Shown one piece after another: positions 1 through 64,000 of a stretch of 64,000 bases of DNA; within the stretch, counting starts at the first letter, position 1; each line of letters starts with the position of its first letter. Below the pieces are notes generated by a model. That model saw only the letters and a list, made by a program, of their open reading frames with translations. It did no database searches and was not told the origin of the DNA. This DNA is from Filosporella fistucella (lineage: Eukaryota > Ascomycota > Leotiomycetes > Helotiales): contig JAQJZZ010000001.1 of NCBI GenBank assembly GCA_030077755.1, forward strand, positions 1,922,001 to 1,986,000, written 5' to 3'. Both the position numbers and the translations under genes were made by a program.

Positions 1-1
1 T

Positions 2-199
2 AAACAACGATTTGGTTTTTGGAGGCAGAGATTCGACGACATCAGTACGATTCCTGAGCTTACAGACATTACTCGGGATTATGCTAGAAGAGCGGCGGCA
101 GCGATGAGAAACGTTGAGCAGAATGATGCTAATGAGGGTAGGCTCCCGTATAAAAGCACTCGCTCACAGTCTCATTGGGTGGTGGTCAGAACTCTGTAG
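2..199 (+). CDS. 3' end of a gene entering from the left (possibly DUF3632-like), partial
   Basis: An open frame runs from base 2 to a TAG at 197-199 and encodes the last 65 residues of a protein whose start lies outside the window. It opens with an aromatic and basic stretch (RFGFWRQRF) followed by an acidic/aliphatic helix and an ARRAAAAMRNVE segment. That pattern resembles the C-terminal end of fungal DUF3632 proteins, which typically close with a W/F-rich segment and an alanine-rich helix. The last 25 residues are polar and look disordered. The family call is a recollection of pattern, not an alignment; the tail could belong to another helical family. No ATG is needed because the exon continues upstream. 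Confidence 0.45.
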   Translation, partial: KQRFGFWRQRFDDISTIPELTDITRDYARRAAAAMRNVEQNDANEGRLPYKSTRSQSHWVVVRTL

Positions 200-544
200 A
201 CTTGAGTTTGGCTTTGTATGGATGAAACATGTTGCATAAAACCGCTTCTATAAAGACGGTGACTCCAAATTATAGAGAGGGCGCGTTAAATGACTAAACA
301 AATTCGAATCGCTCCTTCAAAGCAATAGGAATGTCTGGAAATTGTTTCATTGAAAGCGCGTGCAAGGATAGGTATAGTCCCTGTCGGGCGTTGGAGTGGC
401 TTATGCAGCTGACGTCTTGTTTGTGTAACCGTACTCGTCGACTTGCCTCGCGAGAACTCTAACACTTCATATTCTCTTCAGTCTGAGACCGTACGTGCCA
501 TCCTCATCTAGCCTATGTAGAGTTTTGGGTATTGAGGCACCAAA
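200..544. other. Intergenic, 345 bp
   Basis: Holds the 3' flank of the entering gene and the 5' flank of the HET gene. I see no further gene or convincing element in it. Confidence 0.6.
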
Positions 545-2491
545 ATGTCGAGATCGACTCCGTATTCAATACCAGTCGAGCGCTGTCGACGATGTACTTC
601 CAGATACGATTTCCGCCTTCCAAATTCCCAGATCGTAACAATCATATGCGGCCGCCCTCTAGAGATAGAGTACAAGACTGTGTCTTATCTCTGGGAAGAT
701 GTGTCATTAGGTGTTAATTTAAATTGCAGCAACTGTTCTAAGGTAAAATGGGTTCCGATGCGGAACGCAGAGAAATTGTGGAAGATCTTGGAATTTGTCG
801 GTGGAGGTAGCGTGGTATGGCTGGATGCATTATCAATCGACCAAGATGACCCCGCAGATTTAAAATCGCAATTGATGGTCATGGGCGATATATATTTGAA
901 GTCACAGATCGTCTCGGTCTTTCTTCCTCAATCCGACACAATGGCGTACGATACGCTGGGATCTCTGGCAGCAGTAGCCGATACACTGGTTCAACTGTAT
1001 AACAATGCCTCTGACCCTGAGCCAGTAGTTTCAGTTGAAGCTCTTTCTAATGAGTACAAGAAACTGTTTTATCAATGGACAGACATAATTGCCAAGCAAA
1101 AGTATTGGACACGGGCTTGGACATTCCAAGAATGGACAATGGCCGCAGAATTTGAAGTCGGTTGGGAGGGAGCGAGGCTAGGAGAGAAACTTCAAAATAT
1201 CAAGAACAATATCAATATGGCTTCTATCGTGGCAACTCAGACGTCAAATCTGGGAGGGAAAGACACAGGTCACCGTCGAGACCTAACACGTCTTATGGAG
1301 GAGAGAGCGAAAAACGGCCAATTCCTGAACCTCGTTCGAGCACACTTTCCATTCGGAGATTTTCCCGTTGCCAACAATGGTCTAGAGCCTGCAGCACTGC
1401 GACGAGCAACATTCTTACCGAGTATACTCGGTATAGATAGCGGCATGTTTGTAACTCCCCAAGCGACTTCAAAGCAGACACCCGATCTTGGTTCTCGACT
1501 AGGCCTTGCCCTGAGTGCCATTAACATTAGCAAGCGAGAAGCATCAAAAGAAGCTGACTTGGTTGCATGCTGGGCATCGATGTGCAATATAGCTTATCCT
1601 TACAATCCCGATGACAAGTTCCATGTTGCTCTGCAGAAGGTTGTGACAGCGCTCCGGGCGCAAGGCTTGCCAATTTACAATTTCCTTGCAAATACATCTG
1701 GAGGAGAATTGGATCTGAAGTTTTTGGAGTACGGGGTAGCTCATAAACAAAGCAACGCACACCATGGAGGTGTTCTTGTGGGAAGTCCCATATTTACGGG
1801 TCGTGCAGACACTATAAATCATATTAAACATCTGCTTAATCAGGAAAATGAGCTCGTGTTCCTGGATCCCAGCACAAGAATCACTCTTCAACGAATTGAT
1901 AGAGTAGTTATCAAACATGCCGTCGTCTGTTCCGACAAGATGCGACTGCTCACCACATTCTCAGGAATCGTGTCTGGGACAGCTGATGGGAGAATGATGA
2001 AAGACGTGGCACAGCTTCTTAGGGAACTATTGGACAAGACAGAAAGCACTCAGCTTGAAAAGCATACCTTCGTGCAAGTCACAATATTCGTTGATGATGT
2101 TGCGACCACCCCTTTCTTCTACGTTTGGGGGATAATTCCATCAGATATCCAGCTTTATGATCTCGAGGTTGCGCGAGAGAGCTTGAATGGTACACTAGTC
2201 CTCGCGACATATCAGGGCCCAACACCAACGACAGAGATGCAGATTGTTTCATACTTAAATATGACCCATCAAAGCTTTGGAACATACTTGGTGAAAAGTG
2301 ACAAGCATGGGGTAGTAGATATGGTGTTCCGCTCTCCAGATTCTCAACCTCAAGATTTGTTCAGTCTCCCTGAACTGATGGCCGATCCCTCTTTAGGAAT
2401 CCAGCCAGATTTCCCAGATTTTGCAGGCCTTGGGGTTATGGAAACCGCCAATGACCAAGCCTTCGACGTCCAAATCAGCTTTCGCAAGTAA
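545..2491 (+). CDS. HET-domain (heterokaryon incompatibility) protein, 648 aa
   Basis: A single uninterrupted frame. The HET signature is visible in order: YKTVSYLWED at about residues 43-52 (family pattern Y-x-x-L/V-S-Y-x-W-G/E-D), WLDALSIDQDD at about 92-102 (W-I-D-A-x-C/S-I-D/N-Q-D-D) followed by a conserved helix ending MGDIY, and RAWTFQEW near residue 188 (the W-x-x-R-x-W-x-x-Q-E element). In this family the N-terminal HET domain triggers regulated cell death during non-self recognition between fungal strains; the remaining 450 residues match no domain I recognise. The Gly of the canonical YxWGD is Glu here and the usual Cys of DAICI is Ser, so this is a divergent member. No signal peptide or membrane segment is evident. 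Confidence 0.85.
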   Translation: MSRSTPYSIPVERCRRCTSRYDFRLPNSQIVTIICGRPLEIEYKTVSYLWEDVSLGVNLNCSNCSKVKWVPMRNAEKLWKILEFVGGGSVVWLDALSIDQDDPADLKSQLMVMGDIYLKSQIVSVFLPQSDTMAYDTLGSLAAVADTLVQLYNNASDPEPVVSVEALSNEYKKLFYQWTDIIAKQKYWTRAWTFQEWTMAAEFEVGWEGARLGEKLQNIKNNINMASIVATQTSNLGGKDTGHRRDLTRLMEERAKNGQFLNLVRAHFPFGDFPVANNGLEPAALRRATFLPSILGIDSGMFVTPQATSKQTPDLGSRLGLALSAINISKREASKEADLVACWASMCNIAYPYNPDDKFHVALQKVVTALRAQGLPIYNFLANTSGGELDLKFLEYGVAHKQSNAHHGGVLVGSPIFTGRADTINHIKHLLNQENELVFLDPSTRITLQRIDRVVIKHAVVCSDKMRLLTTFSGIVSGTADGRMMKDVAQLLRELLDKTESTQLEKHTFVQVTIFVDDVATTPFFYVWGIIPSDIQLYDLEVARESLNGTLVLATYQGPTPTTEMQIVSYLNMTHQSFGTYLVKSDKHGVVDMVFRSPDSQPQDLFSLPELMADPSLGIQPDFPDFAGLGVMETANDQAFDVQISFRK

Positions 2492-3394
2492 AGTCGGAAG
2501 GTTGTAATTGGAGGATTGTCGGTCGCTGTTGCTGTTGAGGAACCTGAGTTTTTTCTCGCAAGTAAAGATACACCGCCACGTTTCGTTGATGGGGTGCTGC
2601 AAAAAAGAGATGAAAGCTTCAAGGTGCCTGGGGGTTTTGATGAATGAGCCAGCGTAATTTCAGAGTCATGGAAATGGCATGGATCCAATTTCGAAATAAA
2701 ATAGCCTCAGATTATATCTTTCTTTGATAGCCTGGTAGACAAAGCTCATTCTATTCTTCGGAGTATTTTATAGAATCAGGTCAGGTGAGAACTTACAAGA
2801 TTAAAAATCTATGTCAAGGAATCTTCCTTGCAAGGTCGACACTTATATATATATACAGCAGGAAAGACACTTTCCTGAACCCATAGATATCGATTTGGCC
2901 AAAAGGGAGGCTAGCGTCTCATCTGCTCTGTAACAGAATTGTCCCATTCCCATTGCCAACCACGATGGACGACTCCATCATCCTACGTAGAGTCTCTGTT
3001 CCAGAGGTTTGAGGCAAAAGTCCCAGGGAATAGAATAGAACGAAGAGAACAATGATGAAGACTCGAGATACTATCGTACGCATCTATAGCGCTAGTACCG
3101 ATGCGGTGAGCTGCCTCGCAATTCCAATCATCGGCTTACTGTCTTAGTAGAATACAGGGGATTGCTGAATTTTCTGCAACACTCAGTCTTCGATCTCTGC
3201 AGACACTGGGAAACGGCTTACCGGAATATATCGGCCAAATAATCGAATTAAAGGAGGAGGAAGTTTGAACTGGGTTGTTGGCAGTTTGTTGTATTCATTC
3301 GACAGTTTCGACTGATTTCCCATTTCAAGATTCCGCTCTTTGTCATTCGGCACCAGTTCCATCTTGGGATCTTTCTTCCAGTATAAATTTCTCT
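2492..3394. other. Intergenic, about 0.9 kb
   Basis: Contains an alternating TA run at about 2844-2856. I see no coding frame that resembles a protein family on either strand. The right-hand part flanks the 3' end of the GH64 pseudogene. Confidence 0.5.
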
Positions 3395-4667
3395 TCATCC
3401 GTATCTCTGCAGAAACTTCTCCTTGGCGTACCCATTCCCACTTCCAACCGTAACCAAGAAACTAGCTCGACTGCCATTGTTCACAAAACCGCTCTGGACC
3501 CCCCGCCAGAGGGTCCTACATCATCGTATGGATGACAGTATCCTCTCCCATTCACGTTTACAGCATGCACTATCCTAGCATAGTGACTTTTGATGCTATT
3601 GGTGCAGTATGTGCTCACAACTTCTTGGGATGGCTGCTGGTCGTTTAGTAGAAGTGTGCTGCGATTTATCGTTGCATTGAGTCTCGCGCCGATATTGAGC
3701 AACTGAGCAGTATTTTGGGCCTTGGGTGCAAAAGCACCAGTGTTCGCACCAAATATGTCCGTTGCTGACGGCTTTGGGAATGTGCTAATGCTTGTGAATG
3801 ATAGAGATGAGCGATCATCGGAAGTGTATGCCGTCGCAGTCCCCCAGCCTGCTTGAGTATCAACCACCAGAGGCGAAGAAACGTACTTTTTCCAGATGGC
3901 GTCGATATATGGTGCCCAATAATCTACAAAGATAGACGGGTTAACACTATCCCGTTCGATGGAGACAGAGCTCGGGGGTGAGACCCGTTATTCGTGATAA
4001 TCAACTGATACCATCCAGCGCCGTCAGCATTATTCTTTGCCGCTAAATTATTGCATATTGTTTGCAACCCATCAAAGGGGAGCCCAGAAAACGTGAGAAG
4101 TCGATCCAGATGTTGAAGTGAGAGTACGAGCAATGGGAAGGCTGACAAAGTCGACGTAGCTTATATTTGCATATAGCTGGGCACTGTTGTAGATAAACTC
4201 TCAGAAATCCCAGCAAAGATGGTAGTTCGGGTCCAAGGTGTTGCTAATAGGAGGTTCGACAAAACCGGGTCCAGGATTCAGCAGAAAGGTGAGCGTATTA
4301 TCCACGCAGAACCAAATCCTGCCACCAGCCATATAGGGGATAGAAACTGTCTTTGTGGTTCCTGGGGGCCAAGTGGTATGGCACAGTTTGCTGAGAGAGT
4401 TGTGCCGTCGACAGAGGGATTGGAAGGATGATACGGAGTCATACCGTCCGATTCGAGAAGAAATATCGAGTTGTAGTTGCTTATCGCAAGTCCGGTGATA
4501 TATGCAAAGACGTTGCTGGAGGTAGTGGAGTTGAAAAGGGCAACTTCCAGTGTGCCAGCAGCTGCTCCGTTTGAAACCTTTGAGTCTAGAGAAGGAGTGA
4601 TGATAGTTGAAGCATAAAGACCGCTATCAGTCCTCTGGGTAGCCAAGACATCAGCGATGGTCGTCAT
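3395..4667 (-). pseudogene. GH64 beta-1,3-glucanase pseudogene (frameshifts plus nonsense codon)
   Basis: Read on the minus strand, GH64 (thaumatin-like-fold laminaripentaose-producing beta-1,3-glucanase) can be followed from ATG 4667 to a terminal TGA at 3395-3397, but only by changing frame. Recognisable blocks include SNVFAYITGLAISNYNSIF, FLLESDG, NCAIPLGP, GRIWFCVDNTLTFLLNPGP, NSAQLYANISYVDFVS, SGLPFDGLQTI, RALSPSN, DYWAPYIDAIWKKY, IVHAVNVNGRGYCHPYDDVG. Lesions: a missing base in a C run near 4360; an in-frame TGA at about 4201-4203 where the family has Cys (D-F-[C]-E-F); an extra T near 4090; a missing base near 3945-3951; and a G-run indel near 3505. None can be an intron, because the alignment is gap-free around them. 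Neighbouring genes in this window are intact, so true decay is more likely than sequencing error. Any product would be truncated and inactive. Confidence 0.85.
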
Positions 4668-4747
4668 GACTGCGGTTTGGTAAGACTGTGGAGTGAAGAG
4701 TCAACGTCGAAGCACAGGAAGACAGCAAATTCACAAGGTATCGAAAC

Positions 4748-4754
4748 TTATATA
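4748..4754 (-). promoter_or_regulatory. TATA-like box upstream of the GH64 pseudogene
   Basis: TATATAA on the minus strand about 80 nt upstream of ATG 4667. It supports 4667 as the original start and shows that the promoter is still recognisable. Confidence 0.4.
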
Positions 4755-6305
4755 AGGATATTTGGGATTTAAAGTACGAAGAGGAATATCTTCAACCTGT
4801 GGTGGTAGGGCCGATCCATACAGGAAAAAGAGAGCCACGATGCTTGGGGAGACTGGAAAGAAGACGGTTACGAGGACATACCAATTTTAATGTAGATGGT
4901 GCTTCCGATTGGATGAAATGACCAACAAACTTAAATTTGAACTTACAATCTAGACTGTAGTCTTCCACGATATGAGTTGCAAGCGCCAGTAAGCGTGAGT
5001 GTGTAAAACTCTGGCAGCGTCCAGGTGCCCTGCATTTCGGATCAGTATCCGACATGGTTACATAGAGAGTGCATCTAATCCGTGACTTTCATGCAAGTTC
5101 CTAGTGATGCCAGCAATGGCGTGGTCGCAAGATATTTAGTGTTTCCTATTATGGGACGAGAGCACTCTGCTCTGCACCACGGGCGGCTCCTTACCACAAC
5201 GAATAGTCACAGCCGAAAGGCGCTGGGGACTCATTTCTCGATATCCAATCAGAGAGTCAATGTCATTAGAACAAACATGAGACTTTCAAGCGACCCTAAC
5301 GGTAAAAGAACCCCGAGGCATTGAATAATGATCGCGCCAACGGTGGACAGGACGAAGGGGATTCTCCTTAACAAGGCAGCTCGTGCCCCGTCGTCCGATA
5401 CATTTTCTTGGTGGAAGTCGAAGAAAATCGCTGAGTTAAGATGAGAATGGTAAAAGATTTCAAAGCGAGGACTTCAATTCTAGAAGTAATTGCATATGGG
5501 AAATTGACTGTAAGGCCACAAAGTCAAGGAAAGTTTGGCGGGGCAAAGTGGGATGAGGGCTTTGGAGTTGCTCAACGTCTAGAGCATCTCCACGTCGAGA
5601 TGTCCCAGTACTGGAAAAGTTTACAGCAATTGTGCCTCGGATGTTTGATATCGGAGATGAAGACAGTTTGAGATGAAGTGTGTTGGCCAGTGGCTGTTGT
5701 ATTTATTTGAAGTGTCGTGAAGAAAGAAATTTTAATGAGCGCCCATCTCAACTCGCTAAAATAGCCCCCGCCCCCTATTTTACCCCTGAGTGACCTACCG
5801 CCCAATGAGCGGTAATTTTGCTGAATTGTTAATAAATTATTGCTTAGTCCATAATTTGTAGACATATGATGATGCATATGTTGGGTTACTATTCTAGATG
5901 TAATGTTACCACGATCGGTACCCCTTTTATATGTGAATGTTGATAGATTCTGGATGTCTGAAATGCACTTCATTGATATGAGTTCCACGCGTCCATGTGT
6001 GATGGAATTATCACCTACCCTAATGTTCCGATTCGGTGTCTACGAGTGGAGAAGGCTCTTCTGGTAGTTCTAGCTGCGCTTTCTTGCCAATTTTCTTGCC
6101 AGATATAACGGGCCGGATGTCAGTCTATAATCAAGTCCAGGGTGCTTCAAAAATCCAGGTGCCTACTCACATTTATGTTGTTCAAGTTTGCCTTCACTTC
6201 AAGCCGGAATAAACAATACTTGGCCAACATATTTCTCAATTTTTTAAATGGTATTATATTGGCAAAAAGGTATGCTGGACGATGTTAAGAACCATTGCTT
6301 CTTTC
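4755..6305. other. Gene-poor stretch, about 1.55 kb
   Basis: No gene I can support. Open frames on both strands (for example minus 5572-5988) have low-complexity composition and no family resemblance. The 5690-5950 part is AT-rich and carries short C and G runs near 5765-5780. Confidence 0.4.
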
Positions 6306-7002
6306 TCAAAAGGATACTTGTAAACCCGCCGAAATCAATGTCATGAATATCAATAACCCAAAATGCTTCTGCATTCTGCAAGCATGCCCTGTGAACGGCG
6401 TTGGTGATGTAGTATTATTAGCGGGAAGGTACGATTTAGTGCTATTCGTCATAGGGAATTGATGTGGAGTGGAAGAGGATATCGAGGTGATGATTGCAGA
6501 TATCGTCTTCACTTGGACCACAGTCACTGTGCTGGCGGTAGATACATGCTTCGATATGACTGGGCCCACGGAAGCTCCGAGTGCAACACTGCATTCGGCG
6601 AGGCTCATATCCTATTTGTGGTGAGCTTAAAATGAAATATTTGGAGATTGAAGGTAGAAACGTTGGTTCTACGTACATTTGGACAGCATCGTGTGCTTCC
6701 AGCAGAGTCGTCGACGCAATAGTAACCTGAATCGCAAGCCTCTGCAGAGCATGTCAGCAAGACAAATGGCATAATTCACAAGATATCATACTTCCGTTTC
6801 CATCATTGCAACACATTTGACCCCGAGAGGGATCGTAGCAGTGAAGAATAGAATCGATTGAAGGACATGTCTGGAAGTGTTTTCCGCATGCTTCCCCACA
6901 CGATGTCCCAGAGTTACATACGTTCGTTGCTGGGTTGTATCCTATTGCTCTTTGAAGTAATGGTGTGTTGCTTCCACTCGATCTCACATAAAGAGAGGTC
7001 AT
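6306..7002 (-). CDS. Cysteine-rich, GPI-anchor-like cell-surface protein, three exons, about 193 aa
   Basis: Model: exons 7002-6792, 6741-6677, 6611-6306; introns 50 and 65 nt with GT-AG ends and consistent phase. Joined, exons 1-2 give a fungal cysteine-rich module: CNSGTSCGEACGKHFQTC, then CYDPSRGQMCCNDGNGKACD, SGYYC and a closing STRCCPN. The paired cysteines (CC) and YDPSRGQ-CC-DG pattern recur in extracellular fungal proteins of unknown function. Exon 3 encodes a Ser/Thr-rich stretch and ends in a hydrophobic segment (FGLLIFMTLISAGLQVSF) with no charged tail, as in GPI-anchor signals. The chosen ATG gives no signal peptide, so an upstream exon may be missing or the start is wrong. Function unknown; a wall or surface role is inferred. 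Confidence 0.6.
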
Positions 7003-7591
7003 TTTGAAATGGATTTCCGACAAAAATCGTGAAGAAAACGATAAGTTAGGGAACGGAGGATGACATATTCAAAGCATTCTCTTCCCCGAGAATTTCGTGA
7101 TTGACACAATGCTGTGGGGTGTTGCGATTCCCACCTCGATGGTAAGTGGCGCTTTATTGGCAAGCCCTGATCGACGGAAAGAGGCGCACTTGCAGGCAAT
7201 GCCGCTCCCGAGCACTTATTTTCGGGCTATATCACGACAAACAAGAGTCAATTCAGGAAACGGGCTTTCAGCTGTATAAGCCTCTGTCTCGAAATCAGAA
7301 CATGATCTCCAGGCTCGAGATGATAGAAACAGACTCGGAGGTAATCATATGATGATGCTCCCATAAGGACTGCAATGATCTGATGTGGCTTTCTTGGAAA
7401 AGACTTTGGGTGAGTGATTTTAAATGACACTGCTCTGCATTGCATTGCTTTGCTTGTCTCTTTGCAACTCCCCAGAACCAAAATACTCAAATATACTGGC
7501 TTCGTTGCAGGAAATACTATCTTCAAGAATATAACTCAAAAAGGCAAGATTCTAGCTGATTGTAGGGAGGATCCCAAATTTTTTTTTAACA
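7003..7591. other. Intergenic between divergent genes, about 0.6 kb
   Basis: Separates the cysteine-rich gene (minus) from the membrane-protein gene (plus) and must hold both promoters, unless an unseen 5' exon of the cysteine-rich gene lies here. Confidence 0.45.
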
Positions 7592-9229
7592 ATGATTTCT
7601 CCACTTCTTCTTCTAGCATCATGGATTACTCCAACGCTCCAATTTACCCACTACGTCGACGAAAATACGACAACAATAGTTTCCTCGGTATCGCCATGTC
7701 ACATTTATGGTGATGCTGACTCGTATGGTATCGGTGTCCGCGCAAGTCTGTACCTGCAGTTTTTTGCTGCATTGATAGTACAGGCAGCTGAACTCGATGA
7801 AGAAGTCAAATCCATCAGGCTTGGATTCAACATTGTTGCTACGGCCACAATGATAAATACGTACATAGGAACAAGTTCTGGGAGTTTTGCATACCTTGAA
7901 TGGTATCTTGTATCTGCCTTAGTACTTACTCTCCCACTAATTGTCATTACGCCCTTTGGATCAGTGGCTTACAACTATTTCAAACAACTGAAGGCGGAGG
8001 GAAACCGTGCATCCAGCACACATGAAGAAGGCACCACACCGACAAACCTAGAAAATTCGGATCAAATTGTGGATGGAGAGATCCGAAAGAGAGATTCTAG
8101 TGATCCGCTGGCGACAACGAAGGAATCAATCAAGCCATGGCTTGAAGACCCCTTCGCACTTGGGTACGATGCTCCACTCTGCAGTAATCCCGTCATGTTA
8201 GCTAATTCATGAGTTTGCAGATGGTCTATGTTGTTGCTTTGTTTCTTTTTGGGTACTCAAATATGGTTATACTTTTTTGGGCTGCATCAAGGGCATCGAT
8301 CCGAGTGCACCGTAAAGGTGTTCCTATATGCAAATGTTAACATGTACAACTCCCATTGGATAGGGTTTCTGAAAGCTATGTCAATACTTGCTATGATATC
8401 AGTACCGGTGATACTGATCGTATCCCTTGGCTTGATGGGCTTCGGCCTGTATAAATCCACAAAAAAGGAAGACAGCTACTCCTCCAAAGACGAATCGATT
8501 CAAGTCGATATACCTATGCCTCCAGAGAATCAACCTCAGCAGGCACTGAGTCCTTCTAGCCCTTCTGTTGGGGAGTCGAGCCGAAAAGAGCCATCTCCGA
8601 ACATCGATAACGTCTCTGGGACTGTGGGATCCTCTGCTAAGGACATTGGAGAAGAAATTCGAAAGAAGTCTTCAGCTGTCAAAAGCAAGAGACACCAGCG
8701 TTGGACTCAACGCTTCTTCATCGTCTTCCAGGCATTTCTTGGAATAGGATTTCAAATTCTATGGATTGAGAGAACGATCGTACTTAACAAAATTGACCTC
8801 TCCGCCTCCCCATGGTACTCGTCAGGCCAGCTTTCTGCCATTGTAGTAGGCATATTTACAGCCATTCCGGCCATTTGGAAGAGTTTCTGGAAGCTCTATA
8901 GAGAAAGGAAGACAGACAGGGAAGAATTAGCATCAATTGTCAGGGACGCCATGGCCAAGTTTCACGAGCGTAGAATCCAGCAACAGAAGGAGAAAGAACG
9001 GATTGAACGAGAGAGGCAAGAAGAAACGCGAAGGAGGCAAGCAGCAGCTGATTCAGGTCAGCAACCACTAATAATTATCGACGAACCTAGTTCTTGGAAG
9101 AAGACTTTTGCTGTAGTAGGAAATCGACTGCCAAGTTGGCGAGGATCCGCGGTTGAAAATCGCGCGAGCAAAGCTGAGCAGGGTCTCGGTGAGAGTGGTG
9201 GACGTGGGAAAGGAAAAGAACCAGAGTGA
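7592..9229 (+). CDS. Multi-pass membrane protein of unknown function, two exons, 526 aa
   Basis: Exons 7592-8163 and 8221-9229; the 57-nt intron begins GTACGA and ends TTTGCAG, and joining restores the frame (ALGWSMLLLCFF). The protein begins with a signal-peptide-like hydrophobic stretch (MISPLLLLASWITPTLQF). Hydrophobic segments follow near residues 50-70, 75-95, 105-125, 190-210, 225-250, 365-390 and 405-425. Two polar loops separate them; the second is Ser/Pro/Lys-rich. The C-terminus is highly charged with an RRIQQQKEKERIERERQEE run predicted to form a coiled coil. I do not recognise a named family. It resembles fungal-specific membrane proteins with an extracellular N-terminus; a sensor or scaffold role would be speculation. 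Confidence 0.7.
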
Positions 9230-10215
9230 TTAAGACACTTTATCTTAATTTCAGATGGTAAAGGTGATGGAAAGACAGGGAGGTGGAGTGTTCAGTTGAG
9301 TTCTTGCTGTGTCTTGGGGTATCCGGGTGCCGAATCGCTTGGGCATAAGTTTTAATAATGCACGTTTCTTTCCTTCTCTGGTTCTCAACAGAAGTATGTG
9401 AGTATGTCTGCAAAATACGGAAGTAAGATTCATTAAGGAGCGAGTATGAATGTCTAGCCACTTCACTTACCCATTCACCTCAAGCGTTTCCTCGCTGCCT
9501 CTTCATCTTCAAGACCCGGGTCTATTCCATAACACGCTGGAGGGGAGATCCTACTTGCCAATACATCTCAATACCCAGTAGAACCCCAAACTTCTCTGCA
9601 ATGCTCAATATGATAACTGATGACATTTTGCCTCTTTGCTTATATCCTGCGATCGTTTTCAGCCATCATTGCGAACAGGTCCCTCACAGTTCTCCATACC
9701 CGAGAATGTGTCTTAATTTTCCTGCTATGGCTGTATTTCCAGGTAAGGTAGCTTCGACTCTGTCATAGTCATGTGATCAAATCGGCCCCTTTTAGGCACC
9801 TGAACATCCAGCCAAGTTTCCTGGATGAACTTACAATATCCGGGCGGACGTTTCTATGAACAAAGCGTAGAGAACTGGTACTCTGATCAAATGTCATGTT
9901 GTTCAAAAGTTGTGAATCACAAAACGAGAAGCATGTTGAAACAGATACACACAGGCACTCATGGCTCTGGCTGTTCAATGCTGTAGGTTCAAAATGGCAA
10001 GTGGGGTAATAAATTTCATGAAGAAACTGTGAGAATGTAAATTTTCTTTAGCAATGAAAGATCAGGTATCCCACTATCGTTGTCAAAAGGGGGTTCTGCC
10101 CAATCATGTTCCTCTGTATCCCACTTTCGAATGATATCGATCACTCCACAACCCCAAAACCATACATCTCATGAACACCACAGATACCTTCCTAGATAAT
10201 TGACACCTAGCCAAC
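9230..10215. other. Intergenic, about 1 kb
   Basis: 3' flank of the membrane-protein gene and promoter of the dipeptidase. I see no gene. Confidence 0.5.
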
Positions 10216-11648
10216 ATGAAGCTCCTCAATTCAATAATCTATGCTCTGATTCCGATCTCTCACCTCACCCTCGCCCAATATGAAAACGACACAGAACTCT
10301 ACGCCCGGGCAATTAAGCTCATGTCCGAGAGTCCCCTTATAGACACCCACGTCGACCTACCTCAGATCATTCGCGGCTTAGGTATGGCCTCGAAACCTCA
10401 TAACACCTCATTCCTAACCCAATCTACAGACCGCAATCCTCTATCCGTCATCCCATCCCTCTCGACCTCTCTTCCCGGCCACGTCGACATTCCCAAAATG
10501 CGGACAGGCCACCTGGGTGGTGCTTTCTTCACAGTTTGGGCTCCCTGTGCCGACTTCTTGGATCAGTCCTACGGTCCTGATTTCTTGACTGAGAACTCTG
10601 GTCTTAGGGATGCATTGGAGGTACTAGATATAATAAAGAATATGATTTCGCAGCATCCGGAGGATATGAAATATGCTCGTTCGTCAGCTGATATTAGATC
10701 TGCATTTAGTGAAGGGAAGATAGCTAGTTTAATTGGGATGGAAGGGACTCATTTTCTGGGGAATTCTTTATCAGTTGTGAGATTATTTGCTGAGATGGGG
10801 GTGAGGTATTTGACATTGACGCATACTTGTCATTCGTCCTTCGCGGCTTCGAATGGTGGGGGCGGACCTATGGAGGCGTCGAATCATGGACCTGGATTGA
10901 CGGCTTTCGGGAGGGAGTTGGTGAAAGAGTTGAATAGACTGGGAGTCATGGTTGATCTTAGCCATACGAGTGATCAGACGATGAGAGATGCTATTGAACT
11001 TTCCGAGGCTCCGGTCGTGTGGACTCATGCTGGTGCTAGAGCAGTGCAAGATCATCCACGGAATGTGCCTGATGACATATTGAAGATGATTGGTGATGGT
11101 GAAGGAAGGAATTCTGGCATTATGTGAGGATCCCAGAAAAATGTGGGAGCTTGGACTAATTTGAAGCAGCCTTTCAGTATTTTATCCTGTCTTTATTGGA
11201 CCGACCCCGGAAACAGCGAACGTATCCAGAGTTGCTGATCATATAGAGCATATCGCTTCCATAGTAGGGAAGAATCATGTAGGTATTGCAAGTGATTTTG
11301 ACGGAATGTATGCAGGCGTACATGGCCTTGAAGATGCAAGCAAATACCCAAATCTTGTAAGGAATCAATCCCAGCATGATCTCATAACACTAAATTTTTT
11401 AGATTGTGGAACTTCTTTCTCGAGGTTGGAATGATACCGAAATTTATGGTGTAATGGGAGAGAATTTGATGAGGGTCATGGATGAGGTTGATGCTGTCAA
11501 GGAGAGAAAGAAACACGAGCTCGCTTCGAGTGCTATCTGGGAGAAGAGAAAGGATTTACCGGCGAACTGGGGCGGGCCCGGGCAAGCTTACTTGCCATAT
11601 GAAGTCAGAGACTTGGTCAATAATAGAGTGAAGCATGATGAGCTTTAA
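10216..11648 (+). CDS. Secreted membrane dipeptidase (peptidase M19), three exons, 446 aa
   Basis: Exons 10216-11123, 11170-11356, 11403-11648; introns of 46 nt each, GT-AG. A signal peptide (MKLLNSIIYALIPISHLTLA) opens the protein. M19 dipeptidases are dizinc enzymes that cleave L-Xaa-D/L-Xaa dipeptides. The metal-site motifs are present: DTHVDLP (H-x-D ligands) near residue 45, the bridging-Glu segment GMEGTHFLG near 176, THTCHSS near 202, MVDLSHTS near 240, THAGARAV...HPRNVPDD near 275, and GIASDFDGM in exon 2. Here the usual DGHND is DTHVD and the usual SHS is THA, both conservative. Length matches the family (about 400-450 aa). Likely extracellular or membrane-anchored; the substrate cannot be read from the sequence. 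Confidence 0.9.
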
Positions 11649-12027
11649 GACGGCTTCGGGTATGAAGGGGGAACGGCAAGGGATGTAGTACCAAACTAAT
11701 CCTTCAACTTGTGCTAGAGCGTTGGACGGACCTATGGAATGGGCGGCAAGCGTCGAGTGCATATATCTTGTGTTAGAAGAAAGTTTGTTTCACCACATAT
11801 ATATAAGCAGGGATTTTGAGCTAGAAGAAGAGGGGCCCAATTGATGTTGAAATGAGAGGTATATAGTATTCATACAAGCAATATTTCATAAATTGAGCTC
11901 CCTTGTTGCCTGAGTCCTGCAAACATTGTGTTCGTGCTCAACGCAGATTTTATTTCTCGCAAAAAAAGCCTTGACCAAAATTGAAGTATTTGTACAAAAG
12001 GATGTCAAATCCACTTTTCAACCCCAC
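11649..12027. other. Convergent intergenic, 379 bp
   Basis: Lies between two 3' ends (dipeptidase plus, Ca2+-ATPase minus). It is AT-rich, as expected for 3' UTRs. Confidence 0.5.
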
Positions 12028-15000
12028 TTAGACCTTTTCATGCCCAGGATGAACAACGTGCTCCTTAATACTCTCCATCTTCTCCTCAAACTTGAACTTT
12101 AACGAGTTGACTCTACCACCTCTGATCTTCCTCATAAAGCCCAGATGCTCAGACTCTCTCCTCTTGAGCAGGTATTTCTCGGACACCATGTGTGGTGCAA
12201 GAGATTTCTTCCAGCGGTGAGGGATAAGATGGGCGATCCAATCATCGGGGATGAGACGGATGAGGACAGCGACTGGGAGTGATAAAGCGCCGAGAACGAT
12301 AGAGTAACCCCACTGAGCACCGTTGAGGGGTGTGATCCGGAAGGCTTCGCCACCCACGAAGATGATGAGGACTTGTCCGCCTACCATGACTACATTGATG
12401 GCTATAAAGAACCAATTGTGTTGAATTCCTTCAAAGATGTTGAATTTATTGTCCAGACGTCGATTGCTACCGAAGGTTAGCGAGTGTCATGGCAGGGCAG
12501 TAGGAAACGTACTTGTATTGATTGAAGATTTGCATCCAAACGAATGTATTGAAAACAAGAGTCTTGAGCTGCTTTTGTTCATTCTCCGATTCGTAAGAGA
12601 AAATTGTTTTGCCTCCAAAATTTAAAATAAAAGTGACAACCAACTGAAAGATGGCTTGCCCGATGATCATTTTCCACATGTTTAGAGTTATGAGAGGAGC
12701 AGATTTCTTGTCGGGCTTGCGGTTCAAAATATTGCGAGTTGGCGGGTCAGTTGCCAAGGCGAGAGCTGCGAATGTATCCATAATCAAGTTGACCCAGAGC
12801 AATTGAACTGCATTAAGCACAGATTGTTGAGTAGAACTTGCTACTGCTGATACGAAAGTCAGAACCACGGCGGTGATGTTCACAGTAATTTGAAACTATT
12901 TATGTCAGCAAATTCTAGCTTCTTTCTGAACCAACCTACCTGCAAAAATTTCTTTACAGCATCATTCACCGCTCGTCCCCACATAAGAGCCTTCACGATG
13001 GAAGCGAAATTGTCATCCATGAGAATGATGGCAGATGCCTCCTTAGCAACCTCAGTTCCGGCAATACCCATAGAGAAGCCGATATCAGCCATTTTCAGAG
13101 CTGGTGCATCGTTTGTACCGTCTCCAGTCACAGCAACAGTCTCGCCTAGCTCCTTCAATCTCTTGACTAATATGCGTTTGTCTTCTGGGCTAGATCGGGC
13201 GAGCACTTGCAAATGTGGAATTGTACTGTCCATTTCTTCCTGGGAGAGTCGTCTGAATGTAGGTCCCTCCATCACTATTCCACCGGTCTGGGGTGTATAG
13301 ATGCCACATTCTTCGGCGATGGCTTTGGCAGTGAGCAAGTTGTCTCCTGTGACCATACGAACAACAACGCCAGCATGTTGACAGTCTTTGACTGCGTCCT
13401 GTACTCCATGTCTCAATGGATCCTGGATACCCACTATTCCTAGCAGAGTCATGTCCATAAATACGTCATTGAATGTTGCTTGAGATAGATCGTCATGAAT
13501 GGCTGTACCAGCAGGTGGCCAGCTTTCGTAATCCTTGTAAACAATGGCGATGGTACGAAGTGACCTCGATGCGTACGTTGAGATGATGTCGGCCAACACT
13601 TGTGAATGCTGGGTGCTCAGTTTGCCTGCTGATAACGAAGGGCTAGACGGATCGTCCACGATCAGGGTACATTTGTCTAACAAAATCTCCGAAGCGCCTT
13701 TCGCGTAGATCCTAAATTTGTCTTCGGCCAATTTGACCACACAGGCCATGTACTTGTTTGCAGAGTCGAATGGGACAATCTGAACAATGTTTGCGTTTGA
13801 TCTCTCTTCTTGTAGTGGGCCGATGCCAAGATATGTCCGTGCAAACTCCAAGAGTGCAGTCTCCGTCTTAGACCCAATAAACGTTTGCTTCCCGTCTTGC
13901 TCGCCTTCGAAAGCTGTCGAGTTGATAACGATGGATTGAGCAAGTAGTGATTTGATCTCAGTGCTCAATTTGGAGAGAAAGTCCCCTACGGCAGAAACAC
14001 CAGCGATAGTGGTTGCTGGCTTCTCATCGGCTTGGGTATCGCTGTTACGGCTGGTGTCTGTCTCCTCAGTAGTATCGGTTGTCTTCCCGAATTGAACATC
14101 GGTTCCAATAGTTGCGGCTACCATTGTCATTTTGTTTTCTGTCAACGTGCCTGTCTTATCAGAGCAAATGGTGGTTGCATTTCCCATCGTTTCGCAAGCC
14201 CTTAAAACTCGCACTAAATTATTGTCTTTCAACATCCGAGTGGTTGCAAATGCCAGAGCTAATGTTACCGCAAGTGGAAGACTATATTGTGTCAGTACGA
14301 TTCATGCGGAAGGAAGGCATCACTTACCCCTCGGGAACGGCCACGACCACTACTGTTACGGAGACAATAAAGATTTGTAGGAAATTTTGGCCTTTCTCGG
14401 ACGGAGTTAACTTGCTACCTTTGAGTTGTGCACAGAACTTGATGAAAAGTACAATGAACAGAACCAATGCTGCAGCACCACCCAACTTCGCGATATAATC
14501 CGCAAGAACATTGAGTTTTTGCTGTAGAGGAGTTGCATCTGTTTCTTCACGAAGGGACATCATCGTTTTGCCGAAAGTAGAATGAACGCCTACTGCAGTG
14601 ACGAGAAACTTGCCGACGCCCTCAGCAATTTTGCTTCCGGACAGAATGAATGGGTCCAATTTGCGAATATCCGCGCCGGCTTCAATTGCTTTGAAAACAT
14701 CGGCTCCTGATTGCTTTTTGAGTAAATCCGATTCGCCTGTCGCAGATGACTCGTCGCATTTGATGGAATGGCCCTCAATCAATATCCCATCAACTGGAAC
14801 CATGTCACCTGGCTCGAGCAACATCACGTCGCCAACGAGAACGTCATAGATGTTGATTTCTTGTCTTCTTCCAGATCGAATGACTTTCACGCTGCGATCC
14901 TCCTTTTTGCGATTGAGTTTAACAAATTGTCGTTCCTTTTGCCAATCATTGATTGTGCCCACAACGACTACAATAATGATAGCAGCCATAATTGCCACTC

Positions 15001-15768
15001 CCTCCACCCACTCGACTTTCGCCTCACCAGGCTCATGTTTCTGGCCAAAGGTTTGATATAGTCCTAGAGCAAGGGAAACAACAGCAGCAATGGATAGAAG
15101 AATGAGAACTTTGTCGTTGTATGTAATCCATGCCAACTCTAGCAGACTCTTGCTCTTTTTCTCAGGCAAATGATTATCTTTAAATATCCTTTTGCGGTCC
15201 ACGAACGAGTCCCCAGAGCGGCCTTTCGTTGATCTGGCTGCACTTGCTTTGCGATTCAATTTGCTAGCTGTGGTGCTACCTGGTGTTTTGCCAGTCGCCT
15301 CTTCGAATGTCACTGTGCCATCGAGGGACACTTCATCAACACTCAATCCGCTTACTACATTCGATCGCAATCCCTTCTCGAGGCCTGCTATCCCGCCCAG
15401 AGCGTAGAACGCGCTTAAACTTTTAGGGTTCAGAAGCTTTGATAGTTGTCCTGGACTGAAGGCGAAGGAATTGTCTTCGACTTCAAATAGGTCTTCAGTG
15501 CCTGGGTCGGGGGCTAATGCTTCAGTATCGTGCAAAATGTCTTCGACTGTAACTTCTCGTGGGGCTTGGAAAGCCACTCCCTTGCCTGAGGATTTTGCCG
15601 GATTGAGAGTTGGTCGTTGAGTATCTTCTGTAGTTGAAGCTTGCGCCTACATGAAATCTAAATTAGCCATTTAAAAACTCATGAAAAGTGAAAGACGGAA
15701 CCGACCTTAGATGTCTCGACTACAGGTGAGTCGCCAATGGCAGATTTCTCTGGATCCACAGAGGCCAT
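12028..15768 (-). CDS. PMC1: P-type Ca2+-ATPase, PMC1/PMCA family, five exons, 1,181 aa
   Basis: Exons 15768-15706, 15646-14328, 14281-12940, 12895-12513, 12466-12028; introns 59, 46, 44 and 46 nt, all GT-AG, every junction in frame. It pumps cytosolic Ca2+ (into the vacuole for yeast Pmc1) in exchange for H+, using ATP. Visible P2B-ATPase landmarks: actuator TGES (CDESSATGESDLL), PEGLPLAVTLALA on transmembrane helix 4, the phosphorylation loop CSDKTGTLTENKM with Asp at about residue 502, TGDNLLTAKAIA, GDGTNDAPALKMADIGFSMG and the M5-M6 VNDAVKKFLQFQITVN. About ten membrane helices are expected. The short N- and C-terminal tails lack a clear calmodulin-binding helix, as in fungal PMC1 rather than animal PMCA. 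The start is the first ATG in a 21-codon first exon (MASVDPEKS). Confidence 0.95.
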
Positions 15769-18700
15769 GACGACAAAAAGCTGCTGTTGGCAGTAGATGT
15801 AAATATGGTGCTATCTAGGTCCTCCTGGTTCGCAAGGTAAGCCTCGCGCTTTACGTGTAGTACCAACTATGGTGATGGGTATTTTCGAGTAGAATTTGGA
15901 GAGTAGAACAACTAAAGTAGTAAAAGAGAAGATGAGCTCTTCAACGCAATGTTAATGCAACATAATTGGTTGCAGAAGTTATGAAAAAAAAAAACTTCTT
16001 GTGCAAAAGCGAACAAGATGTTGCCAAAGGTTTAGGAAGTAAGGGTTGGGGAAACGGGAGTAAACATAGGTAGGCGCGCAAGGCAAACAAGATTAAATTC
16101 GGTTCCCAACATATGACGAAGGTAATATGAGAAGTGCTCAGCCTCAGGGCAATCAGGAAGGCAGAACGTGTCTAAACAGAGTTGGCGTATTCGATACAGC
16201 GGGAGTTGAACCCTATTGGAGTATCATATGGAGGTCAACACCCATGCGCTGGCGGGCCAGCAGGTTGCAGTCCGCTCGATGGCAGTAGATGTGTGAGACC
16301 AAGTCGAGTGATGACCACGAGGCAGAAGGCACGACATGGTTAAAGTCAACTCGGCAATGTACAGTTTTCTGGCGTCGACCACTCGAGTTCTGACACACAA
16401 ACGGAAGATGAGATCGGCCGGAGAGTGGGCCAGGGGCAAGTCCCTGTTTATTTCCCGACTTTGGGCTCTGGGCAGGCAGGGTGGGTGGGCATACTCCGTG
16501 CAACAGCATGTCCCTAGAGTACGTAGTATGAAGCAGTGGCAGCCTTGGTTGGGAGAAACGTTAAGACATGCCACCACGCCACAGTGGTATTATCCTACGT
16601 AGTGGCATACTGTTTCGAGTTCCCAAGTCACGTATTGTCGGAGAGAACAAGTACACGCATACTTCGGTACGTACTGTACGTGGAACATATCAGATAAAGG
16701 TAAAATGATATCCTGCCAAGAACAACGATTCCCAGATTCCAGAGTCAAAAAGAAAGGCGGAGGAAGATGCGACACTCTGGCTGATGATTGTGGCAGCCAC
16801 AGATTGCCGTCGCCTTGGCGGCTGTGAGCCAATGACATACTCCAATTTCCAGGCCGCTTGGCGCGCTCGTTGGTGGTTTGGTGGCAGAGCTTGTATAGCG
16901 GGGTAATGGGCAACTCTGGGCCCCCCAACGATTATTTGCATTGTGGGTGGTGTATCTGGTCAGGCTGCTGTCAGCTCGCGTTGTTGTTTTGGCTGTACAA
17001 GTACAAGTAAACTCATCTCCTTTAGCGTCATTCATTGGCCCACGTTACTTGGCATTGCTGTGCGAAATGCATGAGGGATATGTTTCACTTTAGGAAGCCA
17101 ATCGCCTGCCCTGATCTTGAGAAAAATATTGGCGCCAATGTTAATGTCTGCCACATAAGTAAGAGCGGTCGCCCTGTTTACTACTCCCAAGACTCTGCCC
17201 AAGACTTTCCAAGAATGTCCAAGACTCAACTCGACTGATTCCTTGGAAATCTTGTTTTTTCGGACAACGAGGGCAAGTCACAGACACACCAATTTGCATG
17301 CGCGTCGAGGTCCTTTCACATATGTGAGGGTAATGACGTTAAATTTGAATCGAGGAAGTCCAAGTTGTACGGAGTGCTGGAATGTCATGTCGATAAAATC
17401 GGTCAATTCACCAAGCTGAGAATATCCGGAATACAAAACAATGAGAACGAGCTGCGCGAAATGCATTGCGTTTCTTCTATGAAATGGTCCCACAAATTTC
17501 TCAAGAACGATCCAAGAATGTCAAGCAAAGACATCCCTTGGCAGTTGTGCTTGTTCTCACTTCATGTGGATTGATAGTCAGGGACGGCGAGGGACGCAAG
17601 ACAATATCTCGAGGACGGGCAAAACCCAATAGATTTGCACGGCCGATTTTCATAAGCTTCAGAAAAAGACACTGAGATATCATCGGCCAAACCCAATTGT
17701 ACGACGGTCTCTTTGCAGTCCTGACAATGTTGTGAACGAGCGTGGAGGAATAGCAGCGCGTGATGCAAAAATGTCCCGCTCACCGCTGCTGGACACGATC
17801 AATTCTTATGCGACCCTGTCTTCTCAATACTCTGTAATGTTCGACTTCCTTGCTGCCGCAAGTACAAGTACCTAAGATAATCCTCCAGGAAAGACACCAA
17901 ATTATGCCAGGCATCAGTAAGTTGGGCTGACGGGCTTCGAATCGCATCGACAATGCTGCCTTACCCCTCAAGGGAATGCCCCAATTGGATCGGATGAGAA
18001 TCGCAATTGCAGTAACGAAACGTTTACAGCGCAAAACGACAACGTTTGTTCGAGACCCTTTTCATCCAACACACAATCCCCCTAGACGTTTCTCGCACCG
18101 AAGCCTCGGATGTTATTGTCTTATGCTGCCATGCCCTATTATCTCTTGAATGTGCTGCTTTGAAGATCTGAGTCCGACGACCAGAATTCAATGGATTATC
18201 GGAAGAAAAGTAGCGTGTAAGTCGCTGTGCGAATGGTTATCAGGTAGTGCCCAAGAGGCTATTGATCCGTCGCGAAGCCGCATGGAGGAGACACCTACAT
18301 CTCTTTTGACCTATGTTCCAATGTCAGCTGCCATTCCTGCACCACCAACTCGATCAATGGAACCCTACATCGAGAAACTCATCTTCCAGCTCTCACCAGA
18401 AGTAGAATCCTCCGGAATGTCCTGCCAGTAGGTGACCATGGAACAATGCCATTCTGCTGCCACTTGTTGAGAGAAAGTAAATACCCTTTGGGTGTCCCAA
18501 AATCCAGTACAAGTCGAATTGCGAACAATTCAAACTGCTAGGTCGCTTCATGTTAGATCCGCAGAACTGCAGCCGATGGATGCAACCGCAGGAGTGGTGG
18601 AGCAATTAATCATTGAGCTTGTGTTGGAGACATTTTACTGAAGCAGGAGGAGCTTCGCGAGCTCTCACGATACGCGATCATAGGCCCACTTACTCCCATT

Positions 18701-19116
18701 TTATTCGCGCCATCACGTGCCATCAACGGACAACGGAGGTGCTTGCCAGAGTTCCCAGATGATTTGCATAGTCCCTGAACATTTACACGCAGTTGCACCA
18801 TGATGAACAAAGAAGTCAAACAAACGACGTGAGAATGCGGTCCATTACACCAGATAGGGAGGATATGCATTATGTGCCGACTACCGATCTTCAGGCTGCA
18901 AACCACATTTAGCCTACCACACGACGGCCATAGGAAAAATCATTATATGAACTCGAAACAGCCTCATCAGAAACAATTTATAATGTGCATCTGACTTGCC
19001 AAGATTTACTCAATCTGAGATCTACAGTCCCCACTACAAAATAATGAATAAGAGACACATTCCCCAGATTTGTCCTCTTGGCGTGCTTTGTATATTCTCT
19101 AAATTGTGTTGTGAAT
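15769..19116. other. Largest gene-poor interval, about 3.35 kb
   Basis: Lies between the divergent Ca2+-ATPase and SGNH-hydrolase genes. Base composition is not AT-rich, so it does not look like RIP-degraded repeat DNA. I find no frame that resembles a family. It holds a near-periodic CCAAGACT cluster (17187-17226) and scattered palindromic TACGTA motifs near 16514-16680. A long promoter, UTR or non-coding transcript is possible but unproven. Confidence 0.4.
17187..17226 (+). repeat. Four near-periodic CCAAGACT/CCAAGAAT copies
   Basis: CCAAGACT begins at 17187, 17199 and 17219, with CCAAGAAT at 17209; spacings are 12, 10 and 10 bp, close to a helical turn. Further CCAAGAA occurs near 17512. 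It could be a degenerate minisatellite or a cluster of factor-binding sites. Confidence 0.5.
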
Positions 19117-20553
19117 ATGTTTTTCAGTCATTTATTGTCTCTGGCCGTGCTGTCAGCGTGTGCAAGTGCACTGCCGACTGAGGTAGAGAGAAGGCAGTCG
19201 TTGAATACTACCGATTTTCATTGGGTGGATACATGGACCTCGATGCCCCAGCTCGTGGAGCCTGACAACCTTCCTCCATCTCCATTCGGTGTAGGTCTCC
19301 ACATGGATTGAACGGCCTTTTAGTACCCTCAAATTGACGTATATATAGAAAGGGGGCTCTTCAGTCCTCGTTGGTGCCACCCTCCGCCAAACGTTCCACG
19401 TCTCGGTCGCTGCAGAACGAATTCGGATTCAATTTTCCAATACATTCGGTGCATCTGACCTTCCAATCACAGCTGCATCTCTCGCTCTACCGACAGGTGG
19501 CAAAGCCGGATCAGGAGACATTCAAGCCAGCCCACTTGTTGGTTTGACTTTCAATGGCGCTTCATCGGTAGTAATTCCAAAAGGAAAAACGATATACTGT
19601 GATGCAGTCAACTTCTCGGTCAAGGCTCAAAGCATGATTACCGTAACCACATACACCGAAAAAGGACAAAGTGGAACATCTATAACTGGACACCCCGGAA
19701 GCAGGACAACCAGTTGGATGCAAGCCGGGAATCATGTAAATGCTTCCACAGTGACTGGCACCAGTACAAAGCACTGGTGAGTCATCCAATTGAAGTTAAA
19801 TATGATTTGCTGACCTGAAAGGTATTTTGCAACAGTCGTCGAGGCATGGCTTCCGAAGACTGCAAGCGCTCTAATCATCCTAGGGGATAGTATCACTGAC
19901 GGTAGAGGAAGCGATGATGATATGAACAATCGGTGGGAAATACGTATATTCAACCAAATGGGTCTAGACTGACCATCTCTAGATGGCCTGATCTTCTGCT
20001 AGCGAAGATGCAAAAGAACAATATTATGGATATCGGGGTGAACAATCAGGGAGCAGGAGGCAATCGTGTTTTGGCGGACGGCCTTGGCCCTTCTCTCATC
20101 AGCAGATATACCAGGGACGCCATCACCCAATCTGGCGTCAAATATGTGTTGATATTCGAAGGTGTAAATGATATTGGTTCAGCAGGCACCGATTCTGGCA
20201 CACAGAATGGAATCGGCGACAGATTGATCTCAGCCTTCAAGCAGATTGCCGCCGACTGTAAGAAGAACAACATTGCTGTCTTTGCAGCAACCATCACGCC
20301 GTTTGGGGGAAGTGGTCAAAGCTATTCAAACCCAACGCGAGAGGCAACAAGGCAGAAGGTAAACAGATGGATTCTGACGAGTGGAACATTTGATGCAGTG
20401 GTAGATTTTGCAAAGATTATCGGCGATCCTGCTACTGCAAGCCAACTGGCGAGCAAGTACGATGGTGGAGACCATCTTCATCCTAACGCCGCTGGGTATC
20501 AAGCTATCGCTGACGCGTTTCCACTTGATATTTTTGCGAAATTCGCAAAATAA
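19117..20553 (+). CDS. Secreted SGNH/GDSL-type hydrolase (esterase/lipase), four exons, 427 aa
   Basis: Exons 19117-19290, 19349-19776, 19822-19932, 19983-20553; introns 58, 45 and 50 nt, all joins in frame. The signal peptide MFFSHLLSLAVLSACASALP is followed by a propeptide-like ERRQS. SGNH block I is ILGDSITDGRG (catalytic Ser in GDSIT), block II NNQGAGGNRVL (oxyanion Gly), block III FEGVNDIG (Asn), and block V DGGDHLHPNAAG (Asp and His, D-x-x-H). The N-terminal 190 residues form the beta-rich segment (WVDTWTSMPQ...ATLRQTFHVS) found in fungal GDSL proteins related to rhamnogalacturonan and plant-wall acetylesterases. It is probably an extracellular carbohydrate esterase or lipase; substrate undetermined. 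ATG 19117 is chosen because it starts exactly at the signal peptide. Confidence 0.9.
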
Positions 20554-21392
20554 TTGACTGAAGTACTATAAAAGAGGAGTGAAATAGAGAGGACAAGCTG
20601 TACATAAGAAATGCAATTGTACATATGAGAATTAAAAGGCTCCGAAAACAGAAAGCTGAGATGTAAAACACACTGGGTGAGGATGGACGACTCTGTGACT
20701 ATTGAGATAGCTGGGTTGTCTTACTAAACGAACAGAAAGGCGAAATCTATCATTCCCGCCCTGCTTCATAAACTCTCGCTTCAACTTTGACGGCTTCGCC
20801 AGGACCCTATACGGAGATAGATTGGTTGAAGAAAGTTTGTGACAGTGGGGGAAAAGGATTCGACAAAACCAAGTACCTACCCAACCTCGTAAAGAGGTCG
20901 TGTTTGCCGAAGTGCTTGCAGATGATCGAAAAGCGGCACTGTGTACATTGTAAGGAGGCTGAGGAGGTGGAGAGAATATCGCGCAGGGAGTATTTCTGCT
21001 CCAGGGGCTATCATGGAGATAGATCACCTAGATCTTTGTGAGGATATAATACCAGATGCCTATCTAATGCTCCTTGAACTGAAAATCTGGATCTCTCATG
21101 TCGTAGACATTCCGTGACTCGCTGCCGCTTTACCAGGCCCATCGCGTGAATGGCGCGATCCGACGCGCCGAAAAAGTTCGTGTGTTGCCTGGCGATTGCA
21201 CAGTACCGCATTCGAGTGACACAGACACACCAAATCGAGACCAAGCCATCACCACCAGCACAACTTCAACGACTCGTCGCAATTCTCTTCCACCTTCAAA
21301 TCGACATCACTTTCTTGTTATGGTGTCGTAGTTAAGGAAATGGGTCTCGATGAAGGTTGAACGACCAGACAATAGCCCTCGAGCTCGCAGCC
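20554..21392. other. Intergenic, about 0.84 kb
   Basis: 3' flank of the SGNH gene and promoter of RIF1. A minus-strand frame at 20632-21027 is open but shows no family features; I do not call it. Confidence 0.45.
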
Positions 21393-24300
21393 ATGGTAGA
21401 TTCGCTGGCAATACCGACATTACCACCAGCTCTCCAAGAACGTCCTCCCACACCCCCACGACAGTATCGAAATAGCGAGCCAAAGTCTTCTGTCGTTGGG
21501 CGATTTCTGCACCAAGACCCAGGCTCTCGACGCTCCTCAGCTGCCTCCATACTCACCCCCGACTCCTCATCTGAATCACCAAACATATCTGGGTCTGGGC
21601 GGAAGAAGGTTGGCTGGTCAGATACGCCAGAGTATAAGGATCCCCCTGTGGTATCATTTGATGGAAAAGGGATCCTGAAGCACGAAGTTCAACCTCTCCC
21701 ACCGTCTGCGGAACGAAAACCAACAAAGTCAATACTGAAAGCTCATAATGGACCTTACGACCTTGACGGCAGTGGATTGAGTAGCATACCGAAGCTTTTA
21801 CCCCCTCACCACCACGCGACATTCGCTACAATGCTGGAATCAATCATACAGCAGTTGGCGGGGAAAGACAGGAGCTCAAAAATGGATGCGTATCTTATGC
21901 TATCGGATTCTCTGAAAGCTTCTGATAATGTGCCTGATTTGAAAGCTCTGAGGGTGAAGATGTCAATTCTGTGCTCACTGATTGAGCAAGATCTAATGCA
22001 GACATTGGAGAATGGGAAACCGGATTCCACTCTGATGGCGAGGGTGTTGACACTCTTTTCAACTTTCCTTGCCCGGTCAGCAATTGCCGAATCTTTACCA
22101 ACAGAATTCTGCGTTCATATTGTCGACCATGCTATCAAATTATTCGACCAAGGCTCCATGTCGAAGGAAGCAACGAAATTGTTCATGTTTGTCCTCGCGC
22201 AGCAGAACTTCTCCTCCAAGGTTATGACGTCCGACAGAATTGGGAAGCTTGTTACAGCACTATGCAATCTCGATGTGTATATCAAAGGCAAGAGCACGGC
22301 AATCGGACGTATCACTATCTATCGCACACTTCTTCGACAATCCAGATCTCCTATGCTACATCATACCGTCTGGGTGCCAGATTTGTTCTCTCAGATGCTC
22401 AGCAGTATCAAGGAAGTCCGGAGCGCAGCTATTTTGTTTGGGTTGGAAGCTTCTTTTTCTGTTGGAACGGAAACTAACGCTACTAAAGCCGTGTTGAATC
22501 TCTTCAGAGTCGAACACGCCGAAGGGGGCCGGTTCGCGGAATTTTACTCTGGAAAATTGATCTCAATGTCGAAGAACAAGGATCAAAGCTATGCCGTACC
22601 GCAAATCTGGAGTGTTATCATTCTATTCCTGCGAAGTAAACCTAAAATTCTGGAGCAGTGGACATATTTCAAGCTCTATGTTGAAGTCATACAGAAATGC
22701 TTCAATTCAGGTGACAATGTTACCAGGGTGGAAGCCAATTATGCATGGAACCGTTTCGTCTTTGCAATCCAACCCAACGAATCGACATCGAAGAGCATGA
22801 GGTCCCTTCTGTGCCAAGCTCTTATAGGTCAGTTGAGGCTACGGAAGTCTAATACAGGCCGGAAGGCAGTCATCAGTAGTATTTACAACTTGTTGTATTA
22901 CGCATTTCAGCCAAAAGCATCTTCTGCGCAGCTTGATTTGTACTGGGATGAGTACATCATTCCACTCTTCGGCCACTCAGTAGAAAGTGGATCTGGCACG
23001 AAAGCGGTTCCCAACCTGGAGTTGGCGAAGCAAGACACCTCTGAAGCCTGCCTCATTCTACAGACACTGTTTGATTCAAAAAGACATAGACCATGGAGTG
23101 AGACACGAGCAATGGACAATTTGCAACACAACGCTGTATCTGTCACAGAACTGCCTGCAATCGACTCGAAATGGCTACGCAAAAACTCCGCCCGGGCCTT
23201 CGCAGTTCTGGAACCACTATTAATGTCGCTATATTGGGATCTGAGGGAGGAGTCTCCAGTCCTACAACTTTGGAATACATACATCAAGGCCATATCGTCT
23301 CCCGCCATCCTGGAGATTAAGGTCCATATTGATGCTCTGTCCTCCCTGGCCACGTTATTTGGCACATTACACAAAGTGTGGAATCTGGGTCCGGAGGGCC
23401 TGCAGAAATCACAATTACACCCAACAGACGCCTCGGAAATGACAGTGTCTACAAGATTTTTGAAAAGTTTTGAGGCGCTTGTGCTCACCGCTATTGAAGG
23501 CCTCGATGGACAAATGATGGCTTTCACTGATAAGCTTCTCTCTATTTCGCATGATACTTTTATTCCTGTCCAAACGCCATCACACCAGCCAAGCAAAATG
23601 CGTGCGTCGACCCGATCTCCGTTGCATCATATGTTCCTTCTCCTACTTCAGCCGTCACCCCAACTCGAATATGATCAACAATTTGCCAAAATGACGCATC
23701 GCTTATTCTCACCATTTCTTCACGACAAGAGGAAGACAAATAACAAGTCAAAAATGGACTTTGTAAAAGAACTGGTTCAATGGCTCCCATCAGAGTCTAC
23801 TGAACCTTGCAAACTCATATGGCAAGTTCTTGCAGATTTTGCTGCCTTAGTTGTGGATCAGAGAAACCCGGAGGGTACTGGCTACGTTGATGAGCCTCTT
23901 GGAGGTTACTACCGGGAAATTGTCAGTATTTTAGAGATTGGCGTCTGCCTCTCTCCACAACGGCCGCTTCCAGGATGGAAGACTCTGTTCGAGACTTTGG
24001 TCAATTCCGCTACACTCGATGCTGGAGATGCTGGTAAAGCCATCGTCATCATCGAGCCTATTGCGAGAAGCTTTCTGCCGAGAACCACTGGCACTGAGAA
24101 GCCCCTGAATGGATTATCATACTTCAACGTACTTCTTGGAAAAACAACCTTTCCCCGCGACCGTCAAGCTCTTGATGCAGCCACCAAGCGTATGTGGGGT
24201 ACCAAGAATGCAGGGCAGAGAAACACCGGATTTGATCCATACGTTTATCTGTATGAGTACATTCAATTATCATTGGAGACTTCTTACGGGTCTTTTGATA

Positions 24301-27300
24301 AACAACGGGTGTTAGAATACGCAGACACGATTTCGGCGACAGCTAGTATTTTAGGTCGTTGTCCTTCGGAGATGGTCATGGGAGTGCTTACAAAAATCCA
24401 GTCAGGTATCGCGTGTTGGATTATTGACGGCGATGCAAAACTTCGTGGAGCCACCCCACTGTCTAAATCAGTAAGTTGAAATAGATTTATCTTTCTTGCA
24501 ATACCTAATAATAAACCTAGATTACCTCGCTATGGTCTGTGATATGTCAGCTCATCCCGCGACTACGGGATGGTTATTCACACACAAAAATATTAGCTGA
24601 TCTGGAAGTACTGATTTGTGCTGGTTTGGAAAGCAAGCATAAGTCGATTGTGAATGCTACAATCAGCATGTGGAATTCCACCTTCGGTTCTTGTCAGAGC
24701 GGTTTGGAGTATCCTGAGCGTGCCAAAGTTGCGTTTCTTAGGTTACGTCCTGTCGCCGATGTTCATCTGCCATTCTTCCCAGAGAGCCTCGAAGACGAAG
24801 TTTCTCTTGACCATCGACAACCTTCTGATTTTGTTGATAGTCAGGACGAATTGGGCAATCTCTTGATCCCAAAAGCCATATCTTTCTTCAAACCAGCTCC
24901 AGAGTCCACTCTGGAGCCTGTTTCATTTGAGAGGGTGCGGAAATCTACTCCCCAGGTAATAATCGAATTTGGGAAAGCTGGAGCTCGAAAGAGGTCCAGG
25001 GAATCCACTCCTGAAGTCGGAAGGAGGAAGTCTCGGAAGCGAGAAATTACCCCAACAATTCGACACGATGACTCCCAAGTGCAATTTGAGGCAATTCCAT
25101 CGTCCCCGATGGCCGACAGGGTTGTGGACTCTCAGCTTCTGACAGATAATCAGAAAGAGGTTGCTGAACGACAGCGTGCCGAGGCAGCCATGTTTCCTGA
25201 CCTTAAATCTAGCCCGAGAACCAGTGAGAGGTCTGCAAGAAAGTCCACGGCTGATCCTGATCTACCACTACACCGTTCGTCTTCAAGACTGCGTGATCAG
25301 ATTCCACGCGATACTAGGCAGACCACACCAACGTTACCTATTCCCAGTGACGACGATCATTTCGTCGCGTCTTCTCCTACTCCAACACGGTCCATTCGCG
25401 GCGACATAGAGAATCTCGATCCACCTTCGTCTCCCCCAGAAGATTCAAGGCGCGACCTAGAGCTGAATATTGACGGCGATATTTCATCATCCCCGCCGGA
25501 AAGCACTCCGGAACCAGGCGATGATCCCACCACTGATGCCCAAACATCGTTGAATTCAAATATCATTGAAGTTACCAACCATGCCCCATCGTCGTTCGTA
25601 CCACCTCTCCCTGAGCCACACCCTGAACCGCAATCATCTTTCTATCAATCTGTTGTGGAAGATGGGCAGACAGACTTGGTCGCCGCAGATCATGAAGCTG
25701 GATCCGAAATCAATCACGAAATCCGAAGGACAAATGAAGAAAATGTGTCAGTTACTCACCAGTCAATGGGCGAGCTCGGCAATGACACAACAATAACAAT
25801 CGATCCATCTGCGCAGCTTGACCCGTACACTCTTCTCCAGGACACACCATATTCCGACATACAATATGGACCATCTAGTCGAGAGTCTTCTCCCGCAGAC
25901 GATCCATCTGACCAACTCCGGGCTAGTCAATTAGAGCATGAGGAAATGCTGTCTCGTGCTGATTCGGAAGTCCATGTTGACGAAGTTGGGCAGAAACCGC
26001 TTGACCCCGAAAACGAGCCTAGGGGTGCACCCCTGGCAGGTCTCGAACCTATATATGACCCGCAACCCCCAGGAACTCCTGTTCGACTAATACAGAATCT
26101 CCACGAGGCCGAGCAATCGCCAAATACACCTGGCTTACAAGAGTTTCAAGATGCTATGTCAAGCCCTGCTTCATCTGATAAACCATTCGAAGACGCGGTT
26201 TCCTCCCCACGCCTCAATGTCCAGAAAGCCCAAGCAAAGCAGATTTCCTCGCCACTGAGCGAGATTGACGATTCCAGTATGTTGCGGATTATGGATGAGT
26301 ATGATCAAGAGCTTGTAGATGGTGCACACAATGTGTCCTTTGTTGAAGACAAAGAGAATCAGCCACACGAGACGCATCACTCTCCCGCAAGAAAATCATC
26401 TGCCAATCTTCCGTCATCTGACTTTGTGCCAGCAATTATCCCCAGATCTGCAATGCGGGATCATTTCTCTCCACAAACAGAAGTTCGTAAAGACAAAGAC
26501 ATCATTGGTATATCTAATGAGCCAAATACATCTTCTCATCCATCTCTTATTCCTGAGACCCCTGCTCCGAAGCAAAACGAACAGCTAGATATTGCGTACT
26601 ATGATAGCGATGGCGAAGAAGTTGATATGACTGAGACTATCGTTGTTGATGCCTCTATTCTCGAGCTTGAACAGCGTCGACGTACATTCAAAAGAAGCCC
26701 ACGCAAGCGTGTTGTGTCACAGGCGAGGAAGAGGAAATATCAAGATACCCGGGAGGATACAGCGGACACGAGTGAGATTCCTGACAGCCAGGATCCGGAT
26801 GCTCTTGACCATGGTATGATCAATCTCAACAAGAGCTTATGCATCAAACTGACAAAAGTTTCAGCGAGCGCAAGCAAGAGATCTCCGGCCCAGAAGAAGA
26901 GAAAGGGTCCAGGACGACCAAAGCGGCGATCAGCCATTGAAGAGACTCAAGTACCACAAGAATATGACGAAAACTACAGTTTCTTATCGGTGGACCTCGA
27001 TGCTTCGATTCCAGATTTGGAAATTAGCCCAAGCCCGAATTCATTTGCTACAGAAGAAGAGCTGGTCGGCTCCCAGAACCTTGCTCAAGTCCAAGAGCAG
27101 CAGTTTTCTCCACAAAAAGAATCGTTTCCAGCTACAGAGAACGCAGAGGGAACTTCTGACGAGAAAATTGGCGCCGTTCCGATTGCAGAGGAGGTTCTAC
27201 ATACAGATACCCTGCAGGTGCTTTCCCCAAGTGATGAACAGGCGGATTTTCCTCGCCCTGAGATTATTGAGGAAACAACACTTGATGGAGAAGAACCAAG

Positions 27301-27667
27301 CTCAGCACCTGCCAAGTCCTATGAGGACGAGCAACGCGGCGTGGCGGAGGAGCTTGCGCAACCCCTTGCCAACACGGATTGCGATTCTAGAGAGGAGATT
27401 GTTCCTGCTCCTTCGCAGACAGTCGAATCTGAAATTTTTGCTAGGGAAGAGGCTTTGCGACCCGACTGCATTACTGAGCCTGACCCACAACCACCCATCA
27501 CAGTACAAAGTATGAAGGATAAGCTTCAAAGCTTGATCGATGATTTGAAAAGTACGGCATTGAATAAGTTGGAGGTGTATGCATTGGAAGACATGTTTAT
27601 GGATGCAAAGAGACAATTATATGACGCAGAACGGAGAGGACGTCTGTCAACGGAATTGAATGGTTAA
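21393..27667 (+). CDS. RIF1: Rif1 (Rap1-interacting factor 1) homologue, two exons, 2,074 aa
   Basis: Exons 21393-24470 and 24521-27667, with a 50-nt intron (GTAAGT...CCTAG). The start is ATG in a strong context (GCAGCCATGG); the frame extends upstream without an ATG. Rif1 limits telomere elongation, directs replication timing by recruiting protein phosphatase 1, and influences break repair. The N-terminal third is a long helical-repeat (HEAT-like) region of the Rif1_N type, running to about residue 1100. The central 800 residues are acidic, Ser/Pro-rich and disordered with many SSP and TP sites, as in other Rif1 proteins. Near the N-terminus KKVGW (RVxF-type, residues 71-75) and SILK (113-116), with a GILK copy at 93-96, match PP1 docking motifs. 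The C-terminus ends in a short helical segment (QSMKDKLQSLIDDLK). Confidence 0.88.
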
Positions 27668-28398
27668 GCTGCATGGCGACGGGAGTTTTTTGCTACACTG
27701 AGGTTGGGCCGAGGCATTGTAAAAAAGGGAATAACTATGTGCATTGAAGGAGTATCACTGGACTTGAGAATGTAGTAAAGATACCAATATGATTGTGTAA
27801 CATTGTTTGTTTCTCATTCTGAGGCTGTGGTGTCCGAACAGGTTTCACATGCCCATCTTTGATGTCATGATTTCCGATTGTGGTGAGATTTTAAGAAGAG
27901 AATGCCCAGTACTGCAGACATTCCTCTGCAGTCTAATGTGCCTATATCGGGCAGAAGGTTGCAAGCCTCCCGTCCCTCGAAGTTCGATGGACCTCATTCG
28001 AACGTTCTGCAGAAAAGGCCAAACACGCTGTGTCCTGGACGCTTTAAGCGCACGTGACTTAGTGTTAGTCAGCCGATACCAACAACTCCCATTAGGCTCA
28101 ATTGCGGGCAGGAAGCTTCAGCAGTTTCAGGTGCTGCAAGGGGGTTCCAATTCAGTTCGCTAACATCCCACATACAGCTGACAGAACCCCGCTACAAGAA
28201 GGATCCCACCCGACGAACGTCTGCTCTCCCCTCTTGCTCTTCATCGACTGTTTCCAATCTCATTTTCGTTCTGAATACCTTCATATCCAACATACCATCA
28301 ACTGTATCAGAGTAGATTCTAGCGCCACGCCATCTTGCTTCTATACATTCCCTGCCAGCCCTCGATCTCCGCGAACCGCATCTCACACTCTATCAACC
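27668..28398. other. Intergenic, about 0.73 kb
   Basis: RIF1 3' flank and a pyrimidine-rich leader upstream of the epimerase. I see no separate gene; an open frame near 27807-28163 has no family features. Confidence 0.5.
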
Positions 28399-29489
28399 AT
28401 GGTCGACCGCCCAAAGAAACCATCTGCATTAGCTACTACACCTGGATTGCCGCCACAGGCACAGGTCAATATCTCTCACAACAATTCACGGGTATCGGCC
28501 GTTTTGCCAACAGGTGAAAGTATAGAAGTACTACTCTTTGGCGCGACAATTATCAGTTGGAGGGACGCAAATGGAGAAGAGAAACTCTGGGTTAGCGAAG
28601 CGGCGAAGCTTGATGGAAGTAAGGCTGTACGAGGTGGTGTGCCTTTGGTGTTCCCGGTATGCCTCTGAAACTACAGCTCAATGTCGACTTCTACTAATAT
28701 TTATGCACCAGGTATTCGGAACAGCTCCTGACCACCCTGCGACATCAAAGCTCCCTCAACATGGCTTCGCACGAACATCCAGATGGGAGTTTTTGGGAAA
28801 GAGTACATCGGAATCATCAACACTCTCTTCTTCGTCTGCTGGCGACGATAGCGTGAAGCTGGACTTTGGACTCAGTCCAAGCAACCTAAGCGAAGAGAGC
28901 AAGAAAGCCTGGCCGTATGCTTTTGGATTGATCTACAGTGTCACACTGGGTAGAGAAGGCTTGACGACAAGTATCGTGGTTAGGAATGAAGGCGAGCAAG
29001 CTTGGGAGTTCCAGACCTTAATGCATACATACTTGAGAGTTAAGGTACGTTTCACTGTGCTATGGTCGGACTATCTACTGACACTACGCGCAGGACATAT
29101 CGAAGGTATCTATCACGGGCGTGGAGAGCTCTCCTTATACCGACAAGGTTCTTGGGCCGACAGCCAATGGAAAACCATACGAGTCTCCTGCCGGTGCTTT
29201 ATCTATTTCAAGCAAGGTGGACCGAGTCTATACACCTGCTGGAGGACCCAGTGCAGCTGTCATCGTCAGCGAAGGAGGCAAGAAGAAGTATGGAGTTGTC
29301 AGGGATAATTTGAATGAGGTCGTAGTGTGGAATCCATGGAAGGAGGACGCAGAGGGGATCAGCGACTTCGCTCCAAAAGACGGATATAAGGAGATGATTT
29401 GTGTGGAGGCTGGAGCTGTCAAGGGCTGGCAGAAGTTGGAAGCTGGCGAGACTTTCGAGGGTGGGCAGGTTATTATGGCTGCAAACTGA
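28399..29489 (+). CDS. Glucose-6-phosphate 1-epimerase (hexose-6-phosphate mutarotase), three exons, 328 aa
   Basis: Exons 28399-28656, 28712-29044, 29094-29489; introns 55 and 49 nt, GT-AG, all phase 0. The enzyme interconverts alpha and beta anomers of glucose 6-phosphate in the cytosol. Aldose-1-epimerase-like (galactose mutarotase) fold features: FGATIISW and [28 protein letters not shown] (phosphate-binding Arg region), LPQHGFARTSRWEF carrying the catalytic His, FQTLMHTYLRV, TPAGGPSAAV and VVWNPW then MICVEAG with the catalytic Glu. This order and length match yeast YMR099C-type enzymes (about 300 aa). The ATG in ACCATGG follows a pyrimidine-rich leader. A Ser-rich insert after WEFLGKSTSES is fungal-specific. 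Confidence 0.93.
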
Positions 29490-29992
29490 GAGCTGAAAAG
29501 AGAGCGGAGAAGTGAGTCAGCTGCGCCGGGAGCTGATTGAAACAGAGACGATGATCACGACTGGCTGATGATGCTTATGGGTCAATTACAGCATACATGG
29601 ATGGAATACTGAATGCGGATTACGGAGGGTAGCAATGATAGGACTTTGGATTAGAAATTTGATGTGGCTCAGACTCAATAGAAAGATTCTTATTGTGCTG
29701 AACCTGGCCTCGAGTCATGCGTTTGTCGACGCGTGTATTGGAAGTCGTCAGAACAATGTCGTCAATCAGCTTGATCCACATTTCGCGTGCTTTATTTTCC
29801 ACGCTTCCATGCCGTATAATACATGTCATACCCCTCACTCCACATACGATCATAGCAATAGAATCATGTTCATGTAGAATTCTTGATGATCACATAAGTC
29901 TTAAATGGTTTTGCACTATCATTCGATTATTAAATCTTCAACCTCAGTCTCCATATCTCTTGTCATAGTAACCTCCTCCTTGGAACCGTTTC
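29490..29992. other. Convergent intergenic, about 0.5 kb
   Basis: Lies between the 3' ends of the epimerase (plus) and the MFS gene (minus). AT-rich; I see no gene. Confidence 0.5.
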
Positions 29993-31825
29993 CTAGATGA
30001 CATAGCGGAAGAAGACCTAGTGGCGCATGGAATTAGCAATTTGCTGCATGAAGGAAGATCTCCGAGAGAACTTACATTCTTTTTGTCAGTGACATTTTCA
30101 AATCCTTGAATTCTGCTTTCCTCCCTCATTGCCTCGATTTCTTCTTCGCTCTTACCCTCGAGGGCTCGGTCACGCTTCTTGTTTTCCATCTGATAGAGAA
30201 AACGCAGAGTCAAATTGAACACGATATTCAAAATAAAACCAATGAGCATAGCCACAATTCCGCCGTGGTAGGACGGAGCTTGCGCTGCTTTGAAGCATTG
30301 AGGGCCTAACAATGTCAGTCCTGACACGTTCCAGTCACACAAAGTTTACTTACCAACAATCTGACCCACACAATACATTACAAAGACCATGGCTGAGGCC
30401 ATACTCTTCTTCGTGGTACCTGCAACGTTTGTTGCCAGTAGACCAAGAAGGACCATGAAGCCGGTTGGATATCCAGCTAGTAGCCACACACCGACCAATC
30501 GGCCCCATTTATTCCCCGTATCCAGCTGATTGATCAAGACTGTTCCAATGATGGGTGGAATCATGGCAACCGATCCAACAATCAGTCTTGCATTTGGCAA
30601 CTTCGTTTGAGCATATCCACCAAGCAAGGTGAAGACTGCTTGAAGAAAGGAGAGCGGCATATTCATCAAGGTAGTTTGAAGTGAAGTGAAGCCAAATCCC
30701 TTGATAATGATACTTCCAAAGCTCAATCCTCCTGATGCAACAGCATTGACGAATGAGATCAAAGCCAGGAGTATAATCTTTGGATCGAGAAGGGCTTCAA
30801 TTGCTTGCTCCTTCACAAAAGTCTTGCTCTTGGTTCCTGTCTTATTCTCCACTACACGTTGAATAGCGACCACTCTTTCTTCCTCTGTCAACCATTTCGT
30901 AGTCGCTGGGTTGTCCGGTACAACTAGAATGAACAGGACTCCCCAGACAATAGTAAAAGCTCCTAAGATGATGAAAATCAATTTCCATGTGGCGATGCTT
31001 CCTTCGATATGTCCAATTCCGAAAGTGATCAGACCACCGATTGTGCCAAAGAAACCCAAAAAAGACACCCAGATTGCAGATCGTGATGCTTGTTCCTCTC
31101 TCGTCCACCAGATACCAGTAATGGCAACGAAGCCTGGTGAGATGGTAGCTTCAAAGACACCGAGCAAGAATCGAACGGTTGCGAGAGATGCGAAGGAGGA
31201 ACATGCAGCAGTTACCATAAGAATACTGGCCCAGAGGATAATATTGACTATATAGATCAGAGAACGCAACTTTGGCGGAGAAAAGGGAGCATACTTCCAA
31301 GGAATTTGGCAATAGGGAATCTTTGCAATAGAGCTACACCTGGATACTCGGCGAACATGTAACCAAAGTAGAAGATGGATCTGGACATTTATGAGCGGCT
31401 GGATTGGTGTTCGTTTCGAGGTACTCACGAAGCCCATGAATAGTCCTGCCCAACTAGATGATTATCCGCAATGATTCCGAATACACTCGAGTATCCCAAA
31501 GTGGTTTTATCCAGGAATTGCAAACCTTTTTAATTTGTTAGATCTTTCGACGCACTTTTAAGGATATTGAATACTAACCATAGGTAATGCACAGAAAGGG
31601 TAAGATGTACATATCAATCTTTCTCAGTACCCTCTTCGATATTTCTGCTTCGGCTGGCCCACTTGCTAGGGCTTGAGCAGCCAACTCTCCAGCTTCATCA
31701 TCTATATGGTGATCATTCTTCTGAAAGTCTTCGGCATCGTTTTCGTTCAGGACGGCGATCTTTTCGTTTGCCGAAGTATAATTTTCAGCATCGCCAGCTG
31801 TGGCTATCTCTTCTGGTGACCCCAT
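29993..31825 (-). CDS. MFS transporter, allantoate-permease (DAL5/ACS) family, six exons, 525 aa
   Basis: Exons 31825-31579, 31525-31429, 31380-31295, 31247-30354, 30305-30076, 30016-29993; introns 53, 48, 47, 48 and 59 nt. Every junction is in frame and the last exon supplies only 8 codons, ending FFRYVI as in DAL5 relatives (D-x-x-N-x-x-F-R-Y). The anion:cation symporter family imports allantoate, nicotinate, pantothenate, small dipeptides or similar organic anions by proton symport at the plasma membrane. Seen: an acidic N-terminal tail, the first helix IDMYILPFLCITYGLQFLDKTT, the motif TGIWWTREEQASRSAIW, WLTEEERVVAIQRV in the central loop and about 12 hydrophobic helices. The substrate cannot be deduced. 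It lies 2 kb from the triterpenoid cluster, but the family gives no reason to link it to product export. Confidence 0.9.
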
Positions 31826-32226
31826 TTTTATAATATACTTTATGGACAGACAGTAATAGACAGCGACTGAGAGAGACGAAACAGTGAAGGAAACAAGTCA
31901 AAGTACATTCGAGATCAAATAAATCGGTGATATTCGCAGCCCACTTTTGACACGCGAGATCGTTGCCCGCATCCTTACCATGTTTAGACAGGTGCGCCCG
32001 ACATTGCCCCAGATATCGTGGTTCTCTACCAGAATGCTGGGAAAACCGTCGCGTGGGAAATTAAATGGATTCTGTGATAAGATAGATGAAGCCTCAAGAA
32101 TGGGGAAGTGGACGAACTGGTCGGGGCTCGGATGTCGCCTAGATAGGGGAGATTTAGAGGACGTGGATTCGATCACATGATGAAATTGGTATGTACTTAG
32201 AAACTTTCAGTCTCAGTGATCTGATA
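31826..32226. other. MFS promoter region, about 0.4 kb
   Basis: 5' flank of the MFS gene up to the MITE. I see nothing else in it. Confidence 0.45.
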
Positions 32227-32521
32227 ATCGCCGGTCCCTCCGCCCTTCCTTCGTGCCTCTTTTTGAGAGTCGGTCCATTTTGGATGTCTTTTTTTTTTTT
32301 TTAGGATATCATGTACCTCTGTTTTTGGGATGCTATAAGTACCTTATTAGGTGGACCGTGCATACCAGGACACGATTTTGTGTTGGATTTTGCACAAAAA
32401 AGTCCACACGTAACTAAGCGATTTTGCCCTGCGATTATTAGGACATCCTAAAAAATAAGACATCCTAGATAGACAAGCTTTCAGAGAGAGGCACGAAGGA
32501 AGAAACGGAAGGACCGGCGAT
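32227..32521. mobile_element. Foldback MITE, about 295 bp, Tc1/mariner-like TA target site
   Basis: The two ends are imperfect inverted repeats of about 80 bp (32227-32310 against 32439-32521). The outer part begins ATCGCCGGTCC and its partner ends GGACCGGCGAT; the pairing continues through TTCCTTCGTGCCTC/GAGGCACGAAGGAA and further in through GGATGTCTT and its complement. Both ends are flanked by TA (32225-32226 and 32522-32523), consistent with a TA target-site duplication. The centre has no coding capacity and carries a T tract. Transcribed, it would fold into a long hairpin. A non-autonomous Tc1/mariner derivative is the likeliest class; I see no transposase gene in the window. Confidence 0.75.
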
Positions 32522-32813
32522 TATTGGGTCCGGAGTGGGAAAAAAAACTATATTCATATGAAGTTTGATGTTGTCCTCATGAAATACTAGATTTCGGTGT
32601 AAATCGACCTTTAGGTGGAGCCAACCAAAGCTCGTTCTCTTCAAAAAGCCTTACTGTTTGATAATGCTTGTAATCTCTAACCCCTCTCATCGTTGATTGC
32701 CATCATTATCAACTGGCCACCACCATTTTGATAGCACACGCTTGGCGCAAGGAAAACCTTCGTACCTTTATTTCGCAGACAATGTCTGAATCTTCCTTCT
32801 GAAATAGGGACTT

Positions 32814-33302
32814 CTATGCCAGGAAAAATCCCAGCGGTGCAACCAAGAAGAAAGCGATTCCGGGTATCAAGTGGTGCTTATATGCACCTTTCCTCCCATG
32901 CCAGAAAGTAGCAGCCGCATCTCCCCCAGCCACAAGTGCTGCCGAAAGCGTTACAACAGTACTCAACGCCTTCATTTCATTCATCCAAAGCAATGCCAAC
33001 ACTGAAACACCAAGTGCTGTTTCTCGTCCAGCAAAAGCAGTCATCCAGCCCACACCAGCTTCGAATTGACGACTTGGACTGAAGCTGGAGCTGCGAGGTT
33101 TGGTTTTCAGCCCATTGACCGATTCATTGTTACCTCGGATTGGAATGCCGAAGTTTGTGGCAAGCAGAACGGGATTAAAAATTGCGAAGATGCCCGTTGC
33201 TGTCATTGTGATACCGAGGAGACAGCATGCTGAGCGGAAAATGGGTAGGAAGATGTTGGAATGTGAGGTGATGAAGTCTTGGAAGGGGGAAATAGACGAC
33301 AT
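32814..33302 (-). CDS. Small four-helix membrane protein, DUF4267-like, 162 aa
   Basis: A single-exon frame starting MSSISPFQDF. Hydrophobic segments lie at about residues 18-45 (FRSACCLLGITMTATGIFAIF), 85-108 (GWMTAFAGRETALGVSVLALLW), 112-130 (ALSTVVTLSAALVAGGDAAATFWHG) and 142-162 (HLIPGIAFFLVAPLGFFLA). The pattern of FNPVLLATNFGIP then GRE-LGV then GDA and a final PG resembles small DUF4267 membrane proteins, which are widespread and uncharacterised. It sits 0.3 kb from the MITE and 0.6 kb from the P450 that starts the cluster. Nothing ties it functionally to either. Confidence 0.75.
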   Translation of the reverse strand: MSSISPFQDFITSHSNIFLPIFRSACCLLGITMTATGIFAIFNPVLLATNFGIPIRGNNESVNGLKTKPRSSSFSPSRQFEAGVGWMTAFAGRETALGVSVLALLWMNEMKALSTVVTLSAALVAGGDAAATFWHGRKGAYKHHLIPGIAFFLVAPLGFFLA

Positions 33303-33910
33303 TTTGAAAATTGGAGTATATGTTCGATATTTGTTTGCACTCAGGATGGATGGGGGATATCACCGTGATGAGACAATTCGGGGGGTTCTGATTCATTCAA
33401 TTTATCCAGCGATAGAAACACTCCGGCAGTGATTCTAGGTAACTTTGTGCTGCCCAGAAGGAGTTGTAAGGTGGCAAGTCATGTCGGATCTTACGACCAC
33501 TCGGCTTGCCTTCACGTAAATCCACTTTATTCCTACGCTGCGTATGTGGATACTCTGCATGCAGTGGAGACTGTCTTGACTGTGCCGCCTCACCTGCGGC
33601 ATTTAGATCAGACCAATGCATGCTTTAAATGCGGGTGGAGGGATCACTAAAGATTGACCGCCTGGCGTACTAAATTCCAGGGTCTGACCGAGCGTGCAGA
33701 AGTGCGGATTATCATCGTCGATACTTTTCGGACATGGGATTTTTAAATCTGCACCGAGGTGGGACATGGTGGATCCAGAAGGGGGAGGGGTAAATCTTTG
33801 CCAGTCTACCTGCTGCTTCACTTCGGTGTAGAAATTCCCCGCGGAAAGTGAAAATTTATCATTCATTTAAATCATAATATCTGAGGTAATGATAGTTGAG
33901 GATACTCTAT
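33303..33910. other. Intergenic, about 0.6 kb
   Basis: 5' flank of the DUF4267-like gene and 3' flank of the first P450. I see no gene. Confidence 0.5.
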
Positions 33911-35705
33911 TTATAAACTCTGCCCAATCTTCCTCCTCCGTACTCTAATAACAGCAGACATAGGAGGCAAAGCTGCGTCTCCAACAACTCCAGTCTGCGG
34001 CCGAGGACCATCATGCTCTATATCATAATGTATTGTTATATATGCCATCATAATTTTCAACAGCTGTACAGCGAACCATCTTCCAGGGCTGTCTCATTCA
34101 TCAGTAACTCCCTGGAAGTGTTTTGAAACTTGACCTACCATGCATGACGACCGTAACCAAATCCCAGATATGTAGAGGTTGGCTGTCCTGCACTCAAGTC
34201 ATCGAGATAAGATCGAGATTTTGAGGACACTGTCTTTTCAGTTTCCAAGTTATCTGCTTCCAATTTTGACTTCGCAGCACTTCTTGGCCGCTCGTCCTTC
34301 ATTTTCACAAACCTGAAAGGGTCGTACATTTGAGCGTTCGGATAGAATCTCTCGTCCATATGGAGGCCAAGCACAGGTATGCCCAACCAACCACCTTTCG
34401 GGATATGAGTTCCGTCTGGGAGGTTGAGCCCCTCAGTCCGGAGTACCTCTTTGGTCAAACCTTTAATCAGAATTGGATGATACCGCAGACTTTCACGAAT
34501 TGTACTGTCCAGAAGAGTCATTCCTTTGAATACTGCGCCATCATTCCAATCTCGATTGAGTTTAAGAGCATCCACCGCCTCCTCGCGCAGAGTTTCGTAT
34601 GCATCCATTTCGATAGGACAACAGATGACATCGAGCAGAAGATTCGAAGCTTGAATGATGGTGGAGGATAATGCTGCGAATCCCTGAAAATGTGAGATTT
34701 GAGTTGAGAACCAGATGCGGAGGCTTACTCACCATCAACATTATCCATTCAGCGAGCGTACTCGAGTCGGGTGTTCTTTGGGTCTTGCTCATTTTTGCAG
34801 ACACTTTCGCGGATTGCATGATGAAATCATAGTTGTTCTCGCCCGCTTTCATCTGGTCTTCCTTGTCCAAAGCTGTCAATTGTCTCTTCACCTCTGGCAC
34901 GAGAGCTTGTAAGGTCTTCCATCTATAGTAGCGAAGTGGCAGATTAAACAACGGTACCAGAAGTCCCTTCAAGACCCTTGGAAGCTCGCCAATGACAATT
35001 GTGCCCACTCCCATAGCAAGTACGTATTTTTGAAATGTAACGAGAAATCCTGGATCTAGCCCTAAAGGCAGGCCGAAGAACACTCGACTCATGGCGGGTA
35101 CAATGATCTCTTGCATACTGCTGTATACATTGATCGATTTCCACTCGTCCTCATTTGCGCCAAATACTTCATCGGTTTTGCGTTTGATTTCCTCGTACAT
35201 TGGAGCTTGTATCATATCCAATTTCCTATTCAGACTGTCTCCAGCAACACGACCTAGAAAAAATGACGTAGAGTTGAACTCAACTCCTTTGTGAAGATAT
35301 CGTACTGCATGACGCTCCTTTCGTATTTCGGCACTGGACATGACAGAATCCGGCTGTTCAGCAAACCACTTCACCATTTCTGGAGGAAGCATGACTTCTT
35401 GTTGGAAACTCGGCTCATGTATTAGGAAGGGTCTCCCATTCTTGGAGTACTATGTAGACATAAGCTTGGGGTATTTTGTTATATCTCTCGCAATTGACTA
35501 CCTGGTTATAGCCCTCGGAAAGAGTGGTTACTCCATTTCTCAGCTGCCTGATTCCAGCTCTCGTCGACTTGAATAACTCATTCCTTACACCAACGACCGG
35601 AATTGATTTGGGAAAATTTATGGGACGATTGTATGACTGAAAAGCGACGAGATAAACGAACAGTAACAAAAACGGTAACACAAGCAAGAGACCATAGATC
35701 CCCAT
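33911..35705 (-). CDS. Cytochrome P450 monooxygenase (cluster P450-1), four exons, 547 aa
   Basis: Exons 35705-35502, 35449-34733, 34683-34139, 34088-33911; introns 52, 49 and 50 nt, all joins in frame. An N-terminal membrane anchor (MGIYGLLLVLPFLLLFVYLVAF) is followed by the proline hinge PINFPKSIPVVG. The K-helix ExxR is in STIRESLRYHP, the PERF-type segment is YDPFRF, and the haem loop FGYGRHACPGRW is completed only by joining exons 3 and 4; the Cys is the haem thiolate. The first residues after the hinge and the PGRWFAVQLLKIMMAY helix resemble fungal terpenoid-oxidising P450s. It is transcribed divergently from the cyclase-glycosyltransferase and shares its promoter region, so oxidation of the triterpene scaffold is the likely role. 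The position oxidised cannot be predicted. Confidence 0.92.
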
Positions 35706-36268
35706 ATCGAACCGCTACTTCACCCATTGAAACAGCGAAAGGTTATAAAACTTTGTTAAGAATAGCTTGCTGGGCCTTTTGGATCAGAATAAATTTGTGG
35801 GACAGTATCGGACCTTGAGCTTTGAGTGGGACCTCTTTTTTTTTAACAGAGATCCCGAGATCTTGGAGCTGATGGTTGATTCTACAAATCAGGCATGTAA
35901 AAGGGTGCGGTTATCAAAGCTAGGAGCAAGTTAAGTGTTAGTTAGCATGCTGCCCCTCCGTACCGTACAGCTAACGACCAACGCTGACTCAGCTGACTAC
36001 CCTGTAAGCGCTGCTTGGAAGCCGTTCGCCTAGCCGCCACAAGGGTTGTTATCTTCACTAAAGATAGTGAGCAACAGCCTGAATCAACAATCAGGTGTGG
36101 GAATCCTCGTTCCTCTTACTGTACATTCAACGCCACCCCACTACGACCCTCCTCTTCCGACCTCTCTTCTTCTAATGGTCAATTCTGCTGCAGCCGAGGC
36201 TCTTTTCGAACTTACTCCGTAGCAACACTACTTTAAAGTATGCAACGTATGAGTAGTTTATGTGCCAG

Positions 36269-36281
36269 CCGAAATTCCACT
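36269..36281 (+). repeat. Direct repeat copy 1, CCGAAATTCCACT
   Basis: A 13-bp sequence repeated exactly at 36695-36707, 426 bp downstream, inside the shared promoter region. A candidate binding site for a regulator; unproven. Confidence 0.5.
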
Positions 36282-36694
36282 CTAAACACCTAACCTGCAT
36301 CTATATTGTCCAAGTTCCTGAAATCCAGCTGATTGGGCACTTTTAGAAGCAAAACATGCTGTCCGAAAGGATGAATTCAAATCCGATTAGCTAGTTTCGT
36401 TACATGGTTTCTTGCTTTGGGATGAACGATAGACCTCTGCATGGATACATCCTCCCATGTGTCTTTCATGGATGAAATCTACTGGCTTTGATATGATCCT
36501 TGCTATCGATAGCCCAAGAAACGTTTCTTACCAGCCAATCCTGAAAATATAATCAAAGTAGCTAGTCTTTCTTTGTACACTGGTATCCTAAGGACTGCTA
36601 GTCAGCTCGTGGGAAATCTAGTAACCATGATGCAGCAAGGTTCTCTTCACCCGACTTTCTGCACCTATCTAAGTGGTGGTTATTGCGGCCATGA

Positions 36695-36707
36695 CCGAAA
36701 TTCCACT
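36695..36707 (+). repeat. Direct repeat copy 2, CCGAAATTCCACT
   Basis: Second exact copy, 381 bp upstream of the cyclase-glycosyltransferase start, in the same orientation as copy 1. Confidence 0.5.
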
Positions 36708-37087
36708 TGTACGAATAGAATGACCATGCAGAAGTAAGCCCAAACACTTCATTTTTCAACTTGGTACCGCCGTTGGACGTGGAACATCCATGTATAGTAC
36801 ATACTTGGGAAGGATGAATGCTCTACAAGTTGTATTCAAACTCGGACCTGTCTCCTTTCTTGGTCTTAACTCAGCCTTGCCGACTCGTCGCCCACCGATC
36901 ATCCCTGAGTCTTTGACTAAGGACATTACTATACGGATTAATCTAGTCGGTATAATTTTCTTCAGCCTTGCTCTTGAAGTGCATGTGATTGTTGAGACCT
37001 CAACGTAGTGAAAATATTCCACCAAGGCTGACCAAACGCCTTCTTACACCTTGCGACTCAATTAAAAGATCCCAATAGCCATCTCCT

Positions 37088-40000
37088 ATGACTAAGGAAC
37101 ACAAGATGCCACATGCAGAGGATCTTCAAGACCATGCTCGCATTGCCTTGGACAAAGCTATTCAATTTTCTTTCGACAATCAGAAGGAGGATGGCCACTG
37201 GGTTGCAGAGGTTTCCGCCGACGTTACGTTCACATCCGAATATGTTATGTTCAAATATGCAATGGGTCTGGATTTGAAGCAGGATGGAGAAGATCTCAAG
37301 AGGTGGTTGCTACAGGATCAGAAGGAGGATGGTTCTTGGGCACTTGCACCCGACTTACCAGGCAATAACTCGACGACTACCGAAGCATACCTCGCCCTAA
37401 AGATACTGGGTGTGCAATCAAACCACCCTCAGATGCTAAAGACACAAAGTTTCATGAAGAGCCATGGAGGGGTTGAGAAAGTTCGATTCTTCACTCGATT
37501 TTTCCTCTCAACTTTTGGACTCTTCCCATACTCGGCGATACCACAAATACCCGCAGAGCTGATCTTAATGCCTGCATCGTCACCGCTCAATATTTATACT
37601 CTCTCATCATGGGCTCGAAGCACACTGATACCCATACTCATATTCAGACATCACGAACCAATATACTCCCTTCCAAATGGTCGTAGTGCAAGTAATTCCT
37701 TCCTCGACGAGATCTGGTGCAATCCGGCAGACAAAAATGTCCCTTATGCCCCACCGATGTCGAAAATGTTCTGGGAGAAAGAGTACATAGAGCTTGGTTT
37801 CACGGCACTGGATAAATTTCTCGGGCAGTTGAATTGGCTCAAAAGTTCCCCTCTTCGAGATATGTCAAGAAGAAAATGTGTTAGCTGGCTCTTGGAGCAT
37901 CAAGAGAAAGATGGTGACTGGGCTGGATTCTTTCCACCTATGCATGGGTCTATCTGGGCACTGATCCTCGAAGGCTTTCCACTCGAAGGCAAGGTCATTC
38001 GTCTAGGGTTGGAAGCAATGGAGCGTTTGACAATTTGTGATGAGCGTGGAAAACGAGTTGCACCAACTGTTTCGCCTGTTTGGGACACTGCGTTGATGAT
38101 GAATGCACTTTGCGATGCAGGGCTGGCATCTGATCCTCGTGTCACGAAAGCTGTAAATTGGGTCAAGGATCGACAGCTATTGAATGATCATGGCGACTGG
38201 CGAGTTTATAGCAAGAATCAGATTCCAGGAGGATGGTCTTTCGAATACGCAAATACCTTCTATCCTGATGTCGACGATACTGCGGTGGTCGTTATGTCGC
38301 TTCTCAAGCATGACCCATACTCCATCAATACCAGTTGCGTACTGAATGCCACTGAGTGGATGCTGGGCATGCAAAATCCAGATGGCGGCTGGGGAGCATT
38401 TGACACCAAAAACGACAAACTATGGTTGCACAAGATTCCATTTAGTGACATGGATAGCCTTTGTGATCCAAGCTCAGCTGATATTACTGGAAGGCTGATT
38501 GAATGCTTCGGAATGCTTCTTACCCACAGAAAAGGATCTTTGGAAGTCGGCCTTCGCCAGAGGCTCATGCGATCATCTCAGAGAGGGTTACTCTGGCTGG
38601 AGGAAGACCAGCATTCTTGTGGAGGATGGTGGGGGCGATGGGGAAATAACTACAATTATGGCACTGGCAATGTGATGAGAGGTCTAGTATACTTTTCCGA
38701 AGACAATTTCCGTGTTCGTATCATGGTAGATAAGGCTACACGTTGGTTTGAAAAATGTCAAAATCCTGACGGTGGGTGGGGTGAGCATTTGAGGTCGTAC
38801 AACGAGCCAGAATGGATTGGAAAGGGGCCAAGCACTTCCGCTCAAACTGCATGGGCACTTCTTTCACTACAACCCTATCGACCACAGTCTGATCCTTTTA
38901 TCGAGAGAGGAATCAGGTGGCTTGTTGGCAATCAATCTGTAGATTCGGAAAACGGATCTTCATGGCCAATCGATGTGTACACTGCGACAGGGTTTCCCAA
39001 TGTTCTATATTTGGGTTACCCATATTACCACCACTTCTTCTCAATCATGGCATTGAAAAAGTATATTGACGGAAAAGTTCAGCCAAGATACGATGAGATA
39101 TCTCTTCCTGTCCAAATTCCTGCCGCGATGAATCAACCAAATATTCTTGTGATGGTAATTGGAAGTCGTGGAGACATCCAACCATTTCTGAGCATTTCTA
39201 GGACACTGAAAGAAAAGTATGGATATCGCATCAGAATTGCTACACATTCATTCCATCAAAACTTTGTCGAGGATCAAGGAGTGGAGTTCTTTGCAACGGG
39301 TGGAGATCCAGAAGCATTCGCACGAGCGTTCGAAGATAATCCTAGTATCCTACAATCTGCAATTCGAGGGGAGTATCGGATTCTGTATCGGTCTTTCAAT
39401 TCCATGCTGCAAAGATTTTGGGAAGCAAGCATGGTGAATGACATCAGTCACTCAGAGAAAAAAAACATCCGCCCTTTCGTCGCGGACAGTATTGTCTCCA
39501 GCTATTCAACTCTGACACATATTCATTGTGCCGAAAACCTTCAAGTACCTTTGGTTCTAGCTTCACTACAGCCATTATTAGCAACAACTGAGTTCCCAAA
39601 TGTTTTGACAATGTCAAAGCCCAGATTTACAACGGGTCGCAAGCTGAATGCTATGACGTCCTTCTTTTTGGATCTTATGTAAGTATCCCCCCGAAAAAGC
39701 GGCTCCTTAACTATGAATATTAACTGAGTTTAGAAATTGGTGTGTTTTTGGTCCGTTCTTGAACCATCTTCGAGCTCAGGTGTACGGAATGGCCGCGGCC
39801 TCCTGGACATGGGCAACGGTCGAGCTCCCAAAAATGAAGATCCCTCATATATGTCTATGGTCACCACACTTTGTCGCCAAACCAAGCGATTGGGACTCGA
39901 GCGTCACTATCGCGGGCTATGCATTTCCAGGGGACGTTGCTTATTCGGCACCAGAAGACCTGAAACAGTTTCTTACGTCGGAATGTAACTTGCTTCTCTT

Positions 40001-40979
40001 CTCTTTCGGTTCCGCCACGATGAGAAACCCGAACCGATTGATGAAAATGATTTTTGAGGCCACTGCTAGATTGGGTGTCAAAGCAATCATCTGCCATGGC
40101 TCCACGGATATCGAAAGCAGTCTGAAGCTTCCAGAACACATTTACATGGCCGAATCAATTCCACATTCTTGGATTCTCCCTCAAGTTCATGGTTTTGTTC
40201 ATCATGGTGGAGCTGGGCATACTGCCATTGGATTAAAATATGGCATCCCCCAACTCATCATGCCATTCTACCTGGATCAGAACTTTTGGGCAGCCAAAAT
40301 TGAACAACTTCAGCTTGGTCCTGTACCATTGGAACATCAAACTGTTACCATCGAGCAACTCCATTGTTCCCTTCAAGATCTGTTGTCAAGTAAATACAGA
40401 GAAAATTGCAGGTCGATGGCACACAAAGTTTCTAATGCTAGAGATGGTGCAGAGGTAGCTGCAGAGATGATTTCTCGTGTCCAAGGTTACGTCCACAATG
40501 CACCAAAATGTTGCATCATCCCATCTCTGAGAGCTCAATGGAAGCACAAATCCGCTGGTCTCCTGCTATCAGGTGCTGCTGCAGCTTGCCTTGTTTCGAA
40601 TGAAGTCTTGTATTGGTCAGATCTAGAGCTAAAAGGCATCTATACCTGGCCAGATCAAAAATCTATCGCAACCACTAGCATTATGGGACTTCTGGATCAA
40701 TTGACCTCCTTTTTGTCGAAATTGTTCTCCTTGATGTTGTGGGTGCTGTCGCTTTTCACCAATCCTCTAGGTGAAAACGCGCGCAACGAAAAGAATAGCG
40801 AACTCATCTGCGACCCTCTGAGGAAAGCCAAGATGGAGCAAGGAGAGTATGATTTGAGATGGATCAGTCACGAGCTTGGGCTAAACGTAAGCGAAAAGAT
40901 TGTGTACAATTGGAATGCTTTGAGCACTGATGCATTTCATCGTAAGATGGGATTGCATGTTCAGGTTGAAGGAGTCTGA
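37088..40979 (+). CDS. Triterpene cyclase-glycosyltransferase fusion (enfumafungin-synthase type), two exons, 1,278 aa
   Basis: Exons 37088-39678 and 39734-40979 (55-nt intron GTAAGT...TTTAG). Residues 1 to about 660 are a squalene-hopene-cyclase-type class II cyclase: QW-type repeats (DGSWALAPDLPG, DGDWAGFFPP, QNPDGGWGAFD, QNPDGGWGEHL) and the protonating motif DVDDTA at about 394-399 (the DxDDTA form, not the DCTAE of lanosterol synthases). After a linker of about 20 residues comes a GT-B fold of the GT28/sterol 3-glucosyltransferase type: NILVMVIGSRGDIQPFL at about 682 and HHGGAGHTAIGLKYGIPQLI...FYLDQNFW near 1010. The domain junction lies inside one uninterrupted exon, so the fusion is not a gene-prediction artefact. 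Known for this architecture: EfuA makes the glycosylated fernane-type scaffold of enfumafungin. Inferred: it cyclises squalene or its epoxide and glycosylates the product. The C-terminal 120 residues include a hydrophobic segment. Confidence 0.93.
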
Positions 40980-41212
40980 AGTACTTGAAATTTTACAGGG
41001 AGCAGCTTGGATAATCATACTTCCAAATTGAATGTAGCTGTAGACACGAATTATAGCTAATTAGAATAAAATATTTGGTGTTCATTTGCCCCTTTCCACC
41101 TCGCTTACAGCATCTGTTTGTAAATTCAACAAAGACATCTTATGGTACTGATTGATCTCGGGGAAGACAGGCGTTTGTCTTCTATCTAAATTTGCACCCG
41201 AAAATTCTCCAT

Positions 41213-42498
41213 TTACAAAGCTGTCTTAAAACTGCGGATGAGATTGAATGGCAAAATCGGTTTACCCTCATCTCGTTGCATGGTCGGAAAAGTCCAAACT
41301 GGTGTTGTCCAGATAAGCCAAGCTAGCACCCAAACATATCCCATACATCTTCCTGTCTTACAAAGTACCTGAGATGTTCCACCAAGTCTTACAGCGGTAG
41401 CAGTGATTGCATCCTCCAACATAATTCCTAGCGTTTGCATGCAGAAGAACTGCATTGCTCCGCTCTGACTGAGAGACAGACCTTGAGTCATATCCGAAAA
41501 CATATGGAAAATTCCTGAAACTGCAAAAGTACAGAAAATAAACAGATATCTGCCAATCATCCCACCTTTTCGTGCTCTTAGAGTGGCGTAAGTGATGAAA
41601 TAAGCAATACTTCCACAGCCACGACGTATCAACTGGTGGTAGAAAGTCCTATGGATAATTTAGATGCATTTCAAAAGATATCAGGACTGAAATACCCCCA
41701 AAAACGCCGAAGTGAATAGGAGTCCTTCACAGACCCAAATACCGGCGGCCAAGCCTGAACAGGAGTAATGCCGGATGCAATTGCAACCATGGCAAATGAG
41801 GAGTAGACTGCTTGTATTATGATGTATTGTACAGCCCAGTACCCAATGATACTGAAAATTCTCGTGTAGAACTCCTCTCTGGTAATCTCCGTGAGGCGAG
41901 CGAAGAATGAAATTCGGCCTTGAGAAAATATGACTGCATTGTCACTTTTCGGGGCAAGGCTGATGCCGTCCAAGATACAGATACAAATGGAGATTTTCAC
42001 TGCTGAGTCCCTAAGAAATTGCCCTTTGGTTGGTACGTAATTGTTGTCGCTCGATCTGAATGGTGGAATGTTCTTGATGGGCCATTTGGTTGCAGGAAAG
42101 CGACTTTGAAGACTGATGTCAGCACCGAAGGTGAGTTTGTCTACAGTGTTGTCGAAAAAACTAGAGTGCTGTTCTTTGATACGTTTCTCTGGATTATACA
42201 AAGGAACTGGATTCAATCCACCAAGTGATGATGTTGGTCCACCTTCCTTGTAAGTCCATTTGTGTAGAAGGACAGTGTCGACGTATAGAATGTTCACATA
42301 CACTCCTGCTGCTCCAACGAACGCACGAGTGATGCTATTGTGTATCAATCTAACAAAGGGTAACTCCAAGTAGGTACAGAAAGTGACAAGAGGGAGACAT
42401 CCCAGACGCAAGACTGAATCCCGTGACGTGAAGCCCAGCACGATGATCATGAGACCAAGCTGAAGTCCAACGAGGCTGACAGATGACTGGAAAGCCAT
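41213..42498 (-). CDS. Membrane-bound O-acyltransferase, wax-synthase-like, two exons, 412 aa
   Basis: Exons 42498-41696 and 41648-41213; a 47-nt intron (GTATTT...CATAG) restores W-G-T-F-Y-H-Q. The first exon is open further upstream but with stops and no ATG before 42498 (MAFQSSVSL, context GACATGG). The family pattern is clear: about eight hydrophobic segments, AWPPVFGSVKDSYSLRRFWG, FYHQLIRR, and the putative catalytic His in SGIFHMFSDM. Fungal relatives transfer acetyl groups from acetyl-CoA to hydroxyls of terpenoids (for example in meroterpenoid and trichothecene pathways). It is convergent with the cyclase-glycosyltransferase (233 bp between stop codons) and divergent from P450-2. Acetylation of a ring or sugar hydroxyl is inferred, matching the acetoxy group of enfumafungin. 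Confidence 0.88.
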
Positions 42499-43912
42499 GT
42501 CGCCTCGAAACAGAGGTAATTCTGGAGCTATATCGGACAGTATGGTGCTATACGTGTTGCGTTTGAAAATGTCGCGAACAAGGATTGAACTGGCTATAGT
42601 TGTATTTTCTGATCGTTCTGGAAACCAATGATACAAAGGGACAATTCGTGCTCGCGTTCACCCTTACCTGAGATAAGAGATATCTGCAATACTACATTGA
42701 GCTGGTTGTATGTGAGTTGACTCGGCATATTCACTCACCAATTTATTAGCTATCTGTCTGACTTGGTGTTATTGCAACCCTAGGCGAAGCCAACAATTCT
42801 ACCAATGCATTACGAGTTGCATTGCATATTATTGATGAAGATATTTCTAGCACAGCGCCAATACGTAAACTCGACAAGGTGTACTAGGGGACTATGCATG
42901 AAAGCGTTGTCATCATCTTTACCTACAAAGCCTGCGTGCATGAGTCTGCAGATCTTACCAACACCGAGGAGTATGAGAGAAATATCTTTAACAGATGAAG
43001 AAGGTCGTTAAGAAAGATGACTTCCTGAAAGACGGTGAGTCGGCAATTAATTTCAATTTCCCTCATCGATAAGACTTGAATACGAGGAGCTCAACTTCAT
43101 TCGCTGTAAAAATCCGAGCAAGACGCACTGGGCGTGGCAAGGAGGGGACTAATTGTACCAAGCTCCGGTGGTCAGCACTTCTAAAGCTGCATAGATGGGC
43201 CCCGAAAAACTAATTCAATTCCAAAGAGGCGGCCCCGAGTGGTGAGGTACGTTAAGATATGCTTGTAGGTAACTAAGTGGAGAGCTCAGCACTAAATAAA
43301 ACGAGAAAGAAATCCTGTGCTAGTGACGACGGCGGCTCCCTCGCTCCCATCAGCCACCCGCCGAAAGGCCCTAGCGAGAATCGTGTAGTGAAGATCTTAG
43401 ATCCGCTGTCAGCTCTTTTACCCGGTGCATCTGGAGGGCTGCCCATCCGACGTGGCGTTGCACTACTGCAGGCATAGAATTTCCAGGAATTAGTCCTGGT
43501 TCACCAGTACATGCCATTTTGATAGAGACACACCTTGACTAGCAATCCCGAATTTTAGATTAGACCTAGCTACCAGTAGGCACTTGGTTGTCCAGGCAAA
43601 CCTATCTTTCCCAGAAGTGAACTTGGGGTAGCGGAAACGGAGAGCTAATGCCGGTTGGAAGTGAACTATTTCGGCCCAGAAAATTTGTGATAGGTAGGAC
43701 TTCCCAAAATTTTGTCCATAGAAAAATCACCTCGCCAAAGAGCAACCCAGACAGACCCTCCGAGCATCCTCAGACTCGCCATTCCTTTGACTGGCATTCA
43801 GGGAGTATCTCATGCCCCCTCAACTTGGACCACAAGACGTCTATTGCTTCGCCATTGACTTTTCCGGTCATCACATGACAGACTTTAATAGTCCTCCTCA
43901 AGAATCAAGAAC
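42499..43912. promoter_or_regulatory. 1.4 kb bidirectional promoter region, acyltransferase / P450-2
   Basis: Lies between two head-to-head cluster genes. The 43140-43460 part is GC-rich with CGG/CCG-containing stretches, which could bind Zn2Cys6 regulators. I see no gene. Confidence 0.5.
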
Positions 43913-45711
43913 ATGATGGCTGGACAAATCTCTGGGATCCTCGGTGTATTGAGCTTGCAATCATTGACTCTGCTCGTCCTTTCTGTTGCAAGTCTTTTTT
44001 TGCTCACCTGGTGCATTACATCCTGGACTGCACATCGTGCATTCGCCCTTTCCAAGGCGACTGCGCCAGGTCTGAAAAGGCCACCAACTCTTCCATATGC
44101 TGTTCCATTTCTTGGACATGTCATTGAATTTATGAGAGACGGAAATGGCTTCATGTCAAGAACGGCGTAAGTTATCCTTACTCCCCTACTTATGGCAATC
44201 ACTCAATAAAGAATCAGGCAATACTTGGATAGAAACATTCCTGTGCGGATCATCCTGCCAATCTTCTCTAATTATGTTGTCTCAGGTCCTGAGAATGTCC
44301 TGGCATACTTTCGAGAATCTCACAATCTATCTACAACCACTCGAAGTGTTATTGTCATGAAAAATGCTTTCGGCTGTCCAGGTCACTTGGTTCACCAATT
44401 TGAGCCCAGAGTCATTCCTCTGGGAACAAAGCTGGAAGATAACATTGAACATCAGATTCTCCGTGCTGTCAACTCAGGTCTTTCAGGATCACATCTCGAT
44501 GGACTTTCTTCCCGTTTCCAAGAAAATATGGCAGCCAAAATCAGGACAGACCAATCAGACGAGCTGTTTGATAACGAGTGGAAAGCACTTCCTGACATTA
44601 ACGGTTTTGTCGAGAATCGGGTATTTGAAGCTGCCGTGGCGTCTATGTTTGGAACATTTATGGTTTCATTGAATCCTACGCTTGCTGAAGATTTCTGGAA
44701 CTTCAATAGATATATTGGGGCTTTGTTCATGGGGCTTCCATCATTTCTAAATCCAAAAGCAATCAAGGCAAGAGAGAAGATGGTTGACAATATCAAGCGT
44801 TGGTTGAGATTCACAGCAGAGAATTGCCCTGTAGAGAGCTTGGGAGACGTCGACTGGGAGCCGTACTATGGGAGTAAATTTACTCGTGAACGCCAAGTTC
44901 TGTTAACTAAGCGGGGAATTGTTGATGAAACTGCCAGAGCCGCTGAAAACTTTGCTTTCTTATGGGCGTAAGTACTCACCTTCATGATCCACATTATTAA
45001 GCTGACACAAACTCCAGTACAAATTCTAATTCAGTCCCAGCTGCAACATGGTTCCTGATAGAATGTCTCCATGATCCCAGTCTGAAACAGCGAGTTCTTG
45101 ACTGTATCCCAGCCTGCATCGACGAAGCATCTTCTTTATCAGAACGACCACCAAAATTCGACATCGTAAAGCTTTGTGATGACCCTCTACTATCTTCAGT
45201 CTATGCGGAAACTCTACGTCTTCGAACAGCAGTTTTGGTAGTCCGTCAACCAACCTCAGACGATTTTTCTTTTCGAGGCTGGCATATCAAGAAGGATGAA
45301 GTTCTCAGCCTCTCTACCCGTACTGAACAAATGAATGAAGATATCTGGAACTCGAAACACCGCCCACTTGAAGAATTCTACTCTGATCGCTTCATCATTG
45401 ACCCCAAAGAGCCCAATAGTGGCCCCCTCAGAAATCAGAAAGTGAAGAGCAAAGATGGTAAACCTTACTTCGCTATGGACGGCTTGCGTGGATCATGGGT
45501 TCCTTATGGAGGCGGTAATCATCTCTGCCCTGGAAGACACTTCGCCAAAAGAGAGATTATCACTGCTACTGTTATGTTTTTAAGTGCTTATGAGATGGAA
45601 ATGGTCGACGAAGGGAAGGGTAAGCCTGAGGTGGACATGAAATGTTTTGGTTTTGGAACCATGCCACCCAACAGGGCTATTCCGTTCCGAATCAAGAGAA
45701 GGGAGACATGA
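43913..45711 (+). CDS. Cytochrome P450 (cluster P450-2), three exons, 565 aa
   Basis: Exons 43913-44166, 44218-44967, 45018-45711; introns 51 and 50 nt, both joins in frame. The N-terminal anchor (SLTLLVLSVASLFLLTWCITSW) is followed by RPPTLPYAVPFLGHVIEF. ExxR is in AETLRLRTAV; the haem loop is PYGGGNHLCPGRHFAKREI. The G-G-G-x-H-x-C-P-G-R form and the overall length resemble CYP7/CYP8-like fungal P450s, a group that includes sterol- and triterpenoid-oxidising enzymes, rather than the P450-1 type. The central I-helix region (VPAATWFLIECLHDP) lacks the classical AGxxT motif, as in CYP8-type enzymes. It pairs head-to-head with the acyltransferase and tail-to-tail with P450-3. Scaffold oxidation is inferred; the reaction could be atypical. 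Confidence 0.92.
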
Positions 45712-46080
45712 AAATAATATTAGGCGATTTGAAATATAATAAATGGACGCCTCTTTAATTTGATATAAAACATACATGACTGTTCATTTGTAAACCGTGT
45801 TGCTACTACAGGCTTGATGTGGGGAAAATTTGGGGGTTGGTGAGAATCTTTCAGCGGGTTTCAGCGTTCATCGTGGGGCAGAAGGCGGGGTAATTTATGC
45901 TCATAAATGGGCTGGAAGGGAAATCTGCTGTGAAACTTCAATACTTCACGCATTGAATATTTAAATGAATGGGCCTTGTAGACAACCACCAGAACTCTCA
46001 TCGAAAATGTTATTTAATTTTTTCAAGCAAACAATTCAGAATCCCAAAGCAGTTCAACACCTGCGCTCAGAACGTCATAA
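45712..46080. other. Convergent intergenic, 369 bp
   Basis: Lies between the stop codons of P450-2 and P450-3; AT-rich 3' UTR-like sequence only. Confidence 0.5.
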
Positions 46081-47901
46081 CTATTTGTCATCCTCACTTC
46101 TTCGCTTTATTCGCACCTTAACATCGCTAGCTGGATGAGGAGCACCAGCTTCCATCCCCTTCTTCACATTCCAGGTCCCATCTGCATTCTTAGGACCCAG
46201 ATACTCAATATCCCAAAAAGCGACCATCGCGGCCACAAAAGTCAATACTTCCCTCTCCGCAAATAACCGCCCTTTACACATACTGTACCCGCCTCCAAAT
46301 GCATAAAGGTGTCTGGGCATTTCAGCTCTCTCTCTCTTTTCGTCTCGGGGGTCTTGGATAACGAATCGTCGGGAACTGAAGACCTTGGGCTGATCCCATA
46401 ATCTGGGATCTGTGTGTGCTGCACCATTATGTATACATACGACATTGCCAGCTTTTAGGTTGTAGGTGCGAGGTACAGCTCCTGTTCCACGTAGGAGGGC
46501 TGCATCGGCAGGCGATTCTGTGATATTGAAGTCTTCTTGGATGTACTTCTGTTCGACGCCTACAATATCTAAGCGCATGGTTTCAAGCCACGTAGACTTC
46601 GTCAACGGACATTGGCGAGAAAGAGCTGTGTGATTAAAAGATACCTCTCCGCTGGATAGAATCTTGACATGAGGTGCGACTTCTTGACGAATGGCAGCAA
46701 GGAGGGTGGGCGACGAGTAAGTATGGACGATAGTCCAAAAGGTAATAATATTAGCGTTCTGCCCAAGGTTAGATGAGATTGCCAGAGTATGATTTAATAC
46801 AAACCGTATGAAGACCCCAAAGAAGACTTAGCAGATTCGCAATGGCTGCTTTCTGGACTTCCTCCCCGCCACTTCTCCAGGTTCTATGTTGCATCTTTGC
46901 AAGCTCACTAACATCATTCATATCCTCCCAGCCCGGCACAGGCTCTCCTTTCTCATCAATAGCTTGGAAAGCACGAAACCAAGTTTCGATTGCTTTCTTT
47001 GACCGATTCAGGGCCGCCCGAGCATTTCTAATCTTGGAATTGAATGGCGGCATTCCAGTAAGAAGAAGCGGGAACTGAGAGTCAAAGGTGAAAACATCAT
47101 CCATAAGTTCCGGACATTGTTCAATAAGTGCTTTTCCAAACATTGCTGGAGTTGAAGCGCAGTATGCCCAACGAGTAACGAGACGAAAAAGATCTGCTTC
47201 AACTTCTTCGGCTTTTTCTTCAATCATACTGAGAGCACTTCTTTTCCAGGGATGCAAATTCGGACTGCCTCCTGCAACTGATGCGAACGAGAGGATAGAT
47301 TTGCCTACAGCCGCTGCGGTGCGGTCAGATGCATCCATCATGGCAGCTTCAGTCATCAAGAGGTTCAGATTCGATGAGATGTGGGAATAAAGATCAGGGA
47401 CAGTGGCTGTGGTACCCTCATCGCCGAAGCCATGTTTTGCAAGCCAATGTATCAATGGTTTATTGGAAAGAACTGTTGCCCGTTGTGCAAAGACTTGCTT
47501 AGAAAGGGATGGCATCAAAATCTGATAATGCTTATATCCAACAAGTCTGATTGCAAACGCTCCATCTCTGGTGTTGTCACTACGGACCCATTAGCAAACA
47601 ATTGACAATATATAATGACCTGTACGAACCGTGCATTGGTAAAGAGCCCTGCATTGTTTAAGATGTATGAAAATCCGTGTCCAATCCATGGGAACATATG
47701 AGGTAGCATTGGCGGCTCCTTGGGAGCATCTTGCTTCTGTTCTCTCACATACCTTGCTTCTGTCCAGAGTAGATAAAACAGAGCAAATGCTAATGTTACC
47801 ACAACTAATGAGAGTAACTGGTGGGCTTGAAATAGGTACCATAGATACCCAAGCATCACACCCCCCAATTTCTGTGCCATTGAGGTATCGAAAGAGCGCA
47901 T
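46081..47901 (-). CDS. Cytochrome P450 (cluster P450-3), three exons, 574 aa
   Basis: Exons 47901-47630, 47579-46805, 46758-46081. Intron 2 (46 nt) is clear. Intron 1 (50 nt, 47580-47629) uses a weak donor GTTCGT; it is the only choice I found that restores the frame into GAFAIRLVGYKHYQIL, and a CTAAT branch-point-like site lies near its end. An N-terminal anchor (LLSLVVVTLAFALFYLLW) precedes PPMLPHMFPWIGHGFSYIL. ExxR is in LETMRLDI; the haem loop is FGGGYSMCKGRLFAERE. In F-x-x-G-x-R-x-C-x-G the usual basic residue is Ser here and Pro after Cys is Lys. It is CYP7/CYP8-like, as is P450-2, but clearly distinct. ATG 47880 is an alternative start. Divergent from the oxygenase gene at 48846. Confidence 0.88.
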
Positions 47902-48845
47902 CGACCGCAATAGGGAGCAAGCTGAATCTCAAGATGCTTACTCCGCAAAATAAGGTAATTTTCAAGCAGTCAATGGATTCCGTCTCTCGTTGCTGAAGTT
48001 TGGAGTGGAAACAGATCGGCAGCGATAGGATTGGAAAATGGACCGGTCCGAAGAGCACTCAAGCAATGTTTTGCCATCGAACAGGTCGAATGTCTGACCA
48101 CCCGCATAATCGGGGTTTGGGGGTGACTGGAGGATGGCGCTACAGTAGTCCAGCGGGCAGAACTCCATTACAGCTTACTCGTTGCAATGTTACAGGGATG
48201 CCGCATGGTAGCTAGGGAGGTACCTGGATGCCTTACAGGCACTGCTAAGCTCTGATCAGGACACTCTCGCACTATATTCCTTCTCCCTGTCCACTAAATT
48301 GGCGCCAGAAATCCTGCAGCGATAAGAAAATGGGGCTTTTTGTGAGCGCCGGGTTGTGGCGAATAAATCCATATAGTGTCCACTCAGCACTATTTTCGCT
48401 GCTGCAACTAACTCGTCTGGAGACAGGTCTCCGAATAGCTTCATTTACTGAGCAAATCGTTCGCCAGAAAACCAAAAAAATTCGTTGATCCTCTTTGGCA
48501 ATCCACGCCTAACGGTAAGAAATTGACGTAAAAATCCCCGTTTATTGTAGACATTTCCATAAAATATATTTCACTCGGACAATGCGGACAGTTCAGGGTT
48601 GCCCACGTCCAATGACAAGGAAAGGATGGCGGAGAGGCACGATTGTATGAGGCTACCCACAGAGCTAAAGAAAACAGTACAGTTGCATGGACGACCAGGG
48701 AAACCCTGGTGGATGGTGTAAGTCTCTTTGTAATAGCAACCTCTGAGAGAAGTAATCAAATACTGCCATCGAACAGCTTCATATCCTCAGCGTCTGACAA
48801 CTTCGATAACAGTCCACCCCAAAAAGAATATTCATCATTATCATC
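47902..48845. promoter_or_regulatory. 0.94 kb bidirectional promoter region, P450-3 / oxygenase
   Basis: Third head-to-head intergenic region of the cluster. It carries several CCGG/CCCGC stretches near 48040-48150. I see no gene. Confidence 0.5.
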
Positions 48846-49805
48846 ATGGAAGCTTCAGCCACCACACAAAATCCTCTGAACTTTCAAGGGGACGTTGAGA
48901 CAGTTTTCAATTACCATAAGGATGTAAGTCCTGAGCAAGAAAGAGCCATCTATGGTACAGCTCAATTCTGGCGGAAACCCTATGAACAACGAAAGAGTAT
49001 AGTTCATGATATCAGAGGCAATGAGAAGGACTTCAAACTTGATGTCCATGGCTTTGAATACCACAAGATTCCCTCCTCGCTCGACGACTTTTCAGATCCG
49101 GAGAAGATAAAGAGTATCTACTACCCGGAGGTAGAGAGGTATCTCAAGGAAATGTAAGTTCCCGCTCTTCAAATATTGAGCACAACTGACCGCAAAAGTA
49201 CTGGCGCTTCTCGAATCATCTTCATCATACACGTCAACAGGACCCACTCTATCAAAGAAGTAGCAGCTAAAATTGCGGATGTTCCAGATGACTCTGAGAA
49301 ACTTCTCGGTCTGGTTCCCCCCCTTCAACACGTCCACGTTGATCAGTCGTACGATGGCATAAACAATATGATTGATTACTGCGTTCCAGCAGAAGAAGCA
49401 GATGGTCTGAAGAAAGTCAGGCATTCAATCATCAATGTATGGAGGCCAATACGCACAGTCACGCGCGATCCACTTGCTCTTTCCGATGCTCGATCCGTGC
49501 CGGAGGAAGATCTGGTCCATGTCACAACACATTTGGCAAAGGGAAGGACCAACATGACCTGGGGAGTACTTCCGCCAGATGTCGACGAGAAAACGGGAAG
49601 GCAGGAAAAACATAAATGGTATTGGTGTAGTCAAATGACGCCCGATGAGGTATTCCTGTTCAAGATACTGGATAGCAAGCTTGATGGGCGAGCGAGAAGA
49701 GATCCGCATTCTGCGTTCCACATTGACGGTACAGAGGGCGAACCAACCAGAGAAAGCATCGAGATGCGATGTATGGTATTCTGGGAAGCTGAACCAAAGG
49801 AGTAG
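48846..49805 (+). CDS. CmcJ/AsaB-type putative non-haem iron oxygenase or desaturase, two exons, 304 aa
   Basis: Exons 48846-49153 and 49199-49805; the 45-nt intron joins to give KEITGASRIIF. The protein follows the fungal family variously annotated as 7-alpha-cephem-methoxylase-related (CmcJ), GA4 desaturase-like or AsaB hydroxylase/desaturase. Seen: ITGASRIIF, QHVHVDQSYDG (H149-x-D151, candidate iron ligands), IINVWRPIRTVTRDPLALSDA, HKWYWCSQMTPDEVFLFKILDS, DPHSAFHID (candidate third ligand H273) and TRESIEMRCMVF (Arg288, candidate 2-oxoglutarate contact). Length (about 300 aa) fits. The usual FDHTIRR after RIIF is IIHVNRTH here. It shares a promoter region with P450-3, so it is probably part of the pathway as a hydroxylase or desaturase; that role is inferred. 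Confidence 0.83.
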
Positions 49806-50226
49806 GCTCTGGCATGGAGCGAAATAAAATTGGTGCTTTTATACACTCGGGATGGTAGCAATTTCCATTATGCGATTGCGAATGCCCTCATTTGAGATTG
49901 CAATCAAAGTACGCCGGACTGGGCACGAACATAGCGCTGGAGTGGACGGGATTGATGCGGGTCCTAAGTTGCCCGACAGACGGGTAAGCCTAGGCAGGTA
50001 TCTAGTGAACCATAATCTATCTTTATTGATTGGCCAATGCAAAAGTGTCAAGAGTGGGATATCTAATCGCGCTATGAGAACCTCAAAACTCCAATTCGTG
50101 ATTTGTTATCCCTACATTATCTTGAGCCTCATAACCAATCTTTCGCCCCTCCAGTCATCGGTCCAGTCCTGTCCAAACCACGCCGCCTACTGAGGATTGT
50201 AACTTTGCCCTATTTTAACAGTAACT
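49806..50226. other. Intergenic, 421 bp
   Basis: Lies between the oxygenase and the M20 hydrolase, which run in the same direction. I see nothing recognisable. Confidence 0.45.
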
Positions 50227-51698
50227 ATGCAGATTCTGATAGAACTTGTTGACGATGACTATATCGATATCTCAACGCGGGAGGAAGAGCTACATAAAAA
50301 ATTGTCAGCAGTGAAGAACAGTACGTGTCGTTCGATGATCCTCCTGTATGATACTAAGGAGGTCACAGCCCAGAAAACCAAACCACTTTTCGACACAAAG
50401 TATCTAGATTTTGTCTCGGGCTACATAGACTCTATCAGTGAAATTCTGAGGCCAATTAGTCTGAGAATTCACGATAATCCAGAGTTGAACTATAAGGAAT
50501 TCATCGCCCATGAGACTCTCACGAAATTCCTCGAAACGAGAAAGGGTTGGACCGTGACACCATCAGCCTATGGCATTGAGACTGCTTTCATTGCTGTATT
50601 TGACAGTGGGAGAAAAGGACCAGTCATCAGTTACAATGCTGAGTACGGTGGGTACAACTCCTTCTCCTGCTAATTGGAAATTGACGATGTTAAGATGCCC
50701 TGACTGGAATCGGCCATGCTTGCGGGCACAATCTTATCGCCATTGCCTCTGTGGCTGCAGCACTAGCTTCTGGAGCAGCAATAGAAAAATTCTCTATGTC
50801 CGGGAAAGTGATACTCTTCGGAACTCCTGCCGAAGAAGGCGGCGGCGGAAAAATCAAGCTGCTTGATGCCGGCGCATATTCTGATCATAAAGTAGACATC
50901 AACCTTATTTCCCACCCAGGGAAGGTGCAAGATTCTGCTCTCGTCAGGACCAATGCGTATTTGAATTTGAAGATTGAGTATTTTGGAAAGGAGGCCCACG
51001 CAGCTGCTGCACCATGGGAGGGAATCAATGCCCTGGATGCAATCATCACAGCATATAACGCTCTCAGCGTTTTGAGACAGCAAAATATGCCAGGCGATAT
51101 TATTCAGGGCCACATCACAGATGGTGGCAGTGCCCCCAATATCATCCATGCATATACGGCTGGAATTTTCGTAGTTCGAGCGCTGAGCAAGAAGCGATTA
51201 GCAGTTCTGAAGGAGAAGGTATTCAAGTGCTTCGAGGCTGGTGCTGAAGCAACAGGCGCAAAGTTGAAGATCACGACGATGATGGGATACGACGACAACG
51301 TCCCAAACAAAGCGATGGGGCGTGTTTGTCGAGGCGCGATGAACGCTCTGGGATCTAATATTGCGGAGGAGGAGATTGACTTGATCCGAGGTGCGACTCA
51401 AGCAAGTACTGACCAAGGAAATATCAGTTATGCCATGCCAAGTCTGAGTTTGGGATTCATGATTGAAAGTGAAGATGGGCCTCACAGTCCCGGCTTTACG
51501 GCTGCAGCGAGGACACGGCAGGCTCACGTTGCAGCATTGAGAGCAGGAAAAGGGCTGGCAGTAACTGGATTAGAGGTGTTGACTGATAACCAGCTGTTGA
51601 AAGCCGCGAAGAAGGAATTCGAAGAGATGTTGAAAGAGCAAAACTTTCAAGAGCCAGTTGCTATGTATTGTAAACGCAAGTATGGGCTGCCCAGATAA
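50227..51698 (+). CDS. M20-family metallohydrolase (amidohydrolase/dipeptidase), two exons, 474 aa
   Basis: Exons 50227-50647 and 50695-51698; the 47-nt intron (GTGGGT...TTAAG) joins to give NAEYDALTGIGHACGHNLIAIA. M20D enzymes hydrolyse amide bonds of small N-acyl or dipeptide substrates with two metal ions. Metal and catalytic landmarks: AEYDAL, GHACGHN, FGTPAEEGGGGK with the Glu-Glu pair, the lid segment FGKEAHAAAAPWEGINALDA, and a C-terminal GPHSPGF with His. The first 60 residues are less conserved and the ATG may not be the true start. It lies 0.4 kb downstream of the oxygenase, at the edge of the cluster. It could act on a pathway intermediate or be an unrelated neighbour; I cannot tell. 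Confidence 0.85.
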
Positions 51699-52800
51699 AG
51701 CAGACGGTTGTCTTGCCAATATAAACGCATTAGGGCAATGGGAAACAGTTGATCGACGGATCTGTAAAATCAAATGTAAATGGTTCAATGAACTTATGCA
51801 ACTGAAGTCTTGATAAGCAATGAGTTTTGCAGAAATGGCAGTAGGCTCAATTTTTAGCCTCGCGAGTTAGACCACAATATTGTCCAAAGGGAGTGTCCTG
51901 TCGAGGAGAGCATTTTATGAGTAGAAAGGTAGCAATAACAGAGGCAAAGAAGTATATAAACGAAAGACAGAAATGACGCTAAGACGAAATGTTTATCTCG
52001 TTTCTAAGCTACGGAGGCTGCAGATTCCTAACATGCTCCTAATGTAATTATGGTGCTTGACGTGCATTGGGATCTGAGTTTAGAGGGGCACGTTGGTGAA
52101 CAACGAGTGAGAAACACCGTGAGACAAACAGAGTTTCAGGTGAGGAAACGTTTTGACAGAGTGCCAGTGCTTCAACGGCTTGTTGATCCGATTTTATTAA
52201 GCTTTGCGGGCGCTAAATATCAAGGATCGACATGATCGAGCTTGCCTTCCCTTCCTTCAAATAAGTCCTATATCTCGTTATTTTCCTATCATATGATAAA
52301 CAGACTTTCAAGATTCCAACAACATTCATTAATATATGGTCCAGAAATTTCCTTTGTGAAGGTTGCGACGAAATCCAGCACACCATCCTAAACAGCCTAT
52401 ATATAGATTATGCAGGTCAGCCCAGAATTGCTCTCTTCCTCACTGCTTCCGGGCAAGCGTTTCGCAGAAAACCCATCCCTTTCCCTTCCCCTGAACAATC
52501 TGCACAACTCAGCCGCACTGAATCTGCGAACCGTCTGGTCTTTTGGGTGTCGCATGTTCGCCGCAGCCTCTTGAATGGCTTGCTAGCTCACCAGCCTGAC
52601 CCCAAATAATGCTGGCAGGACGGCTGTTTGGGGTCAGTCCCAGGGCCATGATCTCCATGTAAGCAAAGCCGTCTTTCGTCGCATCTTCCTCACTTCGCAC
52701 ACTTTTTCTTGTGCAAGCTACACCATCTCTTTCGACCCGGAAGCACATTTTTATCCCGACCTGGTGCTTTGTGCACCTCCTCCTTCATGAACATCGCGAA
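51699..52800. other. Intergenic, about 1.1 kb
   Basis: A TATA-like TATATATAG lies at about 52399, roughly 400 nt upstream of the next ATG. I see no gene. Confidence 0.45.
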
Positions 52801-54877
52801 ATGGCGACACCCAGGGCTCCAGCCTATGGTCCCCTAGGCTATTCGAACTTGGATGAAGAAGCAACGGCATATCGAAGTCCTGCTCCATTTTCTCAGCCAT
52901 TCCCCCACTACGCCCCAGATGATGCAGATATTTCTGCCGCGTATGAATTGCACGATCGGAGACCAGATACACTGAAGCATAAACAAAGCGAAAACACCGT
53001 CTACTCTGGGACCCTATTTCCAAGTCCAAACAATAAGTCATCACGTATGTACTTCCTCGAGCCATTCACCTTGTATCTATCGCCTTGTATTCCATTAACT
53101 AATGACCACAGAATCTGACGAGGACCCATTTCTCCGCGATCACTTCCATTCTGCGAATACCTTCCATACTGCCAATGCCTTCGTTCCATACAAAGACAAC
53201 ACAGCTAGACAATTGAGGCACATCCTCATTGCGAGCTCTGCGCGATGGCTGATTACTGCTACCCTATGTGGTGCATATATTCTTGCTACTCGAATTTGGC
53301 AAAACAAAGGGGCGCAAAGTGAGGGGCAGAAGAAGACATACAATACGATCACAACTGGAATAAGTATTGCCCTGGGTTTAAACATCGCTAGTGCATTCAA
53401 AGATATGGCTCTGAACATGCGATGGCCAATTCTTGCAGGGCGTACGAGAAACCTGGTAGAGGCATGTATAACTTATATCAACCAACATGACTATTGCTGA
53501 CTTGATTAGCTGGATCTCATTCTTAACGCCGATAGTTTGACGAAACTTGCGAAATTGGCGTTCATTGCCCCAAGACCAATGGTAATATTTGCGTGTGTGT
53601 TTTGGCTACTTGCCAACATCGTATGTGTTTTGAAGCTTTGCAAGCGGAAACCTTGTACTGACAAGAGCAGCTCGCTCAAGCTGGAATAGCCATGCTCTCC
53701 CTCACATATAGCTTCGACACAGATAGAACTACGGTCCAGATGGCAAGGGGGAACGTCTCAATTCCAAATATGTCACACTTCTTTCCCCAAGCGGGCGCGC
53801 CAAATTCGAACCCTTCAATTCAAGATGAAGAATATGCAGCACACATGTAAGCAATTCCTATGCTGTCAATCTCCCAGTGACTAACCTGGCAGGTATGGCG
53901 AGTACGGATATCAGTTCTCAGTCAACGAATCTATCTACATGCCCAAATCCGGCGCTATATATCAACCCCGTGGTGCCATGATATGGTCGGACGTGGCAAA
54001 CAAGAAGATGAGCTTTGTCTTCTCTGACTCCCCGAAAGGCGAGAAGCTGGGAGAATTTTCAGTATATACAAGCCGAACCATTGATATCAAGTATAGCTGC
54101 GACTCTCACAAAGTTACTGCGAATGGCACAGGAACGTCTGATTTCCTAGTAGTAGAGGATATTGGCCAGGTCATACTGCCTCAGACAGTGCCACGGTCGC
54201 TCACATATTTTACGAATGCTAGCCACACATGCGATGGAAGCCAGCGATGCTCCGTAGTGCAGGCATTTGAGTCCTCGGATACTGATCCGTGGTACTATCG
54301 ATGCAATATAACGCTTGGCCGCACTGAAAGCGATCCATACAATATATCTTTCGTATCAGATTATATGGCTCGAATTGCCACAGCTTCTATTGCACAGGTT
54401 GGATACACAGACTACAGAGGTGTTGCCTCCCAAATATATCCACAAGATTGCCCATGGGGCATACCACTCCGTGGAAACACGACTGCAATGGGCAAAACTA
54501 TGGCAACTTTCGGACTTGGCTCTATAGCAGGGGCTACCATATACAATCCTTATGTTTCGTATTTTGGAGATGCCCCTCAAGCTGGAGTGTATCTTCACGT
54601 CGGCCACCCAAAGTTCTTCTATCTCATCATCTGCCTGATAGCTGGATGCCATCTGACGTTCATCATCGTGGTGGCTATCCTCACAAATCGTGTTGTGGTT
54701 GGGCCTGACGGACACCTTTCAATGAGCTTATTGATGAGGCCTATCGCAGACGCTTTGCATGGAATCAGCAATGGTAAAGAGAACAAACCTTTCAGGGATG
54801 CGAAGAGGAACACTCTAATCATCTATGAGAAAGACCCTATGAGAGGGAAGTGGAGTTTGAATATGGTCAAACGCTGA
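52801..54877 (+). CDS. Fungal membrane protein with large extracellular domain, unknown function, five exons, 621 aa
   Basis: Exons 52801-53044, 53112-53461, 53510-53620, 53671-53846, 53893-54877; introns 67, 48, 50 and 46 nt. The second intron best fits as GC-AG (GAG|GCATGT); the alternative GT donor six bases earlier also keeps frame but removes two residues. The N-terminal 100 residues are polar, Pro/Ser-rich and cytosolic-looking. Hydrophobic helices follow (LITATLCGAYILATRIW, TITTGISIALGLNIA, MVIFACVFWLLANI with LAQAGIAML). After a long, Cys-containing domain rich in N-x-S/T sites, a last helix (FFYLIICLIAGCHLTFIIVVAIL) precedes a short basic tail. The plan matches a common, uncharacterised Pezizomycotina family; no enzymatic motif is visible. 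Confidence 0.78.
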
Positions 54878-55830
54878 AAGAAGATTCACTGCACATATTG
54901 ATGAAACTGCCCCGCTGCCCTCAGTTCGGTCAGCTGCTTTACAAACCTTTGGGTACCAACGATGTATGGTGGAATATCCAGTGATCCATGCCTTGCAATT
55001 GACTTAGCCTCACGATTGTAATTGGTTTAGCTTGGTCTACTGTTCTGGGGATGACATTGGTGCATTCGGAGATTTGGAAACCGCTCAGTTGGGGGTTTTC
55101 TGAAGCTTGGCAATCATTACTGTCCTAACAACCCAACAGTGACATGAATAAACCAGCTAGAGTACTTTAGATAAGGTTAAACTGAGGATGGGAAGCCCAT
55201 GGAAACCTCTGGCCAAGTTCTAGGGAGAAATCCTGCACCGTTCTGGATCCATACAGACCGCGGCCATGATGTTGGGCTAATTTTGAATTTCTCTCTCCCT
55301 CTTTCGGCGAGCTTGTAACATATCAAAGGGTTTGGGAATTTTTGGAATTTTTGTGGTTTGGGGTTACGGCAATGATACCCTTCAGCTATTTGTCAAATTC
55401 TTGTATACTTTCTGTTACATTACACTCACAATGTCTACTATCGTGATCTTAACGTGCACAACGCGACCAATCTAGAATCTAAACCCTCGCTTTCTGCATG
55501 GACTCAAAAATTCCTTGTTTGACCTTCTGCTACTCTGGAATGATAGTCAGTCTTTCCATAGTATATCTATCTGGTTTGTGCGACCAGAGCAGCAAAACTA
55601 CGTTGGGAACAATCGTCCATGCTATACAGCACGAAATTTCCCATGTAAAATCAAGTATGGTAGAACTAACGGACAAAGGTTTCAAAGTCAATGGTGTGGT
55701 CGCTGTTCCATGCCGTGGAGACTCTCGTAGAAGATAATATGACTCTGGCTGTAGTTCGAACAGCCATGAGTTGAATAAACGATCTCCTCCGGTATGTAGT
55801 GCTCTGTACAAACAGTGAAACTTGGAATTT
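54878..55830. other. Convergent intergenic, about 0.95 kb
   Basis: Lies between the 3' ends of the membrane-protein gene (plus) and the PQ-loop gene (minus). Small open frames near 55498-55737 have no family features. Confidence 0.5.
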
Positions 55831-56914
55831 TTAATCTCGACTGGCAAAACCTCCAAGATCATGTAGCTGCCTCGACCTGATTGAAACCCTCGAACTAACA
55901 GCAGAACTAGGCGTGTGAAAAACGGATGTTGACGAAGGCACATTATGTAGTGTTAATCCATCCTGTCTTGTCCCAATATCGCCTTGCGGCAGTTCACCAG
56001 TGTGATGGTCTGTTCGCTGCCTTCTGCTTTCCAGCTTTTGCCGAATCCAAGGGGCAAGATTGAAATATCCTCCACACGCAAATACCCCACACCAGAGGAC
56101 AAACTCTGTGGCATAGATGATCATCCCGAGGATATCAAGTTTTGGTTGGAAGACTACACAATATCAATTTGGTATTCGGCGTCACATTGGGGCAACTCAC
56201 AGACTGACACCAACGAAAACACATCACCGGCAGCATCAATGCCAACGAAGATGAATGAAATCCCCCGCACTGTGCGGTGAACATATATATCCCAATAGTG
56301 TCGCAAAACACCAGCAGACAGAAGAACCGTAGAAAGAACACCCATAAAAATTACAGCCCAATTCTGGTCGCGGGCGATAGCAGTCTGCAACACGTCAGAT
56401 TTGGGCGTGCCCTCGGAACAAGATACCCACCTCTAACGCGTAGACAAACCCAGTTTCGATTCCTCCAAATATAGCACCTATTATCCCAACCACCGTACAG
56501 CATTTAAACACACCCCATTTCTGAAATATCAACACCTGAAAAGCGATTTTAAAATCCTGAACCACAACTCACGTCATCATAATAATAGCATTGTATCCAA
56601 GTAATTAAACTCAGCACGGTCAGGATCTGTGGCTGAATCTGCAGTGCTAAGTTGAATTTTCCGGCGATGTTGTATGCTCCTAACGGCACTCCTGCACATG
56701 CCCAGAGCAACATCATCGAGCGCTGTAGGCCGATTGTGTTGTGGCGTCGGTAGTTGATAATTATTTGGGGAATCAACTGCAAATATGGTCAGGACCATTG
56801 GCTGGGGGGCGAACCACTTTGAGGAGTGGCATGTGAATGGGTAGGAAATACTTGTATTGACCAGCAAATGGCTCCTATTGTGCCCAAGACGTTGGCAGCG
56901 ATTGGAACATCCAT
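55831..56914 (-). CDS. PQ-loop repeat membrane protein, five exons, 287 aa
   Basis: Exons 56914-56852, 56776-56573, 56520-56431, 56384-56201, 56153-55831; introns 75, 52, 46 and 47 nt, all in frame. The first exon gives ANVLGTIGAICWSIQ, which joins to LIPQIIINYRRHNTIGL, the classic PQ-loop (P-Q plus Y-R-R-H-N-T-x-G-L). The remaining helices (MMLLWACAGVPLGAYNI, VLSLITWIQCYYY, VVGIIGAIFGGI, VIFMGVLSTVLLSAGVL) and RTVRGISFIFVGIDAAGDVFSLVSV, the second PQ-loop-like region, give about seven helices. A polar tail follows. PQ-loop proteins include vacuolar amino-acid and cystine exporters and sugar carriers; this fungal subgroup is uncharacterised. The start is chosen at MDVPIAAN (context CACAATGG); an in-frame ATG 72 nt upstream is an alternative. 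Confidence 0.85.
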
Positions 56915-57155
56915 TGTGTTGGTCCTGCTCAAAACAAAAAGTGCGAATGCTATGAGTTCAATGTAACAGGCCAAGCCTTGTATCATTGGCAACGATGGAT
57001 GGCGATGAAAATTCCTGTCTCATCGCAACTCACGTGATCACAGGAAGGGTTCAGAGGTATACTTGTTGCAGAGCCATATTTGCTTTTACATGGTAAGAAA
57101 CACTTCAAATTGGAAGAAATTAATGGCACATTGTGGTCAGTAGTATTACCCGGCA

Positions 57156-58895
57156 CTATTGTGTCATAAGCTGGAGGGTCCGAATATCCATATACAAATC
57201 GACACCCTTTTCAAAATCCAAGTGCTTGCCCCCACTATCCCCAGGAGTGTAAAACATTGAGTTTCCTATATATCGTTTGTTTGCAACCACTGCTCGGCCA
57301 ACAATCCTGGCATGGTATTTCCCTTCCTGGCGAACTACAGCTACTGAATCAGAGTTCCAGAAATGGAATAATCTGTCCCCAATTTTGGCGCTGGCTGGCA
57401 TCAACCCAATGTTACCTTCATGGGTTGCAAACAGGTAATGTTGAGATAGGTCAACACTGGCATCATCTGGTGAAAGTGGTCCAAAATTGAACATAGGAAT
57501 TAGCTCCCAGGCACTCCTGCTTTCTGTTATAGCGATGCCCATCAATTGGTGTAATTGCTTTGTCCCTTTCCAGGCAAATTTTGGTTCGATGGGCTGAATG
57601 CTATCTAGCACTGACTCTTTCAGTTCGAGCAAGACACGCATAAAACCTTCGTTTTTCAATCGCAGTTTCTCCATATCAGCGTAGCACTTTAACAAGGCAA
57701 CCTTCCACCGACGTGTAGCATCGGGGAGAGCAATGAAGTCATTGTAAGAACATCCGACAATGGAGATATTTCCTCCATGTATCCCGAGAACTCGATATGC
57801 ATTGGTTCGCGTTTTCAATGCGTTGGATCTCGTCTTGATAGAGTCGAATACTGATAACGGATTCTTTCCGTCAGGGTAATGCTGGAAAACATCTTTCTGT
57901 ATGGTACGTGGACCACCAAATAGATTCTGGACTAATTGACTGAAGTGTACAATGGTTCTGGCATTGGACATTGATGCTGAATTAGACGAACGATACTGAA
58001 ATCGAATCACATCCTCGTATATCTCCAGCAGAGATTTAGAATAATCGACCGGAAATGACCCATCCTGGCAGTCGTGAGCAACACCAATAAATCCATAAAC
58101 CTTGTCTCGAGGCTCTTCGCACTGGGAATGCTTGCACACTTCCATGAGATTTGCGAGAAGAAAACTGTCACCGTGGCGCCCTTCACGCTGATCAGCAAGA
58201 GTCAGAGCAAGATTATGCATCTGCTGGCGGCGAATCCGACCGAAAAACCTATCCCAGAGCTCCGTTCTTGATGTCCAGACATCCGATCCACGAGAAGGTC
58301 CTTCATCTCTTATCAAACCCCAGTTAAGCTGAAGGCTTGTTGCAGCACCAATCTCCTGCACAATCCACACCCGGCCCCAATATGGCTTACAACATAAGGT
58401 GTGTGTGTTCAATGATTCCGGCTCGTCATTCTCTCCTGAGGCATACACGGATTGGGTGATAATGCCTAGCCACACCTGAACCTGTGTAGCTCGAGAGTAT
58501 ATATATGCCATCAAAACCACTTGCTTATTTCTCTCCTCCAAATCATCCTGATTTATGCAGATGGCGTCAATCCAGAGGACTCTTTCTATGGCCGGGTCTC
58601 GAAGATGCAGCAGCGCCAACCATAGATTTTCCCTAACTTCGGAACGGAAGCCGTTGAGCTCGATTTCCTTCCGCAACTTTGGGTCTGGGCTGCCCCATGT
58701 GTATGATAATGCTTCGTATCGAGGTCTTTCGGCGAATGTTCTATTCACGAGATTGATTCGCACTGTCGCGGTCCGAGGACCTGGCAGGAGGGTCGCAAGT
58801 CGGAGGGAGGGTTTGCCCGACAGCTTGAGTGGCTCGTATCGAAATATTAGGTCTTCTTGTGCTGTCACAGCAGGCGTGGGGGACTCAGTGCCCAT
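57156..58895 (-). CDS. HET-domain (heterokaryon incompatibility) protein, 579 aa
   Basis: Single exon starting MGTESPTPAV. The complete HET signature is visible: YEALSYTWGSPDP (residues 60-72), WIDAICINQDDLEERNKQV (108-126) and YWGRVWIVQEIG (about residue 175), with YSRATQVQVWLG between. The C-terminal half contains DKVYGFIGVAHD, the element typical of HET proteins of this length, and a final GDS-containing loop (YTPGDSGG). It is a much more canonical member than the HET gene at 545-2491 and the two share little outside the core. The family acts in vegetative incompatibility and related cell death. A 21-bp direct repeat lies about 50 nt upstream of the ATG. Confidence 0.93.
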   Translation of the reverse strand: MGTESPTPAVTAQEDLIFRYEPLKLSGKPSLRLATLLPGPRTATVRINLVNRTFAERPRYEALSYTWGSPDPKLRKEIELNGFRSEVRENLWLALLHLRDPAIERVLWIDAICINQDDLEERNKQVVLMAYIYSRATQVQVWLGIITQSVYASGENDEPESLNTHTLCCKPYWGRVWIVQEIGAATSLQLNWGLIRDEGPSRGSDVWTSRTELWDRFFGRIRRQQMHNLALTLADQREGRHGDSFLLANLMEVCKHSQCEEPRDKVYGFIGVAHDCQDGSFPVDYSKSLLEIYEDVIRFQYRSSNSASMSNARTIVHFSQLVQNLFGGPRTIQKDVFQHYPDGKNPLSVFDSIKTRSNALKTRTNAYRVLGIHGGNISIVGCSYNDFIALPDATRRWKVALLKCYADMEKLRLKNEGFMRVLLELKESVLDSIQPIEPKFAWKGTKQLHQLMGIAITESRSAWELIPMFNFGPLSPDDASVDLSQHYLFATHEGNIGLMPASAKIGDRLFHFWNSDSVAVVRQEGKYHARIVGRAVVANKRYIGNSMFYTPGDSGGKHLDFEKGVDLYMDIRTLQLMTQ

Positions 58896-58945
58896 CCTTC
58901 ACCTCTTCATGCTCTAGTGTGCGCAAGAGAGATAGTTGAAAGCTG

Positions 58946-58987
58946 TGAAATGTTCAAAAAACGCGATGAAATGTTCAAAAAACGCGA
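58946..58987 (+). repeat. Tandem duplication of a 21-bp unit in the HET 5' flank
   Basis: Two perfect head-to-tail copies of a 21-bp unit (58946-58966 and 58967-58987), core ATGTTCAAAAAACGCGA, with a further partial copy of its first bases. It lies just upstream of the minus-strand HET gene. Confidence 0.8.
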
Positions 58988-59127
58988 GGAAATGCCAGCG
59001 GGTTATGAGATGTTGTGATTGGCTGATTTGCTCACCATATAGTTACAAGGCAGATTTACATACTGATATCCGCAATTTCTCTCCAAGAGACCGGAGCTTC
59101 ATAAAACCAGTAGAACTTCCTCTGCTG

Positions 59128-60167
59128 TCACCGGAATTTGAATACCGACGCAAGTTTATCCCCAATCGTTTCTTTGCCCTGTTCTTTCCGTAGCTTCCGC
59201 TCCTCTGCCTGCTTTTCGTAAATTGTTCCCAACTGCTCCGCAACTTGTTCTCCGGCCTGAATCTCTGCCTTTATTGCACGTTCTTCCAATTCTCTTTCTT
59301 CGTCGTTGAGCCCTTCCAATCTCTTCTTCAGACCCTTCTGTACAGATAGCGGTAAATCCGAGGCCTGAAGTTTATTATCGTCGAGTGTGTTTGGAGGTAA
59401 TTTTGGCGAAGAAAGCTTGGGTCTGGAGGACAGGAGAGGGGGGAATGTTGGAACTGGTGCACCTTCGGCTTTGGCAGTTTCGATAGCCTTTTCTTGCTCC
59501 AGCATTCGATGGTATAGAGTGTCGGCATGCATTTGAATCTGTTCGTCAACCTCGGCTGGCCGATCGAATGTCGATAGGTATCCCAGAGCTTTCAAGAATT
59601 TCTTTCAAGAATCAGCAGGGTCCTAGAACCTTTAAAATTGGATGCGCGTACCGCTTGCATAGTGTAACATCTGTCAAGTTTCTGATTCTCTTTCCTACAC
59701 ATTGTCAATCTGCTTCCCCAATCGCCGTTACGAAAGCAGTCATTGACATCCCATTGCTCTAAAGCGCAATTCTCCAATGCCGCTCTGCCAATTTCCGCCT
59801 TTCTGTATTTGTAGCCTTCTAGCACATCTTGGATCTTCTCTTGGTCCGACTTCGCCGCGTTCTCGACATCTTCTTGGGATTGGTAGGTCTTCCAAAGATG
59901 CGCATAACGACCATCTGGGAACAAGCTCTGCGGGGGGACCTTAGGCTTTGATTCGCTGTCTGCTTTCGAACTTGCTGCTGTGGTAGAAGATTTCTGTTGT
60001 GTGTCAGGAGGGGATGTGGATGGTTGTGTTGGAGCAGGGTTCGAAGTATCGTATTTCACAGGCGATTCCTTCCGAAGAAAGTCCCGCAGGCTTGGATCAA
60101 GATCTCTAAGGGGATCTTGCGACTTGTTCCCATCATTAATATCTGTTGAACCCCAAAACCAGCCCAT
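59128..60167 (-). CDS. Twin-CX9C protein, Cmc1/cytochrome-oxidase-assembly-like, two exons, 329 aa
   Basis: Exons 60167-59652 and 59601-59128; a 50-nt intron joins to give CYTMQAKFLKALGYLS. Cysteines at 134/144 and 157/167 make two CX9C motifs (CALEQWDVNDC and CRKENQKLDRC), the signature of small proteins imported into the mitochondrial intermembrane space by the Mia40 relay; several assemble cytochrome c oxidase. Unlike the usual 80-110 residue proteins, this one carries a 130-residue Pro/Ser-rich N-terminal extension (starting MGWFWGSTD) and a 155-residue charged C-terminal tail (coiled-coil-like, ending GDKLASVFKFR). A mitochondrial role is inferred from the motif; the exact partner is unknown. 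Confidence 0.82.
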
Positions 60168-60772
60168 TGTGTTGATAGTGTTGCGGACTTCGACGATGAT
60201 GCTGAGGAAAATAATTTGGTCCAGGCACAATCCGGAGGTAGCATCACTAGCGTGGCTATGCGGAGCCGAAACCTTTTGTTCCGAAGCCTGAACGGCGCAC
60301 ACTCGAGGCCCTCCAGTGATTCAGCTGCAAGTTATTCCCTAGGTAAGCTCATATATCATATTTAATTCCTCCTGGAGTTGGAACCTAGGTAAAAAATCTG
60401 ATAGCCCTTACTCGTTTCCATTTTCTTTCGCTTTGCGTCCTTTATTCGAGTTTATATTTGGTAGTCTAAGTTGCAAAACTGAAAGAGAAATGACAAGTGG
60501 TTCGAATTTGAAGAAAGAAAAGATCAGTTCTTGAAAATTGGCATATTCTGACGTTTGTTGTTATTGGTTTTGTGGTGAATGCTCCGTTCATGTCCGAAAG
60601 AGTAGGGTTTATCTTTTGAGATAACGAGAGAGCAAGCTGTCCGCTGGTACCGTTGATGATAAGGCTTTTAGGGACCACGAGATAGGTCTGCTTTCAAGTC
60701 TAGACCAACTGGCAACATGAGCTCGAGAGCCTATGATAGGACTAGCAATTAATTTACGAACACAACTATCAA
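60168..60772. other. Intergenic, about 0.6 kb
   Basis: Promoter of the CX9C gene and 3' flank of the rhamnosidase, both read on the minus strand. I see no gene. Confidence 0.5.
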
Positions 60773-63069
60773 CTACGTTTGTTGAAAACCAACAGTAAAT
60801 GTATGTGACTGGTCATCTTCAACAGCAACAACAACATATCCATCATCGTGGCTGGCAGAATCAATCTTAGCTACGCCGCTCGACCAAACAAGTTTAGAGT
60901 CCATATAAACAGGGACACTAGTATTTCCAACCGGTATGTATATCATCCCCTTCGTTCCAGCTGGCCCACTCGCACTAAGATAAAACATTCCCTTGTCTGC
61001 ATTGTTGTTCCAGCTGACTTTGATAGGGCCATTTGGTGTTGGAACCAATCCTTTCGCCCATTTCACATCTCCAGACATTGGTTTGATATTGTATGTCGAA
61101 AATGCTGGACCTGTTGGCATGACACCGAGGATGTAGTTTGTAAGGACCGGAACGATACCAGTTGCCCATCCATGAGCGTGGGAAGTAAATCCTGCTTCGT
61201 ATGGGGTACCGTTGTCTCCAATCCCTTCCCACATTGTGATTTCGGGATCGTGGGTTGACATCCAGCCATAGAGCCTTCGAATTTCCTCGAGCGCTGAAGA
61301 TACCAACCCGGTCATGAACCTCGCTTCGAGTTCAAAGTATGAGATGAAAGCGTACACACGCTGTGAATAGCCGCCACCAATGACATCGTTGTCATAAAAT
61401 GAATTCCCATATGGGCGGGCGTTATGCGTGGAAAGGTAAGATAAAACAGATTTCGCTCGAGTGGCGTTCACAGCTCCACTGACAATGCTGAGACTGTTTC
61501 CATCCTGGGCATGAGTTGGGCAGTATGATGTGCCGCAAGTTCCATCAAAGAAGGCGCCGACAGAATTGTCGAAATTATTGGCGTTGATGGCAGCCGATAC
61601 AGTCCTGGCACGTGCCGTCCATCGAGCGACATCAGCATCACGACCTCCAAGATATTGGGCGATCGAGGCGGCATTATCAAGAGCTATGACATATAGTGCA
61701 TTGTAGTAAGTTACTGGACCCGTACGGCCGAGGAAAGCATAATCGCCATAGCCGCCGGATACTCCAAGGCCCTTTGAAAGAAGGTGGGTTGTTGGATCCG
61801 TGATCGAGGGGTAGAAGGTATCTAGAACCTTGACGAGGTTGGGGTAGTATTTGGTAACATACGCAGTGTCTCCTGTGTACATGAAGAGATCGTAGCTACA
61901 TGCCACCCACCAGAGCGGATAGTCTAGGAGGGGAAGAGTGTAGCCATTAATACTCGCTGGAGGTATCCATCCATCCGCTCTTTGATGATCAGCCAGATCA
62001 GCGAGAACATTGCGAGACGCCTGTGGTACATCGTGACTAAGGTATGAAGTTCTCGAGGAGACGGCAAGATCGCCAACGTAAGGATCACGATCTCTCTTTG
62101 CTCCATCGTGGAGGACGAGTTTCCCAAGGAGAGTTGGACTCCCTGCATTTCTTGGATCTGTATCATTTGCACGGAAAGTGTCTGTACACATATCGTTTGT
62201 GTAGACAGCATCATACCACCATTGATTCAATTGATCATCTGAGCTTTCAAACCAGCCAGTGAACGTATCTGCAGTTCCTAGAAATCCGGTGAAGTTGAGA
62301 GACATGGATTCGATTGAGACGGAGCCGTAAGACGTTGTGTATGGCGCATCAGATGAGAGAGCATCTAGATACAACCGAAGATATCTGAATCCATGGAGAC
62401 CGTCTGCACAAACCTTATTTCCAAATTCACAGCCATGGGTATCAGTCCAAGTGTAAGGATTGGGGAGCACAGCAATCTGGTCACGTGAATGAGTTTGATA
62501 TCGTGTATGTTGGGGGGCTGGATTATTACCTGATCGCTGCCAGGAGTTATGGTATCTCCCTAAAGCATGTCAGAGATTATAAATATTCTAGGCGCGAGAC
62601 CTACGTTATCTGAACGCGAGAAGTCGCTGACATTGGTAAGGTATTGTAATGTCTCTGAGAACGCTAGTCTTATGCCAGGAAGGCCAGAAGTTGAATTGAA
62701 GGAACCTCCAAAGTTTATGGAGAGAAACCCAGCAATGTTTTGACCAAAGTCAACCACTATACTGGGTGTGAGACTTTGTGATGCGTGAGTATCATCTGCA
62801 TCCGTTGATGGCCGAGCGCGGGTCAATATTGTAGAGCCTTTGCCGGTGAGCAGACCGTTCGGATCGGTGACATTTCCTCGTGTCTGATCAGATAGAACGC
62901 GAATTGGACGAACAATTCGACTGGATGGAGATCGAATGTACTTTTGCCAGTCCTCGCCAGTGTTACTCTGCAATTGGTCTTGCCATTGATACGAAGCTGG
63001 TGCTGCATTGGTGGGGCAGTAGAGAAGGGATACTAAGAAGCATGTTAATATTTGAGTGGGGAGGAACAT
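60773..63069 (-). CDS. Secreted alpha-L-rhamnosidase (GH78), three exons including a 30-nt micro-exon, 732 aa
   Basis: Exons 63069-62605, 62559-62530 (30 nt, encoding GDTITPGSDQ), 62476-60773; introns 45 and 53 nt. A signal peptide (MFLPTQILTCFLVSLLYCPTNA) opens it. GH78 enzymes release terminal L-rhamnose from plant glycosides and pectin side chains by inversion in an (alpha/alpha)6 barrel. Visible: the beta-sandwich segment DFGQNIAGFLSINFGG, RYLRLYLDAL, the acid region LHDGAKRDRDPYVGDLAVS with the conserved D-G-x-K-R-D-R, SINGYTLPLLDYPLWW, TMWEGIGDNGTPYEAGFTSHAHGWATG with the candidate base Glu, and a C-terminal beta-domain. Length suits a fungal GH78. Although rhamnosidases act on glycosides, its 9 kb distance from the cluster edge and the intervening unrelated genes argue against pathway membership. 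Confidence 0.93.
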
Positions 63070-63158
63070 AATTTCTGAAGCATGAAAGTTATGCAGTGAA
63101 GGTTGAGCTGCGAAGTAACAATTTCATTGTTCCTTTATGATATACCGAGATGTCGTTC

Positions 63159-63165
63159 ATATATA
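63159..63165 (-). promoter_or_regulatory. TATA-like box of the rhamnosidase gene
   Basis: TATATAT on the minus strand about 90 nt upstream of ATG 63069, a plausible core-promoter distance in this genome. Confidence 0.4.
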
Positions 63166-63990
63166 CTTCTCTGTCTCAGATCCACAGCGGCAGTGGCATT
63201 CGCGCACGGAGTCTTCGCCTTGAGGTGTCGGGGTATTTTTAAGATTGGCCGCTGCACGAAAACTGCCTCTTGACCACGAAAACACAAGCTCCAAGCAGGA
63301 AACGGGGGTTTGAATCTCTGAATGCAGAAATACCTTGTATTCTAATCACCATGGTGCCCCGCATGACTTTAAAAACACGCTTTTACATCAAAAACTAGAG
63401 AGATCTCCGCATTTTGAATGAGATACTCGTACCTCGATGCGGAATCCGGGTGCATTTCAACTGCCAGCCTACCTCATCATCCGCAAGGAAAAGGGGGGAC
63501 AATTTGACATGCCGCCAATCACAATCTCTTGTCGCGTATAAACTGAACCGACTTTACCTCGCTCCCGTTCATTCCTAGGTATTTGCATTAGAAGAACTCA
63601 TCTCCTGGACATTAAGTTATCCTTTTCTCTATTTGAGCCAGGAGTATATTCCCCATGGTTGCGCCTCTAATGCAGGAAACGTTCCATCGTTTTCGCATCA
63701 CGCACCATTTCAATCTCAAAGACTCCCCTCTTATGTGTTTCTTGTCATATCACTACCTATTTCTTTGCCTTTCATCTGACTTGCAGGCATATAGGTCTAC
63801 ATCCATTAGTATACTGATTCATAGTCAAAAGTTCCTCGTTCAGTTTGCTCAAAGCTTCTAAGCAAAAGCTTTCCCCACACGTTTAAGTTTCGTAGAAGGA
63901 GAGTAACAGACTATAGAGGGCGCAATTGGTCATGCTTGGTACGTCCCAATAGCAGGATACAAGCCATTTTGGCCGAATGCCAAGACTTTG
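63166..63990. other. Intergenic to the window edge
   Basis: 5' flank of the rhamnosidase and beyond. A short open frame at 63655-63861 has no family features. Confidence 0.45.
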
Positions 63991-63998
63991 TATATAAG
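63991..63998 (+). promoter_or_regulatory. TATA-like box at the window edge
   Basis: TATATAAG at the last ten bases, plus orientation. It suggests that a plus-strand gene begins shortly after the window; this cannot be confirmed here. Confidence 0.3.
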
Positions 63999-64000
63999 CA

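Follow-up and report, generated by a model that had tools for sequence, protein, structure and literature searches.

A probable enfumafungin-type gene cluster around a cyclase-glycosyltransferase fusion in the helotialean fungus Filosporella fistucella

Introduction

The cyclase-glycosyltransferase (TC-GT) architecture was reportedly published in 2018 by Kuhnert et al. The efu cluster of Hormonema carpetanum, responsible for enfumafungin, the compound behind the antifungal drug ibrexafungerp, encodes the TC-GT EfuA, the P450s EfuB, EfuG and EfuH2, the acetyltransferase EfuH1 and the Fe/2-oxoglutarate oxygenase EfuI (PMC12667498). A second fusion, FsoA, was worked out by heterologous expression and belongs to the fso cluster of Humicola fuscoatra, which makes fuscoatroside. 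The C2-hydroxylase of these pathways is FsoD or EfuH2, the E-ring-cleaving P450 is FsoE or EfuG, and acetylation at C2 must come before glucosylation by the GT domain (PMC12667498). In Hypoxylon rubiginosum, a fernane-type cluster has a core in common with efu, consisting of the fusion, two P450s and the acetyltransferase, to which an O-methyltransferase and FAD-dependent enzymes are added (Stud Mycol 2021, PMC8403587). The polytolypin cyclase PolA, which gives motiol, performs a fernane-type cyclisation of 2,3-oxidosqualene, as is proposed below for the present enzyme; its product is not glycosylated (PMC9476466), and PolA probably lacks a GT domain.

A first-pass annotation of a 64,000-nucleotide stretch of Filosporella fistucella DNA (the window, in whose positions all coordinates are given) had pointed out such a fusion and had named its architecture as already known from EfuA, which the precedents above bear out. 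The fusion type is known and not rare, and the window holds a further example of it, not a new kind of system. What is new here is the tailoring set, made up of an MBOAT acyltransferase, three P450s and an oxygenase of the CmcJ/NvfI/EfuI family. No helotialean member of the fusion family was found described in the literature searched. We are fairly confident of the overall reading, namely a biosynthetic cluster of the enfumafungin type that follows the pathway proposed below.

Structure of the fusion gene and integrity of its domains

The fusion gene (37088..40979, forward strand) consisted of two exons (37088-39678 and 39734-40979) and encoded a protein of 1278 aa, from the ATG at 37088 to the stop codon at 40979. 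The stop-to-stop frame 37079-39682, with 867 open codons, was joined to the partner frame 39717-40979 by a GT..AG intron of 55 nt with a GTAAGT donor (39679..39733, forward strand), which was the sole intron in the model, lay within the GT domain and split codon 864. One exon had been described earlier as running without interruption from the cyclase into the GT sequence; the junction of the two domains did lie inside exon 1, but the gene is made of two exons and not one. Five Pfam families matched the protein over their cut-offs: SQHop_cyclase_N at residues 22-319 (1.8e-92), SQHop_cyclase_C at 328-659 (1.1e-105), Glyco_transf_28 at 686-833 (9e-9), UDPGT at 936-1091 (1e-8) and EryCIII-like_C at 975-1110 (2.7e-16). 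The fusion is therefore real, being a single model with both domains, in which a squalene-hopene-type cyclase (about residues 22-660) was followed by a linker and by a sterol-type glycosyltransferase from about residue 685 on. The DxDD motif of the cyclase was present as DVDD at residue 394, exactly where the first-pass annotation had put it, while the start of the GT domain, given there as about residue 682, was found slightly further on, with NILVMVIGSRGD beginning at residue 685 and GSRGD at 692.

Among the best 120 of 1019 homologues, 21 proteins of 1257-1424 aa aligned with both halves of the fusion, which excludes chance. The junction between the cyclase end and the GT start measured 40-52 residues in 20 of these 21, namely the full-length homologues in which both junction marks matched, and 41 residues in the window. 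Both marks stood 38-52 residues apart in 65 of the 120 listed homologues. Since strict patterns define the marks, the remaining 55, among which is the full-length P0003, presumably include truncated, stand-alone and unmatched proteins. Forty-five of the 85 GT-bearing homologues listed ended at GT position 180-187, the point that corresponds to the end of exon 1 in the window, as would be expected of ORF models truncated at a conserved intron.

Among solved proteins, the first half came closest to a squalene-hopene cyclase (412 bits, whereas lanosterol synthase scored 116) and the second half to a sterol 3-beta-glucosyltransferase (4.5e-40); judged by this similarity to solved proteins, the GT domain appears to be of the sterol GT lineage. 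Where all 21 other full-length fusions had the same residue, the window departed at one of 158 columns in the cyclase domain and at none of 50 in the GT domain, so that neither domain looks decayed. The possibility of a catalytically dead cyclase, raised earlier as the finding that would speak against the fusion, is thus not what the alignment suggests, with DVDD kept and a single invariant column changed. A decayed GT domain was likewise considered and rejected on the unaltered 50 columns. The end branch of the window was long in the GT tree (0.51, compared with 0.094 in the cyclase tree), and its identity to the Oculimacula protein was 85.3% in the cyclase but 61.0% in the GT domain. This was not taken as decay because the pair P0003/P0004 showed a similar contrast (83.2% and 59.7%).

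In the bacterial squalene-hopene cyclase, His451 supports the catalytic aspartate; its place was counted on the alignment with squalene-hopene cyclase. The equivalent residue was Arg in the window and in 20 of the 21 other full-length fusions, and Asn in that of Apiospora marii. Outside the fusion clade, Arg was found in six of eight cyclases and His in two, and the residue therefore does not set the fusions apart. An Arg at this place would suit an epoxide substrate, and 2,3-oxidosqualene is indeed the substrate reported in the literature (PMC12667498), but the residue proves nothing.

Distribution and descent of the fusion family

The homologue search was restricted to proteins whose length was between 0.55 and 1.75 times that of the query and ranked them by whole-protein score, which favours fusions over stand-alone cyclases. 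GT similarity (E <= 1e-5) was found in 85 of the 120 listed homologues, weakly in eight of them (5e-14 to 1.4e-8), a count that should not be read as the proportion among cyclases in general, since the search favours proteins near the query length. Going by organism names, the listed homologues presumably belong to Helotiales, Teloschistales lichens, Xylariales, Diaporthales, Aspergillus and others. The closest among the matches listed were the proteins of Oculimacula yallundae (P0001, 74% identity) and Rhynchosporium secalis (P0002, 72%), with 99% of the length aligned in both cases. The best 120 of the 1019 homologues did not include EfuA. The first-pass annotation had called the architecture otherwise rare; this did not hold up against the 85 GT-bearing homologues, and in a review such fusions are said to be "not rare" (PMC9476466).

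Separate trees of the two domains, as had been proposed earlier, were built from the window and 37 hand-picked members of the 120 listed matches for the cyclase, and from the window and 21 full-length members of the 85 GT-bearing matches for the GT domain; the latter set also served for counting invariant residues. P0065, in which SHC, GT and MFS domains stand in one model, was left out. The window grouped with Oculimacula yallundae and Rhynchosporium secalis with support of 100/100 in both trees, the latter two being its sister group, and this trio formed a separate branch in the cyclase tree. The full-length fusions fell into the same three groups in both trees. One contained Trapelia, Cytospora, Xylariaceae sp. 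FL1651, Chaetomidium and Apiospora; another contained Diaporthe ilicicola, Hypoxylon texense, Paramyrothecium and P0012; and the window trio was placed with Aspergillus ellipticus, Endocarpon and the Teloschistales with P0003. The order within groups differed or was unresolved in places, and the roots are midpoints. Three matching groups would be expected if the domains had fused once, long ago, and had since descended together. In the cyclase tree, 30 rows (the fusions and their kin, including the window) were split from eight other cyclases with 100/100, a value to be read with the midpoint root, a long-branch warning (P0097) at that split and the position of EfuA outside the tree. The window cyclase thus appears to be part of the fused lineage and distinct from the other SHC-like cyclases of fungi. 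Two proteins inside the fusion clade, P0076 and P0086, were without GT similarity, through either loss of the domain or truncated gene models.

In the genome (45.8 Mb, 19 contigs), SQHop_cyclase_C had two matches, the fusion and a weaker one on contig C11 that is presumably lanosterol synthase. A comparative genomics study of Rhynchosporium mentions one terpene cyclase gene, and the word squalene is absent from the available part of its text (PMC5118889).

Gene content of the cluster

Five further genes accompanied the fusion. P450 A (33911..35705, reverse strand; 547 aa, four exons) carried the heme site FGYGRHACPGR across an intron. P450 B (43913..45711, forward strand; 565 aa, three exons) was modelled with an uncertain acceptor for intron 1, and P450 C (46081..47856, reverse strand; 559 aa, three exons) with an uncertain first intron that has a GTTCGT donor. 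P450s A, B and C matched Pfam over the cut-off with 91.5, 63.9 and 50.6 bits, respectively. The nearest solved proteins were cholesterol 7-alpha-monooxygenase, sterol 12-alpha-hydroxylase and prostacyclin synthase for P450 B, and sterol 12-alpha-hydroxylase, prostacyclin synthase and cholesterol 7-alpha-monooxygenase for P450 C; these matches, like those of P450 A, were weak and assign no step. The MBOAT_2 acyltransferase (41213..42498, reverse strand; 412 aa, two exons) matched over the Pfam cut-off with 85.1 bits (4e-24), and the Fe(II)/2-oxoglutarate oxygenase (48846..49805, forward strand; exons 48846-49153 and 49199-49805) had 304 aa. The genes formed three divergent pairs, P450 A with the fusion, MBOAT with P450 B, and P450 C with the oxygenase. 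The three divergent spacers held no common word of 9 to 12 nucleotides, and one 8-mer was common to them, where 2.2 were expected. Neither a regulator gene nor a glucose oxidase was recognised among the window frames scanned. A small DUF4267 protein (32817..33359, reverse strand) adjoined P450 A. The left flank held a Rif1 gene and pieces of an MFS transporter (29947..31461, reverse strand), incomplete as modelled and probably outside the cluster, and the right flank an M20 peptidase-like frame.

The tailoring set, left open in the first-pass annotation, can now be partly described: by class it matches the efu enzymes named in the literature (PMC12667498), to which further efu genes such as efuJ are to be added. 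Like the window, the efu cluster combines a cyclase-GT fusion with three P450s, an acetyltransferase and a Fe/2-oxoglutarate oxygenase, matched by class, although the efu host is probably of another fungal class than F. fistucella. The fso cluster also has the fusion, three P450s and the acetyltransferase as counterparts by class, but its description includes the glucose oxidase gene FsoC and, in the available text, mentions no Fe/2-oxoglutarate oxygenase (PMC12667498), whereas the window has one.

The association of the acyltransferase with the fusion was found in other fungi. For 16 of 32 MBOAT matches, the longest contig was of identical size to that of a listed GT-bearing cyclase match, which on megabase contigs signifies the same contig and not the same neighbourhood. 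Neighbouring locus tags for MBOAT and fusion were seen in Oculimacula (VTL71DRAFT_9167/9168), where the MBOAT gene carries the next tag to the fusion, and in Polycauliona and Wetmoreana (Q9168_002633/002632 and Q9181_001889/001888), and the tags were two apart in Hypoxylon texense (Hte_010510/010512). From this co-occurrence, the fusion and the acyltransferase look like an old core, which fits the published order of acetylation before glucosylation (PMC12667498). By class, the MBOAT enzyme would be the counterpart of the acetyltransferases FsoF and EfuH1, with acetylation itself predicted.

The oxygenase scored 216.7 bits against NCBIfam NF041278 (CmcJ_NvfI_EfuI; cut-off 80) and had no Pfam match. 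It aligned with NvfI and another solved 2-oxoglutarate dioxygenase, and the metal-site pattern H149-x-D and H273 was in place, as was R293. The family is large, with 16 distinct loci over the cut-off in the genome, the present one included. No relative above 44% identity was found among the 120 listed of 311 matches, and EfuI was not among these 120. None of the 119 listed matches that could be compared (P0198 came without a contig) lay on a contig of the same size as that of a listed cyclase match; the contigs of Oculimacula and Rhynchosporium held no homologue of the window oxygenase among the 120 listed.

Proposed pathway and alternative readings

The match to the efu enzyme classes (PMC12667498) leads to the reading of an acetylated, glucosylated and E-ring-opened fernane; substrate, reaction order and product class are carried over from the published FsoA and EfuA work (PMC12667498). 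From 2,3-oxidosqualene, the N-terminal domain of the fusion would form a fernane-type alcohol, either fernenol or isomotiol by analogy with EfuA and FsoA. A P450 would then hydroxylate C2, and the MBOAT enzyme would acetylate the C2 hydroxyl. Glucose would next be placed on the 3-hydroxyl by the C-terminal domain of the fusion, another P450 would open ring E, and the third P450 and/or the EfuI-family oxygenase would carry out further oxidation, perhaps to the A-ring hemiacetal of enfumafungin. Enzyme class is the sole guide in assigning P450s to steps and a role to the oxygenase, and both assignments are guesses. The product would on the best reading be a 2-acetoxy, 3-O-glucosyl fernane-type triterpenoid, probably E-ring-opened and possibly with enfumafungin-like A-ring oxidation. 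The glycosylated triterpenoid suggested by the first-pass annotation is consistent with an EfuA-type fusion in such a cluster. Because hydroxylation and acetylation come between cyclisation and glucosylation, the two fused domains would act on non-consecutive steps.

Other readings of the locus were weighed against this one. Met681 sits just ahead of the GT domain, and from the DNA alone an internal start would be possible, with two transcripts, separately translated domains and a merely apparent fusion. This is very improbable, since Met681 was found in one of 20 other fusions compared (Oculimacula), the junction is open and its marks keep their spacing in the 65 listed homologues, and the fused gene structure of EfuA was confirmed by cDNA (PMC9476466). 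A cyclase with a different skeleton, giving a new glycosylated triterpenoid other than a fernane, is unlikely: no close relative (the cyclase is 85% identical to that of Oculimacula) has a product known to us and the window trio branches separately in the cyclase tree, but the characterised fusions EfuA and FsoA and the polytolypin cyclase PolA yield the isomeric alcohols fernenol, isomotiol and motiol, and the window carries a gene from the enzyme class responsible for C2 acetylation in that pathway. Only slightly less unlikely is a silent or non-functional cluster. A precedent of a kind is found in efu, as in Aspergillus oryzae the fernenol yield of EfuA was low and no glucoside was formed, and EfmA had no detectable product (PMC12667498); against it, all six genes have complete-looking models and family matches, and the fusion retains the residues invariant in its family.

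A weightier alternative, to which we give somewhat less than an even chance, is that the core makes a fuscoatroside-like compound (2-acetoxy, 3-O-glucosyl, with ring E opened and no A-ring hemiacetal) beside an unrelated oxygenase. The fuscoatroside steps are ascribed to FsoA, FsoD, FsoF and FsoE, and the available text names no such oxygenase for fso (PMC12667498). Among the listed matches, the lack of contigs in common with cyclases and the identities of at most 44% indicate that the oxygenase may be a bystander, and its family is numerous in the genome. On the other hand, the gene begins 990 bp away from P450 C, with which it is divergently paired, and the 15 other loci in 45.8 Mb would bring about 0.7% of random points within 10 kb of one, although such genes tend to cluster. 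The enfumafungin hemiacetal is, moreover, made by EfuI (PMC12667498), which going by the family name is of the same family. The oxygenase is a likely member of the cluster, and the enfumafungin-type reading retains it as a candidate. It is doubtful that a helotialean lineage added a CmcJ/NvfI/EfuI-family oxygenase to the fusion-acyltransferase core independently of Hormonema, which would give a new A-ring-oxidised congener of enfumafungin.

Native EfuA and EfmA perform badly or not at all in A. oryzae (PMC12667498), and the present cluster, which looks intact and comes from another lineage, provides a substitute fusion enzyme together with its tailoring set. It also adds an example to the question of why two enzymes whose steps are not consecutive remain fused.

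Two further ideas were examined and rejected. A second glucan synthase carried by the cluster for self-resistance was discarded, as the genome search gave one glucan synthase match, on another contig. A foreign origin was not indicated by base composition, which in 4-kb steps over the cluster was 0.447-0.466, inside the range of 0.446-0.479 for the window.

Glucan synthase and cluster flanks

The genome search revealed a single glucan synthase match in the host, located on contig C3 (1156629-1159100), and no additional copy was found within or close to the cluster in this genome. With no extra copy there, a host that does make the product would have to owe any self-resistance to something else. 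Loci of the CmcJ/NvfI/EfuI oxygenase family were many in the host genome (16 above the cut-off). To its left the cluster has a housekeeping side, marked by a Rif1 homologue with a Rif1_N match (window 21354-24476), and a HET-domain gene (heterokaryon incompatibility) was located at 57159-58898, approximately 7 kb past the oxygenase that likely belongs to the cluster.

Domain variation among related cyclases

Three homologues of the fusion protein, P0105 from Aspergillus coremiiformis, P0095 from A. bombycis and P0120 from A. flavus, were squalene-hopene-type cyclases of 1127-1230 aa. Their C-terminal parts resembled the Transferase family PF02458 in profile matches, above the cut-off for P0105 and under it for P0095 and P0120; these proteins apparently represent a different natural fusion, of a cyclase with an acyltransferase. 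The Xylaria cyclases P0067, P0069-P0071, P0078 and P0083 (912-979 aa) showed only weak and short glycosyltransferase similarity, reflecting either glycosyltransferase domains in decay or wrong gene models.
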